From Berberis thunbergii (Eukaryota > Streptophyta > Magnoliopsida > Ranunculales > Berberidaceae): a stretch of DNA of 64,000 nucleotides. Location: positions 124,001 to 188,000 of the forward strand of contig QNQO01001859.1 of the NCBI GenBank assembly GCA_003290165.1, written 5' to 3'. The notes under the pieces were generated by a model. The model made no database searches. It was not told where the DNA came from and saw only the letters and a list, made by a program, of their open reading frames with translations. A program made the translations under genes and the position numbers. Positions 1-64,000 of the stretch are shown piece by piece (position 1 is the first letter of the stretch; each line of letters starts with the position of its first letter).

Positions 1-3000
1 CAACAGTTTCTCTTCGGAAGCTATAGAAGGAGCTCTGCCACAGGGACAGAACAGTCCTTTGATCTGTCCTTATGGTCTCTATGCAGAGCAGATCTCTGGG
101 ACGTCTTTCACTTCCCCTCGCAAGCTCAATCAGAGAAGGTGAGTGTCGTTTGGTTGTAATCATTGTTGAACTGGATTGGGTTTTGGGTTTTGTTTGTTTT
201 AATGAGTAAAGTTTGGATTTTTTTTTGGGAATGAAAATGGGAAATTTTTTTATCTGGGTTTAATTTGGTTTTCTCAATTGGGTTTTTGGGTAGTCTTTGT
301 TATCATTGGTAAAGTTTGGGTTTTGAAGTAGGAAAGATTACAACTTGTTGGATGGGTAAAAGTTTGGATTATCTTTGTTAGTTTTTCCTTAATTTATTGC
401 TTTTGGATTTCAATTTTTCTGGTTGTTTCTAATTTTACTTTTTTATTTTCCTATGCTAAAGATTCTGTGAGGTAAAGTCGATTAATCATCTCTCCATCCA
501 AAAGGTTGTGCTGGGTCTAGTGAAGTATTCTGTGAGTAGAATAATTTGATTGGGGTTAACTTAATTTAGAATTAAGGAAGAAATTCTATGAATTTTGTAG
601 AAGAGAGTGATGCATTCTTGAATGAACCAAGAAATTTTATGTATTATCAGAACAAAGAGTGATCATTCTTGAAACTCTGATAATACTCGACTATTTTTGT
701 TTATTTTATAAATATGTTAAGTGTTCTTTCTACAAAGAGTTGAAATGTTTGATCTAGTCCACTTCTAGGAACTGCTTGTATTTTGTTTGATGAGTTTCAA
801 ATTTAATTTAATGACAGTTGGTTATATCGAATCAAGCCATCAGTGACGCATGAACCATTTAAACCCCGTTTGCCAAGCCATAAGAGACTTGTGAGTGAAT
901 TTAACCAGTCCAATAGTTCAGCTAACCCAACGCAATTGCGTTGGAAACCTGTGGAGGTTCCTGATACGCCAACTGATTTTATTGATGGAATGTACACAAT
1001 GTGTGGAGCTGGAAGCTCTTTCCTTCGGCATGGCTTTGCTATTCACATGTAAGTTGTTTTGTATTGATGATTTTATGGTTCAAGCTCATTTATTGTATTA
1101 CAAAAATTATATGCATTTGAATTTTTATGTATCCTTTGTATCACGGCTGTGAAATGATATATTCACATGCAAAAATTATTGAAAAAAGTAGTCATTTTCT
1201 TATTCTGATATCTCAACAAATGGTCATCCTCTACTAATTCATATAGCGAAGAGTTTGATTTTTGTGGAGGTGATACAGATAAAAATGTCACTGTTTAGCT
1301 TTTAGCAAGGAAGCATATAGACTCTTCGAAAAACTTGTCGTATCCGTGTCTGTTAAGCATACTCAGCAAAACTAAGTTTGTTAGCTTAAGCTGTCATTCT
1401 ATTTTGACAGCCACTTCAGTTGTCTAGGTGTTTATATAAAGCAATGTACACTGAACATTTTAACAATCAATGAAACAGTATAGAATTCTTTCTCATAAAT
1501 TGTCTTAGAACTTAACATGGTATCAGAGCTATTTCATTGCTCTTTCTTCTTTTCTTTTCTTCTTCTCAATCAGTAGTGATAATGTCTGATTCAACCTCTT
1601 CAAATGTTGCATCTCTAGCAATTCTACCATTACAGTGATGTTCACTCATGCCTTGTTGTCAAATTGAGTGAACACAATTACTTGTTGTGGAAACAACAAG
1701 TATTAGCGACAATCAGAGGCCACAAGCTACAGAAGATCATTGAAAAAGACTCGTTTCCACCAAGATTTCTATCTGATGAAGATAAAGTTCACAATAATGT
1801 CAATCCAGAATTTATTAGTTGGGAACAACAAGATCAGCTGCTTTTCTCATGGCTTCTTTCATCCATGACTGAGTCATTACTAACAAGGTTAGTTGGTTGT
1901 GAAGCTTCTGAACACATCTAAAAAATTCTTGAGGTCTTCTTCAATTCTCAAACTGTTGTTAAGATTTCTCAATTTAGGACTCAACTTCAAAATCTCAAGA
2001 AAGGAGATCTTTCCATTAATGGCTACCTACTAAAGATAAAGAATAATCTAGCTTCAGTAGGACATCCACTCTTTCCTAAAGACCACATTAATGCCATTTT
2101 TGATGGATTACCCCAAACTTATGATACATTCATAGTGTTAGTAACCTCTAGATCAGATTCATATAATGTAGTAGAGATTGAATCACTCTTACTTGCTCAA
2201 GAATCAAGAATTGAGAGACATATAAAGGTCCTTGATGTGTCTAGCTCTGCAAATGTTGCTCACGGTTCTTACAAACCTTTACCTAGATCTTTTGCTTCAA
2301 ATACACATGCTTGGAGACCTCGGTTCAGATCTCCAACTAATCCTTTCTCATTCAGAAGTGCAAGATCTGGATCTGGGAGAGGTTTTAGACCCCCTGGTCG
2401 TCAAACCAGTTGGCCTCAGTGCCAAATTTGTGGGAAGCTTGGTCACCTAACTTTCAAGTGCCACAATAGATTTGATAATAATCTTCCAGATCCATGGAGT
2501 CCAAGCATAGCATCTCAGCAAACGTCTTCTCAACAAGCAAGTTTGCAAGCAAATGTAGCATCTCGAAATGTTTTCTCTGCATCATCCAGTCAACCTCCTG
2601 AACCTACTTGGGGAACTGACTCTGGATCTCAGATGCAAGCATTTGCTGTCTCTTCTACTCCATCTGATCGTAGGTGGTATCCTGATTCTGGTGCAACAAA
2701 TCATTGCACTCCCTACACTCAGAACATGACGTCTTCTGCTCCTTATCATGGCAATGAGCATCTCTTTGTTGGGGATGGTACTGGTCTACAAATTCAAAAC
2801 ATTGGTGAGTTTACCTTACATTGTAAACTCTTCAAGAAAATTGCTACTTAAGAGTGTTCTTCAAGTCCCTAAACTCACTAAAAATCTTTTTTTAAGTGTG
2901 TCAAAATTTGCAAACGATAATGGTGTCTTCTTTGAGTTTCATCCTAATGTTTGCTTTGTTAAGGATCAGGTCACCAATCAGATTCTATTGGAAGGAGCAC

Positions 3001-6000
3001 TTAGCAATGGTCTATACGTTTTTCCATCTACACCTCTTGCTGATTCAGTCATTTCAAGGTCAACTTCTTATTCCAATTCAAGAAAATCAGACAATACAGC
3101 TTCTACAAATGCTTCCTCATCCTTGTATCTTTGGCATGCTCGACTGGGACATCCATCATTGACACTTGTTCATAAGATTCTTAGTAAATGTAAAAATTTT
3201 GTTTCAAACAAAGATGATTCTGTCTTTTGTTCTTCATGTTGTTTAGGAAAGATACATAGATTTCCATTTTCTAGTTCATCAACTGTGTACAACACACTAT
3301 TAGAACTCATTCATACAGACTTGTGGGGTCCTGCTTCTACTGTGTTTTCTTCTGGTTACAAATATTACATTCATTTCATTGATGCTTACAGTAGATTCAC
3401 TTGGGTATATCTCTTACAAAATAAATCAGATGCTTTTCTTACTTTTCTCAAGTTTAAGTCATCGGTAGAACTGGAATTTGGTCTTCCTATTAAGTGTGTT
3501 CAGTCTGACTGGGGTGGAGAATACAAATCTTTCTCAAACTTTTTAGCTCAAAATGGTGTTCTCAATTGTTTGGCTTGTCCAACAACTCATCAACAAAATG
3601 GTGTTGCTGAGAGGAAACATCGACATATAATTGAGTATGCTCTTACTCTTCTTGCTCATGTTTCTCTTCCTTTCAAATTCTGGGATGAAGCAATTAGAAC
3701 TTTTGTTTACCTTCTTAACAGAGTTCCTTCTTCTGTTTTGAAATGTCTCTCTCCTTTTGAAACTCTTTATCACAAAGCTCCATATTACAGTACCCTCAAG
3801 GTGTTTGGTTGCTCTTGTTTTCCCAATATCTTACCATATAAAACCCATAAGCGTCAATATATATCTGTTGAATGTATTTTTCTTGGTTATAGTATACAAC
3901 ACAAAGGGTATAAATGTTTGTCTCCTACTGGCCGTATATACATCTCTAGAGATGTGGTGTTCAATGAGAGTACATTTCCACATCAAGTGTTGCGTCCTTC
4001 TTCTCTCAAGTCTACTTCTCTATTTCCTGATTCTACACCTGCATCCATCCCACTTTCTGCCACATCTACTGTCAATACTGCAAAACCAACTACTCCAATA
4101 CTGCAAAGTCCTATTGCCAATAAGACCCCTTTGTCTCATAAGCCTTTGTCATTTGGTGATAGTCATTCACCCTCTAGCCCATTGGCTTATTTTCCTAATC
4201 AAACCGGCCACCTTACATTGCCTCCCACTAATGTACTTCCAGTCCAGTGGTCTCTTTACAGTCTCCAGTTGTACCTACTACACTTCCCTCTGGACATCAT
4301 ATGGTGACGAGGTTTAAAGCTGGTATATACAAACCTAAGGTTTTCATGGCTTCTGCTGAACCATCTAGCCTGAATGAGGCTTTAACCACTCCTCGTTGGC
4401 TCTCTGCTATGCAAGATGAATATATGGCTCTGCTACGCAATAAGACTTGGTCTCTGGTGGATCTTCCACACCATAGAAGTATTGTTGGTTGTAAATGGAT
4501 CTTCAAGGTCAAAGAAGTATTGTTGGTTGTAAATGGATCTTCAAGGTCAAAGAAAATTCAGATGGCACAATTCAGAAGTACAAAGTTCGCTTAGTAGCTA
4601 GGGGCTTTCAACAAATTGTTGGCTTTTATTATGAAGAGACTTTCAGTCCTGTGGTTAAACCTTCTACAATCAGAGTGATACATTGCATTCACATATTCGT
4701 GGTCAATATTTCAATTGAATGTCAACAATGCCTTCTTAAATGGGGACTTACAAGAAGAGGTTTACATGATGCAACCTCCTGGGTTTATAGATCCAACTCG
4801 ACCCAATGCAGTTTGCAAGCTTACCAAAGCCATCTATGGTCTAAAATAGACTCCTAGAGCTTGGTTTGACAAACTAAGGCACACTCTTATCAGGTTTGGC
4901 TTTACAACAACTAAGTCAGACTCATCCCTTTTCATCAGACACTCGCCATCTCCTATCTTCATCTTGGTGTGTGTTGATGATATTTTAGTCACTGGTTCAA
5001 GCCAGACATTTCTCAGTTGATATCTCAGCAGAATGCTCAGTTTTCTTTGAAAGAATTGGGACTGGTTTATTACTTTCTTAGAATTCAAGTTCAACACACT
5101 GCTGATGGACTGTTTGTGTCTCAATCTAAGTACATTCATGACCTTCTTTGTTGTGCCAAGATGCAATTTGCAAATGGTTTGCCTACTCCTATGAGTGGTG
5201 TTGAGAAGTTGTTAGCCACGGGGAGTGATCCAGTCCAAAATGTTCTGTTGTATAGGAGCATTGTTGGAGCTTTACAATGTCACTATAACCAGACCTAAGA
5301 TTGCATACTCAGTTAATAGGGTTTGTCAGTTCATGCAAAACCCTCTTGAGTCTCATTGGTGAGTGGTTAAGAGGATCTTAAGGTACCTAAAGGCTACATC
5401 AACATTTGGACTTCACCTGGTTCCTACTCCTTCTCTCAAGTTGACAGGGTATTGTGATGCTGATTGGGCATCTGATCCAGCAGATAGGTGTTCTACTTCA
5501 GCTTATTGTGTGTAAACAAAGCATTGTATCTAGAGTAGTACTGAGGCTGAATATAGGAGTTTAGCTTCAGTCACTGCTGAGTTGTCATGGCTACAATCTC
5601 TTTTCTCTGAGTTAAGGATTGGTTGTGTGCCTCCTACTATCTGGTGTGATAACATGAGTGTTGTTCTGCTGAGTGCCAATCCAGTTCTTCATTCCAGGAC
5701 CAAACATATTGAGTGGGACATCTATTTTGTGCATGAAAAGGTTGCTCGCAGGCTCATTAGAGTTCTTCACATTTCTGCAGTGGATCAAGTTGCTGATATT
5801 TTTACAAAAGCTCTTGGAAGTTCCAGATTTTTGTTGTTAAGTGACAAACTAAGTGTTATTAATGGTTCTACACTTAGTTTGAGGGGGGATGTTAAGCATA
5901 TTCAACAAAACTAAGTTTGTTAGCTTAAGCTGTCATTATGTTTTGACAGCCACTTCAGTTATCTACGTGTCTATATAAAGCAATGTACAATGAACATTTT

Positions 6001-9000
6001 AACGATCAATGAAACAGTATAGAATTCTTTCTCATAAGTTGTCTTAGAACTTAACAGTGTCCACATATCCGACATTCGCTCAACACACCTCCAACACGCG
6101 TCAGACAGACACATGGTCAATGTGCCTCCGATAAATCCGATTCTTGGTCAGGACACAGTGAAGACTTGAAAACCAACTTTTTTTATTTTTTACTTTTACA
6201 TGGTTGCAAATAGCCACCTGACTTAATGGTTGTTAATCCATATGAAGTGAATTACTCTTTCATTTGTGATTAAAGACAAATAGGGCAAAAAAACTACTAA
6301 AGCATAGAGGTAGTGTGATACCGTTCTGTGGGCGGACCTGAGGGGGAGGGTGAGGATGAAGGAGAAGTCCAAGAGCCCATGAATCCCAAGAGGGTTGACA
6401 AGCTACAAAGGGGATGTCATAGTCCCACATCGCCTGGGTGTGGGAGGGTGATATACTATATATGTACGAGGTTGGATCTACAAAGTACTACGCATTTTAA
6501 ATCCGTACGGGCCTTGAGCCCAAAGCAGACAATATAGTACTTTGTGGATCGGGTCGTGACAGAATGGTATCAGAGTGTGCCAACGAGGACGTTGGGCTCC
6601 TAAAGGGGGGTGGACTGTGATACCCTTGTGTGGGTGGACCTGAGGGGGAGGGTGGGGGAGAAGTCTAAGAGTCCATGGATCCCAAAAGGGTTGGCAAACT
6701 ACAAAGGGAGTAAACTGCGATACCCTTGTACAAGGTTGACGTACTATATATAGTATTTTATGGATCGGGTCGTGACAGGTAGTCTGTGCTTCTTCTTACT
6801 ATTTTCTTGTTCTTCTTCTTCTCTTATTTGTTTTTTTATTCTCAACTATGCTTTATTTTTTTCTTGCAACAATGTCATCTTCTTCAAGACACTCTAGGAA
6901 GGCACTTTATTATATTATTATTTGTTTATATAACTTATTAAAAAAAAATAGTATGACGTGTCGACACGTCCCCGAGTCCTAGTTTTTGAAAAATTGTCGA
7001 GTCGGCTTGACATGTTCGTATCTGACACGACACACGTGTCGTATCCATGCATCCTTGGCTTTTAGTAATATCGATGTTGAGACTTTAAAGAGGAAGTATG
7101 CATTATAACATGTGGATAAATCTTGGCATGCGTAGGTACTCTGCTAACAAATCAATGGAAAATTGTGCTTTTTGCAATGCGGATGGTGATTTCTTGATAG
7201 TTCCCCAACAAGGAAGTAAGTTTTCAAATTTTAATCTAGAATGCTATATATCTATCTTCTCCACCTGGATATTGCATCATTTTTTTTTCTCATTGCATTT
7301 TAGAATAATGTAACCAACATAGAACCAGAATGGTGTGAAAGATGTTCTTGAACCTAATATAGTCTTGACTTGAGAGGGGAGTTTTTGCACACAAATCATG
7401 CCGTTGGCACAAATGATGTAGCAAGAGAACAAGCAACCAAATGAAGATTAAGAAAGTTACTGGTCCATGATCAAAGCTTTCATTATGTTGATTAAACAAA
7501 GAGCAAGCATAGCCAATTCAATGGGATCCTTAAATCCTGTGAATCTTGATAATCTTCCCAAGCATGCTAAAGGATGATTCAAACCCACTCCAAAAGCATA
7601 AACTATCTGTAGAAACCACTCTTATAGTAAGGCCCTTTTAAGACCAAGAGCCATCATGCACCTGAGATGGGAATTTCGCTCTGCACCCAAGGGTCCTCTG
7701 TTTTGCTTTGTGCTCATATTTGGACTGGTGAAAACCTCCCCTTCTTCTATCGATGAACCGTGACTTCAAGTTTGAAGCCTACTAAAAATCAGTTTCTACT
7801 TATGGTAAAAAAATTTAGATGGGGACTGATGCTACACAGACAGAATCCGACACAAGTTGCAACCCGCCGTCACCTTGGTTGAGCAACACAGCGGATCTGT
7901 GAAGGAAGTAGACACCCAAATGCATCAACTAAAGAAACTGGGCCAGCTTTGGATGGTTCTAATTTTATCTGCAGAAGCCCTATTACATATGAAATACAGA
8001 TGTTTTTCCATCTCGGATTCGGATGGCAACTCGGTCAATGAGTAAAGATTCTGCTTAGTTGAACCAGAGAAACCTTGAGAAATTGGAATACAGAATCTGC
8101 TAACTAACCTGTTGTCACATGTAAAACAAAACTCAGATATTCATTGCAGACAACAACAAAAGGACTCCACTTGAATAGAGCGAGGTGCTTCAATCCTGTC
8201 CTTTTATGTTACTCCAAACCCCTATCCCAATTTTACGTTGTTTGCAGCTTTTGTTAGAGCCTATGAAATTTCCCAAGAATAGAAGTGGGGTGGGCGTGTG
8301 GGAATTTCAGAAAAACGGTTGAGTGAAGAACTCAAATGAGGATGGATATGACAGAAGCAACGATAATGAAGTGATGATTACTAGTGGGAAAATGAGGACT
8401 TCAAAGAGGAAGTAACTGTTCAATACACTGACAAAGAAACGCACTGAAAGATTTGCATAGTCAGTGAATGAATGCAATTTGAAATGCCCGATCAGAGATA
8501 GCGAACAACCTACAGAATAAACATATCCTGAAAAACAGATTAAATTTTACTATAACTAATTACTGTTCTCATTGATGTGGAACATGATGAAGTTTGTCAT
8601 GCATGTTGCTCAATTCAACAGTAGTCTTGAGATGTTTAGTGTTGCAAGTTTGCTGTCTCATTAATTCATTCATATTGCATTACTCACAGGGTTGTGGATT
8701 ACAACTGAGTGCGGGAAATTGCAAGTCTCTCCCGGTAAAATAGTTGTTATACCTCAAGGATTTCGTTTTGCTGTAAACCTTCCTGATGGTCCCTCACGTG
8801 GTTACATTTCGGAGATTTTTGGCACCCATTTTCAGCTTCCTGATCTTGGCCCAATAGGTATCAAGTTTATGTACCTGTGAGAAATATTGAACATTTGCTG
8901 CTTTCCTGGTTCAATAGAAAAAGGCCCCATATTTAAATTTTAATCATTCTTGATTCATAGGCGCCAATGGTCTTGCTTCATCAAGAGATTTTCTTGTTCC

Positions 9001-10140
9001 TACTGCATGGTTTGAAAAGGATCCGCATCCCGGGTACACCATAGTGCAAAAGTTCGGTGGTGAACTGTTCACTGCGATACAGGATTTTTCTCCTTTCAAT
9101 GTTGTCGCTTGGCATGGAAATTATGTACCATATAAGGTGAGCATCATCTTTAATCCTTCAAATCTAGGGGAGAATATAATTGCTACTAGGAAAATGTTAT
9201 ACAATCATTGTGACTTAATTTCTAACTTGTCTTCGATGATGTACCTTGCAGTATGATTTGAGTAAGTTCTGCCCATTTAATACAGTCCTGTTCGATCACA
9301 GTGATCCTTCAATAAACACAGGTACTTTGCTTCCATAATGTCCGGAACGAAATTATCTTAAATATCTCAAAAGAGATATATTGCAAGTACATCCATCTAA
9401 ATTTTTTGGTTTCTTCCGACTGAAACACAGTGTTAACGGCACCAACTGACAAGCCTGGTGTTGCGCTGCTTGACTTTGTCATTTTCCCACCTAGATGGTT
9501 GATCGCAGAGCACACATTTCGCCCTCCATATTACCACCGCAACTGCATGAGTGAATTTATGGGCTTAATTCATGGAAAATACGAGGTAAATGACTTTAGT
9601 TCATCACTTTCGTATACTTAATTGCATCATTCTTTACTGTTCACTGAAAGCAGTACCAAAGAATAAGACTTATGTACCCTTTTACTCCAGAGTGTGGATA
9701 TATATTTAAGTCCATATGAATCTTTAGCCATTCCACTCTATGTTAACCAGTCGTTTAGATGTTCACAATTGTTAGAATGTTTGCAGGCCAAAGCTACTGG
9801 ATTTCTACCAGGAGGTGCAAGCCTTCATAGCTGTATGACTCCGCACGGTCCAGATACCAACACATTCGAGGTATAAAACTTGTTTGTGGATGAGCTAATA
9901 TTTTTTAATACGACTTGGTTTCCTCTTAGTTGGGAATCTCACTTATACCCTTTATTTTGACAGGAAACAGTTGCACATGGAAGCGATCCAGGACCGTCCA
10001 AGATAACTGATACCATGGCTTTCATGTTTGAATCAAATCTGATCCCTCGTGTCTGCCCTTGGGCTCTCGAATCTCCCAACATGGATCACAATTACTACCA
10101 GTGTTGGATTGGACTGAAGTCTCACTTCTCACATAGTTAG
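1..10140 (+). CDS. HGO: Homogentisate 1,2-dioxygenase (5' end outside window)
   Basis: This enzyme opens the ring of homogentisate with O2 to give maleylacetoacetate in tyrosine catabolism; in plants it competes with tocopherol and plastoquinone synthesis for homogentisate. Nine exons are readable: 1-138, 818-1048, 7136-7215, 8690-8857, 8961-9136, 9252-9321, 9431-9585, 9787-9870 and 9964-10140, all with GT..AG junctions and consistent phase, giving 425 residues to the TAG. About 20 N-terminal residues lie to the left. The cupin iron site is intact: HRNCMSE in exon 7 supplies a His and a Glu, and MTPHGPD in exon 8 the second His; the catalytic-base motif AWHGN is in exon 5. The reading frame ends shortly after GLKSHFSHS, roughly a dozen residues before the end I recall for Arabidopsis, which should not touch the active site. 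Intron 2 is 6,087 bp because of nested transposons. Family assignment is secure; that it is expressed is inferred from the intact frame and splice sites. Confidence 0.96.
1351..1517 (+). repeat. 5' LTR of the copia element
   Basis: A 167 bp terminal repeat starting TGTTAAGCAT and ending CTTAACA, with a TATATAAA box near 1432-1440. It is paired with 5890-6056 and has the same length. Confidence 0.95.
1582..5914 (+). pseudogene. Decayed copia gag-pol
   Basis: Gag begins at the ATG at 1582 and carries a CX2CX4HX4C zinc knuckle at 2420-2461. The protease DSG triad is near 2683-2691. The integrase stretches from about 3120 to 4000 and keeps HTDLWGP, a FIDAYSRF strand and the QQNGVAER segment with the catalytic Glu. 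The RT has a CVDDILV version of its catalytic YxDD box near 4970. RNase H ends at about 5830 with the usual ADIFTKAL motif. It cannot make one polyprotein: there are in-frame stops (for instance at 1919), frame changes near 2800 and 4300, and a 38 bp tandem duplication in the RT (4477-4514 repeated at 4515-4552) that shifts the frame. Confidence 0.9.
5890..6056 (+). repeat. 3' LTR of the copia element
   Basis: A 167 bp repeat matching 1351-1517 with about 10 substitutions, followed by the GTGTC duplication at 6057-6061. Confidence 0.95.
6314..6777 (+). mobile_element. TRIM (miniature LTR retrotransposon) in HGO intron 2
   Basis: The 5' LTR is 6314-6561 and starts TGTGATACC and ends GTCGTGACA. 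It is followed by a primer site containing TGGTATCAGAG (6565-6575), about 40 bp of internal DNA, a purine tract AAAGGGGGG, and a shorter 3' LTR at 6616-6777 with the same ends. A perfect GGTAG duplication flanks it (6309-6313, 6778-6782). There is no coding sequence, as expected for this class. The 3' LTR is 162 bp against 248 bp for the 5' LTR, so the middle of the 3' LTR has been deleted. Confidence 0.88.
7216..8689 (+). other. HGO intron 3, nothing recognised
   Basis: The GT donor is at 7216 and the AG acceptor ends at 8689. I see no terminal repeats, no coding similarity on either strand and no strong simple repeat. The small open frames here carry no recognisable motif. Confidence 0.6.
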
Positions 10141-10306
10141 ATGGATCTGGAGAGGGCTTGCAAGGCCAACAAAATTCAGTCATGCATGGGATCATCGAGA
10201 ACTATCCCTTAGATTGTACATATGTAAAAGACTGATGAATGATAATGAAAGAGGCATAAAGGAATTTGGGAAAAAATAATGTTTTTTCTTTCAAACCAAA
10301 TATGAA

Positions 10307-10410
10307 TATATATCTATGGATCTTGGGGGGCTCCTGCGCACAAAGCACGGGAGGAGGTCCTGTGACGGCTGTGCTTTGTGCACAGGAGCCCCCTCGAATC
10401 CATATATCTA
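10307..10410. repeat. Hairpin MITE-like inverted repeat just downstream of HGO
   Basis: Two near-perfect inverted arms of about 40 bp (about 10307-10348 and 10371-10410) share GGGGGCTCCTG, GCACAAAGCAC and the ATATATCTATGGAT border, around a loop of about 22 bp. The GC-rich arms bounded by AT-rich ends look like a small foldback element. It begins 166 bp after the HGO stop, so it may lie in or just beyond the 3' UTR. Confidence 0.7.
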
Positions 10411-10479
10411 TATCTGTATTTCTAACGGGAATTCACGAACTGTATGATTGTATGTTTGTGAATTCCGAAATCTTTAAAA

Positions 10480-11120
10480 TGCCCTCCAAAACTTTATCTA
10501 AATCTTGAAAACACCCTCCATCACCGCCTGTTTTTCTTTTTTGTTCCACAAAATTAGAAACCGTCGATTCCATTTCCCTCCTTTCCTTCTCTTCTCGCCG
10601 CTAGGTTGCATGTTTGTGACATTTGAAATCTCAAAATTGCCCTCCAAATTCCTTAATCGATTAACTTGCCCCTCTTCGTTCAACAAATCCCAACAACGCC
10701 CCTTCCACTCCCCATTAGCTAAATTACGACAGTGCCACTCCCTCAACAACTTACTACACTGCCCCTACCAATTCCCAAAATTCCAAACTTACTTCTCCCA
10801 ATTCACCAAAATCCCGAAAACGTGTTCCCATCCTCCCCTTCATTTGCTCAATTACGAAAATGCCCCTCACTCGACATATTAAGCTATTGTCCTTACACAT
10901 TCGCAAAAATTTCAAACTTATCTCATTCACCAAATCCCAAAAATGCCCTCTCATCCTTACCAATTTTCCAAATTATGAAAATGTCCATTCCTCAACAAAT
11001 TACGATACTGCCCTTGCCCATTCGCAAAATTTAAAAATTGCCCCTCCCCCATTCAACAAATCCCGAAAATGCCCCTTCCATCCCCATTCGCCAAATTACT
11101 AAATGCCCCTCCTCAAGACT
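10480..11120. repeat. Degenerate tandem-repeat field, C-rich words of the type AAATGCCCCTCC
   Basis: The + strand repeats a loose unit of very roughly 60-110 bp made of a C-run (TGCCCCTCC and variants), then AATTCGCAAA/CAACAAATCCC, then GAAAATG. Strand composition is strongly skewed: almost no G on the + strand over 600 bp. The frames open in this stretch are products of the skewed composition, not genes. Confidence 0.6.
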
Positions 11121-11363
11121 TTGGTTTTTCAATAATGCTTCATTTTTTTTTCTTATAAGGTCATGTGTCAACCCATAGGCAAAATTTTGTCCCATAAGCT
11201 TATAAATTAGGCCCAATGAAGACAGAGATCCAATAGTGACGTATTTGAGGAGTGTCAAAGGCATGACCCAAAGATGCCTTGGGCATAACACTGTGCATGT
11301 GTCGTTGGGTACATGCTATGCCGAAAGTGTATGATCGTGCCAACGGTACGGTTGGTACACTAG

Positions 11364-13320
11364 TCTATAATATAAAAGGAAAATGCTAGCTTTGGGGATT
11401 TTCACCAGAAAGAGTGCATACCTTAAAAACACCCCTCACCCATCCAAAGAGTCACCTTTTTTTTACTTAAATACATCTCTTTGGCTAACACACAGAGTTG
11501 TCGTGGCAAATTCGTATCACTCTTCTATACTTTCATTTTCCAAAATGATTGTGCCCCTCTATTCTACCTTAATTTATCCACACACGTTTGGATTCAACTA
11601 TCATCTGTCTGTTTTGATATGATTTTGTTGAATAATCTTTGTTGGGATGGCAATCAGAGTCTTCATGTACCCGGCGGGTCCCAGAATTTTGGTCGGGGCA
11701 TAATGGCAATGCTAATAATTTTTCCTACCTCGGGTTGATAATTTAATAACAAGTTTGTAGACACTCAAATAAAAAACATATAAATAATAAGAAGTTCTAC
11801 AGACATCCAGTAGACACTCAAATGAAAAAAATATAAATTGCAATTGTATTTGTTGTAAACTTGATCTATTACTAACAATGTGAGGGAGATAAATATATTA
11901 ATTAACAAAAATGATATGTTCCATGAGGATAAAACGTGGGTCAATTGAAAAACTTTTGAATGACAAACCACTATGCCAAAACAATGCAAATAATATGAAA
12001 GATGAACAATATAAAAATGACTTACGGATATTAAAAGTTGATTCTTTAAAAGGCCAAACACAATAAATGCTATAGCGCACACTAGCACTATAAAATGACA
12101 ATTGTTTGTTATTATCTACACAATAATTTAAAAAAGAATACTACATGAAAAATAATAATAGTATTTCTCAAATTAGTATAGTTTACATAAATTACTACCA
12201 TTTACATGATGTCGTCAAAAACTTAAACAACTCCATTCATTTTTTTAATAATGTGTAGGAATCTCTTATGCATGTTTTAAAAAAAAAAAGCAAGACAAAA
12301 ATAAATAAATACAAAACACATGTAAATAATAAGCTTACCCTGTTTGTTAGTGAGGCTGAATAAATAACTAAGTTACATATTCCCGTTAAAATCTGGCAAA
12401 TGAGTATTCTTATTTTATTTATTAATAAAGGAAATAGTTAGAAATATAATTATCAAGATTGCAACAACACATATGCTTCCCTTTGCCATGTTACGGATTT
12501 GTTCATTTAATGCATAGTTCAAGTAGAAAATGATGAATCATATCAAAGATGGCAACAACCACGTAAAATGACATAGTCACATGTACAATGGTCAGTGGAG
12601 GAGAAAACATGGGGCTTGTCATCCCACATTCAAGATATACATCTACAATGAGAGTTCCATTAGGAATTGTGTGTCTTCGTCCTGATTTTGAGAATGTCTA
12701 AAACGCTCTCCCAGCTCTATCGAATTTACAAGAAAAATCAATAGCTAGGTGAATAATGGACAAAAGGTATTTTTGTCATTTTAAATTACACATATGTACC
12801 ATTTTACCCTATCAAATTCAGATTATTTACGATCTAAAACCTGCCCCTTTAAAATATTGTTAATTATACCTAAGCCTAACATAATTTATTTAAAGCCCTT
12901 CAATTACCCATAAATTATAAAAAAAAACCTCACATCGAAAATTTTAACTTTCCATCAAAATCAACATCTGTAAACATTCATTAATTACACCTAGGGCCAA
13001 TATATAATTATTTCAAACCCTCAAATTATCTAGAAATTATAAAAAGGCCATTACATCTAACTTTTCAATTTTCTAATTTGCCGTTAACATTTCATATTTT
13101 TGCAATCAAAACCAATACCTCTCAAACACTGAATAATTATACACATGCCCCTGACATAAATTATTTGAAGCCCCTTATTTATTTATAACTATACATATGC
13201 CCTTACAATTATATATAATTAATTTATTTAGAAATTCAATAATAATCTTATTATTGAATTATTGTAATAAAATTAAAAATACTGAATAACCGCACACGTA
13301 GGGCGCGTCGACATCCTAGT
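11364..13320 (+). mobile_element. Helitron-like element, non-autonomous (candidate)
   Basis: The left end TCTATAATATAAAAGGA resembles plant Helitron 5' ends (TC then AT-rich). The right end GGGCGCGTCGACATCCTAGT finishes with the CTRRT signature. The interior is AT-rich without coding sequence and near its 3' end holds three diverged copies of a ~125 bp unit (about 12858, 12985 and 13135). The flanking bases are G and A rather than the canonical A and T, which lowers confidence. A second, inverted and diverged copy of its right end lies at about 15267. Confidence 0.45.
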
Positions 13321-13689
13321 ATACGATATTTTTTTTTATTAATTATTAGATAGCATAAATATTAAATTATGCCTATAAAACATTGTCGATTTCATTCAAT
13401 TTATTAAATGTCAAAGTTATTAATTTAGAGAGGTTAGACTGTACATACAATGCTAGCTTACTATTTATCTTGTAAATCAATGTATGCTAGCACAATATTT
13501 TGTATGTGACTTGAAATAACTATCCCTAACATTGCAAACAATTTTTTTTTTATATTAACCTGGGAAACTAATTATTCAATAACAAACTTTCAAACATGAG
13601 AGCCTTATAGCACATTAAATGTTCTAAGGCTAGAAAGGAAAAAAGAGAGTCAAATGTTGTAAAGCAATTTCAGGGGTGTTGTTCATATT
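13321..13689. other. AT-rich spacer, nothing recognised
   Basis: AT-rich sequence between the Helitron-like end and the LINE relic. No repeats or coding potential seen. Confidence 0.5.
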
Positions 13690-15226
13690 TCAATTGTTGA
13701 TATCACCATTAGTGGCTTCTTTTGTTTGGATAAATTTTCTTATTGCTTTTAAGAAGATGAAACCATTGGTGAAATGGCAAATCATAGATGGAAAAAATGT
13801 GGGACTTCTGGAAAGAGGCTTCAGTCAAACCAGGATTCATTTTGGATGATTGCAAACAATAGATAGAGCTGTTCAATCTTTCAGGGCTTCCTCATCATGT
13901 GGCAAATATTATGTTGGAGTCCGATTTAAATGAAGTGGTATGGAATGATAATTTGATTATGACTCTTTTCCTTACTCATGTGGCTCTACCTTTTAAATTT
14001 TCTAGTGGATGTGATAAGCTTCTTTGGATGTTTGATAAGAAATGTTTTTGTTTTTTTGGGTCAAAAGTTCACTAAAGCGGTCAATGAGTATCATACCTCA
14101 ATCAATTGCTCAACTTTTATTCCATTCTCTTATTCCAAGCAACTTTTAGGAAAATCTGGAGTATAAAAGCTCCACATAGAGCAATCTTTTTAGTGTGGAA
14201 AATTTGTAAGACCATTATCCCTACTCTTGCAAACTTGGTGAAGTTACATATTCCTATTGAAATTGTGTGTGCTTTCTGTTTTAAGCATTCAAACTTCTAT
14301 CCATATTGTCTTTCACTGCCTATGTGTTACATTGGTGGAGGTTATCACCCCTACCTATTGATTGGTCAAGCTAAGAGTTACAATTCAATACAACCGAGCA
14401 AATTATGAACTTTATGTGGGATACAACCCATTGTCACATCAAATAAGAAGAAGAAATGTTTTCTCAATTCACTTCATGTTTGAATGCTATTTGGTTCCTC
14501 CGGAAATATCTTATTTTTAGGGGAAACTTGCAAGTGATTGTGCATTTATGCTTGATCTGCAATGTAATTGGTCTCAATGGAAGAAACAATGGTTATCTTG
14601 CCCCAACCAAGTGGTTGGCAATTTCTTTGATAATGGTTTTGTTGATGTTTATGATTAGATATCTCTGAACTACGTGCTTTCAAATGCTAACATTAATATC
14701 CAGGTCCATGCCTCAGTGAATCAGGCTATTGATCACAACCAATTAGATGCAAATCATTATAGTTTTTAGTTGCAGAATGTTGGTTTTGTTTCTAGCCTTC
14801 AAGATGAAACTGATCACATGTTTCAATTTGTTTTTATGAATATGAATGTTGCATCTCAGCATACTCATAATGTCCATTCTCTTGAACCTACCGTTTTGCT
14901 TGATTCATATCTTCATGAGAGTTGACGTCATTCAAATGTTGCGTGGGTCATTTATGATGTCAATTTTCATCAATTGACAAAATAGGAAGTTATTGAAATT
15001 GTTTGCTTTTCATAATCATGGAAAGTTTTTGTGCTAAGGTGCTTTTAAGATTGAAAGTAGAATGCTTAATAACACTATGGCAAATGTGTTGCTGTTGAAA
15101 CTGCTATTCTCTTGATTTAGGCAAATTATTGGAAGAAAGGTTTTTTGCTTGGTGATTTGAGCACTCTAAATTCAATCATATATGAAGCAAAATCTGCAGG
15201 TTTGGATTCAGTTTAATGAGTATGGA
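13690..15226 (+). pseudogene. Relic of a LINE reverse-transcriptase polyprotein, C-terminal part
   Basis: Translated pieces in changing frames follow the C-terminal half of plant non-LTR polyproteins. A DKLLWMFDKK-like strand near 14020 precedes a zf-RVT-type segment (RKIWSIKAPHRAIFLVWK, 14153-14210, then a C-x2-C-like pair near 14270). Further on come NAIWFLRK near 14485 and an RNase H-like tail (VHASVNQA near 14710; ANYWKKGFLLGD near 15125). Stops and frameshifts are frequent. No poly(A) tail or target duplication was found, so its limits are approximate. Confidence 0.65.
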
Positions 15227-15266
15227 CGCCTATTATTTGATAATCCAAAATGGACGGTCGTGTAAA

Positions 15267-15815
15267 TTAGGGTGTGGACGCGCACTATGTATGAGTATAT
15301 ATTAAATATTTTTTATTCATTATAAAAATTTAATAAGTCAAATTTAAAAATTTTATGAGTAAAATATTGTAACTGAATATTACACTCTCACTATTGTAAG
15401 ATATAATATAATTGGGGATTTCAAATAAATTATGTTAAAGGTTTAATTATAATTAATCAATGTTTGAGATGAACTGGTTTTGATTGTAAAATGTATTAAA
15501 TGTGAAAGACAAAATGACATATCCAAAAGTTAGATGTAACGACCTATTTATAGTTTATAGATAAATGCGAGACTTCAAATAAATTATGTTAGAGGCTTAT
15601 ATAATTAAGAAATGTTCAAATAAATTATTTATATTTTTTTTCATAGCCTTTTGTTCTATAATTTTATTTGTCGAGACCTTAACTTTGAGGCTCACAACCT
15701 AGCTAACATATAGCAGGCCAACAATTATATGCTATATTGGCTATATGCTTTTAACAAATAAATGTTTAGATGACTGATTTTGATTGTAAATAGTCTCAAT
15801 TTGAGGGAGTATAAT
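15267..15815 (-). mobile_element. Inverted, diverged partner of the Helitron-like 3' end
   Basis: TAGGGTGTGGACGCGC at about 15267 matches the reverse complement of the end at 13301-13320. The following AT-rich stretch, including TTCAAATAAATTATGTTA (15420, 15575), also matches the reverse complement of the repeated unit at 12880-13165. It lacks a clear 5' end. Confidence 0.45.
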
Positions 15816-16916
15816 GATAAACACGAGTAATAATGTTATTTCATTTATAAGACACAATTTTGTCTCTGACACTGTTCAATTATCTATTTATTTTGCTCGT
15901 AAATCTACATTACAATTCAGAATGGTGTTTTACTATTCATTGCTGACTGGGACAAAGTTAAATCATAAAGATTAGAGATAAAAGATGGTTATGATTGAAA
16001 GTTGGGAAATATATTGAATTTGAGGGTTAGATTCATTTTCTATGAAGACATATTTGTAAATATAAAACATGTAGAATGACAAAAATAATGAAAAAACTTT
16101 TGAAAAAAGTTGGTGGAATGTACATGTGGCGAAGAGAGAAAATATTTTGTTTTCCTTTTAGCAAAATGAAAATTATCATAACTATCTACATCGTTGTCGG
16201 ATTTTAATAAACTTAGTATCGTTGAAATGCATTTTTGAAGATCTTTCGAACAAAATCAATGATCAATACAGGAGACAAAATATTAATAATATATATTTCA
16301 TAATTAAATAAACGCATAATGTATTACACATCTTTAATATTTTTAAAAGCAATGAGACGAGCCGATCATACCAGAAAAAATGAATCGGACATCTTAATGC
16401 AAATTTAAACAAAAACCGTAATTTCATGTTTTGGTGAATTCAAAGATTGGGAAGGCCTCATTATCGGCGGTTAAATTTTTTTCCCAACTGATTCAAGTTT
16501 GACTGAATAAGTCTACACTTAGAATTAACTTATACTTCAATACTGATTGAGAGCGAAAATGAGGATAGTGATAGAAGTGTTTAGTATAAAATAATTAAAA
16601 AAATAAAATTATGTGAAGTACCTACTGCGCATGACACATTGTAATATAAAACAAGTGAAAATCAGGACATTTCTACTGAGTACAGATATATTAATAGTAG
16701 TCTAGTGTGGAATGCTCTCAAACTTCCCAAGGCTTTGCATTAATGCATTACTACCTTTTAATATATACAGTATCCTTTATCCCTGAACTCTCTCAGACTC
16801 AAAGCCCACTCAAACTCGAAGACCTAATTTTATCTCTCTTACAAATCCTCGCTTCATTTCTTCTCGCTCTCTCTAGCGATCTCCACTTGATCTTCTTCTT
16901 CTTCTTCAGAGTCTCC
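15816..16916 (+). promoter_or_regulatory. Upstream region and 5' leader of the API5-like gene
   Basis: AT-rich up to about 16700. The last 150 bp before the ATG turn CT-rich, as in many plant 5' leaders. A TTTAATATATACAG stretch near 16758-16771 could serve as a TATA box, with the start of transcription some 30 bp further on. No transposon is recognised here. The promoter call rests on position and composition only. Confidence 0.35.
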
Positions 16917-19900
16917 ATGGCGGACGGCTCCGAAGACATCGAGAAGCTCTACGAGTTCGGCGAGCGCCTCAACGAAGCCAAAGACAAGTCTCAGGTCATT
17001 ATTTTCCTCTCTTGCTGCTTCCGCTCTCTTCTAGGGTTTCGAATTTCTTCAAACACTCTAAAATCTCTCTTTGACTCAGTATCTTGATTCGATTTGAGTG
17101 TTTACAGAATGCCAAGGATTACGAAGGAATCATCAGCTCGGCGAGAGGAAGTATAAAGGCTAAGCAACTGGCAGCGCAGCTGATTCCAAGGTTCTTCAAG
17201 TTCTTCCCTACTCTCCACAACCAAGCTCTCGACGCCCATTTCGATTTGTGCGAAGAAGAGGAGCTCCGAGTGAGTAATTGTTTTCACCTCTCTTTGTTTT
17301 CTTAATTGTTTTATTTAGTTAATGCAAGTAGAACTAGATATTAGGTCCCAAATGCAGAGAATAAATGCTAAGATAGTTTGTCTTCTCTTCGGGTGAGAAG
17401 TGTACCACAATTTGCATAAAAAAATGATTGCTTCCTCAATTGATAAACTTTGGCTGCTTGAATAAGCAAAGCCATGTACAAATAAACCGAAATAAAAGGA
17501 AACTATTAGCTGGACTACAACCCACGTAAAACAGAACCTAACTAACTGAATTGGAGTGGACGTAAAACTCACAACCATCGCACGTAAAATTCTCAACTGT
17601 CAAGACCCAGTCGATTCTTGCTCTTCATGTCCCAGCTTATCCCTAGTATTTAGGATCTGGCTTATGGCCCCTCTCCGAACGCCGTGGCCCCACAATACCT
17701 CTTCCATCATGTGGATCCTTGTCCTCAAGGTCCAAATTTGGAAACATCTCCCGTAACTTCTTTGTTGGCTCTCCCGTTGCCTCCTCGACTGGAAGGTGCT
17801 TCCATTGGACTAAGCTTTCTTCAACCAGTTGGGTGCCTTGATTGATCCAGCAGTAGTCTAAAATAGTTTGTGGCTTTAATAAGACGATCCCTTCATCGGT
17901 GAATGGTGGTAACTCGGCATGTGACGTTTCAGCATTGTCCCCGTTGTCTTGGTATCGTTTGAGGAGTGACACGTGAAACAATGGGTGAATACGCGCCCCT
18001 TCCGGTAATTGTAACTTATACGCGACATGCCCGATCTTCTCTAGAATCTTGTAGGGTCCATAAAAACGACTAGCTAGTTTATGTTGGACCCGTTTGAAGA
18101 CTGTTTGCTGGTGGTATGGGTGCAGTTTCAGAAGTACCCATTCATCGACATGGAATGAAATATCCCTTCTTTTCTTATTTGCCATCTGCTTCATTCTGGT
18201 CACCGAGTTCTCTAAGTTGGCCTTCAGCTGCCGTAGCAATTCATCTCTGCTTATGAGTTGCTGATCAACTTCATGTACCGGTGAAAGTTCGTCTTTGTAT
18301 GTCGGAATGGAAGGCGGCAATCTTCCATACATCGCCTGAAAAGGGGTCATCCCTGTTGAAATATGGTGTCGTATTATACCAATATTCCGCCCAAGGTAAA
18401 TAGTCGCTCAATTTTCGTGGCCAGTAATGAACAAAACACCAAAGATATTGCTCGACGCAGCAATTGATGACTTCCGTCTGGTCATCCGTCTTCAGGTGGT
18501 ATGCGGAAATGAGGTGTAGTTTTGTGCCCGACAGTTTGAAAATTCTTTCCGGAAGTTACTGATGAAGATTGGGTCTTGATCACTAATAATTGATTTAGGC
18601 ATGCCGTGAAGCTTGATGATGCCTTCCACAAATTTCTCTGCAACAGTTTTTGCAGTAAAAGGATGACTTAAAGTAAGGAAATGAGCGGACTTACTAGTCT
18701 ACAACCACCATGATGGTGTCCTTTCCCTGTGAAACCGGTAAGCCCTCAATAAAGTCTAAGGTGATGTCGCCCCATACTTGGCACGAGATTGGCAGCGGTT
18801 GAAGAAGCCTAGCTGGAGCTAAGGTCTCGACTTTTATTTTCTGGCGTACCTCGCATCCCTTGATGTAGTCTTGCACTGATCTATGCATCCCAATTTCTTG
18901 TACGTAGGTCGCCCGAATGACCCCCACCTTGGTGTTATGCATTTCGTGTAACGGTTTGGTTCTTAAGGTGACATCATTTGGAACAATGACCCTTCCTTTG
19001 TATAATAATAGCCCTTGGTGCCACGTATATGATCCTCCAGGTTGTTCGGTGGCCACACAGACCTTTGACTAAATGTACTGGTCTCCCTCTGCGGCTTTTT
19101 TAATTTCCTCCCATAAGCTAACCCGCGGAAAGAAAATATGGTGAAGAATGGGACTACCTTGTTTTCGAGAGAGAGCGTCAGTTGCGGAGTTCTCATGGCC
19201 CGACCTGTATTTAATTTCATAATCATAGCCCAAAAGCTTAGCAACCCATTTTTGTTGCTTCGGAGTTGCTATTCATTGCTCTAGAAAATATTTGAGACTA
19301 CGTTGATCGGTTTGAATATAGATTTTTTTACCTAGAAGGTAATGCCGCCAGGTACGTATGGCTTCGACGATAGCGAACATCTCCTTGGTGTACGTCGACC
19401 GGGATTTCTTGGTCACTCCGAGGGCTTGACTCATATATGTCACTGGTTTGCCTTGTTGAGACAGGACCGCTCCAATTCCTTCCCTGGATGCATCAGTGTC
19501 AATAGTGAAATCATCGTTGAAATTTGGCATGGCTAATGTAGGCGTGGTCATCATGGCTTGTTTGAGAGCAAGGAAGGCGGATTCAACTTCTCCATGCCAT
19601 CCGATTGGCCATTTTTGAGAAGATTGGTGAGAGGCCGAGCTTTGAGGCCGTAATCTTTGATGAACTTTCGGTAATAACTTGTCAAACCTGAAAACCCACG
19701 TAGTTCCGAAATGTTAGTAGGTTGAGGCCAGGCTTCCATAGCAGCAATTTTATTTTCATCCACTTTCACGCCTTGACTAGTGATGATGTGCCCATTTGCT
19801 AGCTTTAACAAAGCACAACTCAATATTTCGAAAGTCTGCCTTACATGCATTAAATGATGATCCCAATCCGGACTATAGACCAAAATATCATCAAAGAAAA

Positions 19901-22900
19901 CTAATATGAATTTTCGAAGATGACGTCGAAAAATGGAGTTCATGATAGCTTGGAATGTGGAAGGTGCATTATATAAGCCGAATGGCATAACCAAGTATTC
20001 GTAATGTCCATTTTGTGTTCGGAAAGCAGTGTATGGGTATCATCTGGTTTAACTCGTACCTGATGGTACCCGCCCTTAGGTCAAGCTTGGTAAAATAAAA
20101 AGCACTGTAGAGCTCATTCAGCATATCATCCACTGTGGGGATTGAAAATCGGTCTTTAATGGTTGCCTTCTCGATGATATGGTTGTCGGGGTTGGGGTTC
20201 TCCTGGATTGCAAGCAAGACTTCGGAGAGGCGGTTGAGCGTTTCTTCCACATGACGAAACCTGTTGGCCATGCTGAGCTCTATCCTGTGTAACCCATCCT
20301 GCACTCCACCAATTCCAGCTTCTAACTGCTCAATACGCTTTTTATTGGTTCCCATAGATAACCTGGCTTTAATGCCAATTATTAGGTTCCAAATGTAGAG
20401 AATAAAATGCTAAGATAGTTTGTCTTCTCTTCAGGTGAGAAGTGTACCACAATTTGCATAAAAATGATTACTTCCTCAATTGATAAACTTTGGCTACCTA
20501 AATAAGCAAAGCCACGTACAAATAAACCGAAATAAAAGGAAACTATTAGTTGGACTATAACCCACATAAAACAGAACCTAACTAACTGAATTGGAGTGGA
20601 CGTAAAACTCGCAACCATCGCACGTAAAACTCTCAACTGTCAAGACCCAATCCATTTCTGCTCTTTACGTCCTAGCTTATCCCAAGTATTTAGGACTTGG
20701 CTTATGACCCCTCTCCGAACGTCGTGGCCTAACACTAGCTTCTCAAATTCAATTACAAACTTTTTAGGGCTTCCTATTGTTGCATGAATTGACGTTCAAA
20801 AGTGTGTTTACTTGGGGAATTGCATCGCTAATTATTTAATTTCGTGTCATTACTCTTGTGAGTTTGGAAGGTTAGGCTTAGAGTTGCTGACCTTGTTGTT
20901 TCACTTAATTGAACAGAGAGAGTCAATTGCTTACATCTAGTAGGCATGTTATTCAAAATCAACTAAACTCCTCCAAATTTTGCCCTTCCTAACAATTTTT
21001 GGTAAAGAGCTGTATCCTCATTTAGACACAATTAGTTTGGAAGCAATTTATTTGCATAGATGAATGGCATTATTTATCATTCATCAAGTGTGCTTTTGTA
21101 TTGTAGAATAGTTGTGTTTTGATTTTTGTTAGACCACTCTACCACATCCGGTTACGTCTTTTAATAGATATTCTTATGTGAGTTTTAGATACCAAGCTTT
21201 TTAAGTAGCGTGTTATATGTAGTCAGTTTAATTGATTGACCACAAATAACACTAACCTGATAATCACCTCTTTCAGTCATTAATTCTAGACATGCCAGGG
21301 TTGCATGTGTGAAGAAAAGCTATATAATCGTTATTAATAACATTCCTCTATTCAGGAGTACATCTTTAGATAATGCTCTTATTTCTTTAGGGAAAAACCT
21401 CTCAACTGATTGTGGCATTGCACATGATGCAAACATTTATAGGAGTTCATTCACTATCTCGTTTATGACTGTTACTGTTCCTACTGTCTGACAACACCAC
21501 AAGTGATTCGCTGAAGACCCAGTGCACCCATATAATCCCACATACCTTGGCTAGAAGCCTATAAAACAATGAAAAATGATCCTTAATTTTATCCTCCGTT
21601 TCACTTCTTGTACCCTAATGGAAGTATCTCCAGTAGGGACAGGGATTGAGGGAATACACAGGCCAAATCAATCCTTATTCAATCTAATAGTAAAGTTCCA
21701 GTAGCCTTTGATTTGGAAGAATGCTCCCTTTGAAGGGACTTCATAATTGCCAAGAACAAGGCAAATCAAATCAGTTACTTGGCAAATAATGTCTCATGGG
21801 TGTCGACTATGGTGGATTATATGAAATTCGTCAAAGAGATCTTATTTAATATAAGTGTAGGGGTGATTGCACCTGACTTTGGCATGATGCTTAATTGGCG
21901 GTGAGTTCCCTTGAGAAAGATTCCCTAGTATTTTCTTTGGGAAGTTGTATTGAAGATCTGGTGTGGAATATCAGGCTTATGAGAAACTTATTTGTATGGG
22001 AAAAGGGGGAAGATCATCAAGTTGGTTGGATTACTTGAAGGGGTTGCCTTGAAGGAAGAAAATGATGAATGCAAATTGGAATGGGGAAGACAAGAAAGGA
22101 CTATCCTTCAAATCCTTTTTTACCAAATTGATTGAAGGGTAAGTCTATATCATTAATGATATGTATGAAGGGGTTGTAACAAGTGTCCGCTCAGTAGGTG
22201 GGATGTCTAGTGAATTTTCAGTGTCAGTAGGACTACATCAAGGGTCGGCGTTAGTTCCATATCTCTTTGCTTTGGTCATGGATGAGTTGACGAGACATCT
22301 GCAAGAAGATGTACCTTGGTGCATGTTATTTGCAGATGATATTGTCTTAATGGATGAGACTAGTGCAGGTTTAAGTCAGAAATTAGTTAAGTGGCGGGAG
22401 GCTTTAGAGAGTAAAGCTTTTAGAATTAGCCGTTCGAAGGAGTATCTAGTGTGCAACTTTGGGTGTGAACCAAGAGGGAGAAGTAATGCAATTGAGATCG
22501 ACGGTGTCGAGGTCCCAGAGTGTGATGCTTTTCAATATTTAGGATCTATAATTCAAAAGAATGGGGCTATTGGAGAAGATGTAAACCATAGGATTAAAGC
22601 TGAGTGGTTGAAATGGAAAATGGCATCAGAAGTACTATGCGATAGAAGGATGCCTGCAAGGCTAAAAGGAAAATGTTATAAGACAATTGTTCGACCAGTC
22701 ATGCTATACGGTTCAAAATGTTGGGCTACTATGGGACAACATACGCATAGGATGGCGGTAGCAGAAATGCGTATGTTAAGGTGGATGTGTGGTAAAACTT
22801 GTAAGGATAAAATTAGAAATGAAAGAATTAGGAGATACTTAGGTGTAGCGCCCATAGAAGACAAAATTAGAGAAAGACGTTTGACTTGGTTTGGTCATGT

Positions 22901-25900
22901 GCGGAGGAGACCAAGCACGACGCCAATTAGAAAATGTTTAGATTGGCAAGTTAATGGAGGGTGTAGACGGAGGGGACGATCGTTGAAAACTTGGATGAAG
23001 ACGGTGAATGAAGATATCATTGAGCTTGGATTAGACGAGGAAATGTGGGAAGATCGCATTGCTTGGAGAACCAAAATCCATGTAGCCAACCCCGAAAATC
23101 TCGGGAATGTGCTTTGATGATGATGATGATGATGATTGAAGGGTAAGTCCTTGATGAAAACCCAATCAATTTCCTCTAAAATGGTTCCATTAGGGTGTTT
23201 TTTTTGGGGGAAAAATTTCGAGATTGCTTGCAAATTCGAGATATCCTCATGAGGATATGCATGGACATTGATGAATCTTGTATGGATTGCGACCATTTTG
23301 ATAAAATTTTCGTTCATCTATTATTGCATTGTTCACTAGTACTTGTTTGACTATGCTGGCTTCATCTTGAAGCATTGTGGGCTCGGAAGGGTCTGAATAG
23401 GGCTGGGAGACTCATTTGGAAGACTGTACCTTATGCAATTTGTGGACCCTATGGAAGGAGTGAAAACTAGAGGATATTTGAAGGAGTTCTAATAATGGAA
23501 GCTTTATATGAAGTGTATCGTTCTTGTGTTGAGTCCAAGCTTCGTTAGAAACAAACTATTTAGATGCTTTTTCTCAATGAATCCTTTTTAGTAGGAGTGT
23601 AATTTGTGATCTTCTGTAGTTTTCTCTCAATTGAATGGAAGTATTTGACTTTTTCAAGGGTGGGGTTTCAAGTGCGGGATTCAATTGCATATTTTGCATG
23701 GTGTTCGGTGTAAATGCAAATCTCTTAATTGTAAGTCTACTATGATTATCTTCTATCTTTTTGTCCAAGAAGAGGAAATGATGGATTGTGGAATGTTTAT
23801 CTTACACAAAGATGAGATGACTCTTAACACCTAACACCTCACGGTGAGACTGCTAATAGCATCCACTTAAATACCAGGGATATTCTCTTCACTTAATTAC
23901 TGTACGTGAGGCGTGGTTTAGATCCAACTAGTTATTAATTGGTGCTGGCGACACGTTTGAGCTGGAAAGTACCCGATGTTGGAAGAATACGAGTCTACAA
24001 GGGGGAATCTTGACTTCATACTAGTCTGGGTGTCTTTCCTACGCATTAACTCCTCTTGGGATTTGGGTTCTCACATAGATGATCGCATCCATGAATTAGT
24101 AGGCTTTGTAGAGAGTAGAACACTGTCATTGGAAATGATGGGCTCCTTTGACAAAGAGGAAAGACGCCTCCAGTATTCTGTTATGCGGGTACGAATATTT
24201 CCTTGTTAATTGGATTAACATTGTAATGTGGTGATAGAATATTTTTATGCTACTTTAGGCAATGCCTTTCAAGTGTCATCCTTTTTCTTTGTAATTAAAC
24301 TGAATCTCATATTTTAAAAAAAACTCGTAACAATATTTCAGATTTATTCGGAAGGAAAATGTTCCATTAGATATTAATTTATGAAGATAAATCCATTGAG
24401 GTGCTTCCAAGGGATTCTGCAATCAACAAGGTTGTTGAAGGTTTCTTGAAGCCGTGACTTCAAGACTGGAGATTCTAATGGAGGGAAGTGAACTGGTATA
24501 TCCTCGCATGCAATTCTTTGGTCCACAAGGACAGAGCGTAAAAACAAAATTATAAACGATAAACTCACAAGGCCTATTATCTGTTTTTATAAAGATTATT
24601 TTATGGTGGTAAAACACTTTGTCTATGTATTTTGATACATATATGATATATGTACAGTTGGAGCACTTGGGTAAAGTAAGGATACAGATGTTTTTATTTT
24701 ATTTTATTTTATTTTTTGGGTGGGGGCTATATTGATTCTTTTTTCTACTATAGTTCTGTGTTTTGCTGAAAAAAAAAGGAACTCACCAATGATGCAACAT
24801 TCTTTCTATTTTCACATCTGTCCATTAACTTCCCACCTACCCTTGTAAGAAAAATTAGAGATCGAGACATAGAGGCTATTAATTAAGGATATGAGCATAC
24901 TAGCAGGATTGATATATCATGTGTGAAAAATCTATTCTCATTATAATGGAGGTCATGGGATGACCAAACTTATTTAATCACTCGAGAGTGAGATAATTTT
25001 GAAACATTCATTAATTTTCTTATTAATTGGTGTCTGTTAATGTGTGTTTAGTTATTTCTTAACATTAATTGTAAGTGTTGAAAACCTTCAATCTTCATCT
25101 TAGATTTCTATCATTGACATCATTACTACGTTAAAAAATAAAATTAAGTTTTATTTCCTTTTTGATGAATCTGACCAACAAACTTTTTGATATTCAACAT
25201 TTAGTTTATGTGTCAACAGTTAATATGTGATTTCAGTTTCTATTTTTTATCAAACACTTTTACATTTATATTGTATTCAAAGAAAAGATAATATATTTCT
25301 ATAGTTTTTTTTAGCTTTTTCTTCTTCCTCAAGGGAAATAGACAGCGTACATTACCATCGAGCAAGCCATTGTTACTAATTTAAGTTTGGGGTTATTGTA
25401 GAGAGCTTAGATCTGCTCTTGTAGGGTTTTCTAGATTTCTCTAAGAGTTCTAGGAGGATATTTATTAGCACGAACTTGAAGAGCATCTTGCTATTGGTTG
25501 CAACTATTTGGGTTATGATAGACTTACATGTGTGTTGCAACCATTTTCAGTGAAAACAGGAAACCTAATGTTAAAGCCCATGAAGCATATTGGTCCTATG
25601 GTCAACTTGTAGGAAAGTCTAGTTTGACGTGTGTGTGCCAACATGTAAATAGCAAAGCCTGATGGTTTCATCATCACCAAACTAGAGTGCCAACATGTAA
25701 ATAGCAAAGCCTGATGGTTTCATCTTCACTTCTACAACTCTGTTTTTAGTCAACTTAATCTTGCCGACTATGAAGTAATAGGAAATCAACCTTGTTTTCG
25801 TTGCGATCCGTTTCCACATAGGTTGCATGTAGCCGCACAGAGGTATATCTAAAAAACCATTTTATGTAGCCAAGCTCACAAAATAATCTTAATATCTCAT

Positions 25901-28900
25901 GTTCGTGACTACCTTGCTACCTATAAAAGACCCTAAGGTCCTGATGATAAAGCCCATGGAATGTTTTATCTACGCATTCTTTAGTTTTTTATTAGTTATT
26001 CTTTGTATAGTTAAAACATATAACAGTCCAGGAGTGTTATAGGTTATAACGAGATATAACGGAATATTTTTTAAAATATATTTTTATACCCCCTAATTAT
26101 TAATGTATTATAGAGTAAAAAAAGTAAATCATGTTCATAACATCAAATTCAAAAACATCAAAACATTAATAAAAACATCTTCCATTCGTATGAGAGTGGG
26201 TTCACAACAGTGTGATCGATTCTTAGTTTCTTCCCTTCTTTTGTCGTTCTCTGTCTAGTCAACCGACGAGGTCTTACTCTCTGTCAATCGGCGACTGCGA
26301 GCTCTCGTCTTTCTTTCCTTCGAGTCGAGGGTTCTGGTTCAATCAAGAATGAAATGGATGAATTTTTTTCTTTTTTTAATGATTAGAACAAAACGTTAAA
26401 ACGACATTATTTCAATAACGATCATTCTATCAGAGCCATGATACACTAAAGAGAAAATGCCAATCTTAGTTATATTAAGCCCATTGTTAAGATGTGAGTT
26501 TCGTAGATAATGCCAAGGAGAATCTACCCCTCCCCAACTATTTAGGATTAAGATGGTTTTATCTTTTGTACGCATTTGTTTCCTTGACTTTGTGATGCGG
26601 CAACGTTGAGTTTGTATTTGGTTTAGCGAACTGTTAGAAAAATTTATTGAATATCACTCATTTTGAATAGTTCTAGATGAATATACCACTTGTGGTTTAA
26701 AATTTCACAGGTATACAAAAACAGATAAATTATTCTTCTTACTAATTGATGATTATATTTATATTCATTTATTATCTTTTTAATTTTATGGTTGGCTTAG
26801 AAAAATCATAAATAATGCAAAAGTTAATTAATATATAAATTAATTCATGCATTTCTAAAGATAAGCTATCAGTATGCCCCATTCTTTGATATTCCCAATC
26901 ACGTGAGCCAAAAGTTTTCTAGTGGCTCTAGAGCTACATGCTATGTTTCTAAACACCTTCACATGCTTCTACATCTTTGACGGTTACCTTGTTAAATACT
27001 ATTTCTTTGGTTTGCATAGAAGCCTAATTCTTATTGTTATCTTTGCCCACAGGTTAGAGTACAAGCTATTCGTGGTCTTCCTCTTCTTTGCAAGGATACG
27101 CCAGAGTATGTGTCTAAAGTTGTGGATGTTGTAGGGCAGCTCTTGGCATCGGGTAATTTAAGTGCTAGCTGACACTTCGAAAAACTTAATTTGTGTTTAC
27201 ATGAATTTGATTGTGATTGATCTTTGATATATCTAGAGGAAAATGTGGAGCGTGACGCAGTACAAAAAGCCCTTATGTCTTTGTTAAGACAGGATGTAAA
27301 AGGTAACTTGAGATTCTTCAAAACGTTGTTCTATTTGACCATTTTTATCATGCTAGTTCTTTACTATGATTGACTATCAAGATTCTCAATACTTTCGTTG
27401 AATTTGTTTTATGGTTTCTTTTTATTAAACTCTATAGATAACATTCTATTTTTACAATGGTTCATTCCTTTCACATGTTGCATCTTGGTTTTGATCATTG
27501 CGATACCTATGTAATAACAACACTCTATTAATACCAAAAACGTATTAGACACGTATCGTGTCAGATACACTTGTCAACACTTAAGGAGATATTCTCGTCT
27601 GGCACTTGATGCTATATGCTTAGATCATCAACTTTTTCACATATTCTCAATTTAAAAGCATATTATGGCAGTTAGTATTACATGAGCAACAATATTGAAA
27701 ATGAATATGATTAATAATTCAAAACTTATTCTTGAAAAAGTAATTAATAATAGAATGTACGTGTCTCCAATGTATCCCATATTGTGTTTTTTTGGTAAGA
27801 CGTGTCCGACATCTTGTATTCATGTCGGATTCCGATACCCTTATACGTGTCGCTGTTACATAGCTTGATACTTACTATGTGGTATGACATTTGATGGTGT
27901 TTTGCTTCTCCAGTTAGCACGACAAAACACAAGTCAATAAGCTTTAATTAAAAGTATCTGACCTCAGTTATTTAAATACTCTTGCCTTGCAGCGTCGTTG
28001 ACATCTTTGTTTAAGCATGTTGAGAGCACTGATGAGCCAGCTGCTGATGAAAGTCTCCGTGAGAAGGTTCTAAGTTTTATTAGGGATAAGGTATAAGCAC
28101 ATCTATCAACCATATGGTTAATTGTTTTGTTATCATAAGTGGACTGAAAATTGTTATATTTCAGGTCTTTCCACTAAAAGCTGAACTCCTAAAGCCTCAA
28201 GAACCGATGGAAAGGCATATAACGGATTTAGTGAAAAAGGTATGCTGGTGATAGTATTTATTCATGGAACACTTAAACCTCATTTTTATTTTATTTTTTT
28301 CCTGGAAAGGAGAATTTTCATTTTGTTATTCTGAAATGAATTTACAAGAGGCTGATCCATGCTATGACAGAGTTTACAAGATGTTACTGGGGGAGAGTTT
28401 AAAATGTTTATGGACTTCCTGAGAAGTTTGAGCATATTTGGAGAGAAGGCTTCTGCAGAGCGCATACAAGAGCTGATTGAGATCATTGAAGGTCAAGCTG
28501 ATCTAAATGCACCGTTCAATGTAAGTACTTATTTCTCATTGTGGGTACGGGGATGTGGTAACATGGTACTTTTTCTTGAAATGTGGTTATATATTAAATG
28601 TGACACTTCTTGAAAAGTTTCAACAATCATGTTTGTTAACTAATGTCATTAATAAATTATTACTTTATTTATGATTAAGTGATGGCATCTAAAGTATAAC
28701 CGAAACAAGTTCGGCACTGCGTGTTCGATAACAATAAAACAAATATTCAACAAAACTAATAATTGATTGGTATATGAGTATTTCGAGATGGCCCAAAATA
28801 AACACTTTCTTTTTCTATAATATGTTATTTTTTAGGTGGTTTTCAGCAAAAGTGAATGTCAAGCTTGATAAGACCTTGGCAGGTATTTGTATTGCATGGT

Positions 28901-31900
28901 AAAGAAGGATTTTAAGCTAAGCAAAAGTTATCATTTTTAGAAAAACTCAAATAGTAATCTAGAGTTAACGGAAAAGGCTTTGAATGTGGAGGAATCCCAA
29001 GATTGATTTATGTTTATTTTTTGTTTTCCTTTCTTTTATATATAAATGTAGGGTTGTTGTTTGTCATGCAAAGAGATAATTATATATCTTCACAAGAAGG
29101 ATATATATAAAGATTGGAATGTATATGATAGGATAAATTAATGGATGGAGTTATTCACGTATAATCATAATGTATAATCCACATGTTATAACAAGACATT
29201 AATGGAAGGGAATGTATATTGGACGAAGAGTGGTTCAAATATGTTCATAGATAAGATATATAACAATTATCAACAATTTTCAGACGTTAAATTTCCTTCT
29301 AGAGATTCAATGTAATACGAGTAACCTTAGTGGTGCTTGCCCTTATTTGGCATTGGGGGTTCAGTCATCCTAGTTTCAAAGGGAGCTCTTAGTGAATTTG
29401 CTAGTTGAGTTGGGAAGCATCATGTATAAGGCTGCAATAGCTGTTTACAACGTTTGTTTCCCCTCTGTATGGTATTTTTTTTCCTTTTCTTCCTTCAAAA
29501 TTTATCTCATCTCTAAACATTTGAAAAAAGTGGAAAAGAGAGATAATCATATACTTTTACATTTCACTTGAAGAGATGTGTGTGACTGTGCAAAAGACAA
29601 GATGACATGCTATGGCAGCCTTAATGGGATTTTTGTTTAGGCATCGAGTACTTCAACAATTTTCCCAGTCTCATGGAAATCGATAGCGTTGAATGTTAAG
29701 ATCCCAACCCCCACACAAAAAAAGGAACTATACTATTTCAATTATTACAAGTATATGAGGCTCCAAGAAGAAGGAAGTGTGCCAAAAGGAGCCTTTGAGT
29801 TAGATTGTTGACAAACAATGTTATTTAGGCTCCTTAAAAGAAAGAAATGTTCATAAGATACTTGGGATGAGGCATTGGTGGTGGTTACATGTTCAACATT
29901 GCTTGTACTTGTTAAGAATTGTCAAAAGATGTTCATATCTTTGTTAGTTTATGCATTTTACTTTATTTAACATAACGATAAATGATGTATAATCCATGTT
30001 TTTATGTCTTTTGCTTTATATGGAAACAAAATGTAATTGGATGTTGAACACTTCTTTGAAAACACAAAAATGATGGTTTCAACATAAAATTAGATAAAAC
30101 TATGAAGTCTCCCTTTCAACCCTGTTTCAATTATTTCTTCTTTCGTTCTCCTCTTGGCTTATGATAACTTTAAAATGGGATTTACAGGTTTCAGAAGACG
30201 GCGATCACATTGATAGACTAATATCATGCTTGTACATGGCTCTTCCGTTTTTCATGGTATGTGCTGGATGTCCAGTTTTGTCACATTAATAGAATACACG
30301 AGTTTTCAGTTGACTGTTACAACGTTGCTATTTTGTTACAGAGGGGTGCATCAAACAGCAAATTTATGAACTATTTGAACAAGCACATTGTACCTGTCTT
30401 TGACAAGGTAACTGTTTTGCTCTCCACCGTCATTTAACCTCATGAACTTTTATAGCTCAGAAGACAAAATGTTCTTCTGATTCTTAGATTCCTGCTCTCC
30501 ACCGTCATTTAACCTCATGAACTTTTATGTCTCAGAAGACAAACGTTCTTCTGATTCTTAGATTCCTTCATGCAATCACTTATGCAGTCATTCTTTGTAG
30601 CAATGTTCGCATATATTGTGGAGAGGCACCTAGTCTAGTTTTAATCAACATAAGCTGAAGGGACTTTGGACTCGATGGTAGAAAATGGGTGATCTGTGTG
30701 GAAAGGAAATTACATTCGTTAGCGAGAGTAACTCTGATCAATAGATTTTGTCAAGCATCCCAGTATATTTGATGCCCTTGTCCAATATCCGACTTTCCAT
30801 AGTGAAAGAGCTGGAAATAATTAATCTCCAGGGAGTTTCTATGGTGGATATGAATCAATAGCAAAAAGTTCATCAAGCGAGAAGGTAAAACGGTTGTAAG
30901 CCCATACAGCAGGGTGGATTGGGAATAACAAATCATAAACTCATCAAAAAATCCTTTTATTATCTAAATAGATATAGAGGTATGGTGTGGAGGGGCATTC
31001 TCGGTGGATGAATTTTATCTCTCACAATATATATAGGGTGGATTTGAGATTTCAATCACGTGTTAAAACTCCTTAGGCTCCGCTATTGGGTGGACTCTTA
31101 TTTAGAGCTTATCTTTTTGCCTCTGAACTAGGCAAGGATGCACGGTTATGAACACGCGCGTCGTGTTGGACACAGACACGATATACCGACTCGACAATTT
31201 TTCAAAAACTAGGACTCGAAAACATGTTGACACGTCGTACTATATTTTTAATGTCATAAAATATAATAATAATTTAATAAAGTGCCTTCTTGAAGTGTCT
31301 TGAAGAAGATGACAATGTTGTAAGAAAAAATTGAAGTAAAGAAGTAGAGGAGAGACGAAGCAAATTAGAGAAAAATAAGAAGCATAAACCATCTCTAAGC
31401 CTTTTGCCCAATTTGTCTTAAATTGCAGTTGAAATAGTCATTCAATGGATCAACAACTTACATGGTTATTTGCAAACATCTAAAAGTAAAAAATAAAACA
31501 AAGTTGGTTTTCGAGTCTTGACTGTGTCCTGACCAAGTTTCAGGTATATCGGAGGCGTGTCTGACACCTTGACCACATTGACCATGTGTCTGACATCTAC
31601 CGACACGTTGACGAAGTGTTCGACGCGTGTCGAGCGAGTGTCGTGTGTCAGATACGTGTCGGACATGGATACGACAAGTTTTCGAAGAGTTTGTACTTCC
31701 TTGAAACTAGGATAATATCTAAAAGGGAATGGACCCTACTGTTCTCTCCTTGAAATTTTTTATACCATGAAGGTTTTGATAGATAACATATAATCATATT
31801 CATCAGTTTTTGGCATTTTATGCTTTGCGTGTTCAAATATTGTTATTATGTTTTACCTCGTGTTCAAATATTGTTTTTTCTTTTTTCTTTAATTAATTTA

Positions 31901-34900
31901 ATTAACTAATTTTACAGCTTCCTGAAGAACGCAAACTTGACTTGCTCAAAAACTTTGCGGAAAGTTCACCTTATACATCACCCCAGGATTCACGGCAGCT
32001 TCTTCCATCAATTGTTCAGCTTTTGAAGGTACACACATTGTCAATGCCATAGAATATTGTATTATATGCCTGGAGGATGCTAATGTTCTTCAGACTACAG
32101 TTGGTTTTATAAAGTTGTGCCAAAAAAAGTTTAATGTTCAACCGATGCTGCAATAGGAACTAAATATTATTAAAGATTGAAGTTTCCGAGGTTTGAGATG
32201 ATTTAAATCAACAACTCTTTTCGATTCACGATTCATGTTGTTGGAGGCTGCATCGAGGCTTCTACTGTGCCTCGCCTCAGCCATGGAGCGTTGTGTTGCC
32301 ATGCATTAGCAGAAGGCAAGCAAGATACCTAAGACACTGCTAGTATTTTTTGGAAAGGTAACTTAAATAACTAGAAAATAAATGATTTTTTCTAGAAAAA
32401 TAAATAGCCCCTAATTAGTTTTTACAGTTCACCCTAAAAAAGGTGAAAGTGAAAAGTTCTAGTCTTCAGAAGAGCTCCTCTGTTGTGGCGTCACACTTTG
32501 CCACGACACTAGTGGGGCCTTGGCGCCTCCCCCCACCAATGTAGGTTGATAACATTGGTTCCACATGCAAAATATAGAAGGGCCATTTGGCAAAATTATG
32601 AGGTCAAAGTTTCGACTTCTGCTATATTAAACCGGTGACTGGATTTTAACCATGGCCTTAGGGTTCTCAACTATTAAAACATAAGGGGGGCACTAGATTT
32701 GCTTATTAACCAGGAAGGTCCTGCTAGATGACCTAGTTATGCAGACTGACTAATGGATTGAAACGCTTCGGTCTACAAATTTGCTTTATAAATTAGATTA
32801 CCCACATCTTTGGCATGTGTCCATTTTTGTCTAACCAATTCCAGTTTATTGTCTAATTTTGATGCAGAAATACATGCCTACGAGAAAGACCGGAGAAGAA
32901 ACAAACTTTACTTATGTTGAATGCTTGTTGTACACCTTTCACCATTTATCCCATAAGGTTAACTGAATTTTCTTGTTCCCATTTTTTTGTTGGTATTCTT
33001 TTTGTAATAATGATCTTGCTAACTACACCTATTAAATTATTGTCATGCAGACTCCTAATGCTACAAATAGTCTTTGTGGTTACAAGATAGTAACTGGCCA
33101 ACCCTCAGACAGGCTTGGCGAGGATTTTTCTGAGCAATATAAGGATTTCACTGAGAGGTACTGTATACTACATACAATACTATGTTTTGGCTATTTTTAA
33201 TAATATATAGATCCAATATTTTGTTGAATGTCCCATCTAAGGAGGGAAATGATTTTACTTATACATTTAGCAGGTCTTCTTGTTCTGAATGTTTCTGTCT
33301 TCAGGGGCCACCTTTAGGTGTGTCTGTTTTTGTTATTCTGGTGGCACCTTTGGATTTCGAAGTTGCTTCCTTTGCAAGGACAGACTTCGGAAGGAAATGG
33401 TAGTTTACTGTCAGAGAGCAAGTTTGGAATGGGGTCCCTTTCTTCAAGTTGAGTCCCTTTGCAGTAAGTTAGAAAGGGGTCACCTTTTTCTAGATGAGTT
33501 CTGAATGACTGTCGAAAGGGACTTCTGTGGTAGTACTTTCCACTACTTGCTTGGAAGTATTCGTAATAATATGAACTACATGAAAAGACAGTTCTATGAC
33601 AGATCACCTTCCAAACCCATTTTAGTGGAAAATTTTATAATTTGTTCATTAGGAAATGTTTTGCTGCTTGCTTTCAAATGTATTTAATGAGCAATTTTCT
33701 TTATCTCATTGACCATATAAAGAGTCTTACCATTTATCCTAGGCCAGTGATTTGAGGGAGAGGGTTTTTATTTATTTTATTTTATTTTATTTTTATTTTT
33801 ATTTTTATTTTTATTTTTATTTTTATTTTTTATAATTTAAATAATGAAGGTCTATTAGTTACCCCACCATCCTCACATATCTAAAACGTGCATCATCCAT
33901 TTCTAAGAAAAAGTGCAAGATTCCAGGAAAAAGCCTAGATGGATTTTGTTTCGTCACATTTGTCAGTTTGATTTATGTGTTGGCATACTATATTGTTAGG
34001 TTTGAGATGCTATTTCACTTGCTTGTGTCATACAAGAATCTTGGGAACCAAATCCGTGAATATACAATCTTTATTTTTCCTCATCGACTGTCCTCGATGT
34101 CTCTTACAAACCTCTTTAATTTGCAAGTTACTTGAGCTTGAGCATACAAAAGATTGGCGTTTCGTATATATATATTTAAGAGGTTTTAACGTGTGTAAGT
34201 CTACAATCTTTAGATATGATATTTTCTTTTTCGAATAACAATTCTTTATCCAGTCTTAATTATCAAAAAACATTTCTTCTGCGATGACAGACCGCAACAT
34301 GCGTGCTATGCACCTATGTGTGTTCACCCCTGAGAGTATGACTTCTAAATGAATAGTTTATAAATAAATCTGAATGTGCCATACTGCTATCCCTCAATCT
34401 TGCAACCTTGAATCTACTAAGCTTTAATTTTAAACTCATTGGCTTTATATGGATTAAGTTGAATGTGCCTACAAAATGGCATAGACCGTCCTTGAGCAGA
34501 TAATTCCTTGATGTTTGGTTTTTTGGTCAAGAACTTATTAAGCTTCTGTAAATCCCTAGAAGTTGGTGTGATTGTGTTGTGTGAAGCATTTTGTATTCCT
34601 GGTGATGGGGAGCTTTTGGATATTCAACTGGTTGCTGTTTCTCGTCTCCCTTTTGCTTCGTTAAATTACCATAAACTGTCAAACAACCATTAATTGTTAC
34701 TGTTACCTTCCATTGTAACGGTGCTATTCCGAATGTTTTAGTGCTATCCCTGTTTTTTGTGTTAACACATGGGACACATTTGTTGTGATACAGGTTAAGC
34801 ACTGTGGAGGACCTTGCTAGGGCTACCATGAAGAAGTTAACCCAGGGGATGAATGAGCATAACAAGGCAATGGCAGCTGCCAAGAATGAAGAAGACAAAG

Positions 34901-35529
34901 CTAGCATTGTGAGTCTTTTCTCTCTGGAGCTGGCATGGAAGATTCTCTTGTTTAGATATCTAGTTAGCATATTTTACATTAATGTTCCATGTACTACAGA
35001 AAATAAAAAAGCAGAACACGACAACAGGATTGCGGACCTGCAATAACATTCTGGCAATGACACAGGTGAGAAAAAAAATACTCTCGTTTTCTTAAAATTT
35101 TCTTTGTTCGAGAGTTTTTTTTTTCCTGAATTAATATGGTCATGCTGTTGATTTCAGCCCTTGAAATCAAAATCACCTTCATTTATTGGAGATAAGAAAA
35201 TCACACTATCATGGAAAGAGACAGTGAAATCTACAGTTCCCTTAGCAACTCCTTCAGCAGGGTACGCTAGAACCTCATCTATTCTCTGGTTTCATATGCG
35301 TTGTATTCATCTGACATGTTTACACACATGTATTTGTTACAGAGGCAAGCGAACTGCTAGTGCTACAAATGGTTCAGGCAATGTAGCTAACAAGAAAGGA
35401 AGGGGTGAGGGTGGGATGCGAAACCAGCTTGTGAACAGGGCATTAGAAGGGTTGTCACGTGGTGGTGGTGGAAGAAGTGGAAGAGGCAGAGGTTGGGGTG
35501 GACGTGGGAGAGGTAGGGGTTACCGTTAA
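16917..35529 (+). CDS. API5: Apoptosis inhibitor 5 (API5/AAC-11)-like protein
   Basis: A nuclear helical-repeat (HEAT/ARM) scaffold protein. Animal API5 counters cell death, and its rice homologue is known for a role in tapetal programmed cell death with DEAD-box helicases. Sixteen exons with consistent phase: 16917-16994, 17108-17269, 27053-27152, 27237-27302, 27993-28090, 28165-28239, 28371-28520, 30188-30256, 30342-30407, 31918-32028, 32868-32957, 33051-33157, 34794-34908, 35000-35065, 35158-35261, 35343-35529; 1,644 nt, 547 residues, close to plant homologues. The N-terminus [36 protein letters not shown] and [19 protein letters not shown] are hallmark segments. The C-terminus is a Gly/Arg-rich RGRG tail after a basic KKGRG stretch, likely nuclear-targeting or RNA-binding. 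No broken codon or splice site was seen. Intron 2 is 9.8 kb and full of transposons; intron 9 holds a hAT-type element. Confidence 0.95.
17339..17694 (-). repeat. 3' LTR of the intronic chromovirus
   Basis: Matches 20380-20734 along its whole length. The last coding frame of the element runs into it (to 17643). Confidence 0.88.
17643..20355 (-). pseudogene. Deleted gag-pol of the intronic chromovirus
   Basis: Reading the minus strand, a gag N-terminus ([17 protein letters not shown], 20355) runs about 58 codons and then joins in frame to RT sequence ([16 protein letters not shown], near 20165): gag, zinc knuckle and protease have been deleted. RT follows at 19994-19551 with FFDDILVYS as its catalytic box and another internal deletion. 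RNase H is at 19554-19273 ([18 protein letters not shown]). Integrase pieces are at 19056-18694, and an intact 235-codon frame at 18350-17643 holds the integrase C-terminus and a chromodomain-like VQWKHLP segment. Confidence 0.85.
20380..20734 (-). repeat. 5' LTR of the intronic chromovirus
   Basis: 355 bp. Its inner border at 20380 abuts the primer-like site at about 20366-20379. Confidence 0.88.
20735..21889. other. API5 intron 2, stretch without recognised elements
   Basis: AT-rich intronic sequence. No terminal repeats or coding similarity were recognised. Confidence 0.5.
22146..23133 (+). mobile_element. 5'-truncated RTE-clade LINE
   Basis: A 988 bp insertion flanked by a perfect 16 bp duplication GATTGAAGGGTAAGTC (22130-22145, 23134-23149). 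It ends in a (GAT)n tail, typical of plant RTE elements, instead of poly(A). It begins in the middle of the reverse transcriptase, as expected for 5' truncation during target-primed insertion. The perfect duplication and open frame make it one of the younger insertions here. Confidence 0.92.
22161..23117 (+). CDS. RTE reverse transcriptase, C-terminal 318 codons (truncated)
   Basis: The frame is open from the truncation point (22146) to the TGA at 23115. Residue 1 given here (ATG 22161) is internal to the original protein. The RT catalytic box is [11 protein letters not shown]; the downstream thumb and C-terminal region keep [32 protein letters not shown] and [11 protein letters not shown], the conserved blocks of RTE proteins. 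The endonuclease and the fingers of the RT are missing, so it cannot be functional, and it has no promoter of its own. Confidence 0.8.
   Translation: MYEGVVTSVRSVGGMSSEFSVSVGLHQGSALVPYLFALVMDELTRHLQEDVPWCMLFADDIVLMDETSAGLSQKLVKWREALESKAFRISRSKEYLVCNFGCEPRGRSNAIEIDGVEVPECDAFQYLGSIIQKNGAIGEDVNHRIKAEWLKWKMASEVLCDRRMPARLKGKCYKTIVRPVMLYGSKCWATMGQHTHRMAVAEMRMLRWMCGKTCKDKIRNERIRRYLGVAPIEDKIRERRLTWFGHVRRRPSTTPIRKCLDWQVNGGCRRRGRSLKTWMKTVNEDIIELGLDEEMWEDRIAWRTKIHVANPENLGNVL
23561..27052. other. API5 intron 2, last 3.5 kb
   Basis: Mostly AT-rich. It contains a short (TTTTA)n-like tract near 24690-24715 and the direct repeat at 25635-25724 (listed separately). Around 26500-26550 there is a short segment resembling LINE/SINE 3' ends (CCCCAACTATTTAGGATTAAG), too short to classify. 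No gene seen. Confidence 0.45.
25635..25724. repeat. 38 bp direct repeat, period 52 bp
   Basis: The 38 bp at 25635-25672 recurs exactly at 25687-25724, separated by 14 bp, in API5 intron 2. Local duplication without other features. Confidence 0.85.
27303..27992. other. API5 intron 4 with possible hAT-family remnants
   Basis: Contains GACACGTATCGTGTCAGATAC near 27548 and ACGTGTCCGACAT near 27801, words like those in the hAT-type elements at 1306 and 31133. No terminal repeats or duplication were found, so a remnant is only suggested. Confidence 0.35.
28521..30187. other. API5 intron 7, nothing recognised
   Basis: 1.67 kb AT-rich intron. I see no terminal repeats, coding similarity or long simple repeats. 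Confidence 0.5.
30419..30568. repeat. 75 bp tandem duplication in API5 intron 9
   Basis: Two head-to-tail copies (30419-30493, 30494-30568) differ at a few positions. It starts 12 bp after the exon 9 donor, so it includes intron-only sequence. Confidence 0.85.
31133..31703 (-). mobile_element. Non-autonomous hAT-type element, 571 bp, second copy
   Basis: Ends CAAGGATGCA and TTCCTTG (inverted), flanked by an 8 bp duplication GAACTAGG/AAACTAGG with one mismatch (31125-31132, 31704-31711). Its reverse complement matches the split element in HGO intron 2 along its length, and the length agrees with the 572 bp obtained there after removing insertions. It lies in API5 intron 9 and has no coding capacity. 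Confidence 0.85.
32029..32867. other. API5 intron 10, nothing recognised
   Basis: 839 bp intron. A locally GC-richer patch (32230-32540) has no recognisable coding or terminal repeats. Confidence 0.45.
33158..34793. other. API5 intron 12
   Basis: 1.6 kb intron. Apart from the TTTTA repeat listed separately, I recognise nothing. Confidence 0.5.
33765..33832. repeat. (TTTTA)n microsatellite
   Basis: About 68 bp of TTTTA and TTTTTA units in API5 intron 12. Confidence 0.95.
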
Positions 35530-36007
35530 TTCTAATACGCAGCAGCTCCTCTCATATATCTGTGCACAACTTGTTGACTCATGGTTACCGGCATAGTGGT
35601 GCCTCCTGCTTTTGCTCCATATCTGCCAGAATGTAGTAGTTGCTTTGTCTGAATCAGACTTGCTTAACCCCCATTCTGATTTCTGAAAATGTCCGCTGAT
35701 ACGCCAAGATTCACTAGAGTCTACAGGACTTCACCAAATTCATCTGAATCTTAATTAGCTAGGCAGAGTATAATGGGTTTTAGCTTCAGTACTTGTCAAT
35801 TAATGAGATTACAACAGTGTCTGTAAAAGTTCCTGTTATTTCATTTTTCAGCAATTGTTTCCCTTTGTTCTAGATATTAATAATATTCTTAATAGACTAC
35901 TTAATATGATTGCATTTTTGCCTTCATATCACACCGCCCATCGAGTTCAGTGTTAGCAATTGAAGCCCCAACTAACTTCGAACATGAAATTAGCTTCTTT
36001 AAAATAC
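35530..36007 (+). other. API5 3' UTR and downstream spacer
   Basis: Sequence after the API5 stop, with the 3' UTR presumably in the first 300 bp (ATTAATGAGATT near 35800 could precede the poly(A) site). It ends at the target duplication of the large nested retrotransposon at 36008. Confidence 0.5.
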
Positions 36008-36012
36008 ATTTC

Positions 36013-36345
36013 TGTCATAACTGGAGATTTTAAATGAAAGAAGAAGTTCAGAAAGAAGGGAGAAATTCAAATTCGAAGATTTTAATGGCAATTTGTAACT
36101 CTTGTTTTAGTTAATAGGAGGGGAACCTTCCACGTGTCAAGTTGTTAATCTCTTTTGAAATTCTTTTGGAAATCCTACTTTACATAGAAGCAAATAAGGG
36201 AAGAACCCCAAGAAGTTTTACAGAGTAAAAATAGGTCTTCTGTTAAGACGAACTAGAGAAGTGTAATTCCTCCCTTTTAGGGTTTGATACAATACTATTG
36301 TTAGTTCTCTCCCAGGATGATCAATTGTTAGTCACGACTGTGACA
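36013..36345 (+). repeat. 5' LTR of the nested chromovirus
   Basis: 333 bp, uninterrupted, and the reference for reading the broken 3' copy: TGTAATTCCTCCC at about 36260 shows the sequence before the Tat-type insertion. Confidence 0.93.
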
Positions 36346-36499
36346 ATTGGTATTAGAGCAAGCTTGTGATCCCTAAAATGACAAATTCATAGAAACAAGA
36401 GCAAATGAGAGGGAGGTGATTGTGAAAGAAATTAAGAAGAATTAACTAGGAACAGTATGCCACATGGAACTTATGAAGGCTGAATTGAAAAGAATAGCC

Positions 36500-39400
36500 A
36501 TGGCGAATGAAACACGAGCAACGCATGGAGGCAAGGATGGCACAACTGTTTCAAATGCTGAATGCCCGCAAGGACACTGGAATGGCAGAAAGGAGCTCTA
36601 TACCTAATTCACAGATCAATGGATCTATGGAATCCCACGGGAGAATTTCTCTCCATGTTCCATTGGAGAGCCATGGTACGTTTTCTAAACTACCTAAGTT
36701 AGAATTTATCCAATTTGATGGATCAAACCCACGCTCATGGATAAAAAAGCGTGAAAGATAGTTTTCACTCTATCAAGTTGTGGAAGAAAACAAGATAGCC
36801 ATAGCCTCCATTCACCTAAATGGTAGAGCAAATCTGTGATTCCTTGACTACCAAGTCTGCAATGAAATTCCTAGCTGTCCAGTTTTCACACCAGACTTAT
36901 GTGAGCATTTTGAAGAGTCAGTCTTAGACAACTATGTTGGATCCTTCAACAAACTGAAACAAGAGACCACAGTAGAAGATTATTATGACTGATTTGAGGA
37001 GCTCAAGTCCCTAATGTTAACTCACAATAAACACCTAGATTCAACTTATTTTATACCAAGCTTTTTAAGTGGCTAAAACTTGAAATTAGAGCCTTAGTTC
37101 AAATGTTTAAACCAGCAAATGTCATCCAAGCTTTTACACTGTCCAGAATGCATGAATCATCTGTTGGACGCAACCCTTCCACAGCTAGAAAACAAAATTA
37201 CTCTACTATCCAACCTAGACAAGGAAATAAATCCTTCGAACAACTAACTAGCATCAAATCTCAATTTCAGTCTAACACAATCAACCCTACTTCTAATACA
37301 AACACTCGTACAACCCCCCAATTCAAACCCACCTATCCTGCATACAACCAAACTGCTGTCAGAGTTCCTTATTCCACAGCCCCTATCAAGAGGTTGACAC
37401 CAGCTCAAATGAAAATAAGACGTGTGAGGGGATTATGCTATAATTGTGATGAACAATACAAACTAGGCACTTGTGTAAACAACAACAATTGTACATGATA
37501 GTACCAGAAAAAGAACCAGCTGAGGAAGATACTTGTAATTCTATAGACACCGAAGACTTAATCCAAGAAATACAAACATACATGGAAGGGTCATTGCATG
37601 TTATACATGGCAGTTTTTCAGTCAACACTATACTAATTAAAGGATTACTTAAGAAGAGAGTTATTTCAATCTTAATTAATACAGCGAGCACACACTCCTT
37701 TCAGGACCCTAGGATGATCAAAGAGACCAAGTTGACACCACAAATGGAGGCCAAGGTAGCAAATGGCCAACAACTGCTCAACAATGCAACCTGTCAGAAT
37801 CTCCTGTGGCCTATGCATTGAATTGCTTTTGAAGGGAAGGTGAGAGTACTTTTGGGGGGATATGACATGGTTTTGGGTGGCGACTAGTTAAAACCTTGTG
37901 GGAACATCATTATTAATCATCAGAAGCTTCAAATTACACAGTGACCTTACAAGGAACCACCAATGAGAGTTCTCTATACTTAATGAAATCAAAAGGAATA
38001 GCTAAATTCATCAAGAAACATTCCTCCTGTTTTTTTGGTCAGCTGTTCTTCATTACCAATACTTCTTCACTGGAACATGAAACTCATCCATTCCTCACTC
38101 AAATACTGTCTGAATTTCAGGACATCTTCCAAATACCAACTGCCTCACCTCCCAGTAGATCCTTGGATCATAAGAACCCTTTCAAGCTAAATACCTCACC
38201 ACCTTCTCAAAACCCTTGCAAGATACCATATGCAAAAACAATGGTGGAACAACTTATTCAAAAGATGCTTCAGGTTGACCTCATCCTACATTCCATAGCC
38301 CTTTTGCAGCCCCAATCCTATTAGTAAAGAAGAATGATGGAATTTGGAGATTCTGTGTGGATTACAGGAGGTTGAATGAAATCACTATCAAGGACAAATT
38401 TTCAATGCCCTTGATCGATGAGCTCCTAGATGAATTCCACGGGGCCACAATGTTTTCTAAGCTAGATCTCAGGTCTAGATACCACCAAATCCTAGTCCAC
38501 CCCCTGACATCCATAAGACTGCATTCAAGACCCACCGTGGCCACTTGGAGTTCAAGGATATGCCATTTGGCCTAACCAATGCCCCAACCTCTTTTCAAGC
38601 CTTGATGAACACATTTTTCAACCACACCTAAGGAAGTTTATATTGGTATTCTTTGATGACATTCTAGTCTATAGCTCATCCTTATCTCTCCACTTCTCCC
38701 ATCTACACACAACATTCACTACTCTCATACAACACCAATTATATGCTAAATTGTCCAAGTGATCATTCATTCAGCCTAGGCTAGAATATTTAGCACATCA
38801 TCAGCCAACAAGGAGTTGAAACATACCCCCAACAGATTGAAGCCATGGTTAAATGGGTCATTCCAAATACACTTAAACAATTGAGAGAGTTTTTGGAATT
38901 AACAAGTTATTATAACAAATTCATACAACATTATGTCCAAATAACACAACCACTTACAGACCTTAAAAAAACTTCATTTGGTCAGAACAAGCTAAGCAAC
39001 CTTTTCAAGCCCTAAAGTAGGCCATGCGGGTTGTCCTTGACTACCTGATCTAGAGATAGGTGATTGCTCAAGGGGAGTAGTAGTACTTTCACAAAGGGCA
39101 GACCAATAACATTCTTCAGCAGAGCTTTGGGTCCTAAGAACTTATCACTATCCACCTATGAGAAGGAATTGCTGGCAATTGTACTTGTTCATAAATGGAG
39201 ATCCTATCTCTTAGGTTCTAAGTTCTATATACTGATAGATCATCAGAGCATAAGACATTTCTTATCACAGAATGTTACTGCTATTCTTCAGCCAAATATG
39301 CATGGCTCTCTAAGCTGCTAGGTTATGACTATGAAATACAGTACAAGAAAGGCGTGGACAACAAAGATGCTGATGCCTTATCTCGTTTTACTGAAGAAAC

Positions 39401-40683
39401 TGCACAGTACTTGGCCATTACAAGAGTCTCACCTCAATGGCTTCAGGATATTGTGTCTAGCTACACTAATGACACTATAACACAACAAACCTTCAACAAC
39501 TACTAGTCATCCCCAGGCGGTTCCAAACTATTCATTCTTTCAAGGTATTCTCAAACATAAGAACAAAATTTACATTGGTACACATAGTTCACTCAGAACA
39601 CAAATCATTCTGGCCTTGCATAATTCTGGAGGGCATTTAGGCCTCATTGCCACCTACAAGAAATTGGGACAACACTTCTATTGAAAGGGTATGAAAACAT
39701 ACCTTACTGAGTTCATTACAACTGTGATATATGCCAGAGAAACAAAGCTGATCAGTCAGCTTATGAGGGCCTCTTACAACCACTACCAGTTCCTAACCAA
39801 GCTTGACAACAAATTTCAATGGATTTCATTGAAGGCCCACCTCCATCCCAACATAAAACTGTCAATATTTGTTTGCAGCATTAGGTATTACCATGGCACT
39901 AAGCAGAACCTACCACCCCACCAACGAACGACCAAACAGAGAACACCAACTCATGTTTGGAAACCTATTTACGTTGTATGACAGGGGAAAACCCCTCCCA
40001 AGGGGCTAAATGGTTGTACCTAGCTGAACATTGGGTCAACACAACTTTTCACACTAGCCTACAACCCACACCATTTCAAGCCCTTTATGGGTGCTCACCC
40101 ACCTTACTAGCCCTTCCACCAATCAATTCTATAATTGTCTCTGATGTACAACAATATTTAGAATAGAATGAACACATGCTTAATCTCATCAAAGATAAAT
40201 TACATAAGGCACAAGAAATGATGAAAATGTATGCGGACAAGAATAGAAGAAACGTTACATTTGTAGTGGGAGATTGGGTTTACCTCAAATTGCAGCCTTA
40301 CAGGTAGACATTTGTCAACTTACGTAAGAACCTGAAGCAATTAACTCAATTCTATGGACACTTCCAGATGATTGAAAAGGTAGGGGTCAGTGGCTTATCA
40401 TCTGCAACTCCCATCACAATCGAAGATTCACCCAGTTTTCCACATTTCACAGCTAAAAAAAAAAGCTAAGCTCTGCTATCACGGCCACCCACAGTTACCT
40501 CTGGTCGATGCACAAGGTAGACTCAAGGCTAAACCAGCTGCAATTTTGGGTCGACGGATGATACCTTGTAACAACAGAGCTGTGACTCAGGTCCTGATTC
40601 AGTGGTCAACCTCTTCAAAAAACGATGCTACGTGGGAAGATTGGGCTCATATAGCTGCATCTTTTCCTCACTTCCGCCCTTGA
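36500..40683 (+). pseudogene. Decayed chromovirus gag-pol with a deleted integrase core
   Basis: Gag is around 36500-37100, with stops at several places. A weakened zinc knuckle (CYNCDEQYKLGTC) is near 37437. The protease motif is altered to NTASTHSFQD near 37677. RT at about 38340-38700 ([30 protein letters not shown] near 38655) is frameshifted. RNase H is at 39064-39321 (FFSRALGPKNLSLSTYEKE). In the integrase, FIEGPPP near 39830 is followed within about 100 bp by sequence that normally lies after the catalytic core (a degenerate YHP-T-N-QTE near 39910), so most of the D,D-35-E core is gone. An open frame at 40390-40683 holds the C-terminus with a chromodomain-like VLIQWS and ATWEDW. Confidence 0.88.
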
Positions 40684-40732
40684 GGACAGGGACGTTGAAA
40701 AGGTGTGGGCATGTCATAACTGGAGAAGTTAA

Positions 40733-42261
40733 GAGGGGTGTATTGTATATGGATTCTTATGGAATTGATAAATAATTTAAAAAGTCCACGGACTCTTTAA
40801 ATTGTCCACGGACTTCTGCTGATTTCTTAAATCCATAAACTTTTGCTACAGACTTTCTAGAGATTTATGAAAATCCACGGACTTTGTATGAACGACTTTT
40901 ACAGATTTCTAATTATTTGCAAGATAAAAAGAAGTTGGTAAATAGTGATGAAAACAAAAAAACGCCGGCATATAATTAACAAAAGTGAGAGATATATGTG
41001 CTAAAAAAACTAGAAAAAGAAAAGGTCGTTATTAGCATATTTAAAATAAGAAGTAAACGTCCATAAATTGTATTATGATCATTATTCTCCTTCATGATCA
41101 TGGTCACTTTCTTCAAAATAAGAAGTAAAAGTTCATAAAATTTGGGTATCACTTCTTCAATGGGTTTCCTCAAATTCCCAATAAAATGCCTCCATCTCCA
41201 AATCTTTGAACATCAGTTGTAAAGAATGTATTATATCCAAAACAACTTTTGAGCTGCACTAGAAAGCGATTGATGATTAGCTTGAGTGATTGTCATGAAT
41301 GGTATTATAATAATGTGCAGAAGGAGTGTTAAACTTCCAGAATAGAGTGCCAGATATTAAAATCACAACTAATAACTTGACATCAAATTAACAAAGAAGA
41401 AAAGTAGAAACACGAACAAATGAACATCATACTCACAACATCCACCACAAATTCAACATCTAGTTCATTCTAAAATCAATTATTCAATTGCGTGAAATCT
41501 TCAATCACCAATAATGAAATACCTAGAAAATTCGAACTAATTTATACGGAAACCAAAAGGTCAAAAGAAGAAGGAGGAATAACAGAACTGATCAAAGACA
41601 CGCAAGAGAACGGATCGCAACACTTAATCGCAGCAGAATTGATCGCGGTCACCACCACGACTTCTCCTATCTTGTTCTCCTATAACAGCAAAATTGATCG
41701 CATCAGCCATGACTTCTTCTATATCGTTCTCGTCTTTCTTGCCTTTCCACTTCCTCCTTCCTAGTGAATATGAGCAGCTTTAGGGCTTAGGTTGGGGACG
41801 TGGTAGTCCTGGAGCTAAGAAGAAGTGTTCCATGAACACAAAGCGGGGAGCGAGACTCTTTTTTTTGGTTTCGCGGGTTGTTTGGGAAGATCATCTTCGC
41901 GGCTGGCACAAGGAAGAACTTTGAGAGACTTTTTTCCAGGTTGAAATCTTTGATATGGAGGCTGGCAAATTATTGAACTTTGTTATTTATACCTAACACT
42001 ACAAAGTCCATGAGAATCCATGATTTTCCAAATCCATAAATATGAATGATATTTTGAATACCCTAAAACTTTTGTGGACTTTCTGAAATTCATATTGAAT
42101 ACCCCTAGACTTTGTGGATTTCAGAAAGACTTTTTGAAATCCTGATTGAATACCCCTAGATTTTTGTGGACTTTTTAAAATCCAAATTGAATACACTTGG
42201 ATTTTCAGAATCCATGGAATTTATTAAATTGCCTACAAAATCCAGATACAATACACCCCCC
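40733..42261. mobile_element. PIF/Harbinger-type element, 1.5 kb, non-autonomous
   Basis: Terminal inverted repeats of about 23 bp (GAGGGGTGTATTGTATATGG at the left; the right end reads CAATACACCCCCC) with two mismatches, and a TAA duplication (40730-40732, 42262-42264), the hallmark 3 bp target of this superfamily. Both subterminal regions repeat words such as TCCACGGACTT and ATTGAATACCCCTAG many times, in opposite directions on the two sides. The interior has only short frames (40976-41173 minus, 41492-41764 plus) with no transposase motif I can identify. Confidence 0.85.
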
Positions 42262-42509
42262 TAAATGAAAGAAGAAGCCAAGAAAGAATGGTGCAAAAGT
42301 CGAATTTGAAAATGTTAATGACATTTTTGTAATTTTGGTTTTAGTTAGTTAAGAGGAGGGGAACCTTCCACATGTCAAGCTGTTATTAGTCCTCTTTTGA
42401 AATTTTGTTAGAAATCCAGCTTTAAATATAAGCAAATAGGGGAAGAACCCTATGAAGTTTTACAGAGTAAAAATAGGTCTCCTGTTTAGACGTACTTGAT
42501 AAGTGTAAT

Positions 42510-43002
42510 TGATGCAGTCAATTTTCGCTCACCGCTTGACCTGCTGAACTGCATAAGGAATGCACATGATCCACTAACCACCATTGTGGTGGCCGATGAC
42601 ACTCCGATGCTAAAGTCAGACAGAGATCTGAAGAAGGCGTAATGCTGTAAACAAGGAATTTATAACGTACTTTAGCTTACCAACCTCATGTCTTTTTTAT
42701 AGTGTTGGAGTCCTGGTTTGACCAGACCATCGGTGGCATAGTTTAGGGAAGAAGATATTTATGAAATTCTTTATCTAATTAGGAGTTGTGCTGTGAAGGG
42801 AAGTTTCCCTGTTAGACACGTGCTCCTAGATACGCGGGAGATAGTTTTCAATCAGAGTGTTGTCCATAGGTAGAAGGTTTTCATGTGCGACGTATACTCT
42901 GGTATTTGCTTCCTAGATGGAAACAAAGAGTTGTTGTCTTGCCCGTCTGAAGCTGATCCCTGAGATACTTGCGTTAATAGGGCTTACGAGTATTGGGGAT
43001 AC
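42510..43002 (-). repeat. 3' LTR of the Tat-type element, U3 end missing
   Basis: Matches 48338-48804 with small indels, then the match stops; the remaining ~180 bp of the other LTR (48805-48985) have no counterpart here. Confidence 0.8.
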
Positions 43003-43880
43003 CTTGGCGATCATTGTCTGTAGAAGAGCAATAGACCCTTGACGAGTCATCTTCATCTTTGTGAGAGCGCTGACGAGACTCTCACTTCCTAGGCCATCGT
43101 CATCCATGCGCAGCGGACTAGGCGTCGGGCACCAGAAACCGTCGCCATCAGTCGCGAACTAACCAAGCTTATCTGGTAAGCTCGACGATCATTGTCTGTA
43201 GAAAAGCAATGATCCTTTGGCGAGTCCATCATCATCATCATCATCATCATCAGGCATGAGAGTGCTGAATAGACTCTCACTTCCTTGGCCAACGTTATAT
43301 GCACGCAACGAAATAGGCGTCAGACACTAGAAGTTGTAGTCATCAGTCGCGAACCGACTAAGCTTACCTGGTAAGGTCGGCAAACATTGTTTGTAGACGA
43401 GCAATGATCCCTAAGTGAGTCCGTCATAATCAGGCGGGAGAGCTCTAACTAGACTTATACTTCTTCGACCATCGTCATCCGCGCACAGCAAACTAGGCGC
43501 CGACCACCAAAAATTGTCACCATCAGTCGCGAGCTGACTAAGCTTACGTGGTAAGTTCGACGATCATAGTTTGTATAAGAGCAATGATTCCTTGGCGAGT
43601 CGTCGTCATCAGGCGTGAGAACACTGACTAAAGTCTCACTTCTTCTGCTATCGTCATCCGCGCACAACAGACTAGGTATTCGGGCACCAGAAGCCGTTGT
43701 CATCAGTCACGAACTAACTAAGCTTACCTAGTAAGTTCAACGATCATTACCTGTAGAAGAGCAATGATCCCTTTGGCGAGTCGTCATGATCAGGCGTGAG
43801 AATGTTGACTAGACTCCCACTTCCTCGACCATTGTCGTCCGCACGCAGCATACTAGGCGTCGGGTGCGATCTCTCAGATC
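43003..43880 (-). repeat. Tandem array of about five ~180 bp units
   Basis: Units start near 43009, 43187, 43381, 43561 and 43741 (spacing about 178-195 bp). Each contains GATCATTGTCTGTAGAAGAG or variants, GGCGAGTCGTC, a TCTCACTTCC block, ACTAGGCGTCGGGCACC, CAGTCGCGAACTGAC and AAGCTTACCTGGTAAG. The second unit has an expanded (ATC)n. The array sits between the pol region and the truncated 3' LTR, where Tat elements are known to carry tandem repeats. Confidence 0.85.
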
Positions 43881-44093
43881 TGGCCATGGCGAGATGATTG
43901 GAGGTTGCATTGGTTGTAACGGACAACAGTTGAAGTTTAGTAAAAGCAAATATTTTTATTGATAATATTTTTTGAGGTGTTCTACATTCCATGGTCGTTT
44001 AAGTCCGTCAGCGTTTATATCTTCCAACCAGTATGTCTCGGGCCTGTTGACCTTGGTCACCCTGTAGGGTCCTTCCCAATTTGGGTTCAGCTT

Positions 44094-47000
44094 TCATGCG
44101 CCCGCTTCTCTAGTGTTCTGCTGGGTTTTTCTGAGTACCCAGTCTCCCACTCTGAATTCGTGAGGCTTAACCTTCTTGTTGTAGTATTGCGTTATTCGTT
44201 GCTGACAGGCAGCTATCTTCGCGAAGGCTAGATCCTGTTTTTCCTCGTGGAGGTCAAGTTCGTCGTGCAAGGCTTTATCGTTATTGTTTGCTTTGAATTC
44301 CTCCATTCGAAAGGTGGGCACTTTGAGTTCTGCTGGAACCATGGCTTCTGACCCGTATGCTAGGGCAAAGGGTGTTTTCTTCGGTAGGGATTATTTTGGT
44401 TTCCGATATGCTCAGAGTATTCCTGGTAGCTCTGAAACCCATTTCCCTTTGGCTGCGTCAAGTTTTATTTTGATCGCCTCCAACCTTGATACCTTTGATA
44501 GAGTTCCTTTATCGCTGACCAATACTCTAGGGATGCCAAATTTGCAGACGATGGTCGCTCATATGAATTTCTCTATTTGGAGTTGCCCTATCTTGGATAG
44601 GGCTCCGCTACGACCTATTTAGTGAAGTAGTCGACTGCCACCAGGAGAAACTTTTTGTAGGTTGATGATGAGAGCGGTCCAATGATGTCCATCTCCCATT
44701 GTGCGAATGACCATAGACTTGTCATCGGTGTCATCGACTGGATAGGCGTGTGTATGTATGGCACGATCCTTTGACATTTGTCGCATTTATGGACAATATC
44801 TTTGGTGTCTTGTTGCATCATCGGCCAGTAGTACCCTAGTGTTAAAGCTTTGTGAGCGAGGGTTCTCCTACTCGTATGATTTTCACATATCCCGTCGTGG
44901 ATCCTTATTAGGATCTGATCCGCCTCAAGAGGTGACAGGCATTAGAGCAGGGCCTGGTAGCTGATCACCTGTATAACTTGTTGTTTAAGAGAATGTACCA
45001 CGCTGCTCTATTTTTTAGTCTTCTAGCTTCGGCTTTCTCGGCCGGCAAGGTTTCGCTTTCGATATATTCGAGAATTGGAGTCATCCAACTCGTTGATGCA
45101 TTTGTAGTACAAACATCTCTGGGTTCTTCTTTGTCAATGCTTGATTGCTCTTGGTATTCAATGAGACCATTTGAGCCTTCGGCGGAGTTGAGGCTTCCTT
45201 TTCTAGCGCATCAGCTCTTTTATTGTCATCTCAAGGGCATTGTAAGAGCTCACATATTTTGAATACACTTATTGCATGGAGTACCTTTTCACGGTAGGCT
45301 ATCATGCAGGGGTCTTTGCTGTTGAATTTTCCTTTGACCTCATTGTATGCTGTTAGGTGATCTATCCAATCCTCAAGGCTAGTTTCAGGCCGGACATGAG
45401 GGCTTCATATTTGGTTTCGTTGTTTGAAGCAAAAAATTTGAATCTGACGGCTTTTTCGAGAGTGAAGCCGCTTGTAGAACGGAGTGTGATTCCAGCTCCG
45501 CTTGATTTTCCTGTCGATGATCCATCACAACGCAAGGTCCATCCCCAAATTCTTGAATCTTGGGCTTGAAGCTCCGTCTTTGGTTATTCTCTATCGTTGA
45601 ATTCAGCGATGAAGTCTGCCAGCGCTTGGGCTTTGATGACAGTTCTTAGGGCATAGCTTATGTCAAACTGCCTGAGTTTTACTGACCATTTCACCATCCT
45701 GTCGGATAACTCTGGCTTGTGCAGTACTGTGTGGAGAGGGTGCTTGGTTAGAATTGTTATAGAGTGGGCTTGAAAATAAGGCCTCAATTTCCTCGAAGAC
45801 ATGACCAGTGCCAGGGCTAACTTCTCCAGGTCTGGTTTGCCTTTGCTTCCACGAAGGTATTGCTAGCGCAGTATACTGGTATTTGGATTCACCGGTCATC
45901 TCGCACGAGAGCCGAGTTGATGGCATGGTTGGAAACAGATAAGTATAAGTAGAGTATTTCCCCTGTTACCGTTTTGAGAGCAGTTTGGGGCTCCCCATGT
46001 ATGCCTTCAAGCTCTGGAAGGTTTGTTCGCATTCTTTGTCCCATGAGAATCCTTAGCTTCCTCTCAGTGTTTTGAAGAAAGGAAGACATTTGTTGGATTT
46101 TGATATAAACCTGTTGAGTGCTGCCACCTTCTCAATCAGGTTCTGAACGTTTCTGATGTTGGTGGGGGATTTCATGTCAAGAAGGGTTTGAATCTGCTTT
46201 GGGCAAGCTTCGATTCCCTTCTGGTTCACTATGTAGCCTAGAAATTTCCCAGATTGAACTTCGAACGTACACTTTTGTGGGTTGAGTTCATCAAATATTT
46301 TCGGAGTTGGTTGAATGCTTCGGTAAGGTATTCTTTGTGGTCTAGGCTGTGGAGGCTTTTGACCAGCATATCGTCTATGTAGACCTCCATGTTCCTCTCG
46401 ATTTGTTATTTGAACATTCGGTTCACCAGTTGTTGATATGTAGCACATGCGTTCTTCAAGCCGAACGACATCACCCTGTAGCAATATATTCTTCTATCAG
46501 TTATGAAGAAAGTATTTTCTTGATCTGGGGGTGCATTAATATTTGGTTGTAGCTTGAGTAGGCGTCCATGAAGCTTAGTGGGTTGTGCTCGGATGTGGCA
46601 TCCACGATCTGATTGATGCAGGAAAGTGAGACGCTGCCATTTGGGCAAGCTTTGTTCAAGTTCGTGTAGTCTACGCACTATCCACTTCCCATTTTTCTTC
46701 CTCACCAATACGGTGTTCGCCAGCCAGTGCGGGTATCATGCTTCTTTGATCATGTCCGCGTTGAGTAACCGTTGTACCTCCTCATTTGTGATTTTATTTC
46801 TTTCAGGTGCCACGTGCCTCTTCTTTTGCCGTATAGTTTTCGTCGTGGGGTCTACCTCTAGGCGATGAGTGATTACGGACAGGTCGATTCCCACCATGTC
46901 TTGCATGGTCAATGCGAAGATGTCTTGGTTTCGCTGTAGTAGCTCTGTTAGCTATTCCGCCAATTCTTTGCTCAAATGAGAACCTATTTGATTGGCCCTA

Positions 47001-48150
47001 TTGTCGAGAGGGCCGTTGAGGTCAACCGTGACGATTTTTCCATCCGGTTGCCCATCGTTGGGTCTGTTCCGGGGGCTTACTGGAGCTTTGTCGTCTGGGA
47101 TTGGTTGCTCTATCTCGGCTTCTCTAGTAAGATTAAGAGACATCTTGGCCTCAAGACTAGTTGCCGATTGAAAGTTATTTGGTTACTATGGGGTCATGTA
47201 CTGGCATTCCCTGGCAGCTGCCAGGTCACCCCGTACGACACCTACTTTTTGGTCTACCAAATACTTAATGCATTGACGAGAGTGGAAACCACCATTCCCA
47301 TTTGTTGTAGTCAGGGCATCCCCAAAACAACATTATAAGTGGACAGTGCATCGATCACCAATAATTCTTGAAACAAAACTTTGAATCGTGGTTATCCCAT
47401 GACTACCGTTAGTTGTATTTTTCTAATCGGGAATCGCTTTTCGTCGCTGAAATCAATCATTGGATGGCTATCTGGGGTTAGGACTTCTTCCTTTAGTTGC
47501 ATGTTATGGAACTTGCGGAGGAATAAAACATTCATTGAGTTTTCTTTGTCCACCAAGAATCTCCTTACTTCCCAGCTTGCTAGGGAGATCGTTATAACTA
47601 GAATGTCATCATGTGAGAATTGGATGTCCCGGAGGTCTTCATTTGTAAAGGCTAGCGACATAGGAAGATCATGTCTCTGGGCCACGACGTCTGTCGCTCA
47701 CCGTGTATCGCTTGGATCCTCATATCTCTGAGAACTCTTTTTCTGGATCTGTTTGATTGTTCGGACTCGGAATGTGCCCCATGGAGTACGCTCGCCGATT
47801 CCTCTATTACCTTTTCGTTGGAGGATTTCCCCATCGGACTCGACCTTTTTCCTGGTAGTTCGTTCCTCCTCTAGGGCAATGTAACTCTGTGCTTCTTTCA
47901 CCAGGTATGCCATATTTGCTAGTGGGTCTAGTGTTAGGAAGTTATAGAACTTGTCGTTCCTCAGACCGTCAGTGAAGGTTGCGACAATTGTTGTGTCATT
48001 GCACACATTGATGGAAGTCAAATTCTTACTTAAGCGCTTGACGTGCATTCTCAATGTCTCGTCAGGCTTCTGCTTCATTGACCTGAGCGTCTTCGATGTT
48101 AGTAGGATTTGTTGTATATAAGATGATCTCAGATCCATCATGGGGTCCAT
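44094..48150 (-). pseudogene. Decayed Tat-type gag-pol with second RNase H
   Basis: On the minus strand: gag-like frame 48150-47698 (QKPDETLRMHVKRL, TFTDGLRNDKFY); protease region 47685-47392 (FSHDDILVITISLASWEVRR) in which the expected DxGSS active site reads DKENS; RT 46708-46406 (MVRKKNGKW, PPDQENTFFIT, MSFGLKNACATYQQLVNRMF); first RNase H with KPELSDRMVKWSVKLRQFD (45802-45584); a further RNase H near 45560-45380 (CDGSSTGKSSGAGITL, NNETKYEALMSGL); integrase zinc-binding and core start 44821-44615 (CDKCQR, WEMDIIGPL); integrase C-terminus 44342-44094. Stops and frameshifts separate the pieces, so it is inactive. Confidence 0.85.
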
Positions 48151-48337
48151 CGTTGATGCTGCCCTTACGTAGTTGACATTGCTGAAAGCGATGGTATAGC
48201 GCCAGTCTGAGCGTTTGACGTGTCCTCATGCTCTCTGTTTTTGTGTGATCTGGTGGTCACCATCTTCTTGTATTTTGAAGATAGATGATGCTAATGATTA
48301 ACTATGAATTTTTTCGTCCCCACGGACAGAGTCAAAC

Positions 48338-48985
48338 TGATGTAGTCGATTTTTTCCTCCCTGTTTGACCTTGACCTGCACAAGGAATGCACGTGAGCCA
48401 CAGAATGCCGTTGTGGTGGCCGATGACATTCCAATGCTAAAGTCAGATAGGGATCTGAGAAATGCGTAATGTTGTAAACAGATAAATTGTAGCGTACCTT
48501 AGCTTACCAACCTCATGTCTTATTTATAGTGCTGGAGTAGCTTAGTTTAGGGAAGAAGATCTTTGTGGAGATATTTATTTAATTAGGAGTTGTGTTGTGA
48601 AGGGAAGTTTCCCTATTAGACTTGTGCTCCTAGATACGCGAGAAATATTTCTCAATCATAGTGTTGTCCATAGGTAGAAGTTTTCATGTACAACATATAC
48701 TCTGGTATTTGCTTCACAGTTGGAAACAAATAGCTGTTGTCTTGCCTGTTTAAAGCTAATTCCCGAGATACTTGCCTTAATAGGGCTTACGGGTATTGGG
48801 GATAGCTGTTAGACACGTGGGCTTAGCAGACTGTAATAATTTGGGTCCGTCTGGCGGACTGCGTTGTGCGGGCTTAGAATCGCTTGGGCCGGATCAGTAT
48901 TGGGCTGACGCTTGAGCCTGTTATTCGTTGAAATCATCATGACACGTGTACGACGTAGGAGAGAGAACATTTCGATGTATAATCA
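48338..48985 (-). repeat. 5' LTR of the Tat-type element
   Basis: 648 bp on the minus strand, from the outer TGATTATACATCG (48985) to CTACATCA (48338). Confidence 0.88.
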
Positions 48986-49714
48986 GTAATTCCTCCCTTT
49001 TATGGTTTGATTCAAAACTATTATTAATTCTTTCTCTCCGATCAATTGTTAGTCACGATTGTGACAATTTCATACCTAACCCACTCGTTTGGTGCTGATA
49101 TCTTTGGGGCAATTATGGGGATTTAGATGGATACATATAAAACCAGTGTTCTAAAAAGTGCTAGGTGCTGGGCGGGCAGCGAGCAGGTGCCTAGGCGGTC
49201 TTAGGTTTTGCATTATAACTTTAATAATTTACAAAAGTTAAGCATAATACCTTATCAATTACATTCAATTTAATGCCAAGATACATATGCAAAATTTAAA
49301 AACATGAAAAATTAACAATCATGAACAAAATTTATTAAAACTCAAATGACTGAAGTTGGTCATGATGGGTACATTATATAAAATTGAATTTGTGGACAAA
49401 TATCCAAACCTACTTTTTTTTTTTTTTCTTCAAATTGCATGAATAACCTCAATCATGTTTGATAAAATCTACATTAGTAAAATTGGTGCCGGCAGATCCT
49501 TTGAGAATTTCATTAAGTAATCATCATTTGCTATAATTAGACATATATTGAATAAAAACAATTAAATAGTTTATTTCTAAAAAAGAGGAAAGAAAAATAA
49601 AATAAAATTAGAACACAATCAGCCTTATTAAAAAAATAAATCGCCCAGACCGCCTAGGCCTCCTAGACCCTGCTTAGGCCGCCCAGCCATTAACACTACA
49701 AAAAAAAGCATTAT

Positions 49715-51610
49715 TAGCTACGGAAATTAGCGACGGTTTTAACAAACCGTCACTATTTAAACACTTTGTGATGGCATAAAACTGTCGTTACTGTTTCTGA
49801 TACGGTTTCGGTACGTAAATAAACAAAACCGTCACTAAATATTTTGCGACGGCTAAAAACTGTCGCTAATACGAGTATTAGCGAGGGTATACGTCCCGTC
49901 GCTACTATATACTAATTAAATTTCATTAGCAACGGTCGATTACCGTAGCTAATCGTTTTTAAAAAATTTTGAAATATACAAAAACCAATGTAGCGACGGT
50001 TCTTTACACAAAAAATTGGTTAGCCACGGTAGCATACCGTAGCTAATCGTTTTTAAATTTTTTTTTTGAAATATCTAAAAACAATTAGCGACGGCGTAGG
50101 AACCATTGCTAGAGTTTAGAAAAAAAAATTGATTAGCCACGGTAGCATACCGTAGCTAATCGTTTTTTTTAAAAAAAATTGAAATTTCTAATAACAATTA
50201 GCGACGGCATAGGAACCGTTGCTAGAGTTTACAAAAAAAAATGGTTAGCCATGGTAGCATACCGTAGCTAATCGTTTTTTTTTTTAAAAATTTAAATTTC
50301 TAAAAACAATTAGCGACGGCATAGGAACCGTTGCTAGAGTTTACAAAAAAAAATTGGTTAGCCACGGTAGCATACCGTAGCTAATCGTTTTTAAAAAAAA
50401 ATTTGAAATTTCTAAAAACAATTAGCAGACGGCTTAGGAACCGTTGCTAGAGTTTACAAAAAAAAATGGTTAGCCGCGGTACCATACCGTATCTAATCGT
50501 TTTTAAATTTTTTTTTTGAAATATCTAAAAACCATTAGCGACGGCATTGGAACCGTTGTTAGAGTTTACAAAAAAAAAATTGAAATTTCTAAAAACAATT
50601 AGCGACGGCATAGGAACCATTGCTAGAGTTTACAAAAAAAAATGGTTAGCGACGGTAGCATACCGTAGCTAATCGTTTTTTAAAAAACAATTTGAAATTT
50701 CTAAAAACAATTAGCAATGGCTTAGGAACCGTTGCTAGAATTTACAAAAAAAATGGTTAGCCACGGTACCATACCGTAGCTAATCGTTTTTAAATTTTTT
50801 TTTTTTTGAAATATCTAAAAACCATTAGCGACGGCATTGGAAGCGTTGCTAGAGTTTACAAAAAAAAATGATTAGCCACGGTAGCTTACCGTAGCTAATC
50901 GTTTTTTTTAAAAAAAATTGAAATTTCTAAAAACAATTAGCGACGACATAGGAACCGTTGCTAGAGTTTACAAAAAAAATGGTTAGCCACGGTACTATAC
51001 TGTAGCTAATCGTTAAATTTTTTTTTAAATATCTAAAAACCATTAGCGACGGCATAGGAACCGTAGCTAGAGTTTACAAAAAAAATTTGAAATATCTAAA
51101 AACAATTAGCGACGGCGTATGAACCGTTGCTAGAGTTTACAAAAAAAAAATTGATTAGCCACGGTAGCATACCGTAGCTAATCGTTTTTTTTTTTAAATT
51201 TGAAATTTCTAAAAACAATTAGCGACGGCATAGGAACCATTGCTAGAGTTAACAAAAAAAAAATGGTTAGCCACGGTAGCATACCGTAGCTAATCGTTTT
51301 TTTTTTTTAAATTTGAAATTTCTAAAAACAATTAGCGACGGCATAGGAACCGTTGCTAGAGTTTACAAAAAAAAAAAATGGTTAGCCATGGTACCATACC
51401 AGAGCTAATCGTTTTTAAAAAAAAAAAATTGAAATATCTAAAAACCATTAGCGACGGCATAGGAACCGTAGCTAGAGTTTACAAAAAAAATTGATTAGCC
51501 AAGGTATGCTACCGTGGCTAATCAATTTTTTTTTAAATTGAAATTTCTAAAAACAATTAGCGATGGCATAGGAACCGTTGCTAGAGTTTACAAAAAAAAA
51601 TTGAAATATA
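49715..51610. repeat. Left subterminal repeat array of the CACTA element
   Basis: About 13 units, mostly 110-120 bp apart, each made of two imperfect palindromes: TAGCCACGGTAGCATACCGT followed by AGCTA, and TAGCGACGGCATAGGAACCG followed by TTGCTA, separated by A/T runs. Units lie near 50025, 50137, 50248, 50358, 50470, 50645, 50759, 50873, 50986, 51157, 51268, 51384 and 51497. Two intervals of about 170 bp look like a lost half unit. Such motifs are the expected binding sites of the accessory CACTA protein. Confidence 0.92.
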
Positions 51611-51689
51611 TAAAAAATAAATTCCATTATCTAATGGTTTTTTTTAAATATATAAAAAATAAATTCCATTAGCTAATGGTTTTTAAAAA

Positions 51690-51712
51690 AATATATATAT
51701 ATATATATATTT
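51690..51712. repeat. (AT)n microsatellite
   Basis: About 11 AT units inside the CACTA element at the inner edge of the subterminal array. Confidence 0.9.
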
Positions 51713-51893
51713 TAAAAGATTTAGCTCAATCAAAAAAATAGCTAAGTTTTACAAAGAATATTTTATTAGCTACGGCAAGTATACCGTCCCTTATAGAATA
51801 TTAAAAAAAAATTAATACAAAAATAGAACCTCATCGCAACTGTCAATAACACCTAAAAACTATATATAGCTTAATCCAACGCACTAAAACAAA

Positions 51894-51960
51894 CCACGTC
51901 ACCGATCAGCGTGAAACCAATTTAACCAATCTCCTTCAATTAACTCTCTCTCTATATAAA
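51894..51960 (+). promoter_or_regulatory. Histone-type promoter fragment (type I element and TATA box)
   Basis: CCACGTCACCGATCAGCG at 51894-51911 matches the plant histone-gene type I element (CCACGTCANCGATCCGCG) at all but one defined position. Two AACCAAT-like words follow (51915-51930), and TCTATATAAA at 51951-51960 is a good TATA box. The element is known from histone H3 and H4 promoters and gives S-phase expression. It points toward the H2B-like coding fragment that starts 14 bp beyond. Confidence 0.5.
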
Positions 51961-51973
51961 TTTAAATTTTACA

Positions 51974-52042
51974 GAGGAGAAGTCCGTCGTGGCAGAGAAG
52001 ACCCCAGAAGCAGAGAAGAAACCCAAATCCAGGATAAAACTC
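51974..52042 (+). pseudogene. Captured fragment resembling the N-terminal tail of histone H2B
   Basis: The frame from 51974 reads EEKSVVAEKTPEAEKKPKSR, like the Lys/Glu/Ala-rich tail of plant H2B, and lies just after a histone-type promoter. No histone fold follows, and the normal ATG and first codons are not present. Low-complexity tails are weak evidence by themselves; the promoter context is what makes histone likely. Another acidic-basic repeat protein is possible. Confidence 0.4.
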
Positions 52043-52596
52043 TCACTTGACACCCATCCCGGCCGCCTTTCCCTAGATGCAAGAGATCTTAGAGATCAGA
52101 GATCTCAGATATTCTCTTTGATATAAGGAGGACGACGGTAGTGCCGTGGTGGTACTATTTGTCCCTTATTCTCTACTCTCTATCGCCTCTGCCCACTACA
52201 ACCCCGCCATCTCCTGCGTGTGTCTTCTTTTTCAAGTGAGAGATAAGGTTTAGTAAATCATAAACAAGGCTAACATTTGTCGAATGTTAAAATTGCATAC
52301 ATTTGTCGAATGTTCTCTTTACCTTATATAATGGTGATTGTTACTTCAGTGCGTGACTTAAGCAAATGAGGCTCATTGAGGGAAAATGTTCTTTGTAATA
52401 GTTTTTTTGAAAGAGAAGCCTTAGAATTTCTTTCAGCTACAGTGTCTTTGATACGGTATAAGCCATCCCTACATCTTACCCATATTCTCTTTGATATTCT
52501 CACCGCATTCCATAACTTTTTTACTCTTTTTTACTAGTTGAAGGGCCTTGGTTTTTATGCAAGGTGAAACATTGTTTCATATTTATAAACTTGCAG

Positions 52597-52665
52597 ACTT
52601 TCTTCATCGGAGGGATTTCATGGGAGACAACAGAGGAGAAGTTCATGGAGCATATCAACAATTAT
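52597..52665 (+). pseudogene. Captured exon fragment of an RRM (hnRNP-like) RNA-binding protein
   Basis: After a splice acceptor (TTGCAG, ending 52596) the frame reads TFFIGGISWETTEEKFMEHI, the first strand (RNP2) and helix of an RRM as in plant hnRNP A/B-like and glycine-rich RNA-binding proteins. The similarity fades after about 23 codons with no clear donor. The rest of the RRM (RNP1) is absent. Confidence 0.55.
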
Positions 52666-52712
52666 CAAGGATTACTAACTCTATATCAATTTTTTTCCTT
52701 TGATTGTTGCAG

Positions 52713-52789
52713 AAGCAACTCCCAAATTTGTCTTTCAACTAATGAATGTGAGAGGACTTAACATTGCCCTTGTTAAAAGCCACTTGCAG
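52713..52789 (+). pseudogene. Captured exon of a GARP/MYB-SHLQ transcription factor
   Basis: A 77 bp exon between an AG acceptor (52711-52712) and a GT donor (52790) reads ATPKFVFQLMNVRGLNIALV then KSHLQ. This is the second half of the GARP (G2-like) DNA-binding domain, whose hallmark is ATPKLVLQLMNVKGLSIAHVKSHLQ-type sequence. A few substitutions (L to F, H to L) are seen. Neighbouring exons are absent. Confidence 0.65.
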
Positions 52790-53049
52790 GTATGGGAATG
52801 ATTTATAATTTATTTTTTGGATCATCTCCTGCATCTTACCCATATCCTCTTTGATACTATTACTGCATTTAAGTCAATTTTTTCTCATATCCTGCATCTT
52901 ACCCATATCATTCATCTTACTGATATCATTTTTTTACTCATATCATTTTATTTTTGATCATCTCCTGCATCTTATCCATATCCTTAATTTTTTCTAGGCC
53001 GAAAGATTGTTTAATTTCTGTAAAACTTGAAGACGCTTTGAATTTGGAC

Positions 53050-53063
53050 GGGGGGGGGGGGGG
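53050..53063 (+). repeat. Run of 14 G
   Basis: Uninterrupted G tract in the CACTA interior, in otherwise AT-rich DNA; see also 56622-56637. Confidence 0.9.
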
Positions 53064-53334
53064 ATTTTTTTGATTGAAAAGGCATGGACACTCCGAATTT
53101 GTCTTTCCAAAATCGTATTTGTTGTTTTTTAATATATTATAAACCTTGAATCAAAATTGGTAAGTTTTAGTTTGTCATTGATTGTAAATCCATGTAATTT
53201 TTTTGCTTATATATATAATATCAATTTGGGGTTGATAGGGCATAAACTTGTTTGGGATTTACAAATAAAAACACTTTGCTACGCTTTATGTCGTCCATAA
53301 GTGTTTATTTGAAAAAAATAATATATTGACGAAA

Positions 53335-53410
53335 ATTTTACTTAGCCACGGTATAATAACTGTAGCTAAGATTTACAAATCTTAGCTATGGTTTTCACTG
53401 TCCCTAATCG
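53335..53410. repeat. Internal copy of the CACTA subterminal motif
   Basis: AGCCACGGTATAATAACTGTAGC and CTTAGCTATGGTTTTCACTG: the same palindromic motif, about 1.8 kb inside the left array. Confidence 0.7.
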
Positions 53411-53499
53411 ATTAAAAAAATTACAAAAAATAAATTCCCAATGGCGCGAATAAAATTGGGAATCCCGTGTAGTTTTGTGAATAAGTGCTTTGAGAAGAC

Positions 53500-53770
53500 G
53501 AAGCAGAAGAAGTGATTTGAGAGGACGAAGCAGTGAGATGAAGAATCATTGAGAGGAAGTGTAATTTTTTAGAGGAAGAAGGTTTGGAAGAGCGATTTTG
53601 AGAGGTCGAAGGTTTGACATCCCGCGTCATGGTATTTTGAGAGGAAGAAGCTCTGCGAGAAAGACCCGCGATTTTCAGGGGAAGAAGCTGTGAGAGGAAG
53701 AAGGTCCGAGAGGAAGAACCCTCGCTTTTGAGAGGAAGAAGGTCTGAGAGGAAGAACCCGTGCTGCGTCA
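53500..53770 (+). repeat. Purine-rich GAGAGGAAGAAG repeats
   Basis: Loose repetition of TGAGAGGAAGAAGGTCTG-type words on the + strand. The long minus-strand frame here is a by-product of the repeat. Confidence 0.65.
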
Positions 53771-53939
53771 CCTGCTTAGGGGCCTGGAATACTTCTGCAT
53801 CCAAGCATTCGGCGCTAATTAGGAAGATCATCTAATTCTTCATCTTCTTCAACTTCAAGGTGGTAGAAATATGGGGTTTTTGTGCTCTAATAAGGGTTCA
53901 AGGTGAGTCAAAATAAAATCTCTCACTTAGGTTTATATT

Positions 53940-54225
53940 GTTTTGCAAATTTTAGTCTAAAGATGGAAGTAGAATTCACAGACTATATATTCTTTTGCAA
54001 ATTTTAGTCTAAAGATGCAAATTTTTTATATTCAAGGTGACTCACAGACTATAGGTTCTTTTGCAAATTTTAGTCTAAAGATGCAAATTGTTTATATTCA
54101 ACGTGACTCACAGACTATATATTCTTTTGCAAAATTTAGTCTAAAGATGCAAATTTTTTATATTGTTTTGTATTGTAAAAGTGGCGAACAACTTCTACAA
54201 TTTCCAAACTGAAAGACTTTTAGTC
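53940..54225 (+). repeat. ~63 bp tandem repeat, about four copies
   Basis: Copies of TTTTGCAAATTTTAGTCTAA followed by AGATGCAAATTTTTTATATT and CACAGACTATA, near 53943, 53993, 54057 and 54120; the first and last are partial. They lie upstream of the CACTA-encoded gene. Confidence 0.8.
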
Positions 54226-56621
54226 TAAAGATGGAAGTATAATTCTTGTAGGAATTCAAGCTTGACGTCTAAACCTTCCCAAGTCTGTTTTCATATATAC
54301 ATACACAAGCTTTAGTTTTTCAGTGTAAAAGTATGATTGTAAAATTTCTTCCATACAATCAAAATATAATTGTCCAAAACTTCAAGATGGACATCTGCAT
54401 TGTAAACATGAGGATAAGTAACCACAAGCCACATGCATGCATTACTATGTTTTCCTGCAACAAGAAAGTGTTAAGCAAAATTGCTAAAAAAAACCATGAC
54501 CTACAAACTACTAACTGCAACAATACTACAACGTCCTCAAACCCAAGCCATGTGAGTTCATTTCAAATGCCTTTCCTTACATGTTCATATTTAGCAAAAC
54601 TTTTTCATGGAGCTCAAGTGGAATTTAATGAATTATTAAATCTTCTTACCATATATAGCAATAGAAGTGGATGGTAGAATGAAGTCAGACCGTCCACACT
54701 TTTGATGTATTTTAACTGCACCAACCAATAGTGAAATGATTGATTAGATTGGTTTTGTTTTGACCATGTTAGTGCCCTGCCTTTCTTGCAATTTTTTGAC
54801 CACGTTAGTCCCTACTATGATGTTGCTTTTTGAACTGATATTTTTTCTATGCATGAATATGTGCAATCTTGAATGTTATAAAAGGTTAAAAAAATCTTGA
54901 GATGAAGCGTCTAACTAAAAGAGGGCAGTTGCATTCTCGAAGAGCAACCTTTTCACAACATGCTTCTACTTCACAAGCTATATCAAGTCAGGAAAGGTCA
55001 CAACATGTGTCTCAAGTATCTCAAACAGATAGTGTAGTCCCTGAGACTATTACTCCCTCTATTGCTGGAGAGGGACAGCCGCTATCTGATGATCAACAAG
55101 ACCTTGGTGACCATGATATGAATGAAATGGACCAACAACTAGAGAGAAGTGCAGATGGACGCCAATCTACAAGGCATATGGAGACAGCTGTTCGTATAGG
55201 TAATGTTTGCTGACTTATCGCAAGTGTATAATTTTTTTTTCCAGCTATGACATAGTTTGAGGAAATCAAATTTATATGTAATAGTCATGTGATATAACTT
55301 ATTTAACTTTGGTGCTATTGGAATTGCAGTACAACGATATATGAAACGTAGGGGTACTCATCAATATGATGTCCCAAACCATTCAAAAATGATGGTGGTG
55401 AAATGCAATGCCTTTGGACAGCCTATCGGCAAGACTGCGGCTAAAGTATCCACTGAAATAGGTATAATCACACGGGATGGAAGTAAAGTGCCTCTTTTAC
55501 CTTGCAAATGGCCGAAGATTTCACAAAATGTGAATGAAACTATTTGGAAGATCATATCGGTAATAGTCTTGCAAGTTTAATAATATACGACATAGCACAT
55601 TCTTCCCAAAACGTATATCTATATTAATTATCGTAGCTTGATATTGATTGGAATCCCACATTTTTGTCACAGGCAAAGTTCCCATTCGAAAACAGTACGG
55701 AGAAAACTAAGGTATTTGTCTATCTTGAGGAGTGATTTTGTTTAAAATTTGATAATTAGTGTTTTTATATATCGTCATGTGATTATATTATACTAAAAAT
55801 AACTTTATTTTTAAATTTGACAGAGATGGGTTCAAACTAAAGCTTGCGATTGTTGGAAATAATGGAAACACTATTTGTTCAGGAATATCATAGGTATGAT
55901 CGACCACTTGAGCAACAATATGAGCACACTGATGATGGGATGGATAAGGCCCAGTGGCGGAAGCTTGTAGAGTATTGGAGGAGCGAAAATTTTAAGGTGT
56001 ATATGCTAAGTACTGTAGTTTTACTAGTACGATAGTTCATATGATTGAAAGGAATTCTAACTGTGAATTTATGTTTGCATGCAGAAAGTCAGTGCACAAA
56101 ATAAAGCAAATCGCGCCCGATTGAAGTTGATTCATCGATGTGGAACCATGTCATTTGCACATAAATGGGAGGAAGAGGCAACACATTTTTTTCTTAATGA
56201 TTTCGATATAAAATGTATGTTATGTGCCATGTAGCTCATATATTACCCCTTAATGCATGAAGATGTAGTAGCTTATGTATATTCTTTTAATGTAATTTGT
56301 ATTATTCCAGAGAAAAGAAAAACCCAAATAGACAAGAACCAGATCGTATGCAAATGTTCAAAGCAACTTACACATTATCTGATGGATTATTCCCTCTGCC
56401 TGAAGCAGCACGGAGATATGTACGTTATATTCTATGGAATTATATGAATGCACCTAGTTAATGTGTTGTTCAAATGTTGTTAACCATCATAAAATGTATT
56501 TGACCATTTATGGTTTATGGGTATGTGCATATGTTTTGATGCAGGAGCAAATGGAACAACTAACACAACCAACAAATGGCCAAGAGGGAATGAATAGGGA
56601 GGAGGCGTTTACAGATGTGAT

Positions 56622-56637
56622 GGGGGGGGGGGGGGGG
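56622..56637 (+). repeat. Run of 16 G
   Basis: Inside the last exon of the CACTA gene; its length decides whether the frame continues into the coiled-coil segment. Confidence 0.9.
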
Positions 56638-56879
56638 ATGGACATGGGAGGGCCAAGATGTATGGGGTTGGCGTCACTCCAAGGATGCTCCGCAATGAAG
56701 ATTGGCAAAATCCTGAGCAAATGAATGCTCTCGTTCAGAGAATGGGGGATGAAGCTAATGCCAACATACGTGAACTAGTGGAATCACATGAGCGTACTAA
56801 GCAATAACTGGTTGTAGCTCATGATGCAACTGCACAGGAGCTCGCAGCTACCACGGAGAATCTAGCAGCCACTGAAGCA

Positions 56880-57045
56880 AATCTCGAGACAACGAAAGCA
56901 AATCTGGAGACAACGCAAGCAAATATGGAGACAACGAAAACAAATCTGGAGACAACGCAAGCAAAACTAGAGACAACACAAGCAAATCTGGAGACAATGC
57001 AAGCAAATCTGGAGACAACACAAGCAAATCTGGAGACAACTAATC
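56880..57045 (+). repeat. 21 bp minisatellite encoding a heptad coiled coil
   Basis: About eight copies of a 21 bp unit (CTGGAGACAACGCAAGCAAA with one further base), each encoding LETTQAN. Leu every seven residues predicts a regular coiled coil, so copy number changes keep the frame. Confidence 0.9.
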
Positions 57046-57211
57046 AGAAGGTAGACACATTGTCCATTAATATTGAGACAATTAGAGCATTCATGAGAAA
57101 CATGCAACCTCTAATGGGATCCGCGATGCAGCCAAGTGAGGTAAGCAATTAAACTTTAACCATACGCACCTAAATACATGAAGATATTCATATATTGTTT
57201 ATATCTTATAG

Positions 57212-58221
57212 GGATAAATACTTCATCAGAGCATCATTCAAAAGATTGGTATCAAACAAATGCGGTTTTTCGTGTCAGGTTGGCAAATTTTTTGTTCTTT
57301 GGAATATTTGCTATCATAATGATTGGTGTCAAGGACCAGAATGACAAAAGAGATTCATGGCACCATGGTGGCTGGATTTTGAAGATTGTAATCTGGGCAT
57401 TGTTCACCGTCCTCATGTTTTGCCTTCCAACTGTTATCATCGATATCTATGGTTAGTGATATTGCTACATGTAGAATTGGTTTTTTCATACAATGTCCTT
57501 TTCACTGATGTTTCTATATATTGTGGGTCACATGTTCATTGCCTTGCTTGCAATTTCAGCTGGATGCTATATTGTGACATTTGCTATAGTTGAGACTTCT
57601 TTTCAATTGGTTCGACCCCTCCGGCCAGGACTTTGGTCTTAATGTTTTCTTTCTTATTATGAGCATGATTCTTGCTTTTGTGTTTGCTGTTATTGCATTA
57701 CATCCACAGGTATGGAATTCACACCAATTAGTATCACAGATGTAGGAAGAGAAAATATTTTGGATTTCAAATTATTTTCAAGATGGCCTCATTTACTCTT
57801 CAGATCATTTGGTTATTGATAGAATGTGTTATTAATGCAACTTTTCTTCATACTTGCTAACACTTGGGACTAGAAATTGCTAAAGAAACTTATTTTTGTC
57901 ACTATTAAAACAGACGGTGGGCTTGAAAGAGTGTGATTTGAGGAGTTGGGACATCTGTTTGTGGCAAACTTAATCTTTTTCGCTTTAAGAATCCTGAGAT
58001 TACAATATTTTAGTTGAGAACTAAAAGGGTGATTTTTGAATATGAAAACAGGTACATGGCAGCCTGTTGCCTGCATCTGTAATTTCAGTGTATTGTGCAT
58101 ACTTATGCTATAGCGCTCTCTCAGTTGAACCTAGAGGTTATGAATGCAATGGACTCCATAAGGATTCTAAAGGAGTCTCTACGGGTACTCTCATTCTTGG
58201 GATGCTCACCACAGTTCTCTC
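57212..58221 (+). pseudogene. Captured exons of a serine incorporator (SERINC/TMS) membrane protein
   Basis: Three exons with their splice sites: 57212-57451 (HSKDWYQTNAVFRVRLANFL, then KDQNDKRDSWHHGGW and hydrophobic membrane segments to VIIDIYG), 57560-57709 (AGCYIVTFAIV... to FAVIALHPQ, with a frameshift near 57592), and 58052 to about 58221 (HGSLLPASVISVYCAYLCYS, STGTLILGMLTTVLSV). SERINC proteins are multi-pass membrane proteins. The exon between the first two (the FGAGxFLLVQ block) is missing, as are the N-terminal third and the C-terminus, so the fragment cannot make a working protein. After 58221 the similarity ends abruptly. Confidence 0.85.
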
Positions 58222-58766
58222 AGTATCATGTTTAAGCTTTTTACAACTCTTTTTTGCATTCTGAAATGAATACTAATCTATTAAGGGCATTAGTGATCTC
58301 AAATTCAGTCTTTAGTTCTGTCTAGGATCTGTTTTTTCATAGCAAAAAGGGAAAAGGAAAAAGAATCCAAGAGCACATAAGGGTCTGAAAGAACTTCAAC
58401 CTAATTGGTCGATAAATCACCTATGTAGATTTTCAAATTTTAAAGTTCAATTAACCATCTTAGTCACCTATGCACGCACTGGACAAACACCCTAAACTAC
58501 TTTATTCGAAATGTTACAACGCACAACACCCCCCATTATCTTAGTCACATTGACAGATATACGTCGTTAACATTCTCCAAACACATTACTTTATATAGTC
58601 ATTGATAAAGTCGAAGCTCTAGATTACAGTTTGGAAGCACATGAGGCTCATTCTGGAGCGATGTAAAACCATACCAGATTGTTATTAAGAAATTCTGGCA
58701 AGCATGCTAAAACTGAAATGGATTTTTTAACGTGGTGATGAATTTACATTGTGCTTGGAGTTTCAG

Positions 58767-59705
58767 ATGGCTTCCGAGTTCTTGGAGGAATCAGATGCAA
58801 AAAACATCTCTAAAACCAAAGTAATTGTATCCTGCCATACTGGTGGGGCAACCCCTTCGAAAGACGACCTCAGCTCTATCGTTGCACACTTGCAATCTAT
58901 TGGAGCAGATATAATCAAAGTTGTCTATGATGCAGTCTACATCACCGGCATAGCACAATTATTTCACTTGCTTTCACATTGCTAGGTCAGGAAAGAAATG
59001 TAATCTCTCCATGGCCTTCTATAGTACATTTCTATGTTGTTCTTCTCATCCTCTTCTTATGCCCATCTACAGGTGCCATTAATTGCCTGTGCAATGGGAG
59101 ATAAAGGTCTTATAAGCCAACTATTGTGCCCAAAGTTTGGGGGATTCTTTATCTATGGAGCTTTAGGTAGCAATCGAATAGTAAATGGTTTACCAAGTTT
59201 GGAGAGTCTGAGACACGTTTCTAAACTTGAGAATGTAAATGCTGATACAAAAGTTTTTGGCCTAATAGCGAATCCAGTAGGTCACAGTAAAGGCCCTCTG
59301 TTGCATAATCCTGCTCTCAGACATGCTGGATATAACGGAGTTTACGTTCCTATGATGGTTGATGACATCAATGAATTATTTAGAGTATATTCTTCTCCTA
59401 ACTTTGCAGGCTTCAGGTGCGGCAAATTTTACTATAATTTACGTTCTAAATCTACTGTTCTGCAAGCTGAGTATTGAATTGGCAATAAATGCATTCTGCT
59501 GGTTTTCATTTCAAATCCTCATTCGTTTTGATTCTTACAGAATAAGCATAAGGCAAACCGAACTATCTCTAGTAGCTTTTGTGATTTAGTTTTGGACTAA
59601 AGTTTTTCTCACATGTTGTTTGTTATCTTGTTGACTTGTAGTGTTGGGATTCCACACAAAGAAGCGGCAGCAAGATGCTGTGATGAAGTTCACCCACTTG
59701 CTAAG
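58767..59705 (+). pseudogene. Captured exons of a dehydroquinate dehydratase / shikimate (or quinate) dehydrogenase gene
   Basis: Exons 58767-58985, 59074-59416 and 59642-59705 cover the end of the dehydroquinase domain (ASEFLEE, KVIVSCHTGGATPS, GADIIKVVYDAVYITGIAQL, then PLIACAMGDKGLISQ) and the start of the dehydrogenase domain (KVFGLIANPVGHSKGPLLHN, GYNGVYVPMMVDD, and IPHKEAAARCCDEVHPLAK with the substrate-binding Lys). All splice sites are plausible. The last codon of the first exon reads TAG where homologues have CAG, a single C to T nonsense change. The GHSKGP motif in place of the usual SHSKSP suggests that the donor was a quinate-dehydrogenase-like paralogue; this is inference. The NADP-binding domain is absent. 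Confidence 0.85.
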
Positions 59706-60032
59706 GTGTCAAAAAATTTTGCACTGTGATTTATTTCAGAATGACGTGAGATTTCATTGTGAGTTGTGCTTAATTTGGTAGCTTGCATTGTAGTCCTAAA
59801 CAAAACTCTAGGCACATTTTTCACTTGATATTGTTTCTATTAAAAGAATACTCAGTTTAAAATGTGGTCTCTAGCTGAGAGGCTCTCTTCTAGTACAATA
59901 TGAACAATAGTTTAAATAAACGATTGTAGGGATGGCTTCTAATGAAAGGTCTGGTGATTTTTTTTTCCTTTGTTTTTATGTTGTTTTGTAATTTCCATGA
60001 AGAAAGAGCTTATTATCTTCTATCTATGGCAG

Positions 60033-62140
60033 GTTGGCTGAAATACAGTCAGAGAGAAAATTAAAGTCACAAAAGCCCAAACCTAAAGCATCTGATGGAA
60101 GAAAACATCTTAGCAGTGTTCGAGTTATTCAACGGAACCTAGTGTATATAATAGGGATACCTTCCAATTTAGCAGATGAAGATGTGGGTGGCTCCTTTAA
60201 GCTATCTATCTGTTCAGTTTCAACTTGTTATCAATTCTTAAATATGTGATAAAGCCACTTGTGATTCTTTGAGTGATTCACACACCCTTTACTTTTTATA
60301 CTGTTTCTAAGCAAGATATTGTGTTATTTAACAGTTGCTTCAGCGTAGAGAATATTTTGCCCAGTATGGGAAGGTTCTAAAAGTGTCTATTGCTCGGACT
60401 GCCGGCGGTGCTATTCAACATTCTCCAAGCAACACATGTAGTGTGTAAGTTTAGTTGTAATCATTTTGAGTTTTTATTTTTATTTTTATTATGCCACACT
60501 ATTGGACAATTCAAAGATGGAAGTATCATTCTAACATATTGCTTATTGTTATACTCATATCATTTTAAACAAATAACTATGTTTTTGTTCAAGTTACCGT
60601 ACAAATCAGAATTCTCACTTTTATGGCCGGGGTTGGTATTATAGAGTTGACTTGCATCTGGTATATTATTTCCTGTAATTCACTATGCGGTTGAGGCACC
60701 GAAAAATATCGTGACTCTTTATTAAGGCCAATTCATCTGAGAGATTTTTGTATTAGTCAAAGAGTCACTATGGTATTGTCTGGACACTTACATTCATGTG
60801 ATAACTATTGGACATTATGAAGCCACCCAAGTACTTTATTATCTTGTTTCTTTCCTTCCTTTTGAACTCGGCTTCTGTCACTCTACTGAATTTCAAGCTT
60901 TTCTCGTTAGGATTGCATGGATATTTTTCTAGATAGGAATATGAGATTATTTGGGGGCATTCACAATTAACTGTTGTATCTTCTTCGATTGAATGGTGAT
61001 TTAATCATGCTAAAATGTTTGCCTTTTGATCTAGAGTTTGGTAATAGAAATGGACTGCGTGATTTTAATTGTTTTACTTTAAGAGTGAGGAATTTCAATT
61101 ATACACATATGTATCTCTGTTGGTCCAGACCTGCAGCAATTCAGATTGTTTATATTTGCATGAAATTGGCACCCAAGAAGATAGTTTTACTAAAGATGAG
61201 ATAATTTCAGCATATTCAAGGTATAAAACAATCCATACACAAACTTTGTGTTAATTTCCTTTAGCTTACTCTGTTGCTGTATTTGTATCTGAGACCATTT
61301 CATATTGCACTTCTGTTACTTCTACTACCTCAATTTTCTTTACATTGGTTTCATCAAATGATGATGTGAATCATAATCTCTTATTTTCGTTCTAGGAACA
61401 GGGTTCAACAAATAACTGACGCAACAAATAATTTGCAACGACGTTCAGGGAATACATTGCCTCCTCCTATGGATGATTTTGGCGTCATCTACACTGCTCC
61501 TGCGAAACCTATTGCTAAATTAACCACAAATGTATGACCTTCATTCTATTTTTACATTGAATTTCAATGTGCAGCTGATGGAACAACATGAACCCCTGTT
61601 TATTTGATACTCAATATTTGCTTGTTGACTTGATGTTTTGCAATCAGTTTATTTCATGTCATGACTTGGTTATTATTTCCTACAGAATCCCGGTAGCCAT
61701 CCTAAGGTTCTCCTCCTAATGGTAGCTCTGGCAGATCTGCTGCTCTTCCAGCTGTAGCCTCATGGTATGCTATACGTTGTCGTTGATTTTCTTTTTATTT
61801 GTCGTATGGGGCTCTCAATTGAACGTTTTTAACTTTGATTGGTAGGGGGTTGCGCGTTTCAAATGGCAGGCCACCAACTGCAAGTTCAACTGGTTTGAGT
61901 GAACCGGCCAGACAGGGGGTAGATACATGCAATGGTTCATCCACAACAGTCACTGGAAACACAATTCAGGGATCCACATTGTATTCAGATGTAGGTATAA
62001 AGTCATTTGAAAATGAAGAAAGTCAGGTCCAACATTCTAATGGTGGGTTAGGGTAGTTAGAATCTTCAAAGCAGTATGATGGTAAAGATGTTCAAGCAGC
62101 TGCATCAGATTTACTTGCAGATTCAGCCGTGCACTTGTAG
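60033..62140 (+). pseudogene. Captured exons of a NOT4-like (CCR4-NOT subunit 4) gene
   Basis: Exons: 60033-60183 (LAEIQSERKLKSQKPKPKAS, SVRVIQRNLVYIIGIPSNLA), 60335-60444 (LLQRREYFAQYGKVLKVSIA), 61129-61220 (CSNSDCLYLHEIG, EDSFTKDEIISAY), 61396-61531 (RVQQITDATNNLQRRSGN), 61686-61764 and 61846 to about 62140. NOT4 is an E3 ubiquitin ligase with a RING finger, an RRM and a CCCH zinc finger. The RING exons, and the exon with the second half of the RRM (expected between 60444 and 61129), are missing. There is a frameshift near 61707 and an in-frame TAG at 62054-62056, after which the frame reads on to a second TAG at 62138-62140. Confidence 0.85.
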
Positions 62141-62379
62141 TTTAGAAATCACTTGCTACTATGTTCCATAGACGATCACTATGATTTATGTAATTATTTA
62201 ATTTTAATTGAGTTATATCTCAATTTGAGGTTGACAGAGTATTTGGGATTGTATTTTTTTGTGATGGACAATTTATTGATTATACAAAAATTAATATAAA
62301 TTTTTTTCAGGTTTAAGATGTTTATTCTAAATGATATAAAAAGGATATGCCAAATCTGAAAATTAATTTAATTTAATTA

Positions 62380-62905
62380 AATTTTTTTTTGCGACGGCAA
62401 CAACCGTTACAGTTTTGTCAAATTTATTTGATTTTAACTAGCCACGGCTAACTGCAGTCGCTAATGTTATTTGGATTTTGTACTTAGCGACGGCAAGAAG
62501 TCGTTGCTAACTAGCCACGGTAGCATGTCGTCGCTAAGGGTTGTTTGGATTTGGAATTTAGCAATGACACGATGCTGTCGCTAAGTAGACACGGTAACAT
62601 GCCGTCACTATTCACTATTTAGAATTGTAACATTAGCCACGACAACAAAGCCGTCGCTACATAGCCATGGTGAAAGGTCGTCGCTAATGTTCAATTTAGC
62701 CTTGGTAAAAGGTCGTCGCTAATGTTCCATTCAGCGACGGTTGTTAGCTGTAGCAAATTAGCCACGAGCAGTTTGTCGTGGCTGATTCAATCAGCAACAA
62801 TTGCTACAACTACGGTATTGCGACGGTTCGTGGGCTATTACTGATGAATTTTAGCTACGGTTTTCGGAACATTAGCAACGGTTGTTTACCGTTGCTAATG
62901 TCAAA
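62380..62905. repeat. Right subterminal repeats of the CACTA element
   Basis: About twenty irregularly spaced AGCGACGG/AGCCACGG motifs and complements (for example TAGCCACGGTAGCATGTCGT near 62514). They share the core with the left array but not its regular 110 bp unit. Confidence 0.9.
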
Positions 62906-62979
62906 AATTTTTGTAGTGTAAATCTGGGCGGTTTTTTACATTCTGTGCTTAGACCGGTTTTTAGAACACTGAATAAAAC

Positions 62980-64000
62980 CAAACCATACTCATCAATAAA
63001 TGGAAAACTTTATTTATTTTTTCACAAATTTAAGAAAGCTTTTGCTTGGAAATGTCTTTTAATTTTTCTTATGTTGCGACTTCTGAACACGTAAAATCAG
63101 CCCACTGGCAAGAATTGATTCTTTGTTCATGGACATAAATGTAACCGCGTAGGGATCTTGAAAAAGAAAAATCTCTCTGAGAAGACTGAGAACTGAACAT
63201 GGGAAATTCCCATTAACCAATGCAGATGGGCCATCAAAACCCTTTTCTTTTCCCTTCTAGGGATTTTCCTCACTTCAATAAACATTTTTTTTTATACATT
63301 TTCCCCATCCCCATTTCCAATATTGTACGGTACACTAGAATTTTTGGGAACTCAAATTCCACAAAAAAAAATAATAATGGTCTTGTATCAGAGTAGGATA
63401 TATTTTCCGATATTTTTCTCTTTACCCTCCCAATATTATAAGCACATAAGATCGATTGTCAATTAATAATAAGCATATAGTTTCGAATAAAACATGAACT
63501 TAATGGTTTCTTAAATTCTATTTATGATGAACATAGTTATGCACACCTTGAGATTGTTTTAAATGGGTTGGACGCGGTTAACATTCAATGCAGATTAGAT
63601 ATAAGACCTCTATTTCTATTGTTTTTCAATGGTGAATTTCGTATTAGACATTTATTTCAACAATTTTTCAATTGCAAAACCATTTCCGATGCATAGCTCG
63701 ACCAAGTTTTGAAATTCTAGGTCTACTAATTCTCTCATTCACATTTAATTTAGATTTTATCCATATCATTTTATGCCCTAACAAGTACTGTCAACGATTA
63801 TTGAAGATAGACATGAACATGGCACACTACCCGAGTGATTTTTTATTATCGGCATCAAACCGTGTTTTCAGTTAAAACAATGTATTATTCTTTATCGTAT
63901 ATTACAACCTTTTTATATATTATATATATATATATATATATTATTTTTATACTTGCAGTATGGTACTTAACATGCTCCAAACTTTCCACTAATCATTATT
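62980..64000. other. AT-rich spacer, nothing recognised
   Basis: No gene or terminal repeats seen. A short (AT)n tract lies near 63917-63942. Confidence 0.5.

Follow-up and report, generated by a model that had tools for sequence, protein, structure and literature searches.

A Pack-type CACTA element of Berberis thunbergii and the one-way reading of captured gene pieces in examined members of its family

How do pieces of several unrelated host genes come to lie between the ends of one transposon, all reading in the same direction? This question is raised by the window, the whole stretch of 64,000 nucleotides of Berberis thunbergii DNA analysed here. An earlier note, made from the letters alone, had placed in it a Pack-type CACTA element with unrelated gene pieces; the ends, the TAA duplication and the Pfam and PDB matches bear this out, and the end coordinates given there, 49694 and 62918, are right, the termini and the TAA on both sides being read directly. 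The observation is confirmed: the 13,225-bp element, with its CACTA ends, subterminal arrays, plant gene pieces and broken Transposase_24 gene, is real.

Ends, cargo and class of the element

The features of the element are as follows.

49691-49693 and 62919-62921, no strand: left and right copies of the target site duplication TAA, read at the ends
49694-51604, + strand: left end, CACTACAAAAA, with a subterminal array of repeats about 112 bp long that holds 40 TAGCNAYGG motifs
51890-52060, + strand: histone-type promoter motif and H2B-like N-tail fragment, the tail recognized by eye; the weakest identification
52597-52680, + strand: RRM exon fragment of hnRNP type with acceptor AG, weakly supported (PDB hnRNP A1)
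52713-52789, + strand: GARP/Myb-SHAQKYF exon with both splice sites, AG/GT (PDB PHR1)
54813-54816, no strand: junction of the deleted TNPD (Transposase_21, DUF4216), from comparison with relatives C78 and C173
54902-57150, + strand: TNPA-like gene (Transposase_24), interrupted by stops and by a frameshift
57279-58463, + strand: SERINC fragment, three exons, the exon expected between the first two missing (Pfam Serinc)
58470-59766, + strand: DQD/SDH fragment, three exons in the window copy, a TAG ending the first (Pfam, PDB and source-type gene C1929)
60033-62140, + strand: NOT4 fragment, six exons (CNOT4 2cpi)
62380-62918, + strand: right subterminal array and terminus TTTTTGTAGTG

The left end reads TAA followed by CACTACAAAAA at 49694, and the right end reads TTTTTGTAGTG, closing at 62918, followed by TAA. 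The TAGCNAYGG motif occurs 40 times in 49694-51604, seven times in 62380-62918 and once within 53320-53430, with none in the flanks (4,694 bp on the left, 1,082 bp on the right). The terminal inverted repeats begin with CACTA, as expected of the En/Spm superfamily and as seen in five relatives, and the subterminal repeats of the superfamily are present. The 3-bp duplication is TAA/TAA in the window and in its allele C10886 and TCT/TCT in C19 and C4996, and reads AGT/AGC in C617 and C8535, where the third base differs. The TNPD (Transposase_21) expected of a CACTA family is encoded in C19, C617, C78 and C173, not in the window copy. Host coding DNA, for which a source-type gene is available in the case of DQD/SDH, has been captured between the ends, and the window copy, with TNPD absent and the TNPA-like gene broken, is non-autonomous. 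Cargo-bearing relatives do encode TNPD, which contains stops in C19, C617 and C173. The window element is a Pack-type CACTA, Tgm-Express1-like and of a kind already known.

The larger cargo pieces are clearly matched: SERINC by Pfam Serinc (E-values 2.7e-16 and 2.5e-14), DQD/SDH by DHquinase_I (2.3e-10), Shikimate_dh_N (6.6e-9) and PDB chain 6bmb (8.2e-32), and NOT4 by CNOT4 2cpi (6.6e-11), an expected NOT4 exon being missing at 61103-61122, a point at which other copies are longer by about 330 bp. The GARP piece matches PHR1 at 6.8e-4 for the whole chain and 0.0014 for the stretch, whereas the RRM piece matches hnRNP A1 at a whole-chain E-value of 2.5e-4 that sums two RRMs, with 0.19 for the best single stretch, and a Pfam scan of its ORF gave no match. 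The H2B-like tail found no match in the PDB; ACGTCACCGATCAGCG at 51896 is what we take to be a histone-type promoter motif. All 25 homology-placed splice sites have AG/GT, a count that is mildly circular, as placement was guided by AG/GT. Among 120 proteins listed for the joined query, the highest identities of the DQD/SDH part (68-70%) were to Aquilegia, Coptis and Macleaya and the best E-value was to a Hevea protein; each of the 120 covers at most 50% of that query, so that the list shows no annotated fusion.

Family copies, a source-type gene and proposed history

In C78 and C173, TNPD sits between sequence matching the window up to about 54780-54788 and sequence matching it from 54818, and is followed in order by TNPA. 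The relatives' TNPD is well marked (Transposase_21 5.6e-98, DUF4216 1.1e-21) and 42-62% identical to 120 proteins listed, with no stop in C78 (over the 490 residues compared), one in C19, two in C617 and three in C173. The window's TNPA-like gene matches Transposase_24 at 3.8e-21 with its exons joined and an X at one stop; TNPA is interrupted in C78 too, and among the relatives seen there is none in which both transposase genes are intact. The window element derives by deletion from a family in whose ancestors cargo was already present.

The element's first 407 bp found a match in all 40 scored places, out of 2137 candidates in the host genome. Across the same 2.24 Gb, the H2B/RRM/GARP block, SERINC, DQD-SDH and NOT4 were each matched in 40 of 40 scored places, mostly at 89-99%; the window itself and haplotype pairs are counted among the 40, as is one source-type gene in the case of DQD. 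Because the 5' block and each large 3' piece recur at all 40, capture took place in ancestors of the window copy, not in six captures of its own as had been supposed. The pieces return between the same ends in differing subsets: C19 has TNPD and part of SERINC without TNPA, C617 has TNPD, DQD and NOT4, and C1579 has TNPA, SERINC, the end of DQD and NOT4. Such siblings, whose absence would have spoken against the earlier note, are abundant. SERINC matches stop at 58463 or 58464 in the scored places that reach there, the window and its allele excepted. C10886 was rejected as an independent sibling, its flanks being the window's, and is taken as the other haplotype; C19/C4996 and C617/C8535 were likewise reduced to one haplotype pair each. 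Neither C742/C8911 (8.3 kb) nor the C78 tail was kept as family cargo, since other CACTA termini lie inside TNPA (C742r 1636, C78r 6028).

A source-type DQD/SDH gene was found in C1929. It is readable over residues 67-514. Introns included, it aligns with element copies from position 1242 to position 2845 of the fetched stretch, and identity across the main captured part is about 91%. Since introns are retained and this gene matches exons and introns alike, genomic DNA is the likely source of the captured pieces, as the earlier note had proposed from the letters. Its wish to see the parent genes was granted for DQD/SDH; those of RRM, GARP and H2B were not found, and for SERINC and NOT4 all 40 scored places each look like element copies, which leaves their sources unseen rather than absent.

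These findings together make it probable that the window element belongs, as a non-autonomous copy, to a multi-copy CACTA family, and that it was formed by ancestral genomic captures, spread and internal losses, with one-way cargo in the family members examined. The ancestor would have had the order left array, H2B/RRM/GARP block, TNPD, TNPA, cargo and right array, having taken up intron-bearing genomic stretches of several host genes, a step for which the DQD/SDH gene offers a source-type example and which we infer for the others. Its copies would then have spread, each losing different internal parts; the window copy would have lost TNPD and some internal stretches and would now depend on a helper.

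Orientation of the cargo

All gene pieces in the window read on the + strand, as had been noted, and the same holds for the supported pieces of two relatives: across the three elements, ten of ten fragments with some database support (two of them weakly supported) lie on the transposase strand. The earlier estimate of a 1-in-32 chance rested on one element; for ten fragments the chance is 2^-10 if they are independent. Sense by eye, an IFRD-like piece in C19 and AP2-like and TRAPP-like pieces in C173 were without support and left out of the ten. A strand-wise Pfam scan (E up to 0.003), which did not take in the C1217 insertion or the C78 tail, placed 11 families on sense ORFs versus one on antisense ORFs; these totals include C742 (L035), later rejected as family cargo, which gave 29 of the 117 sense and 26 of the 74 antisense ORFs. 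Ten of the 11 sense families trace to loci other than L035, while RRM_1 was left untraced. The antisense match, Vps62, is weak (1.8e-4), its locus untraced, and it was absent from 54 of the 74 antisense ORFs when these were re-scanned. A PCM1_C match (2.5e-4) on the AP2-like stretch of L049, where AP2 itself reached only 0.06, is probably due to chance. One-way reading is shared by the family members examined and is not peculiar to the window copy.

We tentatively regard filtering at the time of gain as the most likely origin of this pattern. The family genes run from the left end, and cargo lies both upstream and downstream of them. Sense cargo would be favoured because its GT-AG introns are usable and it adds no antisense transcription, disturbing transposase transcripts least and perhaps attracting the least silencing. 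Selection on coding or splicing among the copies gave no clear sign. Splice sites (3 of 160 bases changed) are not clearly more conserved than introns (178 of 7148), so that any filter would have acted at capture and not since. It is possible, if on balance doubtful, that capture or retention in this family is strictly strand-biased relative to the transposase genes at upstream and downstream sites, the bias being set at gain, because clear later selection is not visible, perhaps through transcription-coupled or unspliced-RNA-guided break repair.

The main alternative to filtering at gain is a directional capture step. Insertion itself would be strand-biased, for example where donor and acceptor are both transcribed, or where nascent unspliced RNA guides or templates break repair. 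The ten of ten on one strand agree with this, as does the lack of clear later selection, and retained introns are as compatible with unspliced RNA as with DNA; however, the DQD match to the C1929 gene ends within introns on both sides, not at splice sites, and an opposite-strand case, which weighs on filtering as well, is described for a grapevine CACTA in the excerpted account (PMC2528002). We consider this explanation rather unlikely.

Chance or shared descent, which we hold to be similarly improbable, would require fewer independent events, with co-oriented blocks taken together from other Pack elements. The DQD piece does occur outside the window arrangement, its match stopping at 59897-59901 in 24 of 40 scored places, with flanks unlike the window's in the four loci read (L044-L047, the last two nearly identical), and a CDC48-like piece, counted once, is common to C10022 and C173. 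Yet ten different genes are represented in the ten fragments, and C10022 and C173 carry cargo unlike the window's.

That the element works as a chimeric gene under selection, an idea related to the earlier note's suggestion of selection for readable chimeric transcripts, is very improbable. The exon pieces are open, the homology-placed splice sites canonical, chimeric splicing of CACTA cargo is described in soybean (PMC1947982, in part), and in three comparisons (C1579, C19 and the allele C10886) slightly more change falls on third codon positions than on first and second ones. Against this, frameshifts and stops are present in both cargo and TNPA, first and second positions change no less than non-exon sequence, and splice sites are not clearly constrained; the suggestion thus finds no support among present copies.

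A decayed native gene cluster lying by chance between CACTA ends, which retained introns and exon order might recall, is refuted for the block as a whole, because the same pieces recur at many loci and in relatives between the same ends, and, for the SERINC part, the DQD/SDH gene in C1929 has no SERINC match in the 6 kb fetched around it.

Filtering at gain, the reading we favour, and its alternatives bear on a wider matter, as the mechanism by which DNA transposons capture host gene pieces is unsettled. This family offers many copies, several different cargos, one source-type gene and, in its transposase genes, an internal mark of direction, so that capture orientation becomes a matter of counting rather than guesswork. 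Should the bias hold genome-wide, strand-blind models of capture must add a filter at gain or a directional step.

Comparison with known systems

The Pack-CACTA kind is itself known, and the family-wide directional bias is the part worth following. Tgm-Express1 of the soybean wp allele is, like the window element, a CACTA with exonic and intronic pieces of unrelated genes, five in its case. Its cargo is described as being spliced into the F3H transcript of the host as cassette exons; the introns within the CDC2 and FPK pieces are removed, from which it follows that these two share one orientation. It is 5.7 kb long, and the available part of the account describes no transposase gene (PMC1947982), whereas the window element, at 13.2 kb, retains a TNPA-like gene in broken form and comes from a family in which TNPD and cargo are found together. 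Pack-CACTA and other Pack-TYPE elements are likewise non-autonomous elements with terminal inverted repeats and captured coding DNA, often from several loci, their width correlating with the number of loci captured; unlike them, relatives of the window element carry transposase genes beside the cargo, and orientation, in the portion seen, concerns elements and ends rather than captured gene pieces (PMC8903248). Jozin CACTAs of Chenopodium hold gene fragments upstream of the first transposase gene, with Transposase_24 beside Transposase_21 in some, but in the excerpt these fragments are few and short, with no multi-gene cargo of the present kind (PMC8978399). Cactavine-5 of grapevine carries captured gene sequence downstream of its transposase gene, with the difference that its PPR piece is described as opposite in orientation (PMC2528002). 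The Tpn1 family of Ipomoea nil, as far as the excerpt goes, resembles the present family in its many types, in which shared subterminal regions surround a wide range of captured pieces (PMC8195511).

Structure of the element and its distribution in the assembly

The element spans positions 49694-62918 of the window (13,225 bp), ends in CACTA termini and is flanked by a TAA duplication. The motif TAGCNAYGG occurs 40 times in a 1.9 kb left array and seven times in a 0.54 kb right array, and was absent from the tested flanks. From left to right, the contents are as follows:

First, + strand: weak H2B-like piece, without a match in a PDB search, adjoining a promoter motif that we take to be histone-type
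Second, + strand: RRM exon (best single stretch only E 0.19)
Third, + strand: GARP exon, database-supported
Fourth, + strand: broken Transposase_24 gene (the TNPA-like gene, hereafter TNPA)
Fifth, + strand: SERINC piece (Pfam)
Sixth, + strand: DQD/SDH piece (Pfam, PDB)
Last, + strand: NOT4 piece (PDB)

The ends, the duplication, and the order and common strand of the pieces described in the earlier note are thus confirmed, and all 25 splice sites placed by homology within the element are AG/GT. A single subterminal repeat (within 53320-53430) lies directly to the right of the H2B/RRM/GARP block, an arrangement that looks as though the block had entered the left array by insertion. Elsewhere in the window, ORFs resembling by eye the exons of one API5-type gene extend over approximately 19 kb (16701-35529), interspersed with retrotransposon ORFs.

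When the assembly (2.24 Gb, 11,732 contigs) was searched with each piece, 40 candidates were scored per query, the window itself (C1859:124001-188000) among them. Matches were found at all 40 scored places for the left end (2137 candidates; identity 76-99%), the H2B/RRM/GARP block (3647 candidates), the SERINC piece (644), the NOT4 piece (241) and the DQD/SDH piece (178; one match being a source-type gene); the main matches of the four internal pieces were mostly 89-99% identical. Copy counts are inflated because haplotype duplicates are present: the window flanks recur at C10886, the haplotype partner of C1859, and C19/C4996 and C617/C8535 are further pairs. Since each internal piece matched at 40/40 scored places, the cargo is older than the window copy, and the proposal that this copy had itself collected the pieces was wrong.

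Losses in individual copies and the origin of the DQD/SDH piece

In the copies on C78 and C173, the left part is followed by the main transposase gene TNPD, DUF4216 and TNPA. In the window, 54813 is joined to 54816 where these two copies hold TNPD; therefore, TNPD was deleted from the window copy. Other copies retain different subsets: C19 holds TNPD and part of SERINC without TNPA, C617 keeps TNPD, DQD/SDH and NOT4, and C1579 keeps TNPA, SERINC, the DQD/SDH end and NOT4. Relative to the window, SERINC of C3833 has approximately 525 bp extra, and NOT4 of many copies has approximately 330 bp extra at a point where an exon that would be expected is missing from the window; we infer that these stretches hold exons absent from the window. 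The flanking matches overlap by 7 bp at the SERINC site and by 20 bp at the NOT4 site, a pattern that fits deletion between short repeats. At 57867/57868 in SERINC, a length difference of approximately 348 bp was found in 31 of the 40 places.

The earlier interpretation was right as to the capture of host gene pieces. For DQD/SDH, a gene on C1929 matches an Aquilegia protein, 514 residues long, over residues 67-514; the first 66 residues had no match in the 6 kb fetched. Element copies align to 1242-2845 of this stretch, introns included, with approximately 91% identity in the main block, and both limits of the match fall inside introns. The C1929 gene may be the source of the piece or a close paralogue. 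No SERINC match was found within the 6 kb fetched around it. Four further loci (L044-L047, on C7305, C687, C6322 and C152) carry the DQD/SDH piece plus an upstream exon; because their flanks differ from those in the window, the piece also travels outside the window arrangement. On C687 (L045, approximately 3139-4200), another CACTA-type terminus (CACTACTACAGATATAGG, repeats TAGCGCTT) adjoins the DQD/SDH copy, and the sequence beyond it resembles, by eye and untranslated, plasma-membrane proton ATPases.

Orientation of the captured pieces and selection

We counted fragments with some Pfam or PDB support within elements of the window family:

Window: RRM, GARP, SERINC, DQD/SDH and NOT4, transposase strand
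C10022: kinase, MCM and Tra1/TRRAP pieces, transposase strand
C173: CDC48-type AAA piece (by similarity also in C10022; entered once) and aspartyl protease, transposase strand

The single orientation noticed earlier in the window thus extends to 10/10 supported fragments, two of which are weakly supported (RRM, and the kinase piece, whose 26.4 bits fall short of the Pfam cut-off, 31.7). If the fragments are independent, the chance of this outcome is 2^-10 (~0.001), for a count that postdates recognition of the pattern and a non-random sample of elements, the top ranks of one search whose size permitted fetching. A strand-wise Pfam scan of ORFs of at least 48 residues gave 11 families from 117 sense ORFs versus one from 74 antisense ORFs; these totals include RRM_1 (sense) and Vps62 (antisense), neither traced to a locus, a PCM1_C match that is probably due to chance, and 29 sense and 26 antisense ORFs from C742, afterwards recognised as a nested element.

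This nested element, a third CACTA element (CACTACACCAAAAGG), lies inside TNPA at position 1636 of the reversed C742 stretch (L035; haplotype pair with C8911, L036), corresponding to window position 54922. An RRM-like stretch was seen by eye towards the far end of L035. The C78 tail is likewise a different CACTA element inside TNPA (L038; terminus at 6028 of the reversed stretch; CACTACAACAAATTTG, repeats GGCGCTTT/AAAGCGCC). Its MtN3_slv (SWEET-type; 2.1e-4) and Sugar_tr (sugar transporter; 0.002) pieces, both below the Pfam cut-off, share one strand, antisense to the host element; they agree only with each other and count neither for nor against the family bias.

Changed/compared bases between the window and other copies (codon positions 1, 2, 3; non-exon)
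C617: 20/432, 10/431, 14/427; 53/2146
C1579, 54816-58326 (mostly TNPA): 21/524, 22/524, 25/516; 51/1918
C1579, 59405-60517: 2/116, 3/115, 4/114; 13/766
C19: 3/98, 2/98, 6/97; 15/540
C10886 (allele): 8/1027, 14/1024, 18/1017; 59/7598

Third positions changed slightly more than positions 1 and 2 in every comparison except C617. Positions 1 and 2 pooled fell below non-exon sequence only in C19, where 5/196 and 15/540 do not differ beyond error; the codons therefore show no clear constraint. A further comparison was supplied with 14 copies plus the C1929 gene. In the 12 copies that had coverage, the haplotype pair C742/C8911 among them, changed bases amounted to 3/160 at splice sites, 178/7148 in introns and 237/7226 in exons. 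These comparisons leave the suggested selection for readable transcripts unsupported and, at the level of sequence, disfavour a present function of the fusion; because neither codons nor splice sites show clear constraint, any filter dates to the time of gain.

Comparison with known systems

Maize Helitrons exhibit an orientation bias. For captured pieces in CACTA elements, no published orientation bias was found in the portions of the literature searched: the consulted parts of two maize papers contain no count of captured-piece orientation (PMC2773423, PMC3288121), the word "orientation" does not occur in the portion consulted of a review (PMC13317346), and Pack-TYPE work, in the sections consulted, deals with how elements and their ends are oriented (PMC8903248). 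One grapevine CACTA element is described, in the part consulted, as having one captured piece on the opposite strand (PMC2528002). The nearest known case to the window element, from the part of its report consulted, is Tgm-Express1 (PMC1947982). The kind of element is already known; the new and testable feature is that cargo reads in a single direction across the family.
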